The position numbers and the translations under genes are program-made. From assembly GCA_019671135.1 (NCBI GenBank), contig JAHRHY010000012.1, forward strand, positions 1,054,001-1,118,000: DNA of 64,000 bases, written 5' to 3'. The stretch's first letter is position 1; every line of letters starts with the position of its first letter. Below, in pieces: positions 1-64,000 of this stretch. The notes under the pieces were generated by a model. The model had not been told where the DNA came from, did not search any database, and worked only from the letters and a program-made list of their open reading frames with translations. The stretch is from Linnemannia hyalina. Its lineage: Eukaryota; Mortierellomycota; Mortierellomycetes; Mortierellales; Mortierellaceae.

Positions 1-999
1 GATGAGTCCAACTATTTATTTTTATTCTCTCTGTTCGCTCATGTAGACTCTACTGCACTGTTCCACTCGCCATGACGATGTTGCGGCTATTTTTCATCGT
101 TGGTCAACTTTTTGTTATTTTTCGTCTGCGTTAATGACGAAAACAAGCCAACGCCACAACCTACGAGGAAAAAAAGACATGAATGCTATTTTGATGATCT
201 ATTTCTAACCGACACAAACGCTCATGTGAACCCATCAATCCATTTCCTCCCTTCGCCTTTTCCCCTCCTTTTTCTCAACCTTCCACTATTTCGAAAGTGA
301 GAACAAAGTGTGAACGCAAAACCTTCACCCCTCACCATCATCCACCTCTCACCTGCCTTTGATCACATCTGCTGTGCGACAAAGGCTCAGTCTGTGCTTT
401 TTTGCCTTTTCTGCCTTTGTTCCTTCCTGCTCTTCTCCCTTTTGCTGCCTGTACAAAGACAATAGACATGTATAATGAAGCACAAGGAAGGAGGCGATAA
501 ACAATAAATCTTGGCATGGTTATCATGCACACTGTCATTGTGATGATTCGAAACCAGGGGTTACAAGGGCGGAACTGTTGAACAGGTGAACCTGTCAACA
601 GTAGTGGCGCAATTGGCAAATTGTAATATTCCCGCTCGCTGTGTACTGATCTTTTTTAAAATCAATATTGAGACTTGTATGGTGCATTAGTACCATCACT
701 TGTCATTACTGGTCGATCACCTTGTTTGCCCCTGTACGATTCGTGCGATTCGTTTTTAAAGAAAGCCAAAAGGCACCGTTTCCCCCACCCAATCTTTTGT
801 TTTTCAATTCGTTCTCTTCTCTTCTCTTCTCTCCCCCTCCACTCTCTTCTCTTCTCTCCCCCTCCACACTCTCCTCTTCTTCCATTTCTATCTACTCTGC
901 CCCCATCCGTACTCTCTTTTCCCTTATATCCTTTCTCTTACGTTCTTGATCTATCTACATAACACATAACTACCCAACACAACACAACACAATACCACA
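1..999. other. intergenic and 5' leader of the first LysM gene
   Basis: I see no convincing gene here. The last 250 bases before the LysM start codon are strongly pyrimidine-rich on the + strand (CT and CCT runs), as in front of other genes in this window, and end in an AC-rich stretch directly before the ATG. This looks like a promoter plus 5' UTR. Short open frames in the stretch have no recognisable composition or motif. Confidence 0.6.
821..867 (+). repeat. 22-nt pyrimidine direct repeat in LysM leader
   Basis: Positions 821-842 and 846-867 are identical 22-nt CT-rich copies, offset by 25 bases, about 135 bases upstream of the first LysM start codon. This is probably slippage in a leader pyrimidine tract. 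A regulatory role is possible but unsupported. Confidence 0.8.
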
Positions 1000-1811
1000 A
1001 TGAAGTTCATGTTCTGTGCAACCGTGCTCGCTTTGGTCGTCACCCAGACCATGGCTGTTGTTCCTATCCCTGTCAAGGAGTGCACAAAATCTGTTGTCGT
1101 CCAACGTAAGCACCCCACCTCTATGCTATACCAATGCACTAAAATATGAGCACCCTGCTCCATGCTATACAGATGGACACAGCGCTGACAACCTCATCTC
1201 TTCTGTCTCTCTCGATAACCACATTGGTCCCAATAATAACAGCAACGGACACCACCTGCTCTGACTTTGCCCAGCGCTTCGGCGTCACCTTTGACGATCT
1301 CCTCAAGTGGAACCAGAAGCTGAGAACGGACTGTTTGAACCTCGATGTCGGACACCCTATCTGCGTCTCGGTCACCCCTGGAGACTGCTGCCTTAGCGAG
1401 AACCCCAAGCCAACGGCTACAACCACAACCACTCGTATTGCAACTACTACCACCGCCGAGGCCACCACTACTACGACTACTACTACCACGACTACCACTC
1501 CTCCTCTTCCTCTTACCACCACTACAACCACCACAATCGCTGTCACCACCACCACCGTCGCTCCACCTCCTCCCCCCTCTCCAACCGTTCCTACTACTTC
1601 TGCGCTTGTTCCTCCTCCAATCATCATCGCTACCACTACTCCTGTCATTACTACCACCACTCCAGTCACCACTACTACCTCGATTGTGCCTATTATCCCC
1701 AGCATCATCGACCCTTCCAACAGGAACAATGCTGCTGCTGCTGCATCGGCCAAGGGGTCGATGGGGCTCGCTGTCGCTGGTGTCATCCTCTCTGCTATCT
1801 ATGCCCTCTAA
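1000..1811 (+). CDS. secreted GPI-anchored LysM protein (paralogue 1)
   Basis: Two exons, 1000-1105 and 1243-1811 (GTAAGC donor, CAG acceptor), give 224 residues. Residues 1-19 form a signal peptide (MKF start, hydrophobic core, cleavage near TMA/VV). A single LysM domain follows (about residues 33-75), with the typical FGVTFDDLLKWN core and four cysteines. LysM domains bind chitin and related N-acetylglucosamine polymers. After it comes a Thr/Pro stalk built of long Thr runs, likely O-mannosylated, and an Ala-rich, hydrophobic C-terminus ending VILSAIYAL without a charged tail, as in a GPI-attachment signal. The protein is therefore expected at the plasma membrane or cell wall. It is the most diverged of three paralogues in the window; the shared intron position in the codon after Val-Gln/Glu proves common descent. 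A role in wall remodelling or masking chitin from hosts is inference only. Confidence 0.85.
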
Positions 1812-3374
1812 CCAGACAGACAGCAAGAAAAATAGTATGAATCATATCCGTCTCCAGCAGTTGATTCGTTAGCTTCAAAATTGACGACACAAATGGTTCT
1901 CCCGTAAAAGAAGTCCCCATCTGTCACCTCTCCCTGCCCATTGTACTTTTATCATCATTATGTTTTCACAGTGCATCTCTCCTCACTTTTTACCCCACCA
2001 TCTTACTACCCTCATAGATCTTCTAATAAAAAAAAAGAGCGAACTACATTCCCGTGATTACAACTGAATGGATGCAAGGATCCAGAAACCTATAGATACA
2101 CATTTTTCTAGCCTCTTGATTCCTTCTCTCGAAGTTCCAAAAGAGCGCTTTTATTTAGAAAAGTCTCCTGGGCCAGGAACACGTTTCTTGCCATATTCAG
2201 AGCAAAACGAAGATAGAGGAGGATCCTTCGCACCGCACCGGAAAATTGCTAGAGAACAAAGAGCTCATCTCCCTGGAGCCCTGGATCAATATTAAAAAAA
2301 CAAACTTACCGAGGAATGCCAGCCCTCTTGTTATTATGGATAACTGAGATTCCAGACGACCACTTTTGCTTGTTTACCTTGCATTGCTTATTCATGTATG
2401 AGCACAAATTGCAATTTTCAGGCCCAGACAGATACAGCGCAACAAGTTCATCTCTGATTGACAAGGCAAGACCCCTCCCTCCCCTCCCTCCCGAGGGAAG
2501 GGCTCTTGTTTTTTACTCCCTCTTCTTTTTTGTTGTGGTCGCATTTTGGTTGGCTCATACCAATATTAGTCTTGCCTGTCTGTCACTGTCTTCGTGCACG
2601 ATTTCATGAGGCAGGAAGAGTAAAAGAATAGCTCATACACTCATTACCCCAAGGCCGTTTACCGAGGATTCCCAGTTTTTTGTTAAACCTTCCTGAAAAA
2701 AAGTGACCTAATCCATAACTTACTCTTTTCCGTGCGAGTACTCCTTTACATCATTCAACAATTGTTCGAAACCGCATGGATTCTAATTATTCAGACGAAT
2801 GGGTACACCAGCGTTATGATCGAGTGCTACGAAGTTTGATTTGTAGTATTGTGTGTTCAGCAACCGATTGTTTGTGTAAACACAAATGACAGACAAGAGA
2901 AGAACGCCTTTTGTTGACCAGTGGCGTGAAATGGTGCTAATAAAAAAGGTTTTCATTGTGTGTAATGTTGGATGGATGGAAAGGAGAGAAGGACCAAGGT
3001 CGAGAGCACTTTTCTTTCTCTCGGCACGAAGCGGACAGCAGGTTGGGCAAGGCAGGGCATACATGCCACACAATCGAATCGGTGAGTCTTGTAGGTTACC
3101 GGGGCCCGTAGGTTACTGTTTTCTGTCGCTGTCATAAAAACCGTTCTGCCTTTCGTTTCTCATCTCTCTCTTTTTTTTTTCTTTCTTTTCTTCTTCTTAT
3201 TCCTCATCACCAAACCCTACCCTTCCCTCACAACCAACTTCCATTCCTTTTTTTCACGCTTTTTTTGACAAAAAAATACACCTTCTCCCAACCCCTTTAC
3301 CGACTCGCCTTCACTCCAACGTTCACAACCCCTTTTCTCTCTCCATTTTCAACACCAAAGACATATCTACAATC
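1812..3374. other. intergenic between LysM paralogues 1 and 2
   Basis: No supported gene. An AATAAA at 2025-2030, about 215 bases past the stop codon, is a plausible polyadenylation signal for paralogue 1. From about 3140 to 3374 the + strand is CT-rich with T-runs. This leader (including a CTTCCATT...TTTTTT...ACAAAAAA pattern near 3240-3280) resembles the leader of paralogue 3 near 9380-9415, so the duplication included 5' UTR sequence. Confidence 0.6.
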
Positions 3375-4092
3375 ATGAAGTTCACTCTCTCCGCCGTCGT
3401 TGTTCTCGCCCTTGCCGCCTCCCAGGCTGCCGCCGTCGTCCCCATCCCCGTCAAGGAGTGCACCCACTCCTACGTTGTCGAACGTACGTAGCACCACCTT
3501 TGCATTATTGTTCCTCCATGTTCAACTGCCTTCCTTGTTTCTCAAACCCCTGTGTCCTGACAATCTCAACTTATCACAATTAGCCGGCACCCCTAACTGC
3601 GAGGCCTTCGCTACCAAGTTCGGCGTCACCTTCGCCGATCTCCTCAAGTGGAACGACAAGTTGCGCCCAGACTGCCTTAACTTGGACGTCGGCTTCCCCA
3701 TCTGTGTCTCCGTTACCAAGGGCGACTGCTGCCTCAAGGAGAACCCCAAGGGAGCCCTCGTTCCCCAGGACGGCGTCCCCCCCCAGCCCAACCTGTGGGA
3801 TCCCGCTCCTTACACCAAGGGTCCCGCCGCCACCCCTACCCCCACCTCCAGCGGCGTCGTGACCACTCCCGCCGCCACCGGAACCTCTGTTGTGGCCCCC
3901 GTCAACGGAACTGCTTCCACTGCTTCCCCTACCTCGGCTGCTACCGTTCCCCCCACCACCATCACCACATCTTCTGGCACTACCCCTACCCCCAAGGTTC
4001 CCGCTGGTGGTAATAGCGCTGCTTCTAGCTCCAAGGCTTCCATGGTCTTGGCTGCAGCCGGTGTTGTCCTCTCGGTCGCTTACATGCTTTAA
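3375..4092 (+). CDS. secreted GPI-anchored LysM protein (paralogue 2)
   Basis: Exons 3375-3483 and 3584-4092 give 205 residues. The signal peptide (about residues 1-20, ending QAAA) is followed by VVPIPVKEC and one LysM domain whose core reads FGVTFADLLKWNDKLRPDC. A CVSVTKGDCC motif and a Pro/Thr/Ser/Ala-rich stalk follow. The C-terminus (Ser-Lys-Ala-Ser followed by a hydrophobic segment to SVAYML) looks like a GPI-attachment signal. LysM domains bind chitin oligomers or polymer, so the expected site is the cell surface. Exon 1 is identical base for base to exon 1 of the paralogue at 9502, and the first part of the intron nearly so, which suggests recent duplication or gene conversion. Codon usage is strongly C-ending, as in a highly expressed gene. 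Confidence 0.87.
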
Positions 4093-7000
4093 ATAGTCCA
4101 TGGATTCGACCCAGACAAAAAGGGAAAAAAACTTACTTAGCTTAATGAATTGTCTTCACGAAATGGAAACACAAGAACTTCCGCTGGGCGGAAATAAAAA
4201 AAAGACTGATACCAACAAACGACAGCGACAGCGATAAGATGACGGTGAAGAAAGGTAGTGAACTTTGAAGAGATAATTACTTAATTACGTTTTTGCTACA
4301 AGAAACAAATGTTGCCTGTTGGGGGTTTATGTGTTTGTTGGCTCTGTCGACTCCAAAAGTCTGCCGTCTTCATAGAAAATGTGCGTGTAGTCTACACCAT
4401 GTGCTTCTTATATGAGCGGCTCTCAAAGTCAAGCCCACAAAAAAGAAAGTGACCGAAGAAAACTTACCAATAAATAAACCAACCAACGGGAAGGAGCACG
4501 GACGAATGGACAGTAGCGCCATTTTCATGCTGTTTTCTTTTCTGCCGAGATAAACAAGCCATTTGTGCAGGTACGATAAGTTGCCTTTTATTCACGATGA
4601 ATGAATGGCCTTGTTGGCCTGTTCAAGATCATTGACCCAAACAAAGAAGTTACATGAAGGAACAAAAAAGCTTGTTCGCTCCAGAATCCGGAACACTAAT
4701 CAGTGATGCATGGCCAAATCGCGGATAAAGGTGGTGGCACTCCGATTTGGGTCTGGGCTCCCTTTTTGGTCTGTCGCCGTGTAGGAAGATGTTGTAAGGC
4801 TTAATGATGATTACGCTCTGTAGAGCCCATGCCTACAAACTGCCCCGCCATTATCTCACACTATCGCACGCTCCTTTCTTCCCAAACTTCTCCGTTCACC
4901 TCGCCTCCTTCGCTATTTCTCATCCTGCAAATAACACAAGCGTGACATTGACAGATCGAGCCATCGTTCATCTTTGTATTATGAAGTAATGAAAGAAAAA
5001 AGAAACACATACACAGAGCAATGTGACTGAAGTGGCGAACAAAGGCAGATGTGCAAACGGTTTCGAAGGACGAACTGAGAAATTCCTTGTTTGAATTCTC
5101 TACAGCATTCATGAAAAGCCACGGCATATGTGAATAGGATGATCCTTTTTGTCTACAATAAAGGAAGTGGCGAATGCGTCTTGCAGCACCTTTTTTTTCT
5201 GGCGTTTGAAGCGTGCATGGATTATACACGGGATGAGTAAAGCCAAGATCAGTGTTGACAGAGGGTATCGTCGATCAAAGAAAAATAACGTGCGCAAAAA
5301 ACGTAGATGAGAGCACCAACACACCATACATCGCCCCACTCTTGTTCTGAGAATGACCTGGACTGGAAAGGTAGACGTTCGATCCGGGATTATTTGAAAG
5401 AGAAAACTACTGGCCCTTTGATATCTTAAAACAGTAGGCGGTATTTCATGGTGTGCATGTAGCGACCGAGCCTTTCACAGAAGAGCTACCTGCCCTAACA
5501 ATTCAAAGTTGTAAAAAAAATGACAACGTGGCGACTGAGAGGCACAAAAACTATCCCTGAAGACTTTACACTTGATCAATCGACGCGTGAGGTTTGTTCC
5601 ACGAGAAAAGAAACGCGTTTGTACAGTCCAAACATCCTTGTCTGACTGTATGCCTTTCTATCGCCCGTGAGTCACTACAGTAAGACAATTGAGAGCTCAC
5701 CTGCTTTAACCGTTGTTTAACCTCCTTTCTCTGTTTTCGCGTCCGAGCACCAAAGACCGGTATGTGTGCATCTTCAAAGATAAGGGGAATATAGGTCTGT
5801 TATTGTTACGTTGCCATGGGAAAGATGACAGAACGATGTGTCTAGGACATCAGAGAACTATTTTGTGACAAAAGTAAAAAAGGGGGTCTTTTTCAAAAAA
5901 TATTAAAGTCAAATCAGAGGACGTGTTCTACTCTTGATCAGGGTACATGATGAACTTCTTTGTTCCATGCATCTGATACCGAGAATGTTCAAATGGAAGG
6001 TAATCAAAGTCACCCAATCCGATGTAAGCTCGTCGCCTGTCAGGTTCCAGTCGCCAAAGAATACAGACGTGATACATTGGGCAATGACGTTCTGATCAAG
6101 ATGGAACCACCCATCCGATGATGAAAACATAAATAAAAAAGAACAGATTGAATAAGAGTAATTAGAGCACACAAGATCAATAAAGGTGGGCTTGTTCATA
6201 ACCTAGTGACAGAACACTTGAGACTTTTCAGGCATCCTTGAAGTTCAACCTTTTTACTTGGAGCTTTGTTATCCACGGGTGATGACAAGTCTTTACCTCA
6301 GATTGAAAAAAGAGCGCCATCCGACCGAGGGCCACTCCAATCGCGTGGGTTCACAATAACGGAAAGGGGAATCGCAAAGAAAGGGCATCATCGCCAAACC
6401 GATTAGGTCGCGTGTTTTTTATTGTTTTTTAAATGATTCAACTTCACCCTATGCAATCCACAATCCACCGTGAACTAGTTCTCAAAAAACAATCGCCACA
6501 ATGCAGGGCCCTGAGATACCTTCATCGACTGGCTGATCATGTTTGTATCATATCAAACGCGCTTTTTTTCATGGCATACATTAGACAAGGGCGACTGACA
6601 AGGGTAGCCTTGATCCTGTTGTGAAAAGAAGCAAAAAGAGGATTACGGATTGGACCAAAATCGACCATCGACGTGGCCGGGAGATGCGATAAATATAAAA
6701 ACAATGTAAGTTAATATCTTTCTCTTGGTCATTGTTTGTTGTCCTCTGTAGTTGATAATTGTTGTACAGAAAGACATTTTACGTCTTTGGAGAGATCGGG
6801 GATATCAACAAGTATAAAAAGCAAGGAACATGTTTGCATGGCCAAAGAAAACAAACGTTTCTGTTATCTTTTGACCAAATCGTTCATCTACTTTTGTCAC
6901 CTATTCGGAATCAAACAATGAAACCAATGGGCACGACAATCCGACTTGCGAAGCACTAATGTATTCTAAATGTAAAAGACGCTGGTATGAGGCAACAGAC

Positions 7001-9501
7001 AGTAGCATCTTAGTGAGCAAGATGCAAAATCAATAAATGCAAAGAAGGCAAGTAGCATGGATGTAATAAGGATCTCTCCACAAGCAGTGATATCCCTCTT
7101 GTCCATTTTGTTATCTTAAAGTGCCATGAGAAATATGGTTTACTCACATCCGCTTGTTTTTACATTACATTGAAAAGGCGAAGAACACAGAAGCCCACGT
7201 ATCGTGCTATGAGGAGCGAGCGGGTCACATCACACCCGATCGCTGAAAAAGATGAGGCCTTGGTAAAAGGATGGTACAACCCAACGGCATATCTGAGATC
7301 ATATTTCATACCAGGAGTATGTAGAACGATAGACCTCATTATGCCCATTATGATACAGAGAGTCAGTTGCGTGCGAAAAGTCAATTGAGATAGGGTTCTC
7401 ACATCGAAGAGGGCGCTATGCAAAGAAATGACTCTATCTTAGAGCATGGAAATGAAAGTGCGATCTTCGTGCGCGGGGTCAAGTACATTTCTTAGGCAAA
7501 GGACGCTGCTACATTGATATCGTATCGTTGTGAAGTAACTTTACCAGCAAAAATAAGCTTGAAGCGATGCGATTAAAAATGCTATCCAGTTTGCGGTTGT
7601 GGGTAAACATTAAAGGCAGACTCTAGCAAGCAAAAGAGCAAGTTCAACGACACCGTTCCTTTAGGAGGACATTTCCAAGTCGAGTTTTGTTTATTTTTTA
7701 TGAAAGAGTCTTCGTCAGAAACGTACGGAGACGCCAATGCAACATGTTGATCGACGTCAAAGGTTGCGACATATGTCATCCATCCCTTCAAAATTAGACT
7801 TTGTGACCCTGCATCATCATTCTTTGTGTGGGGCCGCGACAATGAACAACGCCGTAGAAATAACACGGAGGCATGTCTCCCTCCTCACGGCAACATCTCA
7901 TTGACAGAAAAACAAGGAGAATGACAAGAGTTGTCGGCGAATTGCCACACTCTGCTACAGTTAGCTTCACTCCAATTAAAAAATCGAAATGTACAAACCC
8001 GGGGAAGGAAGAAAAATGAGGAGGTTCGCGCAATGCGAAAAAGGTGTACCTGGCAAAGCTAGCGAGCTGAGCTCTCATGCCATTTGACTTTTTATGCTCA
8101 CCGGTCCCCTGCCATAATAAAGCGCCCTTCATACTTTCATTACACACATACAAACATTCTTCAGCGCCAACAACGCCAATAAGAAGGAAATAGTACGATA
8201 CCGAGGAAATAAAACCAGTCAGCCACATCCCGGTAAGCCAGCCAGCCAGTCAGCGAGTCTGGCTGTCTTGTTTTTGTTCTCGTCTGTTTATGCATGCAGC
8301 AGAATGACCTTGTTCTAAAAGTGGATCAGTTTATGTATGTCGTTGCCCTTTCATCGGATAACAGTGCCTGGGCAAGGAAAAATAACGTTTACCTCGTATC
8401 ATGTCCGTAATAAAGAAAAATAACGAATGAGCGAGAGAGCCCTTCCCCTGCCAGCCTGCTTTTCAAGCAATAGAGACCTATCAACAAACCCACTCACCCA
8501 CTGCATCTTCAGCCTGCTCCAAACGAGAAAATGGCTCTCAACATTTCATCGCGAAAAAAGAGGTGAGAGGAAAAGAAAAACTCTGTCCACTGGATGAGGC
8601 AAAATAACAAAGGAGAGTTATGTGAGATGGAGGGGTCTCGAATGCCCTTTGAGCTAAACTGAACCCGCTTTAACCCAAAAATCAAAGAGGTTTATCCTGG
8701 TTTTGTTTGTTTTGTCTGTCTGTTTCCTCGTTCTCGTTTTTCCACATTCTTATTATCGTTGTAGAAAAATGTACCTTGTTGTCGTTCAGATTGAATAATC
8801 CCTCGGGTTTGTTAAGCAACAGCCTCTCTTTCAAATGAAGTGCAGGGTGTAATAGAGAAGTGGAAATGAATGCAATCGAAATGAGAAAAATGGGAGTGGA
8901 AGGACAAGGTCGAGCTGACTGCATTAGGGGTAAGGAAAGGTACATTGGGAAGATGGTTGTCATTTATGGTTTTGTGGTCATTTGGGTGCCTTTCTTGCTC
9001 CCTTTGTAATAATTCTTGAAATTGAGAGGACACTATAGTGAGACGAAAATAATGAAAAGATGAGAGCATTTTTCTTCTCTTCGCTTTTCTTCTGTCTCGT
9101 TCTCTCTCGCCCCCCACCCCTGTATCTGCGTTTGTATACCTCAGCAGGTATGGGTGTCCGGATGGACTTACTGCTGGCATCCAACTTGATAACTCTTCTG
9201 CCAGAATGGTTACGCAGAGAATAGGAGAGTGGGGTGGATGGACAGGTATTGTCTCCTTTTGACCGTTTCTTTGTCCTTGATATTTATACCCACTGGTATC
9301 CTTTTCCTTTTTTTCTTTTCTTCTTTTCTCTTTTCTTCTTCACAAAACACCTTCCCTTCCCTCCACCACCACACAAACACCTTCCATTTTTTTCTACGTT
9401 TTTTTAACAAAAAACTCTCTCCTTACCCTTACCTCTCACTCATACCCTACAGCCCACCAACCACACACTCCTCTCCCTTTACGACCACACTCTTAAGCAC
9501 A
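4093..9501. other. 5.4-kb gene-poor stretch between LysM paralogues 2 and 3
   Basis: I find no gene I can support. Open frames of 60-144 codons occur on both strands (for example 7794-8228 on the - strand) but lack codon bias, recognisable motifs or exon partners. The DNA is AT-richer than the genes, with many stops in all frames and no obvious long repeat. The last 290 bases (about 9210-9501) are the T- and CT-rich leader of paralogue 3. I saw no convincing tRNA or transposon ends. Noncoding RNA cannot be excluded by eye. Confidence 0.55.
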
Positions 9502-10213
9502 ATGAAGTTCACTCTCTCCGCCGTCGTTGTTCTCGCCCTTGCCGCCTCCCAGGCTGCCGCCGTCGTCCCCATCCCCGTCAAGGAGTGCACCCACTCCTAC
9601 GTTGTCGAACGTACGTAGCACCACCTTTGCATTATTGCTCCCCCATATTCAATTGCCTTGTTTCTCAAACCCCTTTGTCCTGACAATCTCTACTTCCTTA
9701 TCACAATTAGCCGGCACCCCTAGTTGCGAGGCCTTCGCTACCAAGTTTGGTATCACCTTCGCCGATCTCCTCAAGTGGAACGACAAGTTGCGCCCCGACT
9801 GCCTTAACTTGGATGTCGGCTACCCCCTCTGTGTCTCCGTTACCAAGGGCGACTGCTGCCTCAAGGAGAACCCCAAGGGAGCCATCGTTCCCCAGGACGG
9901 CGCCCCCGCCCAGCCCAACTTGTGGGACCCCGCTCCTTACACCAAGGGCCCCGCTGCCACCGCGACCGGCGTTACCCCTCCTGCCGCTACCACCCTCCCT
10001 AGCGCTGGTAACGGAACTGTGACCATCCCCACTGCCAAGCCTTCCACCCCTGCCGCTGGTACCAGTGCTGGTGCCGCCGCCACCACCTCAGCCGCTGCTG
10101 GTGCCACCCCCTCCGTCAAGACTGATACCAAGAACTCTGGTGCTGCCTCCAACAAGAACTCCATCATTCTCGGAGCTGCTGGTCTTCTCTTGTCTGCTGT
10201 TTACATGCTTTAA
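9502..10213 (+). CDS. secreted GPI-anchored LysM protein (paralogue 3)
   Basis: Exons 9502-9610 and 9711-10213 give 203 residues. The domain order matches paralogue 2: signal peptide, VVPIPVKEC, one LysM domain (core FGITFADLLKWN), the CVSVTKGDCC motif, an Ala/Thr/Pro stalk and a hydrophobic GPI-type tail ending LSAVYML. Its substrate is expected to be chitin or chito-oligosaccharides, and its site the wall or outer plasma membrane. The LysM-coding part is nearly identical to paralogue 2 at the DNA level. The stalk has diverged in length and composition (Ala-rich rather than mixed Ser/Thr/Pro). This points to ongoing homogenisation of the 5' half with free drift of the stalk. Confidence 0.87.
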
Positions 10214-10787
10214 GTAAAAAAAAAAAAAGTTTTTGTCCCTTTTTTTTATATCCTTTTAGTTTTAGTAAATACCAAAAGTATGCATAGAAAAACACCATAT
10301 CCCCCCCCCCCCCCACCCTACTTCGTTTCCGTCTTGTAATGTATCACCAGTAAAGTAAAAAACGTTGGGATGAGGTTGATGGCATGCTGTGCGTGCTGTT
10401 TTCCACTTCGCTTCATTGTCTTCAAATATCATTTTTTTTCCCAAGAACTTGTCTTGCATTGTCATTCTTTGTCGTCAGTTACCACTGTCACTCCATTGAA
10501 ACAAAGAGATTTTCCTGGTATGTTGTGGAGGATTATGTCTCACTTGGGAAAGAGAGGCAGGACAAACCATTCAGGCACAAGAAACCCGTTAATTTTTCTC
10601 ACTCAATCTTAATCGATCGCAAAACACCAAAAAAAATTGGGCTGTTTCGATCGATAATTTTATGATATAAGATGAGCTGTGACGGACCTCATTCACTGCT
10701 CATCCAGGGGACACAAGTAAAAACATGTTTATATTTATACCACTTGCAACAAAGAGATAGGCGATATCCACCCTACGTTGTTCTCTT
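10214..10787. other. convergent intergenic region with C14 run
   Basis: This is the 3' region shared by LysM paralogue 3 (+) and the APH-like kinase (-). A14-15 and T-rich runs follow the LysM stop directly, and a run of 14 C occupies about 10301-10314. No gene is supported. Confidence 0.6.
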
Positions 10788-12878
10788 TTACAATTTGGCC
10801 TTGGTAGCGGTAGACTGTTGTGCGATCTGGAGTGCAAGTTCTGCGACGGGATTAGCCAAGTTGGCATAGAACTGTGCCTCTGCAGAACTGGCCTGACCAC
10901 GAGCCACGCGTGCCTTGATTCCGTGAAGAATCACTGACATCTATTTCATTGAATGCATCCACGCAGTTAAACAGCAGCGTATTAGTACATGCCATGTCTT
11001 GTCCATCTCCAAATAATCGACTTTTTTCTTTCTCGCTGACACAGAAGTGAGGTATACGTACGCGGAAGAAGGAAAAGGCGATGCAGAAGAGCCAGTTGTC
11101 AATAGGAAAGGGTCTCGAGGTCTGGTTGCAGTACCGCTCGAGGAGGATGTTAACAGGGGGGATGGGCAAGTCTTTGTCGGCAATGCCGCCCAATCCTACC
11201 ATGGGGCTGCCTTCGATGGCGGGTGTGTAATAAGGGTTCAGCAGGTTGGCGAGATCCGAGTAAGGGTGTCCGATTGTCGACAGCTCCCAGTCCAGCATTC
11301 CAATCACGCGAGGCTCCGTTGGATGGAACACCAAGTTATCCATCTACACACACAAATATGAAAGGAGCAAAAGATGAAAAATTGGTGGCAAACCGATCAG
11401 AAATAATTCGAACAATTCCCATGTCTTCGCCACTGATCAAACTCTGAGTCTTTCCAGTAAATTACCTTGTAGTCGCCGTGAACAATCGAGGTGGAGTCCT
11501 TGACCTCATTGTTCTTGAACCAGACAGCCATCTCCTCAATTCCAGGGATAGGTCCAACCGCATTACCTTCACTATCCTTAGCTGCAGCCTGAGCAGCAGC
11601 GACTTTGCTCAACGATCCGATCTGGCGACGGTAGAAGCCAGTAGGTTTGCCATAACTCTCAAGACCGACCGCCACATGGTCCACCTGGTGCAACTTGGCC
11701 AACGTATCGATCGCTGACAACCAGCTATTTCGATAATGAGATTAGAGATGGTTAGCCATGCAGCGCGTGGTCATTGTACATTACAATATTACGACCAAAA
11801 TCGATGTTTGCACAAAGCAGCTCGCGAATCGTACCAAAGGCGTCTCTCCTCGAAGGGCAACTTGGAGAGGGTAATGTCCGAGAAGATGCGTCCCTGCAAG
11901 AACTCCATCACCTATCAGACATGCACACACGATGACAATTCAAGTCAGGTCAGCAGTTATGGCCACAACAATATAAAAAGGCTACATTCCACCCTGGCAA
12001 AACGCAAAGGGATTCCTCTCCTCCTAGCTACCCCACGGCCTTATTCAACTTACGTAGAAGGGAGTTCCAATGACAGAAACGTCCTCGCAGAGGGTATAGA
12101 CTTTAGGAACAGGGACATTGGTGTTCTCGCCAAGGGCCTTCAAGATCCTGTACTCACGCTCGACAGCATGGGCTGTCGACGACAACAGTGCTCCTGCGGG
12201 TTTCTTGCGGAGGACAAAGCGCTGGCCTCTTTTTTTTGTTCATGCACAACGATCGCAGGTAAGAGTAAGTGAACAGTAAACCAAAGAAAGTGACAATAGG
12301 CGTAAAATCAAGGGAAAAAAGAGTTTGTGCTGGTGTGAACTTTCGGCTGGCTTTGTGGAGGCGATCAAACGATAGCTCGAATAAAAGGCAGTACAATTGC
12401 CAGGAGTTCGACAGGTTCTCTCACGGGCCACAGAAAAGATGGGAGGAAGATCTTACTTTGCGTCAGTCAGGAGGTAGGTGGGATTACTCTGGCCGAGCTT
12501 GAACTGGGAGACCTTGATGGGGAGCGAGATTCCTGAGATGGCCTTTGCCAGGTAGGGCTCCAACTGAGCGGCATCCAATTGATATCTAAAACAAGAAAGC
12601 ATTCGCATAGCACCAAAAAATATATGAGTGATTAACAAGGTGCAATTGAACAGAATCGACGAAACAGAGGTGCAAAGACCGAAGGGTGTGTATGCGCGGT
12701 AGACGGAGAGGAAACAAGGGTCATCTGTGTTAGCCGAGAGTTTGTAGAAGGGAAGGAAAGGGTGGCGCTTGCTGTGAATTGCGTGAATTGTCCATGTGTT
12801 TTCTTAAAGTGTGTTCATGTTGATGTCGTACCCTGTGCGTACGGCAGTCGTGTTCTGTCCGTGTTCCTTGGGAGCCAT
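10788..12878 (-). CDS. APH/ChoK-family kinase, ACAD10/11-like domain
   Basis: Seven exons on the - strand (12832-12878, 12457-12585, 12054-12228, 11835-11911, 11466-11724, 11062-11343, 10788-10940) give 373 residues. The start [16 protein letters not shown] joins an N-lobe typical of aminoglycoside-phosphotransferase-like kinases ([15 protein letters not shown], then FVLRKKPAG). The catalytic loop is HGDYKMDNLVF (Asp227, Asn232), and the metal-binding segment is [16 protein letters not shown] (Asp247). This arrangement matches the APH domain found alone or fused to acyl-CoA dehydrogenase in ACAD10/ACAD11 proteins. In vertebrates that domain phosphorylates 4-hydroxyacyl substrates during fatty-acid breakdown. 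Here it is a stand-alone protein with no dehydrogenase domain in the window, so the substrate is not shown. The exon 3 acceptor follows a poly-A stretch rather than a pyrimidine tract and is the weakest junction. Confidence 0.82.
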
Positions 12879-13627
12879 GGTTGCGAATGAGAGAGAGGTA
12901 TAATAAAAGAGTAGGGAGTAAAGAGTGGGTATGAATGGAGTTTGAGGCAAACGATGAGAAAAAGGATAAAAAAGAAAAAGAAAAGAGGGTTATGTTAAGA
13001 CTGAAAGTTATGAAAGAGAGTGAGTGTGGGGTGCGTGTAGTACTCCGTCGGAGAGGACCGTCCCGCCCGTGTGCCCGAGTCGGCTTGATTTCTGGCTGGC
13101 TGACTGGCTCGGCCACACACTCTTCAAACAAGGTTCAAGGCCGGTGATCGGTCGGACAGATCCCATTATCCTCTCTACTCAATAAGACGAGTAGATCATT
13201 CTCAGTTTTTGCTCCTTCACTAGCAGTTCCTATATATCCAGTCGGGTTTGGGTTCATATCACTCGACCGATCCTTGGCCGGTATCCCATAGACCTTACTA
13301 ATCGGATATCTCTCAGTTTTGCATGCTCGCTTTTCTCTCTGCAAGAAATAAAATGCACAAGCCAAGCAGTATTATACCGTGGTGGGATGCCCTACGGATT
13401 TGAACTCTGAACCTGATCGGTGTCCGACAAAGCATAGCACCGGGCTATGACTACACGCTAAATCCATCATAAACCTACAGGCAACAACCATCTAACAAGC
13501 CATGCAACAAACGAACAAAGAAAAGAATTACTGGGAAACAGGAATGCATTTATTTCAAGACACAACCATTCCGCCTTTCAAAAAAGGTCCAAAAAATGCT
13601 TTTTGTTTGGGTGGGTAAGAGAAACGC
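12879..13627. other. intergenic: kinase promoter and RPS2 3' region
   Basis: Between the kinase start and the RPS2 stop, both on the - strand. Purine-rich DNA just above the kinase start (about 12890-13020) is its pyrimidine-rich leader read on the - strand. A stretch at 13376-13460 contains, on the - strand, GTTCAAATCC, which matches the tRNA B-box consensus, but no cloverleaf can be folded around it. No gene is supported. Confidence 0.55.
13549..13554 (-). terminator. polyadenylation signal of RPS2
   Basis: AATAAA on the - strand, about 75 bases downstream of the RPS2 stop codon and at the expected distance for a fungal polyadenylation signal. Confidence 0.55.
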
Positions 13628-15188
13628 TTAGGCGCGACGCTTGTCCTGGGGCTTGGCCAAGAAGTCGGTGTACTGCTGGTAGGGAGACATGGTGAACTGA
13701 GTCTCGGCCCAGAGGTCGGGGGTCAAGTAGCTGTAGGTGTTACCGATGGCGGCAAAGGTAGCCTTAACGAAGTTGCCCAAGGTGCGGGTGGAGCCGAAAG
13801 CCTGGGTGTAACAGTCAGTGACACCAGCGAGCTGGAGAAGCTTCTTGGGGACAGGGGCAGCGACAATGCCGGTACCGCGGGGGGCAGGGACCAAACGGGT
13901 GACGGCAGAACCGCACTTGCCAGTGACCTTGCAGGGAACGGTGTGGGGCTCGTTCAAGATCGAACCCCAGTATCCGCGACGGACGGGGATGACCGAGAGC
14001 TTGGCGAGGATGATGGCACCACGGATGGCAGTGGCGACCTCCTTGGAGCACTTGACACCGAGACCGACGTGGCCGTTGGAGTCACCAATGACGACGAAAG
14101 CCTTAAAGCGGGTACGCTGACCGGCACGGGTTTGCTTCTGGACAGGCATAATCTTCATGACCTCGTCCTTGAGCGAGGGCAAGAAGTAGTCGACAATCTG
14201 GTACTCCTTGATGGGGAGAGAGAAGAGGTAGATCTGCTCGATCGACTGGATCTTGCGGTCCTTGACAAGACGTCCAAGCTTGGTGACGGGGGTCCAGGTC
14301 TCCTTCTCGTCCTTACCTCCACGTCCACGTCCGCGACCACGGCCGCGGTCACCACCGCGTCCACGTCCACGTCCAAATCCACCACGTCCTTGATAAGCGA
14401 AAAAGGAAAGAAAGGAACAAGAAAAGCTATTGTTTAGAACATTTTGTCGTTTTCGCAGATGTAGAGGTGCGAATGGTAGTGTTGCGATAGAAAATAATTC
14501 CTCCTGTGTCCAGCGTCGTTGACTAAAAGGTTCCTTGGGTCGATGATGAAGAGCGAGTTGCAATCGGGATGGTGTCGACAACCTCTTCAGAAGAGTGTTC
14601 AACTCCTCATCTGTGCAGTGTCCACGAGTCGGTGGTCTAATCGCAAACCAGTAAACCCTCTTTGTGTCACAGTCAGTCAAACCGGGAGCGAGCTGTGCCT
14701 TATTTTCCGCAAAGCCGAAGAAACCTTCTCTCCCAAACTGCGCCTGCAACAACGGGAACCAAGGAACGTTGTTGGGTGTTGCTGCGTCGCTTCGTCTCGT
14801 TTCGTTGTTTGCTGAGGGTGCGATGTCATTCGCTTTGCGATTCAAAAGTCGGAATCAGGATCTCCCTTTCCTCCAAGCAACCGGAGGCAAGTATTCGCCC
14901 GCCAGTATCCAATGGACGTTAGGTTTCCCCCTTATTCCTGGTAGTCGTCTCTGATACTCGCATACTCGTCCCAATACGACCGCCAGGTCTAATTACTCCC
15001 GTCCGCTTGATGTTGGGGTGACCCTTCAATTGTTCTGCATTCGATCCGCTTCTGCAACCAACGATAAGCTTGATATCCGTGCTCGTCCAAATATGTGCCA
15101 GCCCGTCCGTTGAAAAAAAAAGAGTTCACAAAAGGGGTGTCAAGGATGGGTCCTCACCACGAGTATCGGCCGTTGCTGCGTCAGCCAT
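13628..15188 (-). CDS. RPS2: 40S ribosomal protein uS5 (RPS2)
   Basis: Two exons (15158-15188 and 13628-14388) encode 263 residues, the usual length for eukaryotic S2/uS5. Exon 1 encodes only [10 protein letters not shown] plus one base. The N-terminus then continues with an RGG/GRGRG-rich tail typical of eukaryotic uS5, a target of arginine methylation in other species. The S5 N-terminal RNA-binding domain ([18 protein letters not shown]) and the C-terminal S5 fold ([20 protein letters not shown], then the [18 protein letters not shown] stretch) are intact. The protein is part of the small-subunit body near the mRNA entry channel. The 769-base first intron right after the start is much longer than others in this window. 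Long first introns are common in ribosomal-protein genes and can carry regulatory elements. Codon bias is strong. Confidence 0.95.
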
Positions 15189-15813
15189 TTGCTAATAATA
15201 TTAAGAAAATAAAGAAAAGATCTTGGTCAGTATTGGCGATCTACTTGACATCGAGTATGTGGTGTGTTCCAAGTCGAATCTAGATCATCCTCCAGGACTA
15301 GATCTCTCATCTCGCTTCAATTCGAGAGTCCATAGTTCCGAATAGCGTCAATAATCCCGATACGACTCGAAAGGGTTCCGTTATTCAAGATAAGTATCGT
15401 TGCGACGGATGGATGGTACCATTGCTACAGTTGCTTCGATCCGGGGCAAGGTTATCGATGGATGCTCCAGATGTTTGTTGTTGCCCAGGTAGAGGAAACG
15501 CTCACGTGATATTTACATTTTTCTTGTTAATAAATTGAAAAAGAAAGAGAGAGCTGGCCTGCGTAGACTCTGACGATTTATGTCGTACCCACACTTGACG
15601 AGCCACTTAAAATTTTGGTGGCGTCGATTCAAGAGAAGATTAAAAACAGGCGGACCAGGATGAACAGCTTTGTCGCAATGGTCAACGGGATGAGTGATTG
15701 GGTATTTATTATCGAAAAGAATTTATTCAAGATGATATAAAAGTACAAAAGGGTTAGGTATTATGTCAAGAAAAAAAAAGGGAGAGCAAAAATAATAATG
15801 TTCCTCAACACAC
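15189..15813. other. RPS2 promoter and 3' flank of FYVE gene
   Basis: This stretch separates the RPS2 start from the FYVE-protein stop (both on the - strand). It should contain the RPS2 promoter on the right of the RPS2 ATG. I did not recognise a TATA box or a known ribosomal-protein promoter motif. No gene is supported. Confidence 0.55.
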
Positions 15814-18800
15814 TCAACACAGTTCGCGAGACAGAGGTCCGTTCGTCTGCTGCGTGTAGTGGAGCTGTTGTTCCTGGAATGTCAAGACACTGGGGCAGTA
15901 TCTCGACTCGCCGTGGGGTCCCACAGGCTCATCTCTCGATGCCCAGCCGCCATTATGGTTGTCGTTGTTATGCTGGTGCTGTTGGTAGTGGTATTGTTGC
16001 TGTTGTTGATGTCGATGTCCTCCAGTGCCCGCTCCTCCAGGCGACATTGGTCGTTGTTGTTGAGGCTGGTGCTCTACAGCAGTGTGGTCCATGTTGGACG
16101 AGTAAATCGTTGTCTGTCGGAGGGGAGAGTGGCGACGAACACCATGAGCAAGATAGTCATTGTGTGCCGTCACAGTTGGGTCAGGATCTCGATCCGCATT
16201 GTCGTCCATAGGGTGCCGAGGCGGACTGGCATGGTGCTGTTGCTGATGGTGCTGCGGTTGCTGCTGCTGTCGACCTGAATGGGGGCCTAGACTGGAGTAT
16301 CCATGCATCTGACGTCTCGCCCCATTCCTGGGGCCGAGGGAGCCATAGTACTTTGCAATCGAAGTACATCTCGGAACTGGCTTGAGCAACTCTCGCTCAC
16401 ATCCGACACAGATCCTTGCCAGGCAGACCTCACCAACGCCACCAGAGCTCATCCTCCGAGACATTGCGATCGCACCTTCGTTGCTCAAAGCCAGAGGTGA
16501 GGGTCCCATGTTCATCATGTGTCCGGATCCTCCCACAGTGTTATTACCCCTCAAGATAGAGGACGAGCTGGATCGTCTGCCCAATGAAAAGGCCACAGAG
16601 TGGTGAGGTTGCAGGTGACCGTAGTGATTGGCATAGACATTCTCGGCAGCGCTGATGTCGACACTGCCTCGTCTCGAATCCGACTGGTGAGGTGCGGGGC
16701 CTGTGCCTGTGGTCCCTTGTCCAAACAGTCCGAAAATACTGACTCGAGACTTTTTCATCGCCGACGGAGCCATTTGCCAGGATCCTCGTCTACCTCCGCT
16801 GCCACTTCCGTTCAAACTGCGCTGACCCATGCCGACTCCGCCAAGGCCGCCATTCATTCCAGACGCGTGTCCGACTGAGCCAGTGCCGTCCATTGTTCCG
16901 AGCATTGGCGCGCTACCTACACCTGATCCTGCAACCAGGGCAGATTCGGCAGCTGTGCGAACAGGGTGTAGCTGTGGGAGAGTATCGATCCAGAGGTTGT
17001 GGCGCTGAATGTCGACTCTGCGCGACCACCGGGCGAGCTGGGATTGCTGGACATAGACGCAGTTCTTGGCATCCATCAAGATCTCAGCGCTTGCACATTT
17101 GCCGCAAAAGATATCGCCGCATTTGCGGCAGTGATGGCGTGGGTTGGTCAGTCGATGGAAAGGGGCAAAGCAAAAGGCGCATGTCTCGCGGGAGGAGTCA
17201 GGCTATATGAAAAATAGGGGGTACAGAGAGAAGTATGAAAACATTGACGGAAAAAGAGGGGTAGATGGTAAGTAGGCGTTCGTGTTTGTCCCGCATGAAT
17301 CCAAATATGAATGCGTCCTTTTGCACTGCATGAAATAACAAAGCTAGTGGTTACCTTCCAATGCCTCTTGTCAACTGTTGGAGGTCCTTTAAGCCAGCGT
17401 GAGAGACTCCACCACGAAGATGCGTCGTTGGCAGACTTGGAGATAGGCACAGTCGATGTCAGCTCTTGTCGTCCTTGCTGCTTGTAGCTCATCTTGGTGA
17501 TCTCTTCCCGAGAAAGGGTGCGCAGACAGCGAATTGATTGCTGAAAGTCCTTGATATTGTCCCTGGCCATCACAGGGATAGTGGGGAGCTGCGAAAGCGT
17601 CGCCTCGGCCGACTCGACCGCAACGTTCGACAGACTGGGTATACTTGGCTTGACACGCAGGACACGCTCAGTAGGGAAGAGTGAGTGGTGCCAGGAAACG
17701 TGTTTCCGACCAACACGCTTGCCAGCGGCGCGAGGGAAGGTATGGCAGCTGATCGAGGACTTTAACGGCTGCTTGACGACCTGCGAGACATCTGTGGCTC
17801 CGTTCGGAGAAGCGGTCGTCGATACATTAAAGTTGGCCCCGACCGAAGATGACTCCTGCACATCAGGAGCGTCTCCTTCTGACTTCATTCTCGGGCGACG
17901 AGCTGGGACGATGATGATGGTGGGGATTTGACTTGGCCCGTTGGAAGACTGCACCGGCGACGACGATTCCGTCACCGAGACGTCAGCCCGTCGAGTCGAC
18001 TGGCGCTCATTCGAGTTCCTACTATCGCTACTACCAGAGCCGGAGCTGCGATGCTGATGTGGCGAACCCTTGACCTCAACTCCAGAATCCGTTCGACGTG
18101 GTCGGTTTGGCTCTTGAGACAGGACGGCTGCGGCTGCGTTGGGTCCCAACATGAGTCGACGGTTCTGCTCGGAGAGATTGCTGCCTGGTCGAAGCCCAGG
18201 CACGGTGGAAGTGGTACGTCCACTGTCTGAACTGCCACTGTAAGGCTTCAGTGCGTTGTGCTCTTCCTGATGCTGTGCTGACAGGGGCTCGGGAAAGGGA
18301 CCAGGCGCTGGCCAGACATCCGTGAGTCCTGGACGACGTGCGACTTGGGCGCTCTGATGAACTTGTTGACCGAGAGGCGAGCCAGTAGGATGGATCGTAA
18401 AGTTTTTGGCTTGAAGAGTGAGGGGAGGTGGTGCCGGTTGAGATACCTCCCCCAACAAAGCGGTGAGGCTGGACCTACGGACGACCTGCTTGGTGATGGC
18501 TCGCTTCCGCAGGTAGTTCTCATCCAATCTCGGGGGTCGGTAATGAGTGTACATGGATCGGGTATATTGTCCAGGTGGTGGTGCTCGAGGTTTGTTGGAC
18601 TTGTTGGTTGGGTCATCCTTGGCGCCATAGTGGTATTCAGAAGACGAGTCTTCATCCTCCTCATCCTCTTCTTCCTCGTCATCCTCATCCTCCGAGTACG
18701 AATAGTCGTCTTCGTCCTCATCCTCGTCTTCATCTTCTCCCGAATAATCGTCCTCGTCCTCGGCGTCGTCCTCCACGTAAGGAAGCATCCGAGCTTTTGC

Positions 18801-20447
18801 AACTTGAGACGCATCACCAGGGGACGACAAAGATCCACTGGTCGAAGAGCGACTCGAAGTTGTGCCTTGATCTGGTATCCGTTGCCGATTCTGCTGCTGG
18901 AGGTGCTGTTGCTGCTGTTGGTGAGACATCCGCGTGGTCGGTGTATTTGTATCTGTCGATGGTAACGGCGGTAAGGCAGATGCGTGACCGCGTGAGGTTG
19001 GACTATGTGTGGTCGAGGACAAGGGTCGTCCGTCTCGCGGCCTGACTGTCTCAAGCATCAACACACGCTCATCCATCCCGTTGTCTCTCACATGGATGGG
19101 TGCGTTTGTGGAGGAGATACTGCGATCGTTATTGCTTTTGCTGCCTGAGTTGCTCTCGGTGCTGCTATATTCGGCACGATAGGGTTCCTGCATATTGCTA
19201 CTGTCGGGGTTGATGTTCCAAGCGCCTGCCGCCAAGGTCAGCTGCTTGAACACTTCTTGCTGAGCTCGCTGTGCGCTGATGGGGTGAACGCCTTTGGACA
19301 AGAGGTCAGGGGTAGTCGTCAGCGACACAGCGTTGCTGTTGTTGGTGTTGGTATTGGTGTTGATGTTAATGGCGGGATGGGAGACAGTGGTTTCGCTACT
19401 TATTGGCAGTATCTGGTGAGGATCGTCTCTCGCCAAAGACATATGGGTCGAGGACTCTGTCTCGGTGTGGTCGCTCCCGCTGTCCGAGTAATCATCGTCG
19501 TCAATATCGCTGTCGTCCAACTCGCTCTCATCCTCGTCATCCATGCTGTCCTCGTCGTATTCGCTATCATCATCGTCCTCTTCCTCGTCATCGTCCTCCT
19601 CCTCCCCGTTGTTGCGAACTTGACCACGGTGCCCCCTTCCCTCCTTATCGATATCATCGCTGTCATCAGAACTGACAGTTGGCGCATTGTTACGAGCAGG
19701 TTTTGCCATGAGAAGATGAAGAGGTGCCTCTGGAGAGTAGAGCGAGTCGTGCCTGGGCTGCTGGTCCTTGTCGGCCTTGGGCAAAATGAGCTCTTGCTCC
19801 TTTGTTTGATCCCTTGGACTGCGAGGAGCGAACGTGATCTTTGGATCGTCCGTTGGGTGGACAAGCTGGTGAGCCGAAGAAGGGTCCTTGCTGGACCTAT
19901 GCGCCGCCGGATGGGTCGCCTTTGTTCTAGGTGATATCCGGTGTTGCATATGATGTTGATGCTGTTGCTGCTGCTGCTTTAGTAATTGTCGATGTTGATG
20001 GTGTGCTTGATGCTGCTGCAGAAGTTGCTGTTGCTGTTGGAGTGGATGTGTTTGTTTTGGTTGTTGTGGCTGCTGGGTATTATTGTTCTTTGAGAGTTGC
20101 TGGTAGCGTGCTTGTTGTTTGAGCTGCTGTTGGTTACGCAAAAGTTGTTGCTGTTGTTGGTGTTGCTGGAGGAGCAATTGATGCTGTTGGAGTTGCTGCT
20201 GTTGAAGGGCTAGTGCCTGTGGAGGTAAAGGGGGAGGTTGATGTTGTTGCTGCTGCAGCAGTAGCTGTGGTTGCTGTTGCTGTTGCTGCTGGAGATAGGT
20301 CATAATGGTGGAGTCGAGGCAAGCTTGGATCCGGCGTGGACTGTAGTTAGTGAAGGTCAGGGGATCGAGGGCGGTCGGGTGAACAGCGTTTGCAGGGGCC
20401 GAGAGGAGGGACGGGTGTGTGGAATCAAAGGATACGTGTGAGGACAT
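15814..20447 (-). CDS. FYVE-finger protein with poly-Q and acidic tracts
   Basis: Two exons (17355-20447 and 15814-17202) give 1,493 residues. About residues 50-180 are poly-Q/Gln-Leu-His. Two Asp/Glu/Ser tracts lie near 280-330 and 570-620, and much of the rest is Ser/Pro-rich and likely disordered. The FYVE zinc finger starts right after the splice junction: Cys1039-x2-Cys1042, the diagnostic RHHCRKCG block (Cys1056, Cys1059) and FCGKC (Cys1064, Cys1067). The fourth pair, ARICVGC (Cys1296, Cys1299), comes about 228 residues later instead of the usual 20 or so. A Gly/Ser/Met-rich insert fills the gap. FYVE fingers bind phosphatidylinositol-3-phosphate on endosomes or vacuoles. The N-terminal WxxD motif is not evident, so lipid binding is probable but not assured. 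A His/Gln-rich tail follows the finger. The precise orthologue is unknown. Confidence 0.8.
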
Positions 20448-23400
20448 TGAAACGACCTTTTTATTCCAAAAGGCGCCTTTTTGTTGTAGTAGTAGTTGTT
20501 GCTGTTGCTGAGAGGGAGAGGAAAGGCGAACGATTCTTTCTCTCTAGAAGATGGGCCATGGCGAGAAGACAAAAGGTGTGAAAAAGTGTAAATCAGAAAA
20601 GACCAGTAGAAGGATCGCGGCTCTGTTCCTATTTGGCACGTACCTCGTTTGGACCTTGTTTCTAAAGAGGAAAAAAGGTCCCTTGTCCTATGGGTTCTCC
20701 AATGGGTAGTCTCCAATGGGTAGTCTCCTTTGGGCGAGTTAGAAAGGGAGGAGTGGAAAGGAAGACCTATGGTCGTCGATTGGGATTGTGGCGTTTCGGG
20801 GGTTATAATTGTATGGCCAAGTTGGTGGGTTGCGGTGAAGTAAACAAGAAGAGAGAGAAGAAAGAGGAGGAGAGAGAAAGTAGAGTGGAAAGAGAGTGTG
20901 GGAGTGAGTGCAATTGCAAAGTGAAAGGAGAACGAGAGGAAAGAGAGAGAGAGGGAGACAGAAGGAGAGTGGTTTTTGGCGCGTGAAAGAAGGATGGATG
21001 GACGACGGTATGTGATAAGAGAGGGAACAAGGTGTTCAGCAGGGAAAAGTGAATTGTGAAGGAGTGTGTGTGAACAAGAAGGCAACAGGAACAGGGAACA
21101 CAGACAAGTTACAAACAGATACAAACGAGGAAAGGTGAAAAGTGGAGAAAAGAGTAACAAGGGTGAAGAAAAGGTTGAAGAAAAGGAAAGAAGGTCAAGT
21201 GCTTTTCAGGAGGACGAGAGCAGAGAAAGGATTGGTTTGTGAAGGTGGGTGGTGTTCAGGGCAGATTGGATTGTGATTTGAAAGATAAAAATATACAGCA
21301 GAAAGGCAAAAGTGGATGACAAGGGTGGAGATATGGACGTTGAATAGAAAAACGTGAAGGTCAAGGTAGGACGGAAGGAAAGTGAACGATCGATGAAGGA
21401 TAAAGTCAATTGGACGATGAGGGGATGGGGAACCAAGTGGGAGGAATACCGATTGATAGGATGCGGAAAATAAAAAACAAGAACGAGCGAAGAAGGAAAG
21501 AGAGGGAGAAGGAGAGAAAAGAGAAAGAAGAAAGAAAGAAGCAAGAAGAAAGAAGAAAGAAAGAAGCAAGAAGAAAGAAGAAAGACGAAGGAAAGAAGAA
21601 AGAGAGAATGAGAAAAGAGAAGAGAGAGAAGCTGTTGTCGCTGCTAATGTTGTTTGCATCCTTCAATCAAAACATACATCCAGTCCTTCAGAGGAAGAAG
21701 AAGAGGGATGCCCTCTTCCGCCCTTTTTTCTTTTGTTTTTTCTTGTGGCCCTTTATTCACTCTCACTCCTCCTCCTCTTCTGTTGTCGTCGTCGCCGTTT
21801 TCTGTCAACCCCCTCGCTTTTTTATTTTATTTCTGCAAGGCTGGACGATTATACCTCTGGGCATCATAGATATCTGCCATGCCATGTCTTGCCTTGCGTT
21901 TGAGCACATGGTACATTTCACAGGGGAGTCCAACTCTTTCCAAGAAAGAGAAAGCTTGCTGTTGACGTGCGGCTGATGTCTCTTCTTTATCTCGTCCGTC
22001 CTTTCTTTTTTCTCACTCATCCCTCTTCGTCTGCTCCTTTCTTTCCTCTCCTTCTCACCCTCGATGCCCGTCGTTGTTATTCCCAACGAGTGAACAACAA
22101 CCAGGCGAAAAGGGGTTCACATACAAGCCATTCCCATGTCTGAAGACGCTTTTTATATTCTCTTGTTTCCCTTTGTAATGCAAAAAGTAGTTTGTTTTTG
22201 TTGTTTGTTTGTTTTGTTTTTGTTCAGCTTCCGAATGCATGGATGATCGATCACACCTATTTTTCCTTTTGTTCCATTCTTTGCCTGACTGGCTGACTGA
22301 CTGACACCATCCATGACACCCCACCCCCGCCCCCTTCATCTCTTTCTTCCCAGACACAGCTTTGTAACATTACACCACCACCACCACCACCACGTCGTCT
22401 CAAAAAAGCTATGACAAACACGATAAACAACGACGCCATGATGGTGTGTGGGCAGGTGAGCTGGTCGCGATGGGAAGGAGTACGAGAAGAGGAAGAAGGG
22501 GGGGTGTCCGGAAAACTTTGGTTTGGGATTCAGAACCAAAAATCACGATGCCATGGTCAAGCCACTATCATGCCCATTTATACATACACAGCATTAGTAA
22601 ATGCTATCATGTCAACGAAAAAGTATGTTTCTCATTTCTTGTCATGGCCTTCGCTCCCTTCATTTCCTTCGCGTTCTTCCGCGTTGTGGTTTATTCGAAG
22701 AAATCACGTTCAATTGGCATCAATTGAACGACCTTAACTCTCTGCCATGTTCACTTTCTTACTCACACGGTCGCCTATCTCCTGGCTACTTATTTTTATT
22801 TTTACTTTATTAAAACTGTGTCTCTCTCAATGCGTTCTTTTTTTTTCTTCTTGTGCACACTTCTTTTGTCAGCTTGGAATAAAAAATAATGCCGAAAGCA
22901 AAAGAACAGGGTTTACTCACTGACCATGTGCCCACATTTTTTTCCATTCCCGCTCCTCACTTTTTTTTTTTCCTGCAACGAAAAAAGAAAATCAACAACA
23001 TCGCCCAACCATCACCCTTCTCCGCCCGTCGCGCCCGATCCCCTCAAGTCCATTTTCCCCTTCCCCCCTTTGCCTTTTTGCATTAGAGCCACCGATGTTT
23101 ACTAGAGATAACACAATATTGTCAATATCTACAATGCAGAAGCCATTTTTTTTTGTCTGGACACGTTGCTATTGCAAGACGTTGTTTGTTGTTTATTTTG
23201 AAAGGAGGGCTGACCTCGAACCACATAGCATTGTCTAGGTCTAAATCACCTCATTGCTCACTCCTCCATCGCAACCCTACAAGTCTTGGCCTTTTCAACA
23301 GGGGGAGAGAAAATATCAAGTAGTAGTTGCAGCAGTAGGTATCAAGAGGGAGGAGGGAGAGAGAGAAAGTTCAAGCATCCAAGCATGCAAAAAATCAAGA

Positions 23401-24348
23401 AGAAAAGAAAGGGGGTATGTGATATGAGTAGTAATGGCACATCTGGTCCAAGGTGGAGTAACAGAGGAGGAACAAAAACGATACAAAGACACACAGAAAA
23501 AGCCATAGAGAGAGACTTTGCGATCCGCGTGAACATGTGTTGCTGACGAGATAGATCACAAGGTACTGAAGAGGGGCATAGTTGAGGGGTTTGAGGGATG
23601 GGTGGGGACAAGGTCAAAGACAAAAGGGAAGAGGCGCACAAAGAATAGATCTAACACAGACACCATACACTCTAATTCAGTTTCCTTGTATGATAGCACT
23701 CAAAACAAAACAAAACAAAAGAGAAAAAAGGACTGTGTCGTCAAAGAGACGTTGTCTAGTCAACACATTCCCTCCCCAGCCCCAGTAGGTAGTTCAAGCT
23801 ATTTAGTCTGGATCATCTTGAAGGAGACACGACGGAGGTGATGAACATGTGGGCGCTCACTTTTAATGACCCGCATTACATCCCATGCCTCATTGGTTTG
23901 GTTCAAGTAGGGTCTTCATTACTCGACGCCCACAGAAAAAAAAGTAAGGGGGTGAGGGATGGGTCTTTGACGTTTCAGCCGAGGAAAGAGCGAACAAGAT
24001 TTTTCAACCTAATTTCTGCATCCCTTGTCAGTCTCCTCCACCAGATGGTACTGGCAGAGATACAAGTCAGGGCTCTGGAGAAAGGAGAGGGGTCGGGTTC
24101 CAACGACAAGAAACAAAACAACATTTAGGGTGTGTTGTAATGGAAAGAAACAAGGGGACAGAGTGTTTAGGTCTCGCTTCCTTGCGTGAGGCATTTCATT
24201 CAATTACTCGCGCCGTCAATCAATGAATCTGGTTGGTGCGAACCAGTTGGAACAACCTATCCCATTCTTCCTTTCACCCCTTCACCCACTCAATTCATCA
24301 AAGAGCATGAACCGTGTGTGAGATAATGCAAAGATACAGGTAGGCATC
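20448..24348. other. 3.9-kb intergenic region, long purine tract
   Basis: This lies between the FYVE gene start and the stop of the RbfA-like gene. The first 1.2 kb is overwhelmingly purine on the + strand, so it is a long pyrimidine-rich leader/promoter for the - strand FYVE gene. Beyond 21.7 kb it becomes mixed, T-rich DNA. Open frames on both strands up to about 270 codons in the first part are composition artefacts (Lys/Arg/Glu or Ser/Phe/Leu only). I see no supported gene. Confidence 0.55.
21180..21640 (+). repeat. polypurine (GAA/GAAA) tract with tandem units
   Basis: About 460 bases that are almost all purine on the + strand. Within 21525-21600 there are two copies of a roughly 25-base unit of the GAAGAAAGAAAGAAGCAA type. 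Such homopurine-homopyrimidine DNA can form triplex (H-DNA) structures. Here it lies in the putative leader of the - strand FYVE gene. Confidence 0.7.
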
Positions 24349-25659
24349 TTATTTTCTTCTACGACCTACTACTCCTCTAGTTGACGCCTTTTCCTCCGCC
24401 TGCTTCTCAACATCGCTGATATCGTTCTGCCCTGAATTCAGGTCAACCTGCTCCTCCAATTTCCTCCAAAGATCGGACATATCTGCCTGCCGATCGCTCT
24501 GTCGAACCAACTGAAACACAAGCCTCGACGACGCTGATGAAGATCGGGGTGCATGTCTTGCCAGCATCGCCTTGAATGCATGTCCATGCTTCATTATCAC
24601 CTCTGCTATTTCATCCTATGGTTTGACAATCAAGGAGCAAAAGAAACCTCAGTTTGTGAAAGTTAATTTTTTGGTGGCAACCTTCATCTGGATTGGATGA
24701 GCTTAAATTCTTGGAAGGCGAAAAGAAACCAACAACAAGCCAACTTACGGCTGATACCCTGTCGTCGGGTTTAGGACGGTACCACAGCTGGAAGGTCTTC
24801 CTGTCCGGCAGCAGCTTGATCTATATCACGTCCACCAAAAGCAACGAACATGTTCGAGTCAATAAGTCATCTAGGGGCGAGTCGCAGCAAAAAATAAAGT
24901 ACCCGCTTCAACGCAAAGTTACGTTTTACCTCAGTAATGTCAAGATAGTCTTGGTGAAAGTAAGGGTGCGGCAGGACATCTCGCGCAAAGGTCTCCTCCA
25001 ACGCTCTCCAGCCCACATTATCGAACCCGCGCCGTGAGGTCCTACTTGAGACAGACGACGGTCTCGGCTCTACTTCACCAGTAACATCTTGTCCATCGAT
25101 GTCCAAGCTCGATTCACCATCCAAGACAAAGCCCTCCAGGTTGCTATCGTGTTGACTCCACTTGGCGGCAGACACCTTCTTGGGCGACCTAGATCGATCC
25201 ATCGAAAGCACCGATCCCTCCTACGCAATTGAATTGATAATTATGGTCAGTTACCCAAAAGAAAAAATGCTCTGGACACGGGAGAAGAAGAGATGGACAG
25301 AAAGAGAGATAGAGGGTTCAAGCGGGGGACGTTACTGCTTTGCGGGTGGAGCGCTTATCGGGCCGAAAGTATTGTTGATATCGGCCAGGGATAGCCACCT
25401 CGCCCATGACCGTCTTTCTCAGGTCCGAGACTCCTGATCCATCTTTGCGATATCGTCCTGAGACTGAGGATGAGGAGGTGGTGGGGGAGTCTCGACTAGA
25501 CTTTATTGTGCGCGTAGTCGTGGGTGTGCTTCCTTTTGTGGAATAAGCGTGTTGGAGTAGGCTAGTATTCGTGCGTGGCAGTCTGGTGATTTGCTGGAGG
25601 AAGGGGGTGATCAGACATTTGAGGTGTGAGTGCATGCGAGTGTGAATGGGGAATGACAT
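24349..25659 (-). CDS. probable mitochondrial RbfA-like ribosome-binding factor
   Basis: Four exons (25336-25659, 24930-25220, 24749-24820, 24349-24615) join in frame to 317 residues. The N-terminus is rich in Arg, Ser, Thr and hydrophobics with almost no acids (PFLQQITRLPRTNTSLLQ, then AYSTKG), as in a mitochondrial targeting sequence. The conserved-looking part (about residues 165-285) contains YLDITEIKLLPDRKTFQLWY, then an EIAEVIMKHGHAFKAMLA helix, RLVFQLVRQSD, and a final helix with DLWRKLEEQV. This alternation of strand, helix and strand matches the KH-like fold of ribosome-binding factor A, which matures the small-subunit rRNA. The call rests on pattern only and lacks a decisive motif. 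The ATG at 25635 is an alternative start. It sits 261 bases downstream of the GFA1 stop on the same strand. Confidence 0.5.
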
Positions 25660-25737
25660 GTTGTGCTCGTTGGAATCCTGAATTGAATGGATCACAACGA
25701 GAGAAAAGTGTGTGTAAATTGGGGAGACTGCTGTTAT

Positions 25738-25751
25738 TTTATTGGTTTATT
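25738..25751 (-). terminator. tandem polyadenylation signals of GFA1
   Basis: Two AATAAA hexamers on the - strand (25738-25743 and 25746-25751), about 170-185 bases past the GFA1 stop. They leave under 100 bases before the start of the downstream gene, so the RbfA-like gene's promoter must overlap the end of GFA1. Confidence 0.5.
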
Positions 25752-25920
25752 TCATGAGTGTGGGAGAATGTACAAAGGTTGGGTGAAAGGGTAAAGAGTA
25801 TCATGAAAAGAAAAGATACAGTCGCCATGTTCAATAACGGATTGTTGTCTCGTCAAAGAACAAAAAGAAATGAGAGAAGGGTCATTGGTCTTCAACATCA
25901 ACTGGCATCGTTCCCTGTAT

Positions 25921-28849
<2,929 letters not shown>

Positions 28850-30183
28850 TGTCTGGATATATGTAGATCAAGCTTGTGCTGAAGTGTGTTGTTATGGGTA
28901 TGTGGAAGGAAGGAGAAGAAGGTGAGTAAGAAGAATATGAGGGAGAGAAGAAAGAAGGAAGAAGTGTTGATTTTTTGGAGGGAGGGTAGGAATGATGTGA
29001 AAGGAGAAGAGCAGACGAAGAAAAGGGCGAGGACGGACCATTTATACTTCTCTCTGGCCTGGTCTGAGGGTCAGAGAGTCACTTAATTTTAGCCGGCCAT
29101 TCATTGAATTCGTTTCTGTCATGAACTGAGTGTATAGCAATAGCATAGCCAGTGGCAGACAGAAGCCAGAAACCTCACCATGCGTTGCCTTCATGTCTAA
29201 CCATTGTGCACTATTGAACCTTTTTTCCAATCCCATCTCACTACAAAGACTTATGGACCTTTTTTTCTTTTATCTCACTTATCCTTCAATCATTTTCACA
29301 CGCTCAGTTTGCTCTGGCTCTGGTTCAAACACAAACGCAGCGCATGGTATTGCCCTTTTTTTCCGTCTTGTTCTCTCGCATGTTCCTTTATGAGATGCTT
29401 ATCGTGCATTTTCATTTTTTCAGGAGTAAAAAAAAATGGCAGAGAAGGAGAGACTTCCCTCCATCCGTCAGTCCCTGGGTTCCTGTTCATCCTTGTGTGT
29501 GAACAGGACAGAGAACTGGAGTCGACTGGCCCTTTTCTCTGCTCCAAAAAGGCGGAAATATGCCTTCGCTGCATTTGTTCGTCAATTGATTGAACATGCA
29601 CACAGAACATGCATTAAGGTGCGGGAGTTGCGGGAAGAATAACGCTTGGTCATGATGCGTATGTACGAGTATCCCTAATTGCTCCCCTCTTCCGCCCACT
29701 TGAAGTCTCTCTATTCTTTTTCCTTTGACCTGTTCCTTCCCTTGTGTGACTCCTGTCCTTCGGACATGTAATTTCTCTCCCAGCAACAATTACATCAAGA
29801 GAAGGAGCGCACTCTTCCCCATTTCTTCTTCCTCCCCATTTTCGTCATCTGCAGGGTTTCCACTGCAAAGCAGTTCAGGTAAGGGGGCGTGGGACCTATC
29901 GCCAGGTCAAGTTCAATTGGATCTTAGCTCTCATTTCCATCCAGCAAGAACCAAAGTATGTTGGGTCAGGAACAACACAGCCAAGGTTCCCGTTTGGGGA
30001 CATCCTTGCTTTTTCGCAAAACCAAAATTACAGTACATTGGCGCTCGTGCTTTTGAATGAATATTCTTTGAGCCGTGACTATCTGATATCGCAGTCCGGC
30101 TACTACCAACAACACACAAAGCGCAACCACAACCACACATCTCTTCTCAACCACACACCTCTTCTCAACCACACTCCTCCATC
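28850..30183. other. GFA1 promoter region and left flank of mobile island
   Basis: Upstream of GFA1 (first 200 bases purine-rich on +, i.e. a pyrimidine-rich leader on -). Further right the DNA is mixed with CT-rich patches. From about 29.9 kb it should pass into the mobile island, but I could not see a terminal inverted repeat or target-site duplication marking the border. No gene is supported. Confidence 0.5.
30131..30180 (+). repeat. 18-nt tandem repeat before SANT-like ORF
   Basis: Two 18-base units of the AACCACACNNCTCTTCTC type (30131-30148, 30149-30166) and a partial third (30167-30180) end just before the ATG of the SANT-like ORF. This is probably part of the element's leader. Confidence 0.75.
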
Positions 30184-31523
30184 ATGTCACAAGCATCATC
30201 TGACCTTCATCGCAAGCGTCAGCGGTCTCCGACTCCTTCAAGAAGCAATCACGCACGCGACATCGATCAACTTCACCCTGCTGTTGAAGAGCTTATCGCG
30301 CAGGCGGATACCAATAATGAAGACACAGATGAGAGGGACTCTGACAGCAACAACGACGATCAGACAAAGGACGAGGAGGTTGAAGATGACGTTGGTAACA
30401 GGAGAGAGACTGCAAGGGAGGGAACGAGCGACGGGACAGTTCGTCGTACACCGCAGCCTCGAGCAACTACATTCAACGGTTTCAAGGACCCTGCTCATGA
30501 GTTTTTGCTACTAAAGGCTTTGGATGCGGTCAGGCCGTTCGGTATCCAACACGGATAAACACGAGCTGCTTGGTCGAGAGTTGTTCAGTATCTGAAGGAT
30601 TATGATGACAAGGAACGAGCCGAAGGTCGCCCAACAGTGTTCGACGAGTCAATCCCCGTGTATGTCGAGCCAGATGGAAAAACTTGTCGAGCGAATATGC
30701 TGAGCACGAGGCCGCTATGCTGAGAGCTACTGGAGTCAATCCACAGATAACCGACCGACTGAAGTACATGCAGCCCGTGTACGAGTTTGAACAGGCCTGC
30801 AGGAAGACAGCCGATGATAACAAGGACAAAAGACATCGCAAGAAGGCGCGGACAGAGAGTAGCCGAGTGGAAGGTCTTCTTTTGTTGGAAAGGTCTCGAA
30901 CAGGCCCTGTTCGAGTAGTACCAGACCTGCTTCAGCCCATACAAGGCTCTATGTCAGGGACGGAGTCTGAGTCCAGTGTCTCCGTTATCTCCGATCATAC
31001 CCCAAAGACTCCCGGGATGAGAAAACGGGCCATGACAACACTGTTGACACGGCAGCTTCAGGAAGCGAGCGCATTTTTAACGACCCAGGCCGAAAACCAG
31101 TGTAGGCAACTGGACATGATGATCGAGGATCAGGAGGAGCGAAGGAAGATGGAGGAAGAGCGAAGGAAGGTGGAGGAAGAGCGAAGGAAGATTGAGGAGG
31201 AGCGGAGGAAGACGGAGGAGGACACTAGGCGGGAACAGGCCGCAGTACAGGAGAGACAGCAGAAGGCGCTCATGGACTTGATGGCATTACAAACGGAGAG
31301 CATGGAGCGAATCGCCACCCAACAATCACAAACCACGAAGGAGCAGGCGGCAAGCACGGAGCGCCTTATCCTCGCAATTATGGCGGGATGCAATAAAAAA
31401 AGATTGATTTATTCCAACTTGTTCCATGATAGCTGGATGGATGTACTCTCGCAGTGTAGGAGGATCAATACCAAACTGCTCATTTATCTTAACACCATAG
31501 TAACAAGTGTGAATATTGGTTAA
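30184..31523 (+). pseudogene. broken Myb/SANT-like accessory protein of PIF/Harbinger element
   Basis: The frame opens with MSQASSDLHRKRQR and runs 124 codons to an in-frame TAA at 30556-30558, after FGIQHG. The same frame continues with TRAAWSRVVQYLKDYDDKE, typical of a SANT/Myb-like helix, so the stop interrupts a once-continuous domain. A second break follows: near 30675-30682 a run of five A is one base out of phase, and the protein continues in another frame (SSEYAEHEAAMLRATGVNPQ onward). The downstream part has a long Glu/Arg coiled coil (repeated EEERRK units near 31130-31220) and a Gln/Thr-rich helix. In PIF/Harbinger transposons this protein brings the transposase to DNA. Two disabling changes argue that this copy is dead. 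The 3' end overlaps the end of the transposase frame. Confidence 0.7.
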
Positions 31524-32539
31524 CAAAATAGCAAAGCGATTATGGGATCAATACAAGTGGACAATAAGCGGTGACTCTTAGGAAAGTCAATGCCTGAGAA
31601 ATATCTAGTTACCTCCCCGAATGCCCACTCTATAACGATGCGAAGACCCGACATCGTCTGATTGAACGTCTTTGCCTCCGGGGTGAGGTTCGCGCCTGTG
31701 TAGCCAACGATCATGTGCGGGTCGGGCATATAAGCGGAATCCTCGTAAAGAGCAAGGGGCCGGCCAGTTGTATCAAAAGCGTGCTGCTCCAAGATGTCCA
31801 TGATGCCGGATTGCTGATATATAGTGATGTCGTGAGTGGTGCCGGTGTATGCCTTGCTGAGATGCAGAATGATGCCGTCTGGACCAACGACGCTCTGATA
31901 CTTCAGAGCACGTACATGCTTGTGTCCGTTGTACATTGACGCTTGACTGACTGTTGGTCGATTGATCCTGCGTACGGTGCCATCGATGAATCCGAATACC
32001 GCGTTACACTCATGGTTGCTCTGCTCATAGCACAGCTCAGCATACTCTTCAAGCTTGGATGGTGTCAATCGATGATGATCCCAGATTAACAGCTGGTTCC
32101 AACGTAGCATGATCCACTTGACAAGATGATTGATGAGACGGGAAATGGCGCCAATACTCCTGCGGAATATGGCCTCCATCCTGTTAAGCCGGGCCGGGTA
32201 GGTCAAACGGTATACGGCCATGCAAAGTACCGTAAGCGAATCAACGTTGTCCCTGTCGCGGCTTTTGATCCTTGGGGGAACCTGTGGGACCTCAAGGATC
32301 TCCTCCAGTTGGGCACAAGTGAACCGAAATTCTTGTACGCAGTACTCGTCGGAATATTGGCGTACGTCAAATGAGGCATCAAGCAGAAACGGGCGGTGTA
32401 GAACTGGATTCTCGTCCTCGTCGTCCTGGTCGAACTCGTTGTCGTCAAGGCCATAGAGCATAGCGAGTTGTGCCGCGATTACCGGCACGAGAAGGACGGC
32501 CATCTTGAATGAATGAAGAGCGATGGTCTGTAGCAGCAT
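31520..32539 (-). pseudogene. PIF/Harbinger-type DDE transposase, C-terminally frameshifted
   Basis: An uninterrupted 339-codon frame starts with ATG at 32539 (a second Met lies 12 codons on). The DDE_Tnp_4-type signature is visible: FGFIDGTVRRINRP (Asp186), YTGTTHDITIYQQSG (Asp237), LYEDSAYMPDP (Asp267) and IEWAFGEVTRYF (Glu304). Transposases of this family cut at terminal inverted repeats and usually target TWA. After IDPIIALLFC the frame stops. One base out of phase, however, the DNA goes on with LLTNIHTCYYGVK and a PPTLREYI motif, the conserved tail of this family. A frameshift near 31530-31545 has therefore removed the C-terminus. It is convergent with the SANT-like ORF and divergent from the Fanzor-like gene. 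I rate it as a damaged but fairly young copy, since the rest is open. Confidence 0.75.
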
Positions 32540-32716
32540 TCAAGGAAGACATGGCATAAAGCAAATGCGAGCTACCCTTCTTCCTGCAAAAAGCTCTATA
32601 AATTAAACTTTTTTTTAAAGGATTGGTTGACCTTTTTCCTTCTGCCACACACACAATTAACTCATTGCCAAACCTTTTTAATCCTCTTCAAACATTGACA
32701 CAGTCTCTAAAATCCC
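32540..32716. promoter_or_regulatory. divergent promoter between transposase and Fanzor-like gene
   Basis: Only 177 bases separate the transposase ATG (-) from the proposed Fanzor ATG (+), so both must start from this stretch. It contains a T8 run and AT-rich TATAAATTAAA at about 32597-32607. No inverted repeat reaching into the flanks was seen. Confidence 0.45.
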
Positions 32717-35700
32717 ATGGACATGACAACTCTGGTAATGTCTTATTTTTCTTTCATGTCTATAACAGCTATGTCTGCTACCTGGACTGGAGGCGCCACT
32801 GACATGTTTGTCTTGTTTTGTTATTACAGACCGAATTACTCTACATTTCGCACGACCAAGAATGGATGGCAAGGGCACCTGCTCTAATGGACGACACGTC
32901 GCATCAGTATCAACTGTATGAAGCGTTTCACGCTCTCAAGGACACGGAGTTCACCGGAGATGTGGCCGACGTGAAGGCTCGACTTCTAGATAAATTGTTG
33001 GCTATTGAGACTCTATCTGATAGAAACGCGACGAGCGCACAACTTCAACAAATATCACCTCTGACAGCCTTCCCCCACTATGTGGCAGAAACCTTGCTGA
33101 ACGCTGGAATCCGGATGCAGGGTGGTCGGAGTCAGAGCGGGATTCTTCACGGTTTTGCGCTAAACATCAAGGGTCCAAATGAGCATCACTCACACCAAGA
33201 TGTCGACCCCGACCCTCCACCGTCCACCGTGTTGTCTTTGCGTCTTAACCACCGTGGCCCTCTTTTGTTTGAATTCCTGGCGAGGCATTTCAACTGTATC
33301 ATCTACGAGTTCACCTCGGTTGGAACAGTGGATCGATTCGCCCCTGGAGACGACAAGACGCCCTGCTTCTCGATGGGGTTTTTGAGGGCGTGTGATGGCA
33401 TTGGAACACTCGTGGAGTACTTTGTCCTGGGCCCTGCTCGTCATGCAGAGCCCCGTCCCTCCTCTACGCCTTCTCCTCCTGCGCCTTTTTACGATCCCCA
33501 ACACCCACACCCCGCCATCCTTCGTCATGAGAAACGCGCGAGGAAAGGAGCCAAACGGGATCGGGAACTGACAGAGTTTGACGATAGTGCGGCGATTGAG
33601 CTGTATGCCTCTGCTTGGTAAGTTATTGCCCTTTTATCCAAAAGAAAGCAACGCCACTCAATGGAAACGCCATGGATAAAGACTGCAGACCTCTAATCAA
33701 TTTTTTTCTTTCAATCTGTTTATAGTCGTCACCGGTTGGACAACTTCATTCTTGCTGAGGCCGACAAAATTCGGAAAATGTCGCCCAAGTCCAATCCCAA
33801 GAACAGAAACGCCATTATGCAGGATCTCAAAGCACGTCTGATGGCAAAACCTCACACCCCCGACGGAGTCTTCATGGAGTACATGGAGTTGATGCAAAAG
33901 GAGCTCAACAACACCAAAATCACCCGCAGGAGGGCTGAAGGCAAACTCGGAAAAGGACCGGTGATGATTTGGCGACGGGTAGTGAGCGATGACATGGAGG
34001 TCCGGTGGAAGGAGACAGTCGATGGAGTAGTTCAAGGGTCCGACTATCAACCCAAGGGCAAGAAGTCCATGGGATCTGCTGCAAGGAACAACGTCGCAAG
34101 CAGTGAGAGCAAGGCCATGACGCCCCCGGTTGGATCGTCATCAACAACAACTCCAAGGCCTTCAGGGGATATGGTGGACAAGGCAAGTGTGGATATGGAC
34201 AAGGACATGGATGTCGACGATGGAGGAGAGAGCAACGTCGTGGATCTTGGCAGCAAGTCCGATACTGATGAGGATGATGCAGGCCCTAGTAATGGGTACC
34301 AGTCGTTCACCATGACGCTTCTACAGTCTCTGAGGCCCGATTTACACGAACAGCACGACGAGATTGCAGAGATACTGGAAGCAAAGCAGGATATTGCATC
34401 TGATTTCGCATCAGATGTTGCCCTTCTCGGAAGGAAGGTGGTCTTGGAGGTACTAGCTTTGTTGTGTTGCTTTGAATGCATACATGCATGCATGCATTTC
34501 CAGCTGGCAACGATACACAAGGAAGGAAGAGATCGTTTTTACTAATATGTGGTTGTTGTTTTCATATCGTAATTAGGCCGGATTGCAGTTCAAGGGTAGG
34601 ACTGATGACGGCTTTCTTTTGAGCCAGATATTCCCGGCCGGCTTTCAGTCTCGTCTGCCCAATGTCGATCTCGATACTGTACGGGTGCCCGTAGCAGCCC
34701 TGGATCCGGAGCTCGAGAGATTGATCGAGACCAAGGACGATACACCTCGAGGCAAGGATGTCCGAAGTATTTTATCTTCAGTAGCGCTGTCGTTTTTGTC
34801 TGTAAGGCATCTTGGCGTCCACGCAGACGAGGACAACACCTCAGGAAACAGAAGCACCTCCTCACCAGTCGACCACACCTTTTGGCAGGACCTCTCTGAC
34901 AGCATACGCGCCTCGTCACCATCAGCACCTTCACCAAATATCGATACAAACAGCCACCCTCTTACCAACTTTTCAAAGACCACCAGGGCCATGCTTAACG
35001 ACATCTCGTCTAATTTTACCAACATCTGGGATGGTCCGTTATTCGACAAAATATTTCACACATTCTGCAACATTATTTTACGACTACATCTCACACCGAC
35101 AAAGGAGGAGGAGTGTAGAAAACGCGAGGCTCGGCAAAAGCAGGAGCGGGACGCCAAGAAGGAGGAGTCGACTATGAAGACCTCCAAGAGTCGAAAGTGC
35201 TGGTGGAAACGTCTGCGAAGCCTACAGTCAGATTTGGCCCATTGTCTCCGTCAGCCGGGATCAGACAAGAAGGCAGTCAGACTGAACACCATCACCAATG
35301 CGTTGCGAGGACTGGCGGGGTCAGAGCCTGAGATTCTTCATGTTCAGTTGCCAGGCCTGGAGGAACAGTTGGAGGCTATGGGAAGGACATCTGCTACGAC
35401 ACCAGTGGGCGATTCTCTGATTGACGCGCTATGCAGCAGAGTTGAAGCAGAAGATCAACATTGCGACTTTCTACTGCAAGAAGAGCAGGGTGCCGTTGAA
35501 GGTGAGTTTTTGAAGGAAATGTTATATGCTTTGTGACATTATCATTTCTATTTACTATAACAACAACTAACAATTGCTCTTGTTTCACGTCTACGTTTTT
35601 TTTAGATTGGGCAAGGGATGAGTTGAAACATGCCTCAAAACCAGTGGATGAGCGGGTGCTACGGATGGGTAAGTGCTTTATATGAAAAATAAATGATCCT

Positions 35701-38604
35701 AGGTGAAAGGATAAGGCGTGTTAATACATTCGCTTTATTATTTATTTGATTGTTTAGCCATGGAAACACCCCCCAACAGGATGAAAGCGCTCCTAGCCGT
35801 CTTTAAGATGCTTCTGCAGTCACCGTCGATCCATCGCAAGGTCCTCTCATCCTATGTTCGACGATGCTGTAAGGGGGTGGACCCGACAGAGGAGGAGTGT
35901 GCTACTATCGCGAATCTAGTGGAACTCCTCCGGCCATACATACCAAAAAGACGATTACCGGAGTCTGCGTCACGCTCCCAGGAAGAAGAGTTGCCTCAGG
36001 GATACACATTCAAAGCCCTGCCCCACGTCGTTACCATGGCTCCCTTCATCATCCTCGCCGACGCCACACTCCACATTTCCGGTTATTCATCCCTCACTCG
36101 CCGCTTCACTCCCGACGTGTCACCATCAACAAACTACTCACTACCCCTAACCGGTACCTCTCTATTCGAGACACTCTTCAGTTCACAACCACGACAATTC
36201 GATGCCAACGACAACAGCAACAACACTATATCCACCTTTCCGACAAAGCAGCAGAAGCCGAGGTTATTCTTTTCCGTCTTCAATCGATTGGCCATCGAAT
36301 CCGCGTGCTACAAGAGAAAACTACAGTTTGCCCATCGGTAAGATAACTCGATTTTATTGTGATAATGATGTTCGATGAAATGAAGCATGAAGTAACTATT
36401 TTATCTAACCCTTTTCTGTTCAAATGCGTATTTTTAAACGTAGGATTGTGTTTGTTGACAGATGGCGCATCAGAGTTATGGGACACCCGCTACCTCATCA
36501 GGACGACCTACGACAAGGCTACCCAGTCACCAGCAGCTTCGACATAAACAGAAAAAACAAGACACCGTCTCCGTCCACAATTGATTGGAAGTCCGAGGTC
36601 CACCGTATGAACGCTGATGATGCATTGGCTCAGGCGGAACTAGATCAAGGCCTTCGGGAACTGGAATTGGCTGAGAAGAAGCTGAATGGTCTGCGCCTCA
36701 ACTTGGAACTCTTGGAAGAGGACAAAAAAGACGCTGCGAGGCGTCGGAGGAAATTGGGTCGATTGCGTCGTCGGGGTGATACATCGGACGAGACCTTGCA
36801 GAGTTTGAGCGTGGCTCGGGCGGAATTCTCAACTCGTTTGGACAAGTACCAGGCTCACATCAAACCTGTGCAGGACGCCCAACGTCAGGTCAAGGAACTA
36901 CGACAGCGAGTCTACTACTGGAAAAAACTGCAGTACTACACAACGCCCGAAAAGCCCGACCGTACAACGGACAGCACATCCAGCAGCTCTGGAGTTCATT
37001 CGCAGCCAACATGGACAAGGCCCGTGTGTGAAAATCACACTGAGCGCATTGATTTGTCGGGGCTGGTTTCTCGCGGTAGACATCACGTTACTTTTGGAGC
37101 AACAGACCCAGGAATGGCCAAGATGCTGCAAACGGTGGGAATTTCGGTCAGGGATATGTCGCGCCGCTTAAACATCTACAATATGCTACAAGGTAACACA
37201 CGGTATTATGTTGGTGATCAAACGTATCTCCAGAACGGTATGAAGCTGCCTAATATTATTTAGGATACTAAATGATTTTTTCTGCTCAAAAACAAATAGA
37301 CCTTGCAGACACACAGGACACGGAAAGGACTTTACTCCTCCAACACGAGCTGGCGCAGGAGCTGCAGGAGCCAGTAGCCGTTCCCCCTGTGATTACTACT
37401 ACAGCACCTCAAATCAATCATCTCGCACAGTCAACACAGAGTGCCAAAAAGCGACAACGCCGCATAACCCAGGATATAACTGCCGCATACAACACTCTCA
37501 GCAACAATTCAGTGCAGCATATCTACACACCCCAGGACCTGAATAACGCCCGTGCAGCCAAGTCGGCAACACGGTCCCTGCTGCGCGACTTTGAACGAAC
37601 TAAGGCGAATTCAAAGGACAGGAGAACCACAGAACTGCTGACCAAGAAGGCGTATGCTGCTTTGGCAGCCAAAGAGCGCCGTTTCATTCAGTCATGTGGT
37701 AAGAACAAGGCTCTTTATTGCACTGAATTTATTATCTTTGGAAATTTTCTTATGCTGCCTTTCGACGATTTCACTTTACTTAGATACTGTGCCAGGGTTA
37801 ACGACGGAGAAGGCGAAAAGGCAGGACTCGTCGACCACCACTACTCCTCCTTTGTTGGTTGATCTGACAACGGCACCTGCATCGAGCCAAGTTCCTATAC
37901 TTTTGCCAACGGAATCTGGATCATCGAATGTTACACTATCGACAACACCAGCAACCAACCAGCTCTCCCCGCCGCTTGAAATCGACGATGGCTTTTGCGA
38001 ATGTGGCATGTATCACATTTCGAACCATACCTATGGATCCTACCGTCATGGGTCGCATTGTCCCCGTCGCTATCCCAAGGCTCTGCCGGTGATATTTTAT
38101 GGAGGAGCCGGTACTGGCGTCGGCTCTACCATCAAGGGCTTTTCAAGGAGAGGAGGAGGAAAGACGCGTGAGCAACACAGACGCTACTGTGTCGTGGGCA
38201 TAACCAACGAGAATTTGACGTCTAAACTCTGCTGTGTCTGCCTGGAGCCTGTACGCCTTGCCTCTGCCCGAAGGATCATCGGAGGACAGATCCGCACAGT
38301 TCGAATCAATGGAAGCGTTATCTGCCAGAACGCCGTGTGCCCACTTGTTTATCAACAAAAGGCGTCATCCAACCGGGATAGAAACGCAGCCACCTGTATC
38401 GGACTCTCGGGACTTTCAACATTGCTCTCTACAGACAATCAGCCGCTGCCTCCTTTTCGGCTGCGAACCCGACCTTCTCGACCATCAACCCTGCATGCAG
38501 CACACACCAACCCCAACAGCACCAGTGCAACTGGAATCAACAATCAATCCGGCAATGTGGCTATGATCCGCACCCTGTTGGATCTCTATGTACATAGAGA
38601 ATAG
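32717..38604 (+). CDS. Fanzor/TnpB-like RNA-guided endonuclease (putative)
   Basis: Nine exons (32717-32734, 32830-33617, 33726-34449, 34577-35501, 35606-35668, 35758-36337, 36444-37192, 37300-37698, 37784-38604), all GT-AG, join in frame to 1,688 residues. The C-terminal third carries the TnpB/Fanzor signature. RuvC-I is VTFGATDPGMAKM (Asp1254). A Glu (E1558, in ITNENLTSKLC) directly precedes a zinc ribbon, Cys1565-x2-Cys1568 and Cys1596-x4-Cys1601. RuvC-III is SSNRDRNAATCIG (Asp1614). The Glu just before the TSK motif matches the rearranged active site known from Fanzors rather than canonical TnpB. A Glu/Lys/Arg coiled coil (about 1090-1195) lies where the REC/WED region of a TnpB would end. 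The first 1,000 residues have no domain I recognise. Fanzors are nuclear nucleases guided by an RNA from the element's own 3' end. The 18-nt first exon is the least certain part. Unlike the neighbouring transposon genes I see no stop or frameshift. Confidence 0.72.
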
Positions 38605-38840
38605 TGGGTAAGTTTTCCATCGATCATCCAATTATTGATATCCTTTCGGCATTGATTGCATTTGTGGAGGTTAAAACTGTTGACTAACTCAATTTTCACC
38701 TGCCTAATCTATTTTGATTGCGAAAGATGTCTATCAATGAATGAAAGTTAAAAAAAGAAAAATGTAATTCTAATTTTGAACTTCGTACGAACAGGAAATG
38801 GGAGACTTGCACCCACGGATACTCAAGTCTCCAACCTGAC
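38583..38840 (+). ncRNA. candidate guide (omega) RNA region at Fanzor 3' end
   Basis: In TnpB/Fanzor systems the guide RNA derives from the 3' end of the nuclease gene and the flank behind it. Here a perfect 18-nt palindrome (38583-38600) sits over the last codons. About 200 bases past the stop, GGAGACTTG (38801-38809) and CAAGTCTCC (38824-38832) form a perfect 9-bp stem with a 14-base loop. The region is otherwise noncoding. Position and structure fit; expression and boundaries are unknown. Confidence 0.3.
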
Positions 38841-39523
38841 TGCTCAACCCTTTTACTTTTATTCGCTATATAGAATATGCACTCAGGTCGATCATATAGG
38901 TATTGAAACCATTCATTGATAGTAGATGGGTTGAGTTCCTCTTTTCCAATGCTTATCGTTGCAGCTGATGTAAAACGATCGGCGCTCCTCAAGTTTTGTT
39001 GTGCAGGTTGGCTTCTTCTTTTTTACTGCCATGACACTCAAAATGAGAAGACATACATTGCTTTTATCATAGATGACGAGTGCTGGATAATGAGCAATGG
39101 GCTGGCACTTCTTTGTGCTCACTCCCTGGCGTCTTGGTGAGGATTGCCCCACTTAGCGAACATGTTACGTCTTCGGTATTCGATAGGCTGGGCAAACAAG
39201 GTGCACCTTATGATGCAATTAATCCACGTGACTCCACTCTCTCTTCAAGTGACTGCGCCTGAGGTTCAGAAAAAGTGCATGGGGTGGGGAAAGGCACTTT
39301 GCCCTTTGCCACACAATTCTCGTCTTTTTACCATCTCTTACTCACTGACTACTCAACAACTACCACTAACACACCATCGACAGACACCCCTCCTCCCTCA
39401 TCAACACTTCCTTCTCTCTACTTATACCATCCTCTAGCCATCCTCACATTCCTTTTTTCACCTTCTCTTTTTGACTTTCATTCTGACAAGCGAAACTAAT
39501 AGAAGCCTATTCACATTGCCACC
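38841..39523. other. right flank of island and ATG1 promoter
   Basis: No gene is supported. The last 250 bases are CT/AC-rich, like other leaders in this window, and lead to the ATG1 start. The border of the mobile island must lie in or just left of this stretch but shows no obvious repeat. Confidence 0.5.
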
Positions 39524-42500
39524 ATGGCCAGCACCGCAAAAGCTGTTCCAGAGGCTACTCAAGTGGGAGACTATATTGTCGAGTACGAGATTGGCCGAGG
39601 ATCCTTTGCAACCGTCTACAAAGGTCACCACAGGGTGAGTTCGCACGCGCGGAGTGGTGGAGGTGGCCGCGCCTTCTTCAACTTGGTTTTGCTTTTTACA
39701 ACTCCGTTCTTTGGCCTTGGCAACCTTGCTTTGCGATATGTGCTGCGTGCATTGCAGTCAACTCTTTCATCGATGACAATTGACGCCTAATATCTTCCAC
39801 TTATCTATTAGGTGACTAAAGAACCTGTTGCCATCAAGTCTGTCCTTCGTTCTAAGCTCACAAAGAAGCTGCTTGAGAACCTTGCCAGCGAGATCAACAT
39901 TCTCAAAGGCATTCGACATGATCATATCGTCGCCCTTGTCGACTGCAGGGTAAATGGATATTGAGGGTTTGTGTCCTCTCGCTACTGCAGCAGTTTATTA
40001 ACAACATATTGAAGCAAGCAGTCGTTCAACGTCGCCCCGTTGTGCGTCCTTCTCTCACTTGTTATTGTCACACATACTGACTCACTTGTTACTTTACTTT
40101 ATTCCTCCTGCTCTCCCTATAGGAAACCGAGACTCACATACATCTAGTCATGGAGTACTGCTCACAGGGAGACCTTTCACAGTACATCAAGAGGAAGGGC
40201 GACGGACCTCCGTCGTTGCCTTCCCCTCCAGGCGGTGGTCTCCATGAAGTCGTCGTTCGTCATTTCTTGAAGCAGTTGGGTATGTTCAAACGTTCATGTT
40301 CTTCCTTCCTTCTGCTTTTTTGCTCTTTTGCCCTTGTGCGACGATGGGATGATCGACTCTTCTCTTAGGCTCATTTTTTTGTTGCTTGTCCCTGTCGTCT
40401 TTGTGTCCCTCTTCATGTAGCTTCTGCCCTGGAGTTCCTTCGTTCCAAAAATCTCATTCATCGCGATCTCAAACCACAGGTAAAATGGGCCTCATCGAAA
40501 CCCTTTCTTTTTTTGAGAAGTGGCAACCCCTGTCTCGCCATATCGCAAACCATGTCCTCATTCTTTTCGCTTTTTTATTTCCTTTTCTAGAATCTACTTT
40601 TGCACCCTTCGAGTAGTGCTAAGGAAGGAAGCGGATATGGGTTGCCAGTGCTCAAGATTGCAGATTTTGGATTCGCCCGCTCATTGCCTCACCTTAGCCT
40701 GGCAGAGACACTTTGTGGTTCCCCACTTTACATGGCACCAGAGATTCTCCGCTACGAAAAATACGATGCTAAGGCAGATTTGTGGAGTGTCGGCACTGTT
40801 TTGTACGAGATGTGCACTGGAAAACCACCATTCAGGGCGCAAAACCACGTCGAGCTCCTCAAGAGGATAGAGAAGGCACAGGACGCAATCACTTTTCCTG
40901 GAGAGACTATCACGGAAGACCGGTCTGGATCTTCTCCCCACAGCCACGCCAATATCATCCCTATCAGCGACGACATTAAGGACTTGATCCGACAGCTGCT
41001 AAAACGGAACCCCGTAGAGAGAATCTCGTTCGAGGAGTTCTTTATGAACCCAACAGTCTCCAATCTGGCGCCCCGTGTCCGGTCTCGATCATCTGCGAAT
41101 GGCGCGTCTGGTCAGGACTTTGCTAGGAATGATTCATTCCCAATGGAGTCTCCCAGGAAATCGTCAGTTCCTAACCCGTCACAGCACTACTACGATTTAT
41201 CATCGCAGCGGGACAGGAACGATAGGCGGACATCCAGTACGGGCCATGCGCGGGAGCCCTCAGATAGGGTCATCGAGACCACTCTTCGGTCAAGACCAAG
41301 ACCCACCCGGAGCGGATCGCCCTCGTCTGCACCTGATAGTCGACCTCCACTTCAACTACCCCTTTCGTCGCCAAAATCCCACCACGCGTATGTAAATGGT
41401 CTTGGCAACCAACCATCTCACACGGATTACCAGACCCAACCATCTTCCCTACCCATCAACCCTTCCAGCCGGCGGACGCGAACCACGGATATCGGCTCAA
41501 CGGACCCTTCCAACCGGACATTAACACCACAGCCCTCTTCACAACCGTATCGTCGCAACACTCTTGTCGGGATCCCTGATGCACGCCGGTACAGCGCACC
41601 TGAAGATGATTCACTCCTGGATACAGACTACGTCGTCATTGAGAAGCGTGCCGTGGAGTTGAATGTGCTTGCAGATGGTATTTTTTCAGTTTGTCTGAAA
41701 TTTCGCAGTAATTAATATCCATGTATATGAATATGGAAGCAGATTTTAACCTATGCTTTCATTTAATATGGTAGAGGTGGCAGGATCACCGACGCCTAGC
41801 TCTACCCGCACCAAGAATGGATACCAGCAAGGCAACATTCTTTCACCGCCCATACCTACATCGTTGACCAACTATCGGACACCGCCACCACCGTTTATAC
41901 CCTACCCGCACTCGACTACAAACCAGTCACCGCCTTCCAACGCCCACCTCTTCTCCACAACTCCGCCTTTTGCTCTACCAAACACCCCAGCACCAGAAGA
42001 ACCCAAACCTATCCCACAGCTGCAGCGACCCATCTTGGGTCAGATCCAGTCACTGCCTTCGCCTGTGAGCGTGCGTTCTGGAAGTCCGCGTGAAAGCGGC
42101 GCCACCTCTGCACTTGCCAAAGCCATCTCTATGGCCTCTATGCGACTTTTTGGCGCCTCCTCGTCTCCACCCTCATGGAAGAGCAACACTTCGCTGATCG
42201 GGTTTGACGACACACCCAACAGGAATGGGGGGACGGCAGAAGTGCCACCAGAGGAGAGTCCTGTTTTGCAGTCCATAGAAGATACAGCCCATAAGGCCTA
42301 TGTTGTCTCACAGTTTGCCGACTCCAAGATGCAGGGTATTCGTCCATTGGATGAGATGGGATTCTCGCCCTCAGAAGACCATGAGCCAAGTCGGGACAGT
42401 CTTTTGGCAGAGGAAGCATTCTTTCTTTACCTCCGCGCGCTTGCCTTGTTACAGGCAGGTATGGATACTGCCCGCCAGTACTGGGAAGAGAGACGACAGG

Positions 42501-43099
42501 ATACGAAGCCGGCATCGATGCGACTCAACAGTGGTGTCCAGTGGATCCGCGACCGATTCAACGAATGTCTTGAAAAGGCCGAGGCTGCCAGGCACCGTTC
42601 AGGAATTGACCATCGGGACGAAAGCGGCGTCGTCATTGAGAAACTGATCTATGAACGCGCATTGGAGCTTGTAAGTGCATCAGGGTTTCACCAAGGCACT
42701 GTTTTTTTGGTGGCAAAAGTCTACTTTTTTACTAACAATTCGCGTGTTGTAAATGGTCTCACGGTAGAGTAAATCGGCAGCTCTGAAGGAGCTGGTGAGC
42801 GACTACTATGGTGAAAGTGAAAAGTCGTACCAGACATCGATCTGGATGTTGCATGCGATCTTGGATGGTGCCGGTGAGGACGGACGAAGCGATGCCATCG
42901 AAGACGACGACCGCGACATCTTGAACAAACGTAAGATGAGCAGCTTTGTTCTCTTGTTCGTTTTGTCCAACAACGGTTATTTGAATGCGAAACATTGTGT
43001 GTTGACTTTTGTTTTCTTTACCACTTCGACATAGTGATCCGGTCGATTGAGAATAGGTTGAGCCTTCACAGGAAGCGAATCGCTGGAGCGAGGACATGA
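39524..43099 (+). CDS. ATG1: autophagy-initiating serine/threonine kinase Atg1/ULK
   Basis: Eight exons (39524-39634, 39812-39949, 40123-40279, 40421-40479, 40591-41677, 41775-42670, 42768-42930, 43035-43099) give 891 residues, close to yeast Atg1. The N-terminal kinase domain has the G-loop [13 protein letters not shown], Lys46 in VAIKSV, the catalytic HRDLKPQN (Asp151), DFG (Asp180) and APE in LYMAPEIL. The [16 protein letters not shown] activation segment is the typical Atg1/ULK form. A long Ser/Pro-rich linker follows (about 325-620). The C-terminus contains the tandem-MIT-type helices ([15 protein letters not shown] onward, ending [12 protein letters not shown]) that bind Atg13. Atg1 starts autophagosome formation at the phagophore assembly site and is itself under TORC1 control. 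A Gly/Pro-rich insertion lies between the kinase N-lobe helix regions (near [12 protein letters not shown]). All junctions are canonical. Confidence 0.95.
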
Positions 43100-44840
43100 A
43101 TGAATGGAGAACCTTTGGGACCACCGTGCTATTACTTTCACTTCTCCATGGACTCTCTCCGACACATGCACACACGCTTTTTTTTAAAAAAATGCATACG
43201 CCAAATGCATATGGTTCCGCAGGAACCACACCTGGACGTGATCATTGTTGAACATCGGAGAATATTCGATGTCTTTGTCTCTCCATGCACGCTTTTACTC
43301 CATCGGACCCATTCTGCCGCCACCTGCTGATTGATGCACCGGACCTAGTTCGCTGTTATCCATATATCTTTTTTCCTCCCCAAACCTCTCCTGTAGTTCT
43401 CCGATCTGGAGTAACAGCCAATAGCCCCATAAAGAATGGACCATATACCATTTACAAGACTAAACTGAATCCAATGTAATGTGTAGATAGTGTGGCAGGA
43501 CTCGTGAAGAAAACGACCGTTGCTCGTGAATTGAATCGACACCTATGCACTCCGTTCACCAACTTCTATGTACTTCAGTGATTTCTGCTGACGGTGTCAG
43601 CAGCTAACGAAACACACAACGACAACGATACACACTCGAAGCACAGACAGTCTGTCCGTTCAGGGTTTTCGTTTATTGTATGTTATTTAGAAACAAAAAG
43701 ACGATTACGGAGAATATCCTCCACTGTGGGTCATTCCATTGCCGCATTCGCCACCTCCTCAGCAGGTTTTTTTTGCAGTCGGTAAATGCATTGTTGTTTG
43801 TCACCGGTCTACTCTTTGTCTCTCGTTAGGCGCACGGCGCAGACAGGAGACAGAAAAGTAAAAATATAGTTGTGCTGGTGACCAAGACGTGAACTCCTAT
43901 TTTTTTGTCTTCGTGTCTGTTCGTAGTGTCACCCAGGTACAGACAAAGAGTTGTTTGTTCATCATTCATCATCCGCTCTGTTCACCCCCCACCACCCCCT
44001 TTTTTTTGCCCGTGTGCCCAATTTTTTCTCTCTCTCTGTGCCTGCGTGTCATGCACACACCCTTTCACTTAGCCCTCACCAGCCTGACCTGACCACTTTT
44101 CAAAGAAGTCGATGGACTCAAACGAGTGAGTGTGTCTGAAGGTTGGTGTGTCAGTGTTCTCTTTTCTTGATGTTTTTTTTTTCGATCCTTCTTCTTTCTC
44201 TCCCTTTTCTTCTTTTCTCTTTTGACATCTCCAAACCATACCCAACCCTCTCCTCCTCTTTCTTTTTCTTCAGTGCTTCTCCTTGTCGCCACTTGGCTTG
44301 GCCTCTCTTCCTGTCTCATCTTCATTTTCTAATCTTCTTCCGGTCGTTCCTTTCCTCCTCCTTTGAATTTCCTCCTGACGATCACTTCAGCCTCTCGTTT
44401 ATATTTCTTTCGATCCAATCCAAAAAGCGTCCACACTCTCTTGTAATTATCAATTCTGTAACGACTCGAAGACTCACTCCTCCCATCTCTCTCCCTTCCC
44501 CTCTCACCTCTTTGCTCCTCCTCCTCATTACTCCAGCTTGTTATCTACGGTGAACATCCACACACTTTGAACCACGAAAGCCGTTACTTCTTTCGCGTCC
44601 CCCGTGCCTTTAATTTACAATCTTTTCTTACTTTTTCCCAACGCATTTTTCTTCTGCCACTAAATTCGACTCGACCCCAAATCTTCTGTCCCCTTCTCTT
44701 TCTCCTTCCTTCTCTTTTCTTTCCTTTAGCTTCCTCCTTCAACGAAACCTACTCCACTGCAGCTTCATCCGCACTATCTCTTCCTACCTCTCTCTTCCTA
44801 CCTCTCTCTTCCTCTCTCTCTCTTCCTCTTTCTCTCTCTG

Positions 44841-44874
<34 letters not shown>

Positions 44875-44962
44875 GCCCGCTTCCTTCCACCTCTTGAAAC
44901 CCACCCCTCCTTCCTCCCTTCTCTTTCCTCCTCTCCTTCCATCGAACAATTCAACAACAACC
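43100..44962. other. intergenic region and CT-rich leader of CRIB gene
   Basis: No gene is supported. From about 43.9 kb to the ATG the + strand is very CT-rich (open frames here are Phe/Leu/Ser/Pro artefacts), consistent with a long pyrimidine-rich 5' leader of the downstream gene. Confidence 0.55.
44795..44875 (+). repeat. CT microsatellite in CRIB-gene leader
   Basis: About 80 bases composed of CTCTCTTCC and CT dinucleotide repeats, about 90 bases upstream of the CRIB-gene start codon. It is a simple repeat of no known function. Confidence 0.85.
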
Positions 44963-46383
44963 ATGGGTGGCTTCTTCTCAAAGTCCTCTAGGACCCACAA
45001 ATCAAAGGACCCAAAGTGGCAAGGCATTGGACCCAACACCCCACTCCCCGGCGCCGCGTCCTCTTCCTCCTCTCCAAACTACAACAATTACAGCCAACCA
45101 AGTGGAAGTAACGGAGGCGCATATGGATACCAACAGTCCGCGCAACCTCGGTCCCAGACCCTGAGTACACTCGACAGCAGGAGCAACAATAACAACAACA
45201 ACACGAATAGTCTTGCGGCAACAAGGAAGAAGCAGCAAAAGTCTTCAAAGATCATGTTACTCCTCAAGCTGGATCCCAAGGCTGGTGGGCAGAGGAAGGT
45301 TATCACCAAGAACTTGATCAGTCTCCCCTCGGACTTCCGAGTACGTTTGCAGTTTCTTTTGTTTGCATACATTTGAGGTGGAGAACATTGCACGCTTAGT
45401 TTTGTATAGTGTTCTTGTTTAACCACACCGTACAAACCTATTGTTCTAACGTTATTTTCTCTCTGCTCTCTTGTCTCTGTGTGTATGCGTAATGCCCGTT
45501 ACTTTACTTTGTCTGTTGGGGGGATCTTGTAGCATACTGGACATATTGGTGCAGGTGAGGTTCGCAGCGGCCAGATCGATGTAAGTTATAACCTCCTCTT
45601 CTCTCTTTACATTTCCATGTAATTGTTCCTGTTCGCCCTGGTTGTAAAGAAAAAATTCCGCATGGAGGACATCACACTTGGATCCTTGCATTCACGTATT
45701 CTGTTCCTGGACCGGATTCACACATTACACATACACACGTTTACCCGCCCACCTACGACCCCTCACCCTCCCACCTTTCCACCTTTCCGTCCTTCCATCC
45801 AGCCATTCGTCCCTCCCTTCCCTTCCCTCTCTTCCCTCTCTTCCTACCCCTCCTGCTACCGTTTGCTCAATTCTTTTTGAATTTTGTGTTTTACGTTTTG
45901 TGTGTCCACCCACTTGCTGACCCATCCTCTCCATCAATTGTAATTCATGCAAAAAATAGCCGGAAAAGATCAAGAACCAGATGGCAGAGGTTGCAGCGTG
46001 CTTGAAATTGGATGTCAACACGCCCATCCCCATGCTCAAGACCATTCCCATCCAGCCCGAAAACCAAGACCCTGCTACCAACCACGCAGTAAGTACCATG
46101 CGCACCTGGTGTTGCAACTGTTTTGAGCGTTCGTTGTATTGCGGACGATAAGCCCTCCAACCAACATCGAGAGATATTACACCCTGAACGAAGGGATCCG
46201 ACTTTCTACTCTCCTTCTCCCTCTCTCCTTCCTTGACATCTCCGCCTGTCAGAGTCGATCCCTGAAAAATGTTGTTAGAAGGAAACACTATATCACTAAC
46301 CCTTGAGCCGCGTTTGCTAACTTGAAACTTAGCCGGAGCAGGTTGATCGGCACGCAGCGCGTCCAGGCGCCGCGGTGTTCTAA
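44963..46383 (+). CDS. small CRIB-domain protein, putatively N-myristoylated
   Basis: Four exons (44963-45340, 45533-45580, 45960-46088, 46333-46383) give 201 residues. The start MGGFFSKS fits the N-myristoylation consensus (Gly2, Ser6), followed by basic residues, so plasma-membrane attachment is likely. A Ser/Asn/Gly/Gln-rich linker leads to ISLPSDFRHTGHIG at residues 119-132, an exact match to the CRIB consensus (ISxP...FxHxxHxG) that binds GTP-loaded Cdc42/Rac. The intron after Arg126 splits the motif. The tail (PEKIKNQMAEVAACL, then a Pro-rich end) has no catalytic domain. It resembles small CRIB effectors rather than PAK kinases. The partner is expected to be Cdc42 or Rac at the growing tip; that is inference. 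The start is preferred over the upstream open frame because it opens the myristoylation motif. Confidence 0.8.
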
Positions 46384-47958
46384 ATGACAAGGATAAGAGA
46401 CATAGTCTTTTCCAAGCACCAGTTATCATAATTCTAACAACAACTCAAAAACGCCTTTACATAAGGCAAGCCGTCCCTCCACCATCCGCCATCGGGCACC
46501 CGCCTCCACCTCCTTCATTCCTCTTCTTGACTGAACGGACTACTAGATATAGTCAAGTTCTTGTAGTATGTGTCTATTTGTCTTCCTTGTACCTTTCCTT
46601 CGTTCCCCATTCACCACTTCTGCGCCCAGAATTCAAAATATACGCCAAAGAAATTACGCCCTCTTGATAACCCTTTCTTTGTGCTTCTCTTCCTTCTTTT
46701 CCTTTTGATCTTCGCTCCTTCAATGCCAAATGTTGTTCTCGTAATAAAAAACCAATTCAAGAATATGTGAGTGTGCAAGTGAAGAGGAGAAAGAAGTGTG
46801 AAAGCTTCCTTGGCCGATTGTAAACTCAATTCGAAATCCCGAGACGCGAGAAGAACGACGCGTCTGATGTCCAATCTCTGTAAATATATCATTCGCATTA
46901 CGGGACATAAGTTGCATTGGTAAAAGTACACATACACTTTCAAGAGGTGTAAGAGTAGTAAGGAAAGTGGCAGGGACGATGCTCCTCTGCAATTTGCATA
47001 GGGGAGATCTGACCACAGCTCTCAAAAATACAGCTTGCAGAGAGTTGCCGAAATGCTTTCATCGTTTCTCACATTCTTCACTTCTCTTTACACCATACCC
47101 CATCCCCTACTTGTTTCTTTACTTTCACTATATCCTAGACAAGGCTTCGAACGCCTCTTAGCCTGTAAGCAGGCCAGGCAAACAACTTGCAGCCCACCTG
47201 ACCAAGTTCCACTCACATGCCCTTTTGCCTCTGCAAGGAAATGAAAACGGACCAACTGGGCGATTCACTGCCGCTGCGAGCAATAGTCCAGTACCTTGAA
47301 GGCTAAATACCCTAGACTGCAACCCTGGCATGGCTTTCTGACCTTTGGCTTGATAGTTTGCGTTCGCAAAGGCGGTCTGCAGTTTCTATGTTCGAGCGCT
47401 GGGGTCTTGACGCACCCTGCGCTGTGGTTGTATCGGTGACGGTAGCAGCCGTCAACTGCCTTTACTGTCCTTCATCTTGGAACGATATCACCTATTCGAT
47501 ATGGCTCTGGATAGATCATGGCTATGCACACTCTTTACGGTTCGACTTATTAACACAGTTTTTTTCCTCTTCGCGGTTTACCTCCCTTTGCTCACCTTGC
47601 GTCGTTGTTGAAGGAGTTTCTCCAACCTCGATGCGATATCGTTGACAGTATTCTCTTACTAATGTTAAGTGTCTTGTGACCGACCCTTCCACAACTCATC
47701 GGTTTCACTCCATCCTATCCTACTTACTGCTACTCGATGCTGGGCGCGTTTTTCAGGGCCAATATCGCGACTGCGAAAAATTGTCTGATTACGCGTCACT
47801 ATGGGACACACAGATTTGTCAAGAGGGGGTACACACAGAGGCACTTTTGTTTCTACTATTCAACCATTTTCCATCGACCTCCTTTTCTCTCTTTCTTTCT
47901 TCCTCAACACCACCGATTCCGACAACCCACAACACCGACATTCACACAGACTTCAACC
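46384..47958. other. intergenic between CRIB and TXNL1 genes
   Basis: No gene is supported. Short open frames lack codon bias. The last 90 bases before the TXNL1 start are CT- and AC-rich, leader-like. AATAAA at 46743-46748 on the + strand is a possible, rather distant, polyadenylation signal of the CRIB gene. Confidence 0.5.
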
Positions 47959-49370
47959 ATGCCCGTCAAAGCAATCACCAGCCAGGCCGACTACCAGTCC
48001 ATCCTTTCCGCCGCAGGACCCACCAAGCTTGTAATGCAACTCGTGTGCACACCTTGTTTATGAATGACCAGGGACCGTATGCACATTGCATGGCAAGAAC
48101 GGTGCCGCAATCGATGTTCACAGTGAGACAACCATGCTGACACCCTGTTCCCCTCTCCCTTTTTTTTTTACTTTACGATAGGTTGTTGTCGACTTCACAG
48201 CTGTACGTGACAGCGAGTTGTTCAGAAATGGATGTTGTTCTTCAAACCGCACAGTGAACCTCATACCATGGATACAAACAACTAACAGGCAGAACATCCT
48301 TTTCTACGACCCTCCTGTGTGTACTCGAAATAGGCATGGTGCGGACCTTGTCAGGTTATCAAGCCCATCTTTGAAAAGCTTTCCAACACCTACCGCCACG
48401 TTGTCTTTGTCAAGGTATGAGAAGGATCAGAAAGGGCTAGTTTAAGAGTACGACGGAGAATATACGAACAACACACAGTATCACGCAGCACTGAGGAGAT
48501 GGTTGCAGAGAGAATCATTACCAAATGACTGACTATCCCCTCTTCTTTATTTTCTATGGGAATAGGTCGATGTGGATGAGTTTCAGGAGGTTGCTGCGGT
48601 CGCTGGAGTCACTGCCATGTAAGCAAATGCAAGAGAGGGCAGCGAATGGCGTCTTTTTTCATTCACCCCGGAATATTTCTGATTGGGCTTCGCACTCACA
48701 CATGTCCCTTTTGGACCCTTTTCCGTGGATATGTAGGCCTACATTCCAGCTCTTCAAGGCTAGCAAGAAGATTGCCGAGATGAAGGGCGCTAACGCCGCA
48801 AACCTGGAGGCATTGATCAAGCAGCACCAGGGACCCGTCGAGGAGGGAGGTGCAGGATCAGCAGCACCCTTGGTTGCAGGACACAGCGATGTGAGCGAGC
48901 AGATCACCCTCAACCAGGTCGACTGCCTGAACCAGCAAACCGCCAACCATGTCAGGAACGCTCTCAAGAGCGACGACACCTACCTCGAGAGTGATGTTGA
49001 TGAGCAGCTGATCATCTCTGTACCTTTCAACCAGGCCATCAAGTTGCACTCGCTCAGGATCATCCCCAAGGATATTGCCCATGCGCCTAAGACGGTCAAG
49101 TTGTATGTCAATAAGTTGCATCTTGGATTCGATGAGGCCGACAGTGTTGAGGAGACCCAGACGATTACGTTGACAGAGAAGGACTATGAGGGCAATGGTC
49201 TGATCTCGCTCCGCTTTGTCAAGTTCCAGAACGTGACCAATGTGATTTTGTTTGTTGAGGACAACTTGGGCGACGAGGAGACGACACAAATCAAGCAGTT
49301 GATCTTTATTGGAAGCTCCCTGGACGGCACCGACATGTCTGCCCTCAAGAAGGTCGAGCACGAGCACTAA
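47959..49370 (+). CDS. thioredoxin-like protein with PITH domain (TXNL1 type)
   Basis: Five exons (47959-48030, 48182-48202, 48334-48414, 48566-48618, 48737-49370) give 286 residues, close to human TXNL1. The first 105 residues form a thioredoxin fold with the redox site AWCGPC (Cys34, Cys37) and the cis-proline segment TAMPTFQLF. The C-terminal PITH domain (about 115-280) contains LNQVDCLNQQTANHVRNAL, the ESDVDEQLIISVPFNQAIKL stretch and RFVKFQNVTNVILFVEDN. In animals and yeast the PITH part docks on the 26S proteasome near Rpn11. The protein is therefore probably a cytosolic oxidoreductase bound to proteasomes. Exon 2 is only 21 bases long (VVVDFTA), and with canonical splice sites it restores the thioredoxin core exactly. 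Confidence 0.92.
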
Positions 49371-49477
49371 GCAGCTGTATCCAAATCCCTTTTCTTGCTC
49401 ATTGAACTACTATCACCTCAACTATACTTTGTTTTTACGACCATGGCAGGGAATCAAACTGAACTACATGGCTTATT

Positions 49478-49527
49478 AAACCAACCAACCAACCAACCAA
49501 CCAAAAATAATAATAATAATAATAATT
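49478..49527 (+). repeat. AACC and AAT microsatellites between convergent genes
   Basis: A run of AACC tetranucleotides (about 49479-49503) directly followed by AAT trinucleotides (about 49506-49527) in the 171-base gap between the convergent TXNL1 and GH47 genes. Confidence 0.85.
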
Positions 49528-49541
49528 GTGGAAGCCTCTGT

Positions 49542-52490
49542 TCAAGGGATGGGATATTTGATGAGATGGCCTTCCGTATTGAAGATGTAGTCGTCTAAGG
49601 ACGCGACCTCGGGGTTGTCAAAGATCAAATACAAGTATTTGAGCGTTTGAGACAAGAAGTAGCTACGTAGAAGGATGTGGACACAGATGGTTAACGTCTC
49701 ACTTTGGGACTCAAACACTGCAGCAGAATATCACCGTTTCTTATGGGTTACCTTGGCATAGTGTTGGTCAAGCCCTCAGAGGCATCCATGACATTGACCA
49801 GGCCCGAGTACCCATCTTTGGTCCTGCACTGCTTCTCAATGGACTGAGATACCATGCAGTTTGAGAAGGAGAGGGCATGTCGGTTATCAATTGTAGAAGC
49901 CACAAAGCGAAAATTGAAAAGTAGACCGCGTGCATGCTGGCTTCTTACCTGAACGATCTCCCAGGCGTATTCCTGGTACTTCCCCTCCCCTGTGATCCTG
50001 TAAAGTATGAACAAACTCTCAACAGTTTCTACGAAGATAGAAAGTTACGCGCACAAACATGTCAGCAAACAGTAAGCAGTAAATACCAGAGATATTAATT
50101 ACTATAAGCCAAAAAAAAAAAAAAAAAAAAAAAAACTCCCCCCTTGATCCACGTTTCGGTTTACCTGGTCGAAGCGCATACTCGGGGTCGATCAAGTAAA
50201 ACCCAGCGTCCTTCGGGAGCATCTCAAACTCTTTACCCTTGGAAAACTCAGGCCTCAAGAACGCAATCTCATCAGCTCCCAATCCAGTCGCAGAATTCTG
50301 GTAGCTCATGATGCAGGTCTCCATCAAACCACTGGCGGCGATTAGGTCCTTGGGTCGGTTTAGGACCTTGGCTCCTAATGCTAGTAGACCTGGTGCAAAG
50401 CAGCTCTAATTTAGTCGGATCAAAATGTGAAGAGGATTGTGAGTGGGCTGACGATATACATCCGGTCGAAAAGAGAATGGCGACTTTGGTAGTAGGTTAG
50501 ACGTTACGAGGTGGTCCATTTTGGGGACGAGGGAGTCGGTAGCGGTGTCGTAGACGCCCAAGACGAGGTGGGTTTCTGAGGGCTTTTGGGAGTGGCTGAT
50601 GAGGTGCCTGTGCATCGCCTCGATAGACGAGATATCTATTAGAGAAAAGAAAAACGCGGTGTGAGAGTTTTGTATGGCTTCGAGGATATTATCTTATTTG
50701 CAGTCTTTCAGTCTTTGTATGCTTACAAAGGTCCTTGAATTTTTCATCGCCTGTCAAGAGATAGGTCTTCAAGAGATACTGTGGCAAGGAAGTCATGGTT
50801 AATGCAAGTGGGACAAATAGGCAGGTACGACAATGAGGGGCGGTTCATAACTCGTTTGTTACCTCGTAGAACCCATCACTCAGACTTCCAAAGGACGCCA
50901 CGTATTCGGCTAATGCGACAATTACAGTGCGAAAAGAGGATTAACATCAGAGCAGTTGCAGATTAGACAAAAAGTATCAAACACCTGCTGTAGGTACACT
51001 TACGAGCGGCGCCGTCATTTGGATCAAAGTAAGCTGGATAGAGTCCTGGGATTTTCAGGTTCAATGAAGCCAGATACTTAAAATTGCTTTCGGCCTATAG
51101 AAGAATTAACCAATGTGAATAAAATGTTTACTCTAATGCGCCTTTGGGTATGCCATGACATTCTGACCGTTCAGTAGGAATGTTTCCTCTACCAGCTCTC
51201 TGTACTTGTCATTGGAGGTCAAATAGCTGAGCTGACGGAACTCGAGTTGGAATGTCGACACTTCGGCCAAGGAGACCTTTCCTGCCAGGACCTTGTTCAG
51301 ACCAACTCTCCCACTACATTTTCAGAGACGATGGCGTTAGATGCAATTCGAAAAAAAAAACAAAGCAAGAGAACGAGATGTACATGCCGTGGACAATACC
51401 TTTCAAAGATGGTTCTGGCTGGAAGGGCGTTGTTGGGACCTTGGAAAGCAAGCGCCAGTTGATCTCCCAGTTCAACAGCTGCCTTCAAAATCTCAGGGTC
51501 CTCGTTCAATCGTGATCGTTCCAATTCATAGATTGACAAGAAGCCGCCCAACTGCTTGACAACATTGTCAAAGAACCCAATCCCGCGGTCTTCACTGTCA
51601 TTGGCCCCATCCCCATCATCCTCCGGTATCTCATCCAATGCCGTCTCATGTTCCAGGTGCTCTACTTCCAGCTGTCCTTGGCCATCCCCTTGCCAAGGGC
51701 CAGACCCAAATAGAGCAGGATTTGACAGGCGGCGTGGTCCTGTCAGTTCCTGAACCTTTGTTTTGGCGAGCTCGTACTCGTCCGGCATCCATGCCAACAA
51801 AAGAGTGTCCATGACATCGATCCATTCGCCTCGGACCTGCAGCCGTTGTGACTTGGTTTTGATATCTTCCGTCCTCTTGACCATTGTGGGTACGAATCCG
51901 AACCATGCATGACGGATCATCTTCTTGACTGCCACAAATCGATACTTGTTCCAATCGGCCCTTGCTTCTGCGTTATGCATAGGAGATTCCACGAAGTCGA
52001 ACTGGATCCGTGGCGGTCTACGCGTTCCCTTTTGTTGTTGCTGTTGTTGTTGTTGCTGACTGGATGATTCCTGTCCGGAAGGCTGTCGATATCCAATCCC
52101 GCCCTTCTTCCTCTCCGCGAAGGGCTCCTCCACAACAATCTCAAACCCATCCTCGTCGACTCCATTAACGGGTGCAGATCCATAAGACGGTGGTTCTCGG
52201 ATATGGCCCAGGGTCATAAACGGGTTCTTCTTAGGATTCCTGCTGCTGGAACTACTTCCGTGGAGGAGGTCGTTATCGGAAGAAAAGAGGTAAGCCGAGT
52301 GCAAAAACGCAATCCCGCCCATGCAGAGGAGGACCAAGAAAACGCCTCGACGTTTGAGGTAGTGTAAAGGGACGGAGTAGAAGGGTGAGGTGTGCCGTGC
52401 GACTGTGGTCAGGAACCGGTGTGTTGGTAATAGTGTTGTTGCTGTTCTTCTGCTGGATCCGTGTCCTGGTGTCACTTCTTCCGCGCCCAT
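49542..52490 (-). CDS. GH47-family alpha-1,2-mannosidase-like type II membrane protein
   Basis: Ten exons on the - strand: 51400-52490, about 51160-51313, 51004-51094, 50863-50909, 50727-50778, 50508-50635, 50165-50405, 49949-50028, 49752-49843 and 49542-49662, giving about 698 residues. One transmembrane segment (residues 49-68) after a basic tail makes it a type II ER/Golgi protein. A stem with Gln9 and Ser runs follows. GH47 landmarks include [70 protein letters not shown] and a C-terminal FNTEGH. GH47 enzymes trim alpha-1,2-mannose from N-glycans. Where active members have FE(S/T)TIRxLGG, this one has [11 protein letters not shown]: Asp308 replaces the catalytic Glu. Activity is thus uncertain. 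An acidic insert (about 262-302) precedes that motif. The donor of exon 2 is not a clean GT consensus (GTCATG at 51159, or GC at 51153). The upstream in-frame TTG was not used as a start. Confidence 0.82.
50111..50135 (+). repeat. A25 homopolymer in GH47 intron
   Basis: Twenty-five consecutive A on the + strand (T25 on the coding strand), inside the intron between the exons at 50165-50405 and 49949-50028. Its length may be unstable or misassembled. Confidence 0.9.
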
Positions 52491-54866
52491 TGTTTGGTGA
52501 TAGTGATATGGTTTCAAAAAAGTTGCTGCCTTGCCCTGTTGTTTGCGTTGGAGGTGACTGTTGGTGAGGGTGTCTTATCTTTGAATGAGAAAAAAAAAAG
52601 GAAGACGTTTGCTGAATGAGAAAGAGCATGGTCATCTCCCATTCATTCATCGTTCCTTACCCCCTTTTGAACTAACTTGCTTTTTCTTCCACCCCTCTCA
52701 CTCCTATTTTTTTCTGCTTTCCATTTTTCATTGACGACGAAAACACAGCACAGGGCACAAGAAAAGTGACGGAGAGGACAAAATGGATACGCTAGGCAAT
52801 TGATATACACACCAGACCCCCTTTGATAGGCTGCTAACACATAGGAACTGGTTCAATGGGAGAAAACGGGTAAGACTCGTGAGGATTGGGAAGAAGACTA
52901 GGACCATTTTTCATGAAATGATAAACAACGTGGTGTGTTTTTTTAATTACGGATGCGGGATGGCAGCAGACCTTCCAGAATCATTTACTCAACTTCGGGA
53001 GAGGTTCCTGAACCGATCTGGTGGTTCACAGCTGAGACGATGGACTTAGGGAGTACGAGTACAACAATTTGTCCATGTTGATCCACATCGCATGAGGAAG
53101 AATCTCCCACACGAATGCCATGTGTACAATGCGGAGCAGGATGCAGGCTGGGCTAAGCACTAACGAGGGCTGAGGCCCAAAAGTCGAAAAAAGAGAAAAA
53201 GAAATACAAACATCGCCAGCCAGGGTCCAGAATGTCCGGAGGTTGTTCCTTGGGAAAAGTAAGTTGGTTTATGCGGCCTGGGCGGTGTTTTGTAAGCAGA
53301 TGAAATATTTTAGATCTAGAAACCGATTTGTTCCTTCTTGTTTGCTTGCTTTACTTGCACAGGCGGGCAGGCTGTGGTCGTACGATATAAAGAGTAAGGT
53401 ATAGAGTGGAGTCAGTGTCCTCTTGCATGCATGCATTGGAACGAATAGAGGAAATATGTCGACGATCGGCAGTGTTTTAGAGAGGTGACTTGGTTGGTGA
53501 ACAATGAACTGAACAACTCGTTTCCATCTCTCTGTCTCTTCTCTCACCACCCCTCTAGAATGGTTGCGATAATGAAATAAAGAAGAGGCCATGGGCCCCT
53601 GTGTCAATATGCCTCTCTTTATGAAGTCATTTATTACAATCGTGTCCCTTTTCGTTTGAAGGGGAAGCACACTGGCACTAGCATTGTCAATGCGAGATTC
53701 TCTTTAGTTCTTTTTCCCGCCCGATCCATGGGATGGCTAGCCCTAATGAAAAGAGGGAAGATAGTGGGCGGCAATAATGCATTCATCCATCCATCTGTCC
53801 CATGATGGACATGTATTACATTATCTCAATTGAATGAAATGGTCCGGGGAACCAATTTTCGTTTTTCTACAATTTCCCAAGAAAAAATAAAAATGCAGGG
53901 TCACTCCAGCACACGTTCGTGTTGGTTAAGAGAACCCTTTCTTTTGAAGATACCCACGCACTTTGTGTGTCTCCCGGGGAGCAACACAATGGCAAAACGC
54001 AATCGACGGGCCTCTCACTCGCCACGCAACAAGTGACAACACACGGGTTTTACCCTTCTTTCATTTAAAGAATGATCCATCAAGGCACCATCACCATCTG
54101 CCCTCTGTCTTGATTTTGATCCCAGGCACCATCGCTGATCAGTTTGTTTGTGTCGGATTTGCTTTGGAGGACAATAAAGAAAACGTCGAATACTCATGGA
54201 AACCATCTATTCGGGATGCGTAATAGGAATAAAGAAAGCTGGAGACGGCCAATCTACAAGGGAGACAGAGAGAGAGAGATGGACCAGTTGTTCACCTGTT
54301 TCTTTGTTCACCTGTTTCTTTGTTTTGTTTGTCTGCTTTGTTTGTGTCGTTCATTTTTTTGTTTGTTTTGTTGTGTTGTCCCATTTCTCTCCCACTCTCT
54401 TCTTCCTTATCCTCCTCCACTCCTTTCCTTTCTCCCCTTTTTCCTTTTTATTTCATTCCATAACATCTCTGAAGAATACCAGACACCCATCCATCCATTC
54501 ACAACAACAAGCATCCCACTCACACACACCTCCCTCGCTCTCTCTGCACTGTTTACTCCTACTCCTTACTCGCACTCTGCTCATTCCTCACCCACATACA
54601 TTCGTCAAGCCCACTCGCACACTCTTCACTGCTCTATCTCCTTCACACCTGCACCACAGCCAGCTCGCACTCACTCCACCACCACCACCACTGCAACAGC
54701 AACCACAAACAACTCACTCTCACTCTCATCACCCAGGTCTACTCCTTCTACTTGACCACCACATCTATTCCCTGCCTGGGTTGGCTTATAACTGACCGCA
54801 ACCCTCTCACCCTCCTACTCAACAACAACCAACAAACCAACAAACCAACAAAATAGGTTGTCAAGA
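52491..54866. other. divergent intergenic region, GH47 and UPF0658 promoters
   Basis: A 2.4-kb stretch between divergently transcribed genes. No gene is supported; the 133-codon open frame at 53269-53670 (-) has no motif or codon bias. The last 450 bases are CT/CA-rich (54400-54860), a leader for the + strand gene, ending in AACCAACAAACCAACAAA units just before its start. Confidence 0.55.
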
Positions 54867-57248
54867 ATGATTTCAAGGCTTGTAAGTTGGCCCTTCATCC
54901 ATCATACCTTTCACTCAATAGAGCACCCTCCTTCTTTCTTATTATGGACAAGGAAGGACATCAACAGGAACAGGAACAGGACCAGGAACCAAAGTACATC
55001 ACTCCATTTGCATAACGGTGTTTTATTCTTCCCTTTTTCACTTGTGCCTTCAATTGTCAGTGCTCCCTTCTCTTCTCGTCTCGATTTTTTTTTTGTGCCT
55101 CAAGGGACTGGACCACGACAGTTTGGAATACATAATTCGCATTCATCCAATTGTCTATTTTGTATGACTATCAGAGCAGGAACTGAGCAGGAGCTGGATA
55201 GGAGCAATTGTTCGATACCTGACTGGACTAGCTGGCGCAACCCTTTTTTTGCTTGTTTGCTTTGGTGTCATCCAATACACAACCAAACAGGACTCTTTCG
55301 ACAAAAAAATAACAACATCAGCCCAAACAGATATAAAAAGAATATCGCAACTATCCGAGAGGGCGTAATGTCTGCTACGGCGCACTTACTCAAGCGGCCT
55401 TATTTTTTTGCCACCCTACTGTCACTTCCACACCGGTGGCTGTGGCTCCTTTTATTCAATTTCATACATATCATCTTGTTGTTTGTTACTGTTGCTAACA
55501 ATGGCTGCTTGCGAACTCTGCCGTCTGTTAGGCCGGTGACTCGATTTGGTCTAGGTATTCTTTGGCTTTGTCCGGGATCCAGGCGGTCGTTATCATAGCA
55601 CTCGAGGCCGTCATCTTTCGACTCCACACAATCGAAACCGCCGACATTAAACAGGCATTTGGACTAGCACTTGCTCAGTTTACACAGCACGACGTAACAG
55701 GACCAACCAAGGACGTGATCGCGCAGACCACTAGCGTCCTCTCAGTGTACCATGTGTTATTTATCGTCGCCCAAATCTTTCAGCTCATCCTCTTGTGCGA
55801 CGCGGTAGGTCAAGCGGTCTTGAGGAATGGGCCAGTTGTGGTGTTTTACTTAGGTTATGTGGCGCTTATATGTTTGTTCTATTATTTGATTGTTGTCGAT
55901 AGATGTTCAACAAAAACACCATCCAGATCATGGCCCTGGTCGCCTTCAACGCCGCAATGGTCGCCTACGCAGGAGTTCAAGTGAAGCAGGCTTCCGATAT
56001 TCTTGTCAGGACAGAAGGGGCAAACACGCTGGCCAACATGATCCTCAGCATTCTTGCACTCAACCCCAGCGCAACACCCTATCACGCCTCAAAACCGTAC
56101 GAGATTGCCGTTGTGGCACTCATGGTCATCTTTGCATCAGGATTCGCCGTTATCGCCTACAAGTTATACAAGGAGTTCGGTTGGAGCATCTACAAGAAAA
56201 TTGGAGCCGACTTGGCCATGCGAGGTAAGCACAGGATTATCAATTTTGGGGCAGTTTGCGTCCATGAGCCTTGACCGCGGTGTCGTCTTGTGCACACTGA
56301 CACTTTTGCTCACCTTCTTTGACCCTTGTCTATTTGACATAGACATGTACAAGATCTATCAGATCTTTATCATGATTCTCAAGTTTGATATCTTTTTCCA
56401 ACTCGGATTTTCGGCGCAGTTCATCTCAGTCATTGTACTTGCGTACAACTCTATTGACGAGGACAAAGGGGGACCGACCCCAGCAGCTCAGGTGGCTTTC
56501 AGGAATGTCCTAATCATCCATCTGGTTTTATCCGTGGGAGCGTGCATCGTATTGCCCGTTCTTGCCTGGCGAGGTGTAAGTGCTTTCTCTATCTTTCTTC
56601 CATGGTCGGCACATACATTCTGCTCAATCGAATTCGACCTTTGCATTTTGTAATTGCTCTCCAACAAACATATTATTTGCCCTTCCGACTAATACGCATT
56701 TGTTTTCTTCTTCCTCAATTGCAATGAACCTTAGCTAAAGCGCGAATCCAAGTACTCGATGGCTGCTTTCATCTGCGGAGGCATAGGAACGCTCGTCTAT
56801 AACATTATCAAGCTTAACCAAGTGTTTGTGGATCCAGGGCGATTCGCTGGAGCCAACAAGTTTCTGACGTTCTTTTGTAAGTCAAAGCCCCTCACATCGA
56901 TCCTTGGTTGCACCATTTTTGTTTGACCCAAGCTGGCAAGGCTAATATCTTTCATTCTTTGTTCTAGTGATTCTCAATCTACTGCTTGGAGTTGTCACAC
57001 TCTATCTCGCCTGGCAATGCACGAAGAACTTCAACAACGGCCTCAATGCCCACAGTACGTGTTTGGTTTGACTACGCGTGTTCGTAGTGTTTATGAATGG
57101 TATTTTTTTTTGTTTTGCTTTCCTACTAACGTACCCTCTCAATCTCTAATTCGCATTTCTTCCTCTCATAGTCGGGAAAGTATCAGGAACCAACATTTAC
57201 CCTATGGAATCTGTCAATGGACCGGGCAAGCGATGGTCCATAGAATAA
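54867..57248 (+). CDS. UPF0658-like Golgi multi-pass membrane protein
   Basis: Seven exons (54867-54881, 55532-55804, 55903-56224, 56343-56575, 56735-56876, 56968-57054, 57172-57248) give 382 residues. Exon 1 encodes only MISRL and is followed by a 650-base intron; exon 2 opens with AGDSIWSRYSLALSGIQ. Several hydrophobic segments are visible: around LSGIQAVVIIALEAVIF, VYHVLFIVAQIFQLILLCDA, IQIMALVAFNAAMVAYA, YEIAVVALMVIFASGFAVIA, FSAQFISVIVLAYN, VLIIHLVLSVGACIVLPVLA and FLILNLLLGVVTLYLAW. Together they suggest about seven or eight passes, with a short hydrophilic tail ending GPGKRWSIE. The order and the KLYKEFGWSIYKKIGAD loop resemble the fungal UPF0658 family annotated at the Golgi membrane, whose biochemical function is unknown. 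The five-codon first exon is the weakest element of the model. Translation could instead begin elsewhere upstream. Confidence 0.7.
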
Positions 57249-57812
57249 TAGGTGTCGACAGGATACGACCCACGAAAAAACTCCATCCTGTGCCACCCAT
57301 CTCCTTCCTTCATTTCTAGAGCCTTTTCACCCTGTTATCATTTATGTAAGTCCAGTAGAGATGTCCGAGAATGAGAAAAGAGCGCTTGAAACTAGAATGA
57401 CAGGAATGAATTATTATTTTTTCTTTATGGGTGCTCACACTCATATATCTTTTTTTTTTCTTTCGCTCTGTGATATAGATTAATCTATACCCATGTTGTT
57501 GCTTTTTACCTCTAAATGACTTTGACCCACTCTTGTACTCTACCCTTCTCTCTTCCTTTTTTTTTTTCTCGCCTTCCCAAAAATATAGTTTCTTCTAGCT
57601 GCGTTCCTTTTTTTTCGAATAATCTGTTTTTGCTTCCAACTTCCATGCACTCGATGGTTGGTGTGTGAATAAAACTAAAAGTACAGATTTATTGGTGTTC
57701 ATTACATACATACATACATAAATAGGAATGGTGTTGCTGGTGTTGGTTGCGTTGATCATGAAAAAAAGAAAAACAAATTGAAAGTGGTGAATAGGGGTAG
57801 TGCAAGATTCAC
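57249..57812. other. convergent 3' region, overlapping polyadenylation signals
   Basis: Between the convergent UPF0658-like gene (+) and the mitochondrial-type gene (-). It contains T-rich runs and a short TACA tandem array (about 57704-57720). No gene is supported. Confidence 0.6.
57666..57691. terminator. back-to-back polyadenylation signals
   Basis: AATAAA on + (57666-57671, for the UPF0658-like gene) and AATAAA on - (57686-57691, for the gene ending at 57813) lie within 26 bases. The two mRNAs are therefore likely to overlap at their 3' ends. Confidence 0.5.
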
Positions 57813-59297
57813 TTACTCACTAAGGTCGTTGACCCAAGTGCGGTCAAAAGGGATCCGGATCGACAAGTCGCCATAAGGCGACCAACGACGCCAGAATGAA
57901 TCCTCTCCACTACGTCTCTTATCGTTCTTGTGGACCAGGACCACCTGCTCGCCCAACTTCATACCGGGACGGCCAGCCTCCATTTCTGAAGCGGCACGGT
58001 CGACAATCTGGCCCAGGGCGAGGTATTTCTTGGCCCAGGGTTGATCCATCATTTTGGCACCGTCATCTTCCATCTGGACGAGGATGTGGTCTCCGTCGCG
58101 TTGGACTTTGAGCGATTCAAGCATGCGGTGGCATTCGCGATGGTGTGGGTTCATGGAGTCAGAGTCGGCGTGGTCCTTGAAGTGACGGCGCATCTTGGAG
58201 GAGCGTTCTTTTTTGTCTTGGAGCTTGTCGAGGAACTTCATGGTCTTGGCCTTGTGCTCGCTTTGGTCATGCGGGTCCAAGATCGCCATGCGGACACTCA
58301 GCTTGTCAAGGGATGCGGCGTCAGGCTTGACACCTTTGGAAGTAGAGGAGGAGACGGTGGGGAAGGTCCAACGGAACCATTCATCGGGCCTTGCGGGCTG
58401 GACTTCCCAATCGCCGCCTAGGGCCGACAGAGCTGTAGGGGCGTACCGACCGTTTCCGTTCGACATTTCATTACGCTCCAGGATCTTTTTTAGGTCCTTG
58501 ATAGTGTTTGCGGCAGGCATAGTAGTAGCCCAGAACATGGCCGCGCCACCGATGGCAAAGATGGGCAGAGCAACGTACAACAACCGACCGGTTAACATGA
58601 GCGCCAACCCGGCACCTCCAACGGTCAAAGGAACATAGGCAAGGGTGTTGCAAGGAGCGTCAAAGATCATGACCATGGGGACGGCGACCAGGACGGTGGA
58701 AAGGACCATCATTCGGAAGAGGAACCGACGAGGACGGTGGCGGCGGTGATGGAATTGGTGGTGGTGGTATCCGCGGCGACAGCCGTAGTTCCAGCTGTCG
58801 CGGATGTGTCGGTGGACGTCGGCTTCGATCTTGGCGCCGTGGAGGCCGGCGGCGGCTTTTCCGGCGGCAGCGTCGCCGCCTCGGTGGTGACGGCCGAAAC
58901 GACCGAACCAGGCGGCGCGTCGACCTTCGTGGGACTCGCCGTGCCAGGAGTGGTGAGAGTAGTTCCGGACGGATTGGCCTTGCTTCAGTTGGGAGGAGGA
59001 CTTGGGTACCTTCAAGGCAGCAGCGGATGGTCCGAGTGGGGAGGAGGAGAAGAATCGTGGTTGTTGAAACTTTTGCGAGGACTGAGCCGCGAAGCGCGAG
59101 AGTGGTGTGGTTGAAGCTGAAGAAGGAGTGGCGGCGAAACGGTTGTAGGGCGAGGAAGAGTTGAAGAAACCATTGAATTTGGCAGAGGTGGCAGAGGGTG
59201 AGGCGGAGGTGAAGGAGCGTTTTGGGAGGGTGCGGAGGAGTCTAGCTGCGTTGGCGACGGAGACTAGACGAGCCATTGGATTCGAGGCGGGCAGCAT
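57813..59297 (-). CDS. uncharacterised mitochondrial-type membrane protein
   Basis: A single 494-codon exon. The first 110 residues are rich in Arg, Ser, Ala and Phe with almost no acids (MARLVSVANAARLLRTLPKR, then repeated RFxxxS patches such as RFAAQSSQ and RFFSSSPLG). That is typical of a mitochondrial presequence with RF/RN-S processing sites. A His/Arg/Gly-rich stretch (115-190) precedes three likely membrane helices: about 192-212, 219-238 and 240-258. The remaining 235 residues are hydrophilic, charged and probably matrix- or intermembrane-space exposed, ending IPFDRTWVNDLSE. I do not recognise the family and propose no function. Strong codon bias and the clean open frame make it a real gene. 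It is divergent from the Bos1 gene across 656 bases. Confidence 0.72.
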   Translation of the reverse strand: MLPASNPMARLVSVANAARLLRTLPKRSFTSASPSATSAKFNGFFNSSSPYNRFAATPSSASTTPLSRFAAQSSQKFQQPRFFSSSPLGPSAAALKVPKSSSQLKQGQSVRNYSHHSWHGESHEGRRAAWFGRFGRHHRGGDAAAGKAAAGLHGAKIEADVHRHIRDSWNYGCRRGYHHHQFHHRRHRPRRFLFRMMVLSTVLVAVPMVMIFDAPCNTLAYVPLTVGGAGLALMLTGRLLYVALPIFAIGGAAMFWATTMPAANTIKDLKKILERNEMSNGNGRYAPTALSALGGDWEVQPARPDEWFRWTFPTVSSSTSKGVKPDAASLDKLSVRMAILDPHDQSEHKAKTMKFLDKLQDKKERSSKMRRHFKDHADSDSMNPHHRECHRMLESLKVQRDGDHILVQMEDDGAKMMDQPWAKKYLALGQIVDRAASEMEAGRPGMKLGEQVVLVHKNDKRRSGEDSFWRRWSPYGDLSIRIPFDRTWVNDLSE

Positions 59298-59953
59298 TGT
59301 GATTATTATTTTTTTGCTTAATGTAGAGAAGGAGAGCTGTGGAAGAGGTTGAAGATGAGTTGGTGCTGTTGAAGTTTGCTTGATCTTCTTTGTTTATGTT
59401 GATTGTTTGCGGATAATTAAGAGAAACAAGAGAACGACGAAGACGAACCTTTATATACTTTCTTGGCCAAGAAACAAAGACAGCCACAATGAAGAGAGTT
59501 CAGAGTAGATGGATATGAAAGGAAATTATGAAGCTATTGAGCAATGCACAGAAGGTCGATATGACAGCCATGAAGGCAAGGGGGTACAAAACTACGAACT
59601 CTAGATCGCAGAAAAACACCTTTTTCGGGATAAGGTACATGTGTACGCTCAAAATGGAAAAAAAATGAAGGTAGGATGGATGGAGAAACAGGCAGAAAGA
59701 AAGACCGTTGTGCATGCGATAGTGAGATGTACTTGTCACGTGTATATGTGCTTACCCTCCTGCTTTGCTCCATTTTCATTGGGTACGAGAAATGAAGTGG
59801 AGGGTAGACCAGGCGTGCATGCACTTTTAGTCTCATCTTTTTTTTTCCTATTCCTCCCCTTACTCTCTCACTCTCTACTCAACTCTCCATCAACAAACTC
59901 GACGCAGGGCCACCAAGAACAACAGCAAGACAACACCCAGACGCAGACACAGG
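59298..59953. other. divergent promoter region (mitochondrial-type gene / Bos1)
   Basis: A 656-base divergent spacer. The right 120 bases are CT/CA-rich before the Bos1 ATG. The left 180 bases are GA-rich (pyrimidine leader on -). No gene is supported. Confidence 0.55.
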
Positions 59954-61618
59954 ATGAACTCATTATACAACCACGCCCTGAAGCAGGTCAACGCCCTGCA
60001 GCGGGACCTGGATAAGTTCCAAACCGGCGAAGACACCAGTGCCGCCCTACAGGGTAATAACCGTGCCATTTCCACCACCCCTCTCGCCCTTTTTCCCAAA
60101 CAAAAAACTGGTATCAACGGGAAGAGTTTCTCAATGTCAGGAACAGGACACACTGAACACAAGCAAGCGAAACAGCAACCAGCATGCGCACTCAGCAACT
60201 CTCGACGAACCCTTTACTGGAAATAGATGAGGAAAACACAGATGAGGGGAGAGGAGGCAGGAGGTTGACACGTTTTTTGAGTAGACAACAGATGGCAGGA
60301 TGAACGACAGTTCGAGCGGAACGTGGATGGAGGAGAGCAGGAGGAAGGAATGAACAGGAGACAACGCTTTGGGCTGTAGACCTCTTTTGTCTTTTTCTGC
60401 CACGTTTGATATTTTTGGATCCGTCGACCTACCGACAAATCATGCAGCCGACTTTACTACATGAACAACTAATTGAGCCCATACGTGTTATGGGGACGTT
60501 GCTGACGCCATGCTACTGTGGACAGTAGCGGTATCAACAAGTTGTTGGCCTGTGTCAGCGTCCTCTACTTCACCGCCGCATGTTACACCGCTAGGCTACC
60601 GTCTCACAACCCCCCGTTCCACTCTGTGCTCTTTTTTTTTGGTAATGATATTAATATTCGTGTGGAAAATGATCTCATTTCTCTCGATTAGGTCAGATTA
60701 CCGCTACCGTCAACGCCTTCAAGAGATCCATTGACGACTACGACACCATGGCCAAAAAGGAGATGATTGACGCTAAACGGGAGAAGGCATTCGCGTGAGT
60801 ACTCTTGTCGATCTGGGCTTGAGAAGACTTTGTTGGTACTGCTGGATCAAATGGAATCATTGGATCGACTGCTTGATCTAACTTATCGTCTCAACTGTAT
60901 GAAATGACTCGACAAATAGACGTGTGACAAAGTTCCGCGAGGACTATGATGCCATCAACAGGAGTTTTGCACAGCTGAAGAGCCGAGAGGAGCAGGTACG
61001 GAGTCATTGGACAGATATCCTTCAATTGACAATTCCGCGTAGAAGACATGTATTGAAACTTATGGCGGGAGCAAGGACTCATTCTTAATTTACTTACTAC
61101 CTCTCATGACTGATAGCTTTCACATGGAAGGAATCGTACACAGTTGCTGGAGAGAAGACAATCGCGGGTGAATGTCCCAGTGGAACATCCTTACCAGGCA
61201 ACATCTGGCTCACCTTACTTGCAACAGGCACATGCGATGAGGGAACGCGACTTTGCTCAGAGGACCGGAATGCAGCTCGACGATATGTTGCACCAAGGAA
61301 AGGCAGCCCTCGACAACCTCTATCAACAAAAGACTATGCTCAAGGTACGTTGGCGTTGTTATTTTTGCTAATTGAGAGTGCTGGAGGGTGACCAACAGTT
61401 TTGGAGGACCATATAGAACTAATCATGTATGTCCTTTTAACTGATACGATAAATAGTCGACTCAACGCAAGATGCTGGATGCTGCGAATACCCTGGGCCT
61501 GTCCCGCAATGTGATCCAACTGATTGAGCGCAGGAGCAGTGAAGACAAGTGGATCTTTTACGCCGGTGTCTGCGTTACCTTGTTGGCTTTGTGGGCCATC
61601 GTCCACTACCTCACTTAA
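59954..61618 (+). CDS. BOS1: ER-Golgi SNARE Bos1/membrin
   Basis: Five exons (59954-60053, 60692-60794, 60920-60995, 61117-61344, 61457-61618) encode 222 residues, between membrin and yeast Bos1 in length. An N-terminal helical domain starts MNSLYNHALKQVNALQRDLD. A Qb-SNARE motif follows (about 125-190, including MQLDDMLHQGKAALDNLYQQ and STQRKMLDAANTLGLSRNVI). The C-terminal anchor is WIFYAGVCVTLLALWAIVHYL with two residues behind it. TLGLSRNVIQLIERR just before the anchor is a hallmark of the Bos1/GOSR2 family. The protein drives fusion of ER-derived vesicles with the cis-Golgi together with Sed5, Sec22 and Bet1 orthologues. Intron 1 is long (638 bases) and contains a small perfect hairpin (60512-60529). 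Confidence 0.93.
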
Positions 61619-61866
61619 TAGACGGAATTACTCACTGGAAAAATCAAAGTGACGGCGAATACATGGTCGAATACCCAAGAAGGCGTGTTAAGTCCCTGAA
61701 CTGTAGGCGGCGCCTGGCTGATCAATGGCCGGCCTTTCTTATCGTCTTCCAATTTCTTGTCTCCTGTTCTCCATACTTATACAGTTTCTCTTTTACATGC
61801 CATTATCTCTTTGTGGCAAATATCTACCCTCCTCTTCCTCCTAATGTCCATGTACTGTACTATACA

Positions 61867-61872
61867 AATAAA
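61867..61872 (+). terminator. polyadenylation signal of Bos1 gene
   Basis: AATAAA, 249 bases after the Bos1 stop and preceded by T-rich sequence with TGTA motifs. Confidence 0.5.
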
Positions 61873-62368
61873 AAATGAATCAAAGAAATCGGTGCTCCAC
61901 GTTTTCGACGCGATGTTGTGAGATGGCGAGGAAAGTAGAGAATGGATCTGATTCATTCATGCCCACCAGGTGAGCCCAGTTCGAACACAAAAAACAGAGT
62001 GGTTTTTTGAGGGGCGATATTCCCACTATCTGCCTCCTACTTCTTCCCTGCACCCATGCCATTTCTTTTAGTGTCTTGTTGTCACTCTTTCCCCCTATCC
62101 ATTTGGCACGAGCCTCATCTTCCAATTGTTTGCGTGGTCCGTCCTCCATCACATCGAGAAACAACCACAGAAGAGAGACAGGCGGGCGTAATGCCCTCAA
62201 TTGGATCGGGAACCCTTACAGCTTCTCTGCCATTCCACTGCAGTGCGCTCTTTCAAATTCCAAATGCTTCTTTATCAGCGTTTTGTTCACTCGTCTTTTG
62301 AAAAGCCGCGTTCCGTATCAATTGCAAAAATAAAATGTGAACGAAGACTGGGTTTTGATAGTGTTTTT

Positions 62369-62374
62369 TTTATT
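62369..62374 (-). terminator. polyadenylation signal of NDK gene
   Basis: AATAAA on the - strand, 56 bases past the nucleoside diphosphate kinase stop codon. Confidence 0.55.
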
Positions 62375-62429
62375 CAAAAGAGTTTCGATAAAAAGTCTGT
62401 TGGTGCATCGGTGAAGATACCACAAGGAT

Positions 62430-63361
62430 TTACTCGTAGATGAGCTTCTCCATGACGCGGGTGTGGGAGATGACACCGTGGGGGAACCAGAGGGAGATCT
62501 CCTTCTCGGCGTTCTCGACAGAGTCGGAACCGTGGCAGAGGTTGCGGCCGACATCAATGCAGAAGTCACCGCGGATGGTGCCGGGGAGGGAGGCGAGGGG
62601 GTTGGTCTCACCGAGGAGGACACGGCCAGACTTGACAACACCCTTTCCGGACCAGACCATGGCGACCTATTGGAGTCAATTGATAAGGTTAGAAGATGGC
62701 GAGTTAGAGGAGGATTCCAATCGAGTGCATGCAAAGATACAACGTCATCAAACGACATAATCAAAGAACAAAGCGACTGTCAGAGAAAATGAAGACGAGA
62801 ACGTACAACGGGGCCGGAGGTCATGTAGTTCATGAGACCACCAAAGAAGGGCTTGGAGGAGAGGTCAGCGTAGTGCTTCTCGAGAAGGTCACGGGTGGGC
62901 TATGAGGTTCAGAAAAAGCAAGACGTGTAGGAGGACACTGTCAGTACACAACACCATATAACATGACCCATTGCACACATTGCACAGGGCGTGCAAGGGA
63001 GGAGGAAACGTGGGAGAAAACGATATAAAGGCATGCGATGCATTTGAGCGATAAAGTAAAATGTCTTTGCGTGAGAGAAAGGGAGAAAAGAAAGGACGTA
63101 CGGTCTTGAGCTCGAGGGCAATGAGCTGGAAACCCTTGTTCTCGAAACGCTTGATGATCTCACCAACGAGACCACGCTCGACACCGTCGGGCTTAACCTA
63201 TTGAGGGATGGAATGAAGTGAATGGACATGGAAAAAAAAAAAGATTAGCACACTGCTATTCTGGGTTTGTTCCTTTGTCGTTTCCGTAAGTTCCTTGCAG
63301 ACGTGTGTTTCTTGAAGAGAGAAGGTATCCGTACCATAATGTAAGTGCGCTCAAGGACCAT
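62430..63361 (-). CDS. NDK1: nucleoside diphosphate kinase
   Basis: Four exons (63335-63361, 63102-63197, 62807-62899, 62430-62666) encode 150 residues, the standard size of group I NDK. The start [21 protein letters not shown] carries the conserved TYIMVKPDGV strand and nucleotide-binding Lys. [17 protein letters not shown] holds the phosphohistidine nucleophile His117, and the C-terminus ends in an IYE motif. The enzyme equilibrates the gamma-phosphate of NTPs and dNTPs and acts as a hexamer in the cytosol in related organisms. Exon 1 codes nine residues only. All splice sites are canonical. Cys116 replaces the more common Ile next to the active His and should not affect catalysis. Confidence 0.96.
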
Positions 63362-64000
63362 TTTGAAGTATGTGTTGTGGAAGGGAAGTGGAGTGAAGTA
63401 AAGAACAGAAAAGAACAAAAACAAAACATAAAAAAACTCTTTATGCAATTCGCTCCTCTGGAGAACGGGAACTAGGGCAGGGGCAGGGTCAAGTCACGTG
63501 TAGACCTTGCTGATGCGTCCAGATCGCTTTCTAATTCGTCACCACTTGGGGTTAACGTGGGGCTGCAAAGTCAGTGAATAAGGGGAAAAGGAGAAAAAGG
63601 GTTGACAGTGAAGGAGGAATAGGACAAGTGCCGAGCTCCAATACGGTCTATCGCCGTAGCAAGAACGAGCATGTCGGGTTCGTTTGAGAGGTTAAGGTCA
63701 AAATGGGGTGGAAGGTCGACCGAGGGAACATAAAAAAATCTATGACAGCATAGGCTGAGGAACGAGGGTGCCTGGGTCATTTTTTTTGAAGGCCATGTGG
63801 GATAAACACAGAATGGAGGACACAGACTGTGGCAGACGACAACATTTCTGATCTAACTCAAACGAATGCAGGAACAAAGAGGCAAATGCTGGAAAAAAAA
63901 AAGGAGGAAATACTAAAAATGAAGATCTGCTTCGGAGCGACATCCCAGTGGATCCATTGCACCCTCGGTCTCTTTACTCTCATTGCGATCGGAATGGTGC
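63362..64000. other. NDK promoter region to window end
   Basis: Upstream of the NDK start on the - strand; the first 80 bases form an AC/TC-rich leader on the coding strand. I see no supported gene up to the window edge. Open frames on the - strand here are short and Phe/Ser-rich. Confidence 0.5.

Follow-up and report, generated by a model that had tools for sequence, protein, structure and literature searches.

A giant Fanzor-like gene maintained by selection in a multicopy Harbinger-type element of Linnemannia hyalina

Within a window of 64,000 nucleotides from Linnemannia hyalina (contig JAHRHY010000012.1), we analysed a very large predicted gene together with the mobile element around it (Table 1). 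Splicing and translation reproduce the nine-exon frame reported in the first-pass annotation: 5,067 nt, or 1,688 codons followed by a stop at 38602-38604, with no internal stop. All eight introns run from GT to AG and are frame-consistent. Two alternative acceptors also preserve the frame, at 36461 for intron 6 (giving a protein six residues shorter) and at 37308 for intron 7 (three residues shorter).

Table 1. Features of the element and of the gene that it carries, in positions of the window
Feature	Positions	Strand	Basis or remark
Mobile element, Harbinger-type, 8.7 kb	30033..38734		Three-copy alignment at about 97.6-97.8%, right flanks differ
Partner ORF	30184..31523	+	Split here into frames 30079-30558 and 30609-31523
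DDE_Tnp_4 (Harbinger-type) transposase	31520..32539	-	PF13359, E 8.6e-25
Giant Fanzor-like gene	32717..38604	+	Predicted model, nine exons, 1,688 aa; kept in three copies
Exon 1	32717..32734	+	Splicing of frame
Exon 2, N-terminal region	32830..33617	+	Splicing of frame
Exon 3	33726..34449	+	Splicing of frame
Exon 4	34577..35501	+	Splicing of frame
Exon 5	35606..35668	+	Splicing of frame
Exon 6	35758..36337	+	Splicing of frame
Exon 7, with D1254 in FGATDPG	36444..37192	+	Splicing of frame
Exon 8, between first Asp and Glu	37300..37698	+	Splicing of frame
Exon 9, with E1558, zinc ribbon C1565/C1568/C1596/C1601, D1614 and stop	37784..38604	+	Splicing of frame
Introns (8)	32735-32829, 33618-33725, 34450-34576, 35502-35605, 35669-35757, 36338-36443, 37193-37299, 37699-37783	+
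Right-end strip after the stop, candidate omega RNA source	38605..38734	+	Strip conservation, weak folding

The gene is the cargo of a multicopy transposon, a point absent from the first-pass annotation. Two further copies in the genome, C23:1413972-1422654 and C2:892264-901054, have the identical nine-exon layout. The right end of the element reads ...GATGTCTAT at 38734, and the left end is uncertain, with position 30033 common with the C23 copy and about 30068 common with the C2 copy. The DDE_Tnp_4-type transposase is the kind expected of a Harbinger carrier. Because no terminal inverted repeats or 2-3-bp target-site duplication were recognised at the ends of the three copies, of which the left one is uncertain, we call the carrier Harbinger-type only, like the MCi-5 element considered below. 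The transposase is shorter in the window copy, at 339 aa, than in C23 and C2, where it has 377 aa; the window copy differs from both by one base in length. In C23 the partner ORF stays open for 465 aa, and its longest piece is 304 aa in the window copy and 240 aa in C2; judged by eye only, it appears Myb/trihelix-like with a coiled coil, and it has no Pfam match at E<=1. Both helper frames of the window copy look damaged beside the intact Fanzor-like frame. A search of the genome with exon 2 gave 14 matches at eight places, every one in relatives of the giant gene, and the transposase gene or a fragment of it adjoins seven of these eight loci.

Purifying selection maintains the frame in the three near-identical copies. 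There are no coding indels among them in 5,067 nt and no internal stops, and introns 4, 5, 7 and 8 vary in length (Fisher p = 4e-4 for indels confined to introns, the four length-variable introns being counted as events). Synonymous changes exceed their neutral share in the three copy pairs (p = 1.2e-7, 5.6e-10 and 1.2e-7, the pairs being mutually dependent and fractional counts rounded), and dN/dS over the whole frame is 0.28, 0.29 and 0.32 at dS 0.03-0.05. The first-pass annotation had described the gene as intact-looking, and with three copies, no coding indels and dN/dS of about 0.3 that description now holds beyond what a single sequence could tell.

The predicted protein carries the D / E / zinc ribbon / D order with the Fanzor-specific shifted Glu. 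The first Asp, D1254, stands where it had been placed, in F1250-GATDPG; about 300 residues on follows E1558-NLTSKLCCVC, an E-x6-C pattern ending at C1565. The zinc ribbon proposed at the outset is likewise present, C1565/C1568 forming CxxC and C1596/C1601 forming CxxxxC with 27 residues in between, as is the terminal motif, N1612-RDRNAA, with D1614. One detail needs correction: the Glu had been put right before TSKLCCVC, and E1558 is there but stands three residues ahead of the T of TSK.

These motifs can be compared with published fingerprints, as given in the available excerpts of two papers. The excerpted part of PMC10711439 names DPG at the first catalytic Asp and an alternative Glu as E-x6-C before the zinc finger; F1250-GATDPG and E1558-NLTSKL-C1565 agree with both. 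The same excerpts give a search pattern for TnpBs with Fanzor-type features, DPG-x(120-160)-E-x6-CxxC-x(12-18)-CxxC-x(4-8)-D, from which the giant protein departs with gaps of 301, 27 and 12 residues and a CxxxxC second pair. It also falls outside the motif D-X(125,275)-[TS]-[TS]-X-X-C4-X(5,50)-RD in the excerpts of PMC3627910, since D1254 to T1561 is 306 residues, more than 275; the T-S-K-L-C, the four Cys and the RD distance of 11 all fit.

The Fanzor identity proposed in the first-pass annotation is supported at the family level, but the single sequence alone matches no Pfam family: neither the 1,688-aa protein nor exon 9 found any at E<=10, five proteins including exon 9 matched no NCBIfam model, and the 129-aa core of the window copy scores E 0.33 against PF07282, short of the cut-off. 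That annotation named, as one outcome that would refute it, the lack of a significant TnpB/Fanzor profile hit in residues 1240-1640; taken literally, the single sequence gives this outcome, and the similarity emerges with the family. PF07282 matches seven of eight core segments at E<=10 (best E 1.3e-4) and is not listed for the eight reversed segments. A family profile of the last 131 positions, searched against 177,635 distinct PDB sequences, gave four matches at E<=10, namely PpFz1, SpuFz1 and two Cas12f proteins (E 0.17-0.48 each); the reversed core profile and the full-length family profile each gave none. With hhalign, Fanzor-like proteins of related fungi align at P 2.8e-5 and 1.6e-7 in the zinc-ribbon part only, and the full-length comparison gave P 0.47 with the core unmatched. 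Of 120 ordinary Fanzor-like proteins scored with the core HMM, 25 surpass every one of 240 controls made by reversal or shuffling. In the other direction, an HMM of ordinary Fanzor-like proteins finds the window protein at 2.6e-4 and places none of nine protein-database relatives (P0001-P0009) above reversed controls. Against PHROGs, a 'transposase' family was found for two of the eight core segments (best 0.0092), and a motif-pattern search of viral contigs gave 266 matches, none confirmed. At the level of sequence families, then, the zinc-ribbon part resembles Fanzor1. Because local matches end at the zinc ribbon, the assignment of D1254 rests on order and conservation; a global alignment of the giant family with Fanzor-like proteins left the two first-Asp motifs unpaired.

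Five of the nine relatives are modelled at 1,605-1,797 aa, and only P0001 and P0009 combine the N-terminal part with a full set of the three core motifs. At least one core motif is absent in six of the nine models, through either mis-annotation or decay. AlphaFold predictions were too low in confidence for use, with mean pLDDT 38.9 for P0003 (alignment of nine sequences) and 44.7 for exon 2 (six sequences), and Foldseek with the P0003 model gave no matches at E<=0.001. From the shape of a motif, the N-terminal region was also considered as OTU-like; this reading found no support and was dropped, as exon 2 matched no Pfam family and its profile no PDB sequence.

Taken together, we consider it probable (roughly 0.7) that the gene encodes a very large and divergent protein of the Fanzor lineage, with Fanzor1 as its nearest relative, and that it is carried by a Harbinger-type DDE element in Linnemannia hyalina. 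It might instead be Fanzor-derived and no longer mainly a nuclease, acting as a DNA/RNA-binding regulator or transposon accessory that has kept its RuvC residues while the large N-terminal region does the work. This is unlikely, although the N-terminal 840 residues are constrained (dN/dS 0.29-0.34), residues 1241-1640 are no more so (0.33, 0.43 and 0.47, from few changes), and two of seven aligned relatives have DRG or DPR at the first Asp (the other five DPG). The core Glu and RD are invariant in all eight aligned core segments and the first Asp is common to all seven relatives; the Glu/Asp conservation takes in a relative borne by a Crypton-like element. That the gene died recently, its frame intact merely through the youth of the copies, would suit the damaged helpers, the stops in four older relatives (C39 twice, C20, C15) and the motifs missing from database models, but the synonymous excess and the absence of coding indels at that dS make it very improbable. 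We give similarly little credence to two genes, a long N-terminal one and a separate Fanzor-like one of ordinary size: the P0003 model does begin midway (1,148 aa) with the core only, yet eight frame-consistent GT-AG introns are retained in three copies and P0001 and P0009 are each modelled as a single protein with both parts. Least credible of all is a shared TNB-type zinc ribbon on a protein otherwise unrelated to RuvC nucleases, since the confinement of significant local matches to the Glu-ribbon-RD part is countered by the Asp kept in 7/7 relatives and by an order of D, E-x6-C, ribbon and RD that matches Fanzor in the excerpts of PMC10711439.

Fanzor1 proteins (SpuFz1, PpFz1) share with the giant protein a Glu that shortly precedes the first two Cys, a second pair of CxNPxC-like form and the terminal RD, and PpFz1 also has an insertion within its RuvC domain (PMC11423790, in part). 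They differ in the stretch from first Asp to Glu, so long in the giant protein, in a likeness visible with a family profile only, and in size: Fanzor1 SPu-1-1p has 633 aa in the excerpted PMC3627910. Ordinary Mortierellaceae Fanzor-like proteins (306-964 aa among the 120 listed out of 213) have NEYYTSKKCPxC and HRD where the giant has NENLTSKLCCVC and NRD; a direct search of the Linnemannia hyalina genome with PF07282 found 91 places, the giant gene not among them. TnpB and Cas12f share the RuvC-type order and zinc ribbon, whereas the giant has the Fanzor-position Glu and DPG rather than D-hydrophobic-G (PMC10711439, excerpts).

The association itself was reported in 2013: the excerpts of PMC3627910 describe, in Mucor circinelloides, MCi-5, where Fanzor1 accompanies a Harbinger transposase and terminal inverted repeats are not obvious, and MCi-2A, where the Crypton transposase beside Fanzor1 is partial. 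Putative duplications of 6 bp (ATTTAT) are given for MCi-5, and none are seen at the 8.7-kb element. What looks new is a giant clade with a constrained N-terminal region that escapes single-sequence profiles. More tentatively, and at somewhat under even odds, there may be a separate giant Fanzor clade in Mortierellomycota (about 1,600-1,800 aa) that single-sequence profiles miss, whose roughly 1,000-residue N-terminal region would be a new conserved module within an RNA-guided machine, and which would be homing cargo swapped between cut-and-paste transposons of Harbinger type and Cryptons with their tyrosine recombinase, kept intact by selection even beside decaying helper genes.

A diverged relative of the giant gene is carried by a Crypton-like element in eight copies. 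Its recombinase frame is open in all eight, in contrast to the partial transposase of MCi-2A (PMC3627910, excerpts). The element has AATAA close to both ends, and no terminal inverted repeat was seen. Profile searches found NDC10_II (1.8e-10) and GCR1_C (1.6e-9), domains that we take to be a mark of Crypton tyrosine recombinases and that make the recombinase a putative one by similarity; with the short direct repeat and lack of inverted ends, they would place this second carrier among Cryptons. Carriage by eukaryotic non-IS607 transposons, a Fanzor1 trait, is thus seen with DDE_Tnp_4 in the three-copy unit and with the NDC10_II/GCR1_C recombinase beside the relative. Related Cryptons occur in this genome both with and without a Fanzor gene.

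From these features we infer an RNA-guided nuclease. The C-terminal third would fold as a RuvC nuclease, and the middle and N-terminal parts would form an RNA- and DNA-binding lobe. A guide RNA would arise from the right-end strip and read on into the flank; the complex would cut the empty donor or allelic site once the element has moved, and repair of the cut site would then copy the element back. Cutting of the empty site so that repair restores the element is the usual proposed role of TnpB and Fanzor. An active giant protein would widen the spectrum of eukaryotic RNA-guided nucleases in both size and architecture. It would also mean that Fanzor diversity in fungi is counted too low, since the giant clade escapes the standard zinc-ribbon profile. 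Near-identical copies, decaying helpers beside an intact frame, and Cryptons of both kinds make this a suitable setting for testing the use of a Fanzor to its transposon.

The right-end strip shows 0/130 differences to the C23 copy and 1/130 to the C2 copy. An Rfam gathering scan and a tRNA scan of the 64-kb window found nothing. Folding of 38636-38734 gave z -2.65 (3/200 shuffles equally good) and of the whole strip z -0.48; the signal is not specific, because the unrelated flank 38735-38864 also reaches z -2.03, and two Crypton-family pieces were at about 0. When five 3' flanks were compared with the strip, only L015 stood out, with 5 of 1000 shuffles equally good (L044 86, L026 482, L025 928 and L027 943).

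The nine-exon frame that the first-pass annotation had spliced by hand was borne out, with eight GT-AG introns and 1,688 codons followed by a stop. When the genome contigs (51.5 Mb, 50 contigs) were searched, at least 54 places matched the C-terminal 648 residues of this giant Fanzor-like gene, and its exon 9 is 99% and 96% identical to those of the element copies on contigs C23 and C2, respectively. Across the nine exons (5,067 nt), the three copies show no indels, no internal stops and eight unchanged splice sites; introns 4, 5, 7 and 8 differ in length. Whole-gene dN/dS for the three copy pairs is 0.28, 0.29 and 0.32, with a synonymous excess at p 1.2e-7 to 5.6e-10 (pairs not independent). 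N-terminal residues 1–840 give 0.29–0.34, with an excess at p 6e-4 to 7e-6 (likewise non-independent), and residues 1241–1640 give 0.33–0.47, a range with only 8 to 24 changes behind it. The giant protein has been maintained by selection since the three copies separated.

The same annotation had identified the protein as a Fanzor, to be checked by profile search. Single-sequence searches did not recover this assignment: the whole 1,688-aa protein matched no Pfam family, exon 9 had no NCBIfam match, and the giant gene is not among the at least 91 places in the genome that match PF07282. The assignment gained support once the family was used: PF07282 was found at E ≤ 10 in seven of eight core segments (best E 1.3e-4) and was absent from the listing for the eight segments reversed. 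A profile of the family's last 131 positions, built from eight members and run against 177,635 distinct sequences of the PDB, had four matches at E ≤ 10, namely PpFz1 (E 0.17), SpuFz1 (E 0.44) and two Cas12f chains (E 0.48 each). In the alignments to PpFz1 and SpuFz1, Glu, Cys pairs and RD coincide; a profile of the reversed segments had no PDB match. Against ordinary Mortierellaceae Fanzor-like proteins, hhalign gave P 2.8e-5 with 20 sequences and P 1.6e-7 with 10 sequences over a longer region. At E ≤ 10 the core HMM found 51 of 120 such proteins, and 8 of the 240 controls made by reversal or shuffling; 25 of the 120 outscored the best control. In the reverse comparison, an HMM of ordinary Fanzor-like proteins found the window protein (2.6e-4) and placed none of the nine database relatives (P0001–P0009) above reversed controls. 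Full-length profile comparison with Fanzor-like proteins did not succeed.

The protein has both molecular fingerprints of Fanzors described in PMC10711439: DPG, as D1254-PG, and a Glu that precedes the zinc finger by six residues, as E1558-x6-C1565. Significant local matches end at the ribbon, so D1254 is assigned from the order of the motifs, from DPG and from conservation; this Asp occurs in all seven aligned relatives and DPG in five. SpuFz1 itself uses D383, E541 and D606 (PMC10432273 and PMC11423790). The protein fails the spacing patterns of both PMC3627910 and PMC10711439, mainly because of its long D1254–E1558 stretch; the RuvC domain of PpFz1 likewise carries an insertion (PMC11423790).

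The Harbinger-type unit common to the three copies extends to 38734 from a left end near 30033 or 30068, and its right flanks differ. Neither a terminal inverted repeat nor a duplication could be recognised at its ends in these copies. Its DDE transposase frame is 377 aa in the C23 and C2 copies and 339 aa in the window; the partner ORF measures 465 aa in the C23 copy, is split in the window and does not exceed 240 aa in C2. A DDE gene or piece lies alongside seven of the eight loci with the giant gene's exon 2 (three intact, four with stops). At C49:1469940, a degenerate relative retains the transposase half, with no Fanzor part within 4 kb beyond. Older relatives with stops in exon 2 lie at C15:5007, C39:5004, C39:26559 and C20:320976, the three on C15 and C39 within ~27 kb of the contig start.

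Features of the window and the second carrier
Feature	Location	Strand	Remark
DDE_Tnp_4 transposase	in window element	minus	domain match
Partner ORF	in window element	plus	no Pfam match
GFAT-like (glutamine-fructose-6-phosphate transaminase) gene start	28547–28867 (~28.9 kb), directly left of element	minus	by eye
ATG1-like protein kinase with MIT domain	40591–42772, directly right of element	plus	
Ribosomal protein S5 family gene	13628–14854	minus	
Crypton-like copies	L029–L036; L046+L044 (C2), L047+L045 (C23)		tyrosine recombinase and giant Fanzor-like gene

A giant-gene relative with 39% core identity has at least eight near-identical copies in the genome, and its carrier is of another kind. 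The minus-strand gene of this element matches NDC10_II (1.8e-10) and GCR1_C (1.6e-9), domains that we take to be associated with Crypton recombinases. NDC10_II lies 7.6–7.8 kb from the core in all eight copies. Two copies read end to end span ~10.1–10.2 kb between unrelated flanks, both starting with AAATAATATAG and finishing with GACAATAA. Such near-identity points to recent mobility in this genome. Frames of 959 aa occur at no fewer than nine other NDC10_II places; one of the nine (C20) has a giant core ~2 kb away, and because the other eight have none nearby among the matches listed (lower bounds), the Fanzor gene seems to be an optional cargo. At L042, the 50% relative on C23, the matches listed include neither DDE nor NDC10_II.

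Two Mucor elements described in 2013 (PMC3627910) combine Fanzor1 with other transposases, of Harbinger type in MCi-5 and a partial Crypton one in MCi-2A, and PMC10711439 names Crypton among Fanzor1 partners. Our search for Fanzor or TnpB with Mortierella, with subscription papers and preprints largely outside its scope, found nothing; for Fanzor with Harbinger, two papers turned up. As far as the literature was searched, the giant clade with its constrained N-terminal region, its absence from single-sequence profile results and its two carrier kinds in one genome are new. It is possible, at a probability of slightly under 40%, that these genes form a separate giant-Fanzor clade with a new N-terminal module of an RNA-guided machine, exchanged between Harbinger-type and Crypton carriers. 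This reading is rated slightly lower because at least one core motif is missing from six of the nine database models, the full set being present in P0001, P0003 and P0009.

On the favoured reading, the giant protein would be a transposon-borne nuclease with presumed RNA guidance and cleavage, and would help its carrier element to persist. According to PMC10711439, Fanzor1 RNA comes from the element's right end, its guide runs on into the flank, and three insect-virus Fanzor1 RNAs extend about 15 nt past the target-site duplication. The 130-nt strip 3' of the stop is identical in the window and C23 copies, with one difference in the C2 copy. A portion of the strip is similar to the 3' flank of the 50% relative, at a level that 5 of 1000 shuffles reached. 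Folding against shuffles gave z −2.65 for a trimmed piece, −0.48 for the whole strip and −2.03 for neighbouring flank. The strip as a putative guide-RNA source is a lead only.

Elsewhere in the window, a 1,131-aa open frame (17148–20543, minus) has no Pfam match at E ≤ 0.001 and overlaps a frame with an FYVE zinc finger (15814–17202). Several of the ordinary Fanzor-like zinc-ribbon places matching PF07282 (e.g. L001–L008) fall into sets with equal scores and equally long frames, a pattern suggestive of recent multiplication.
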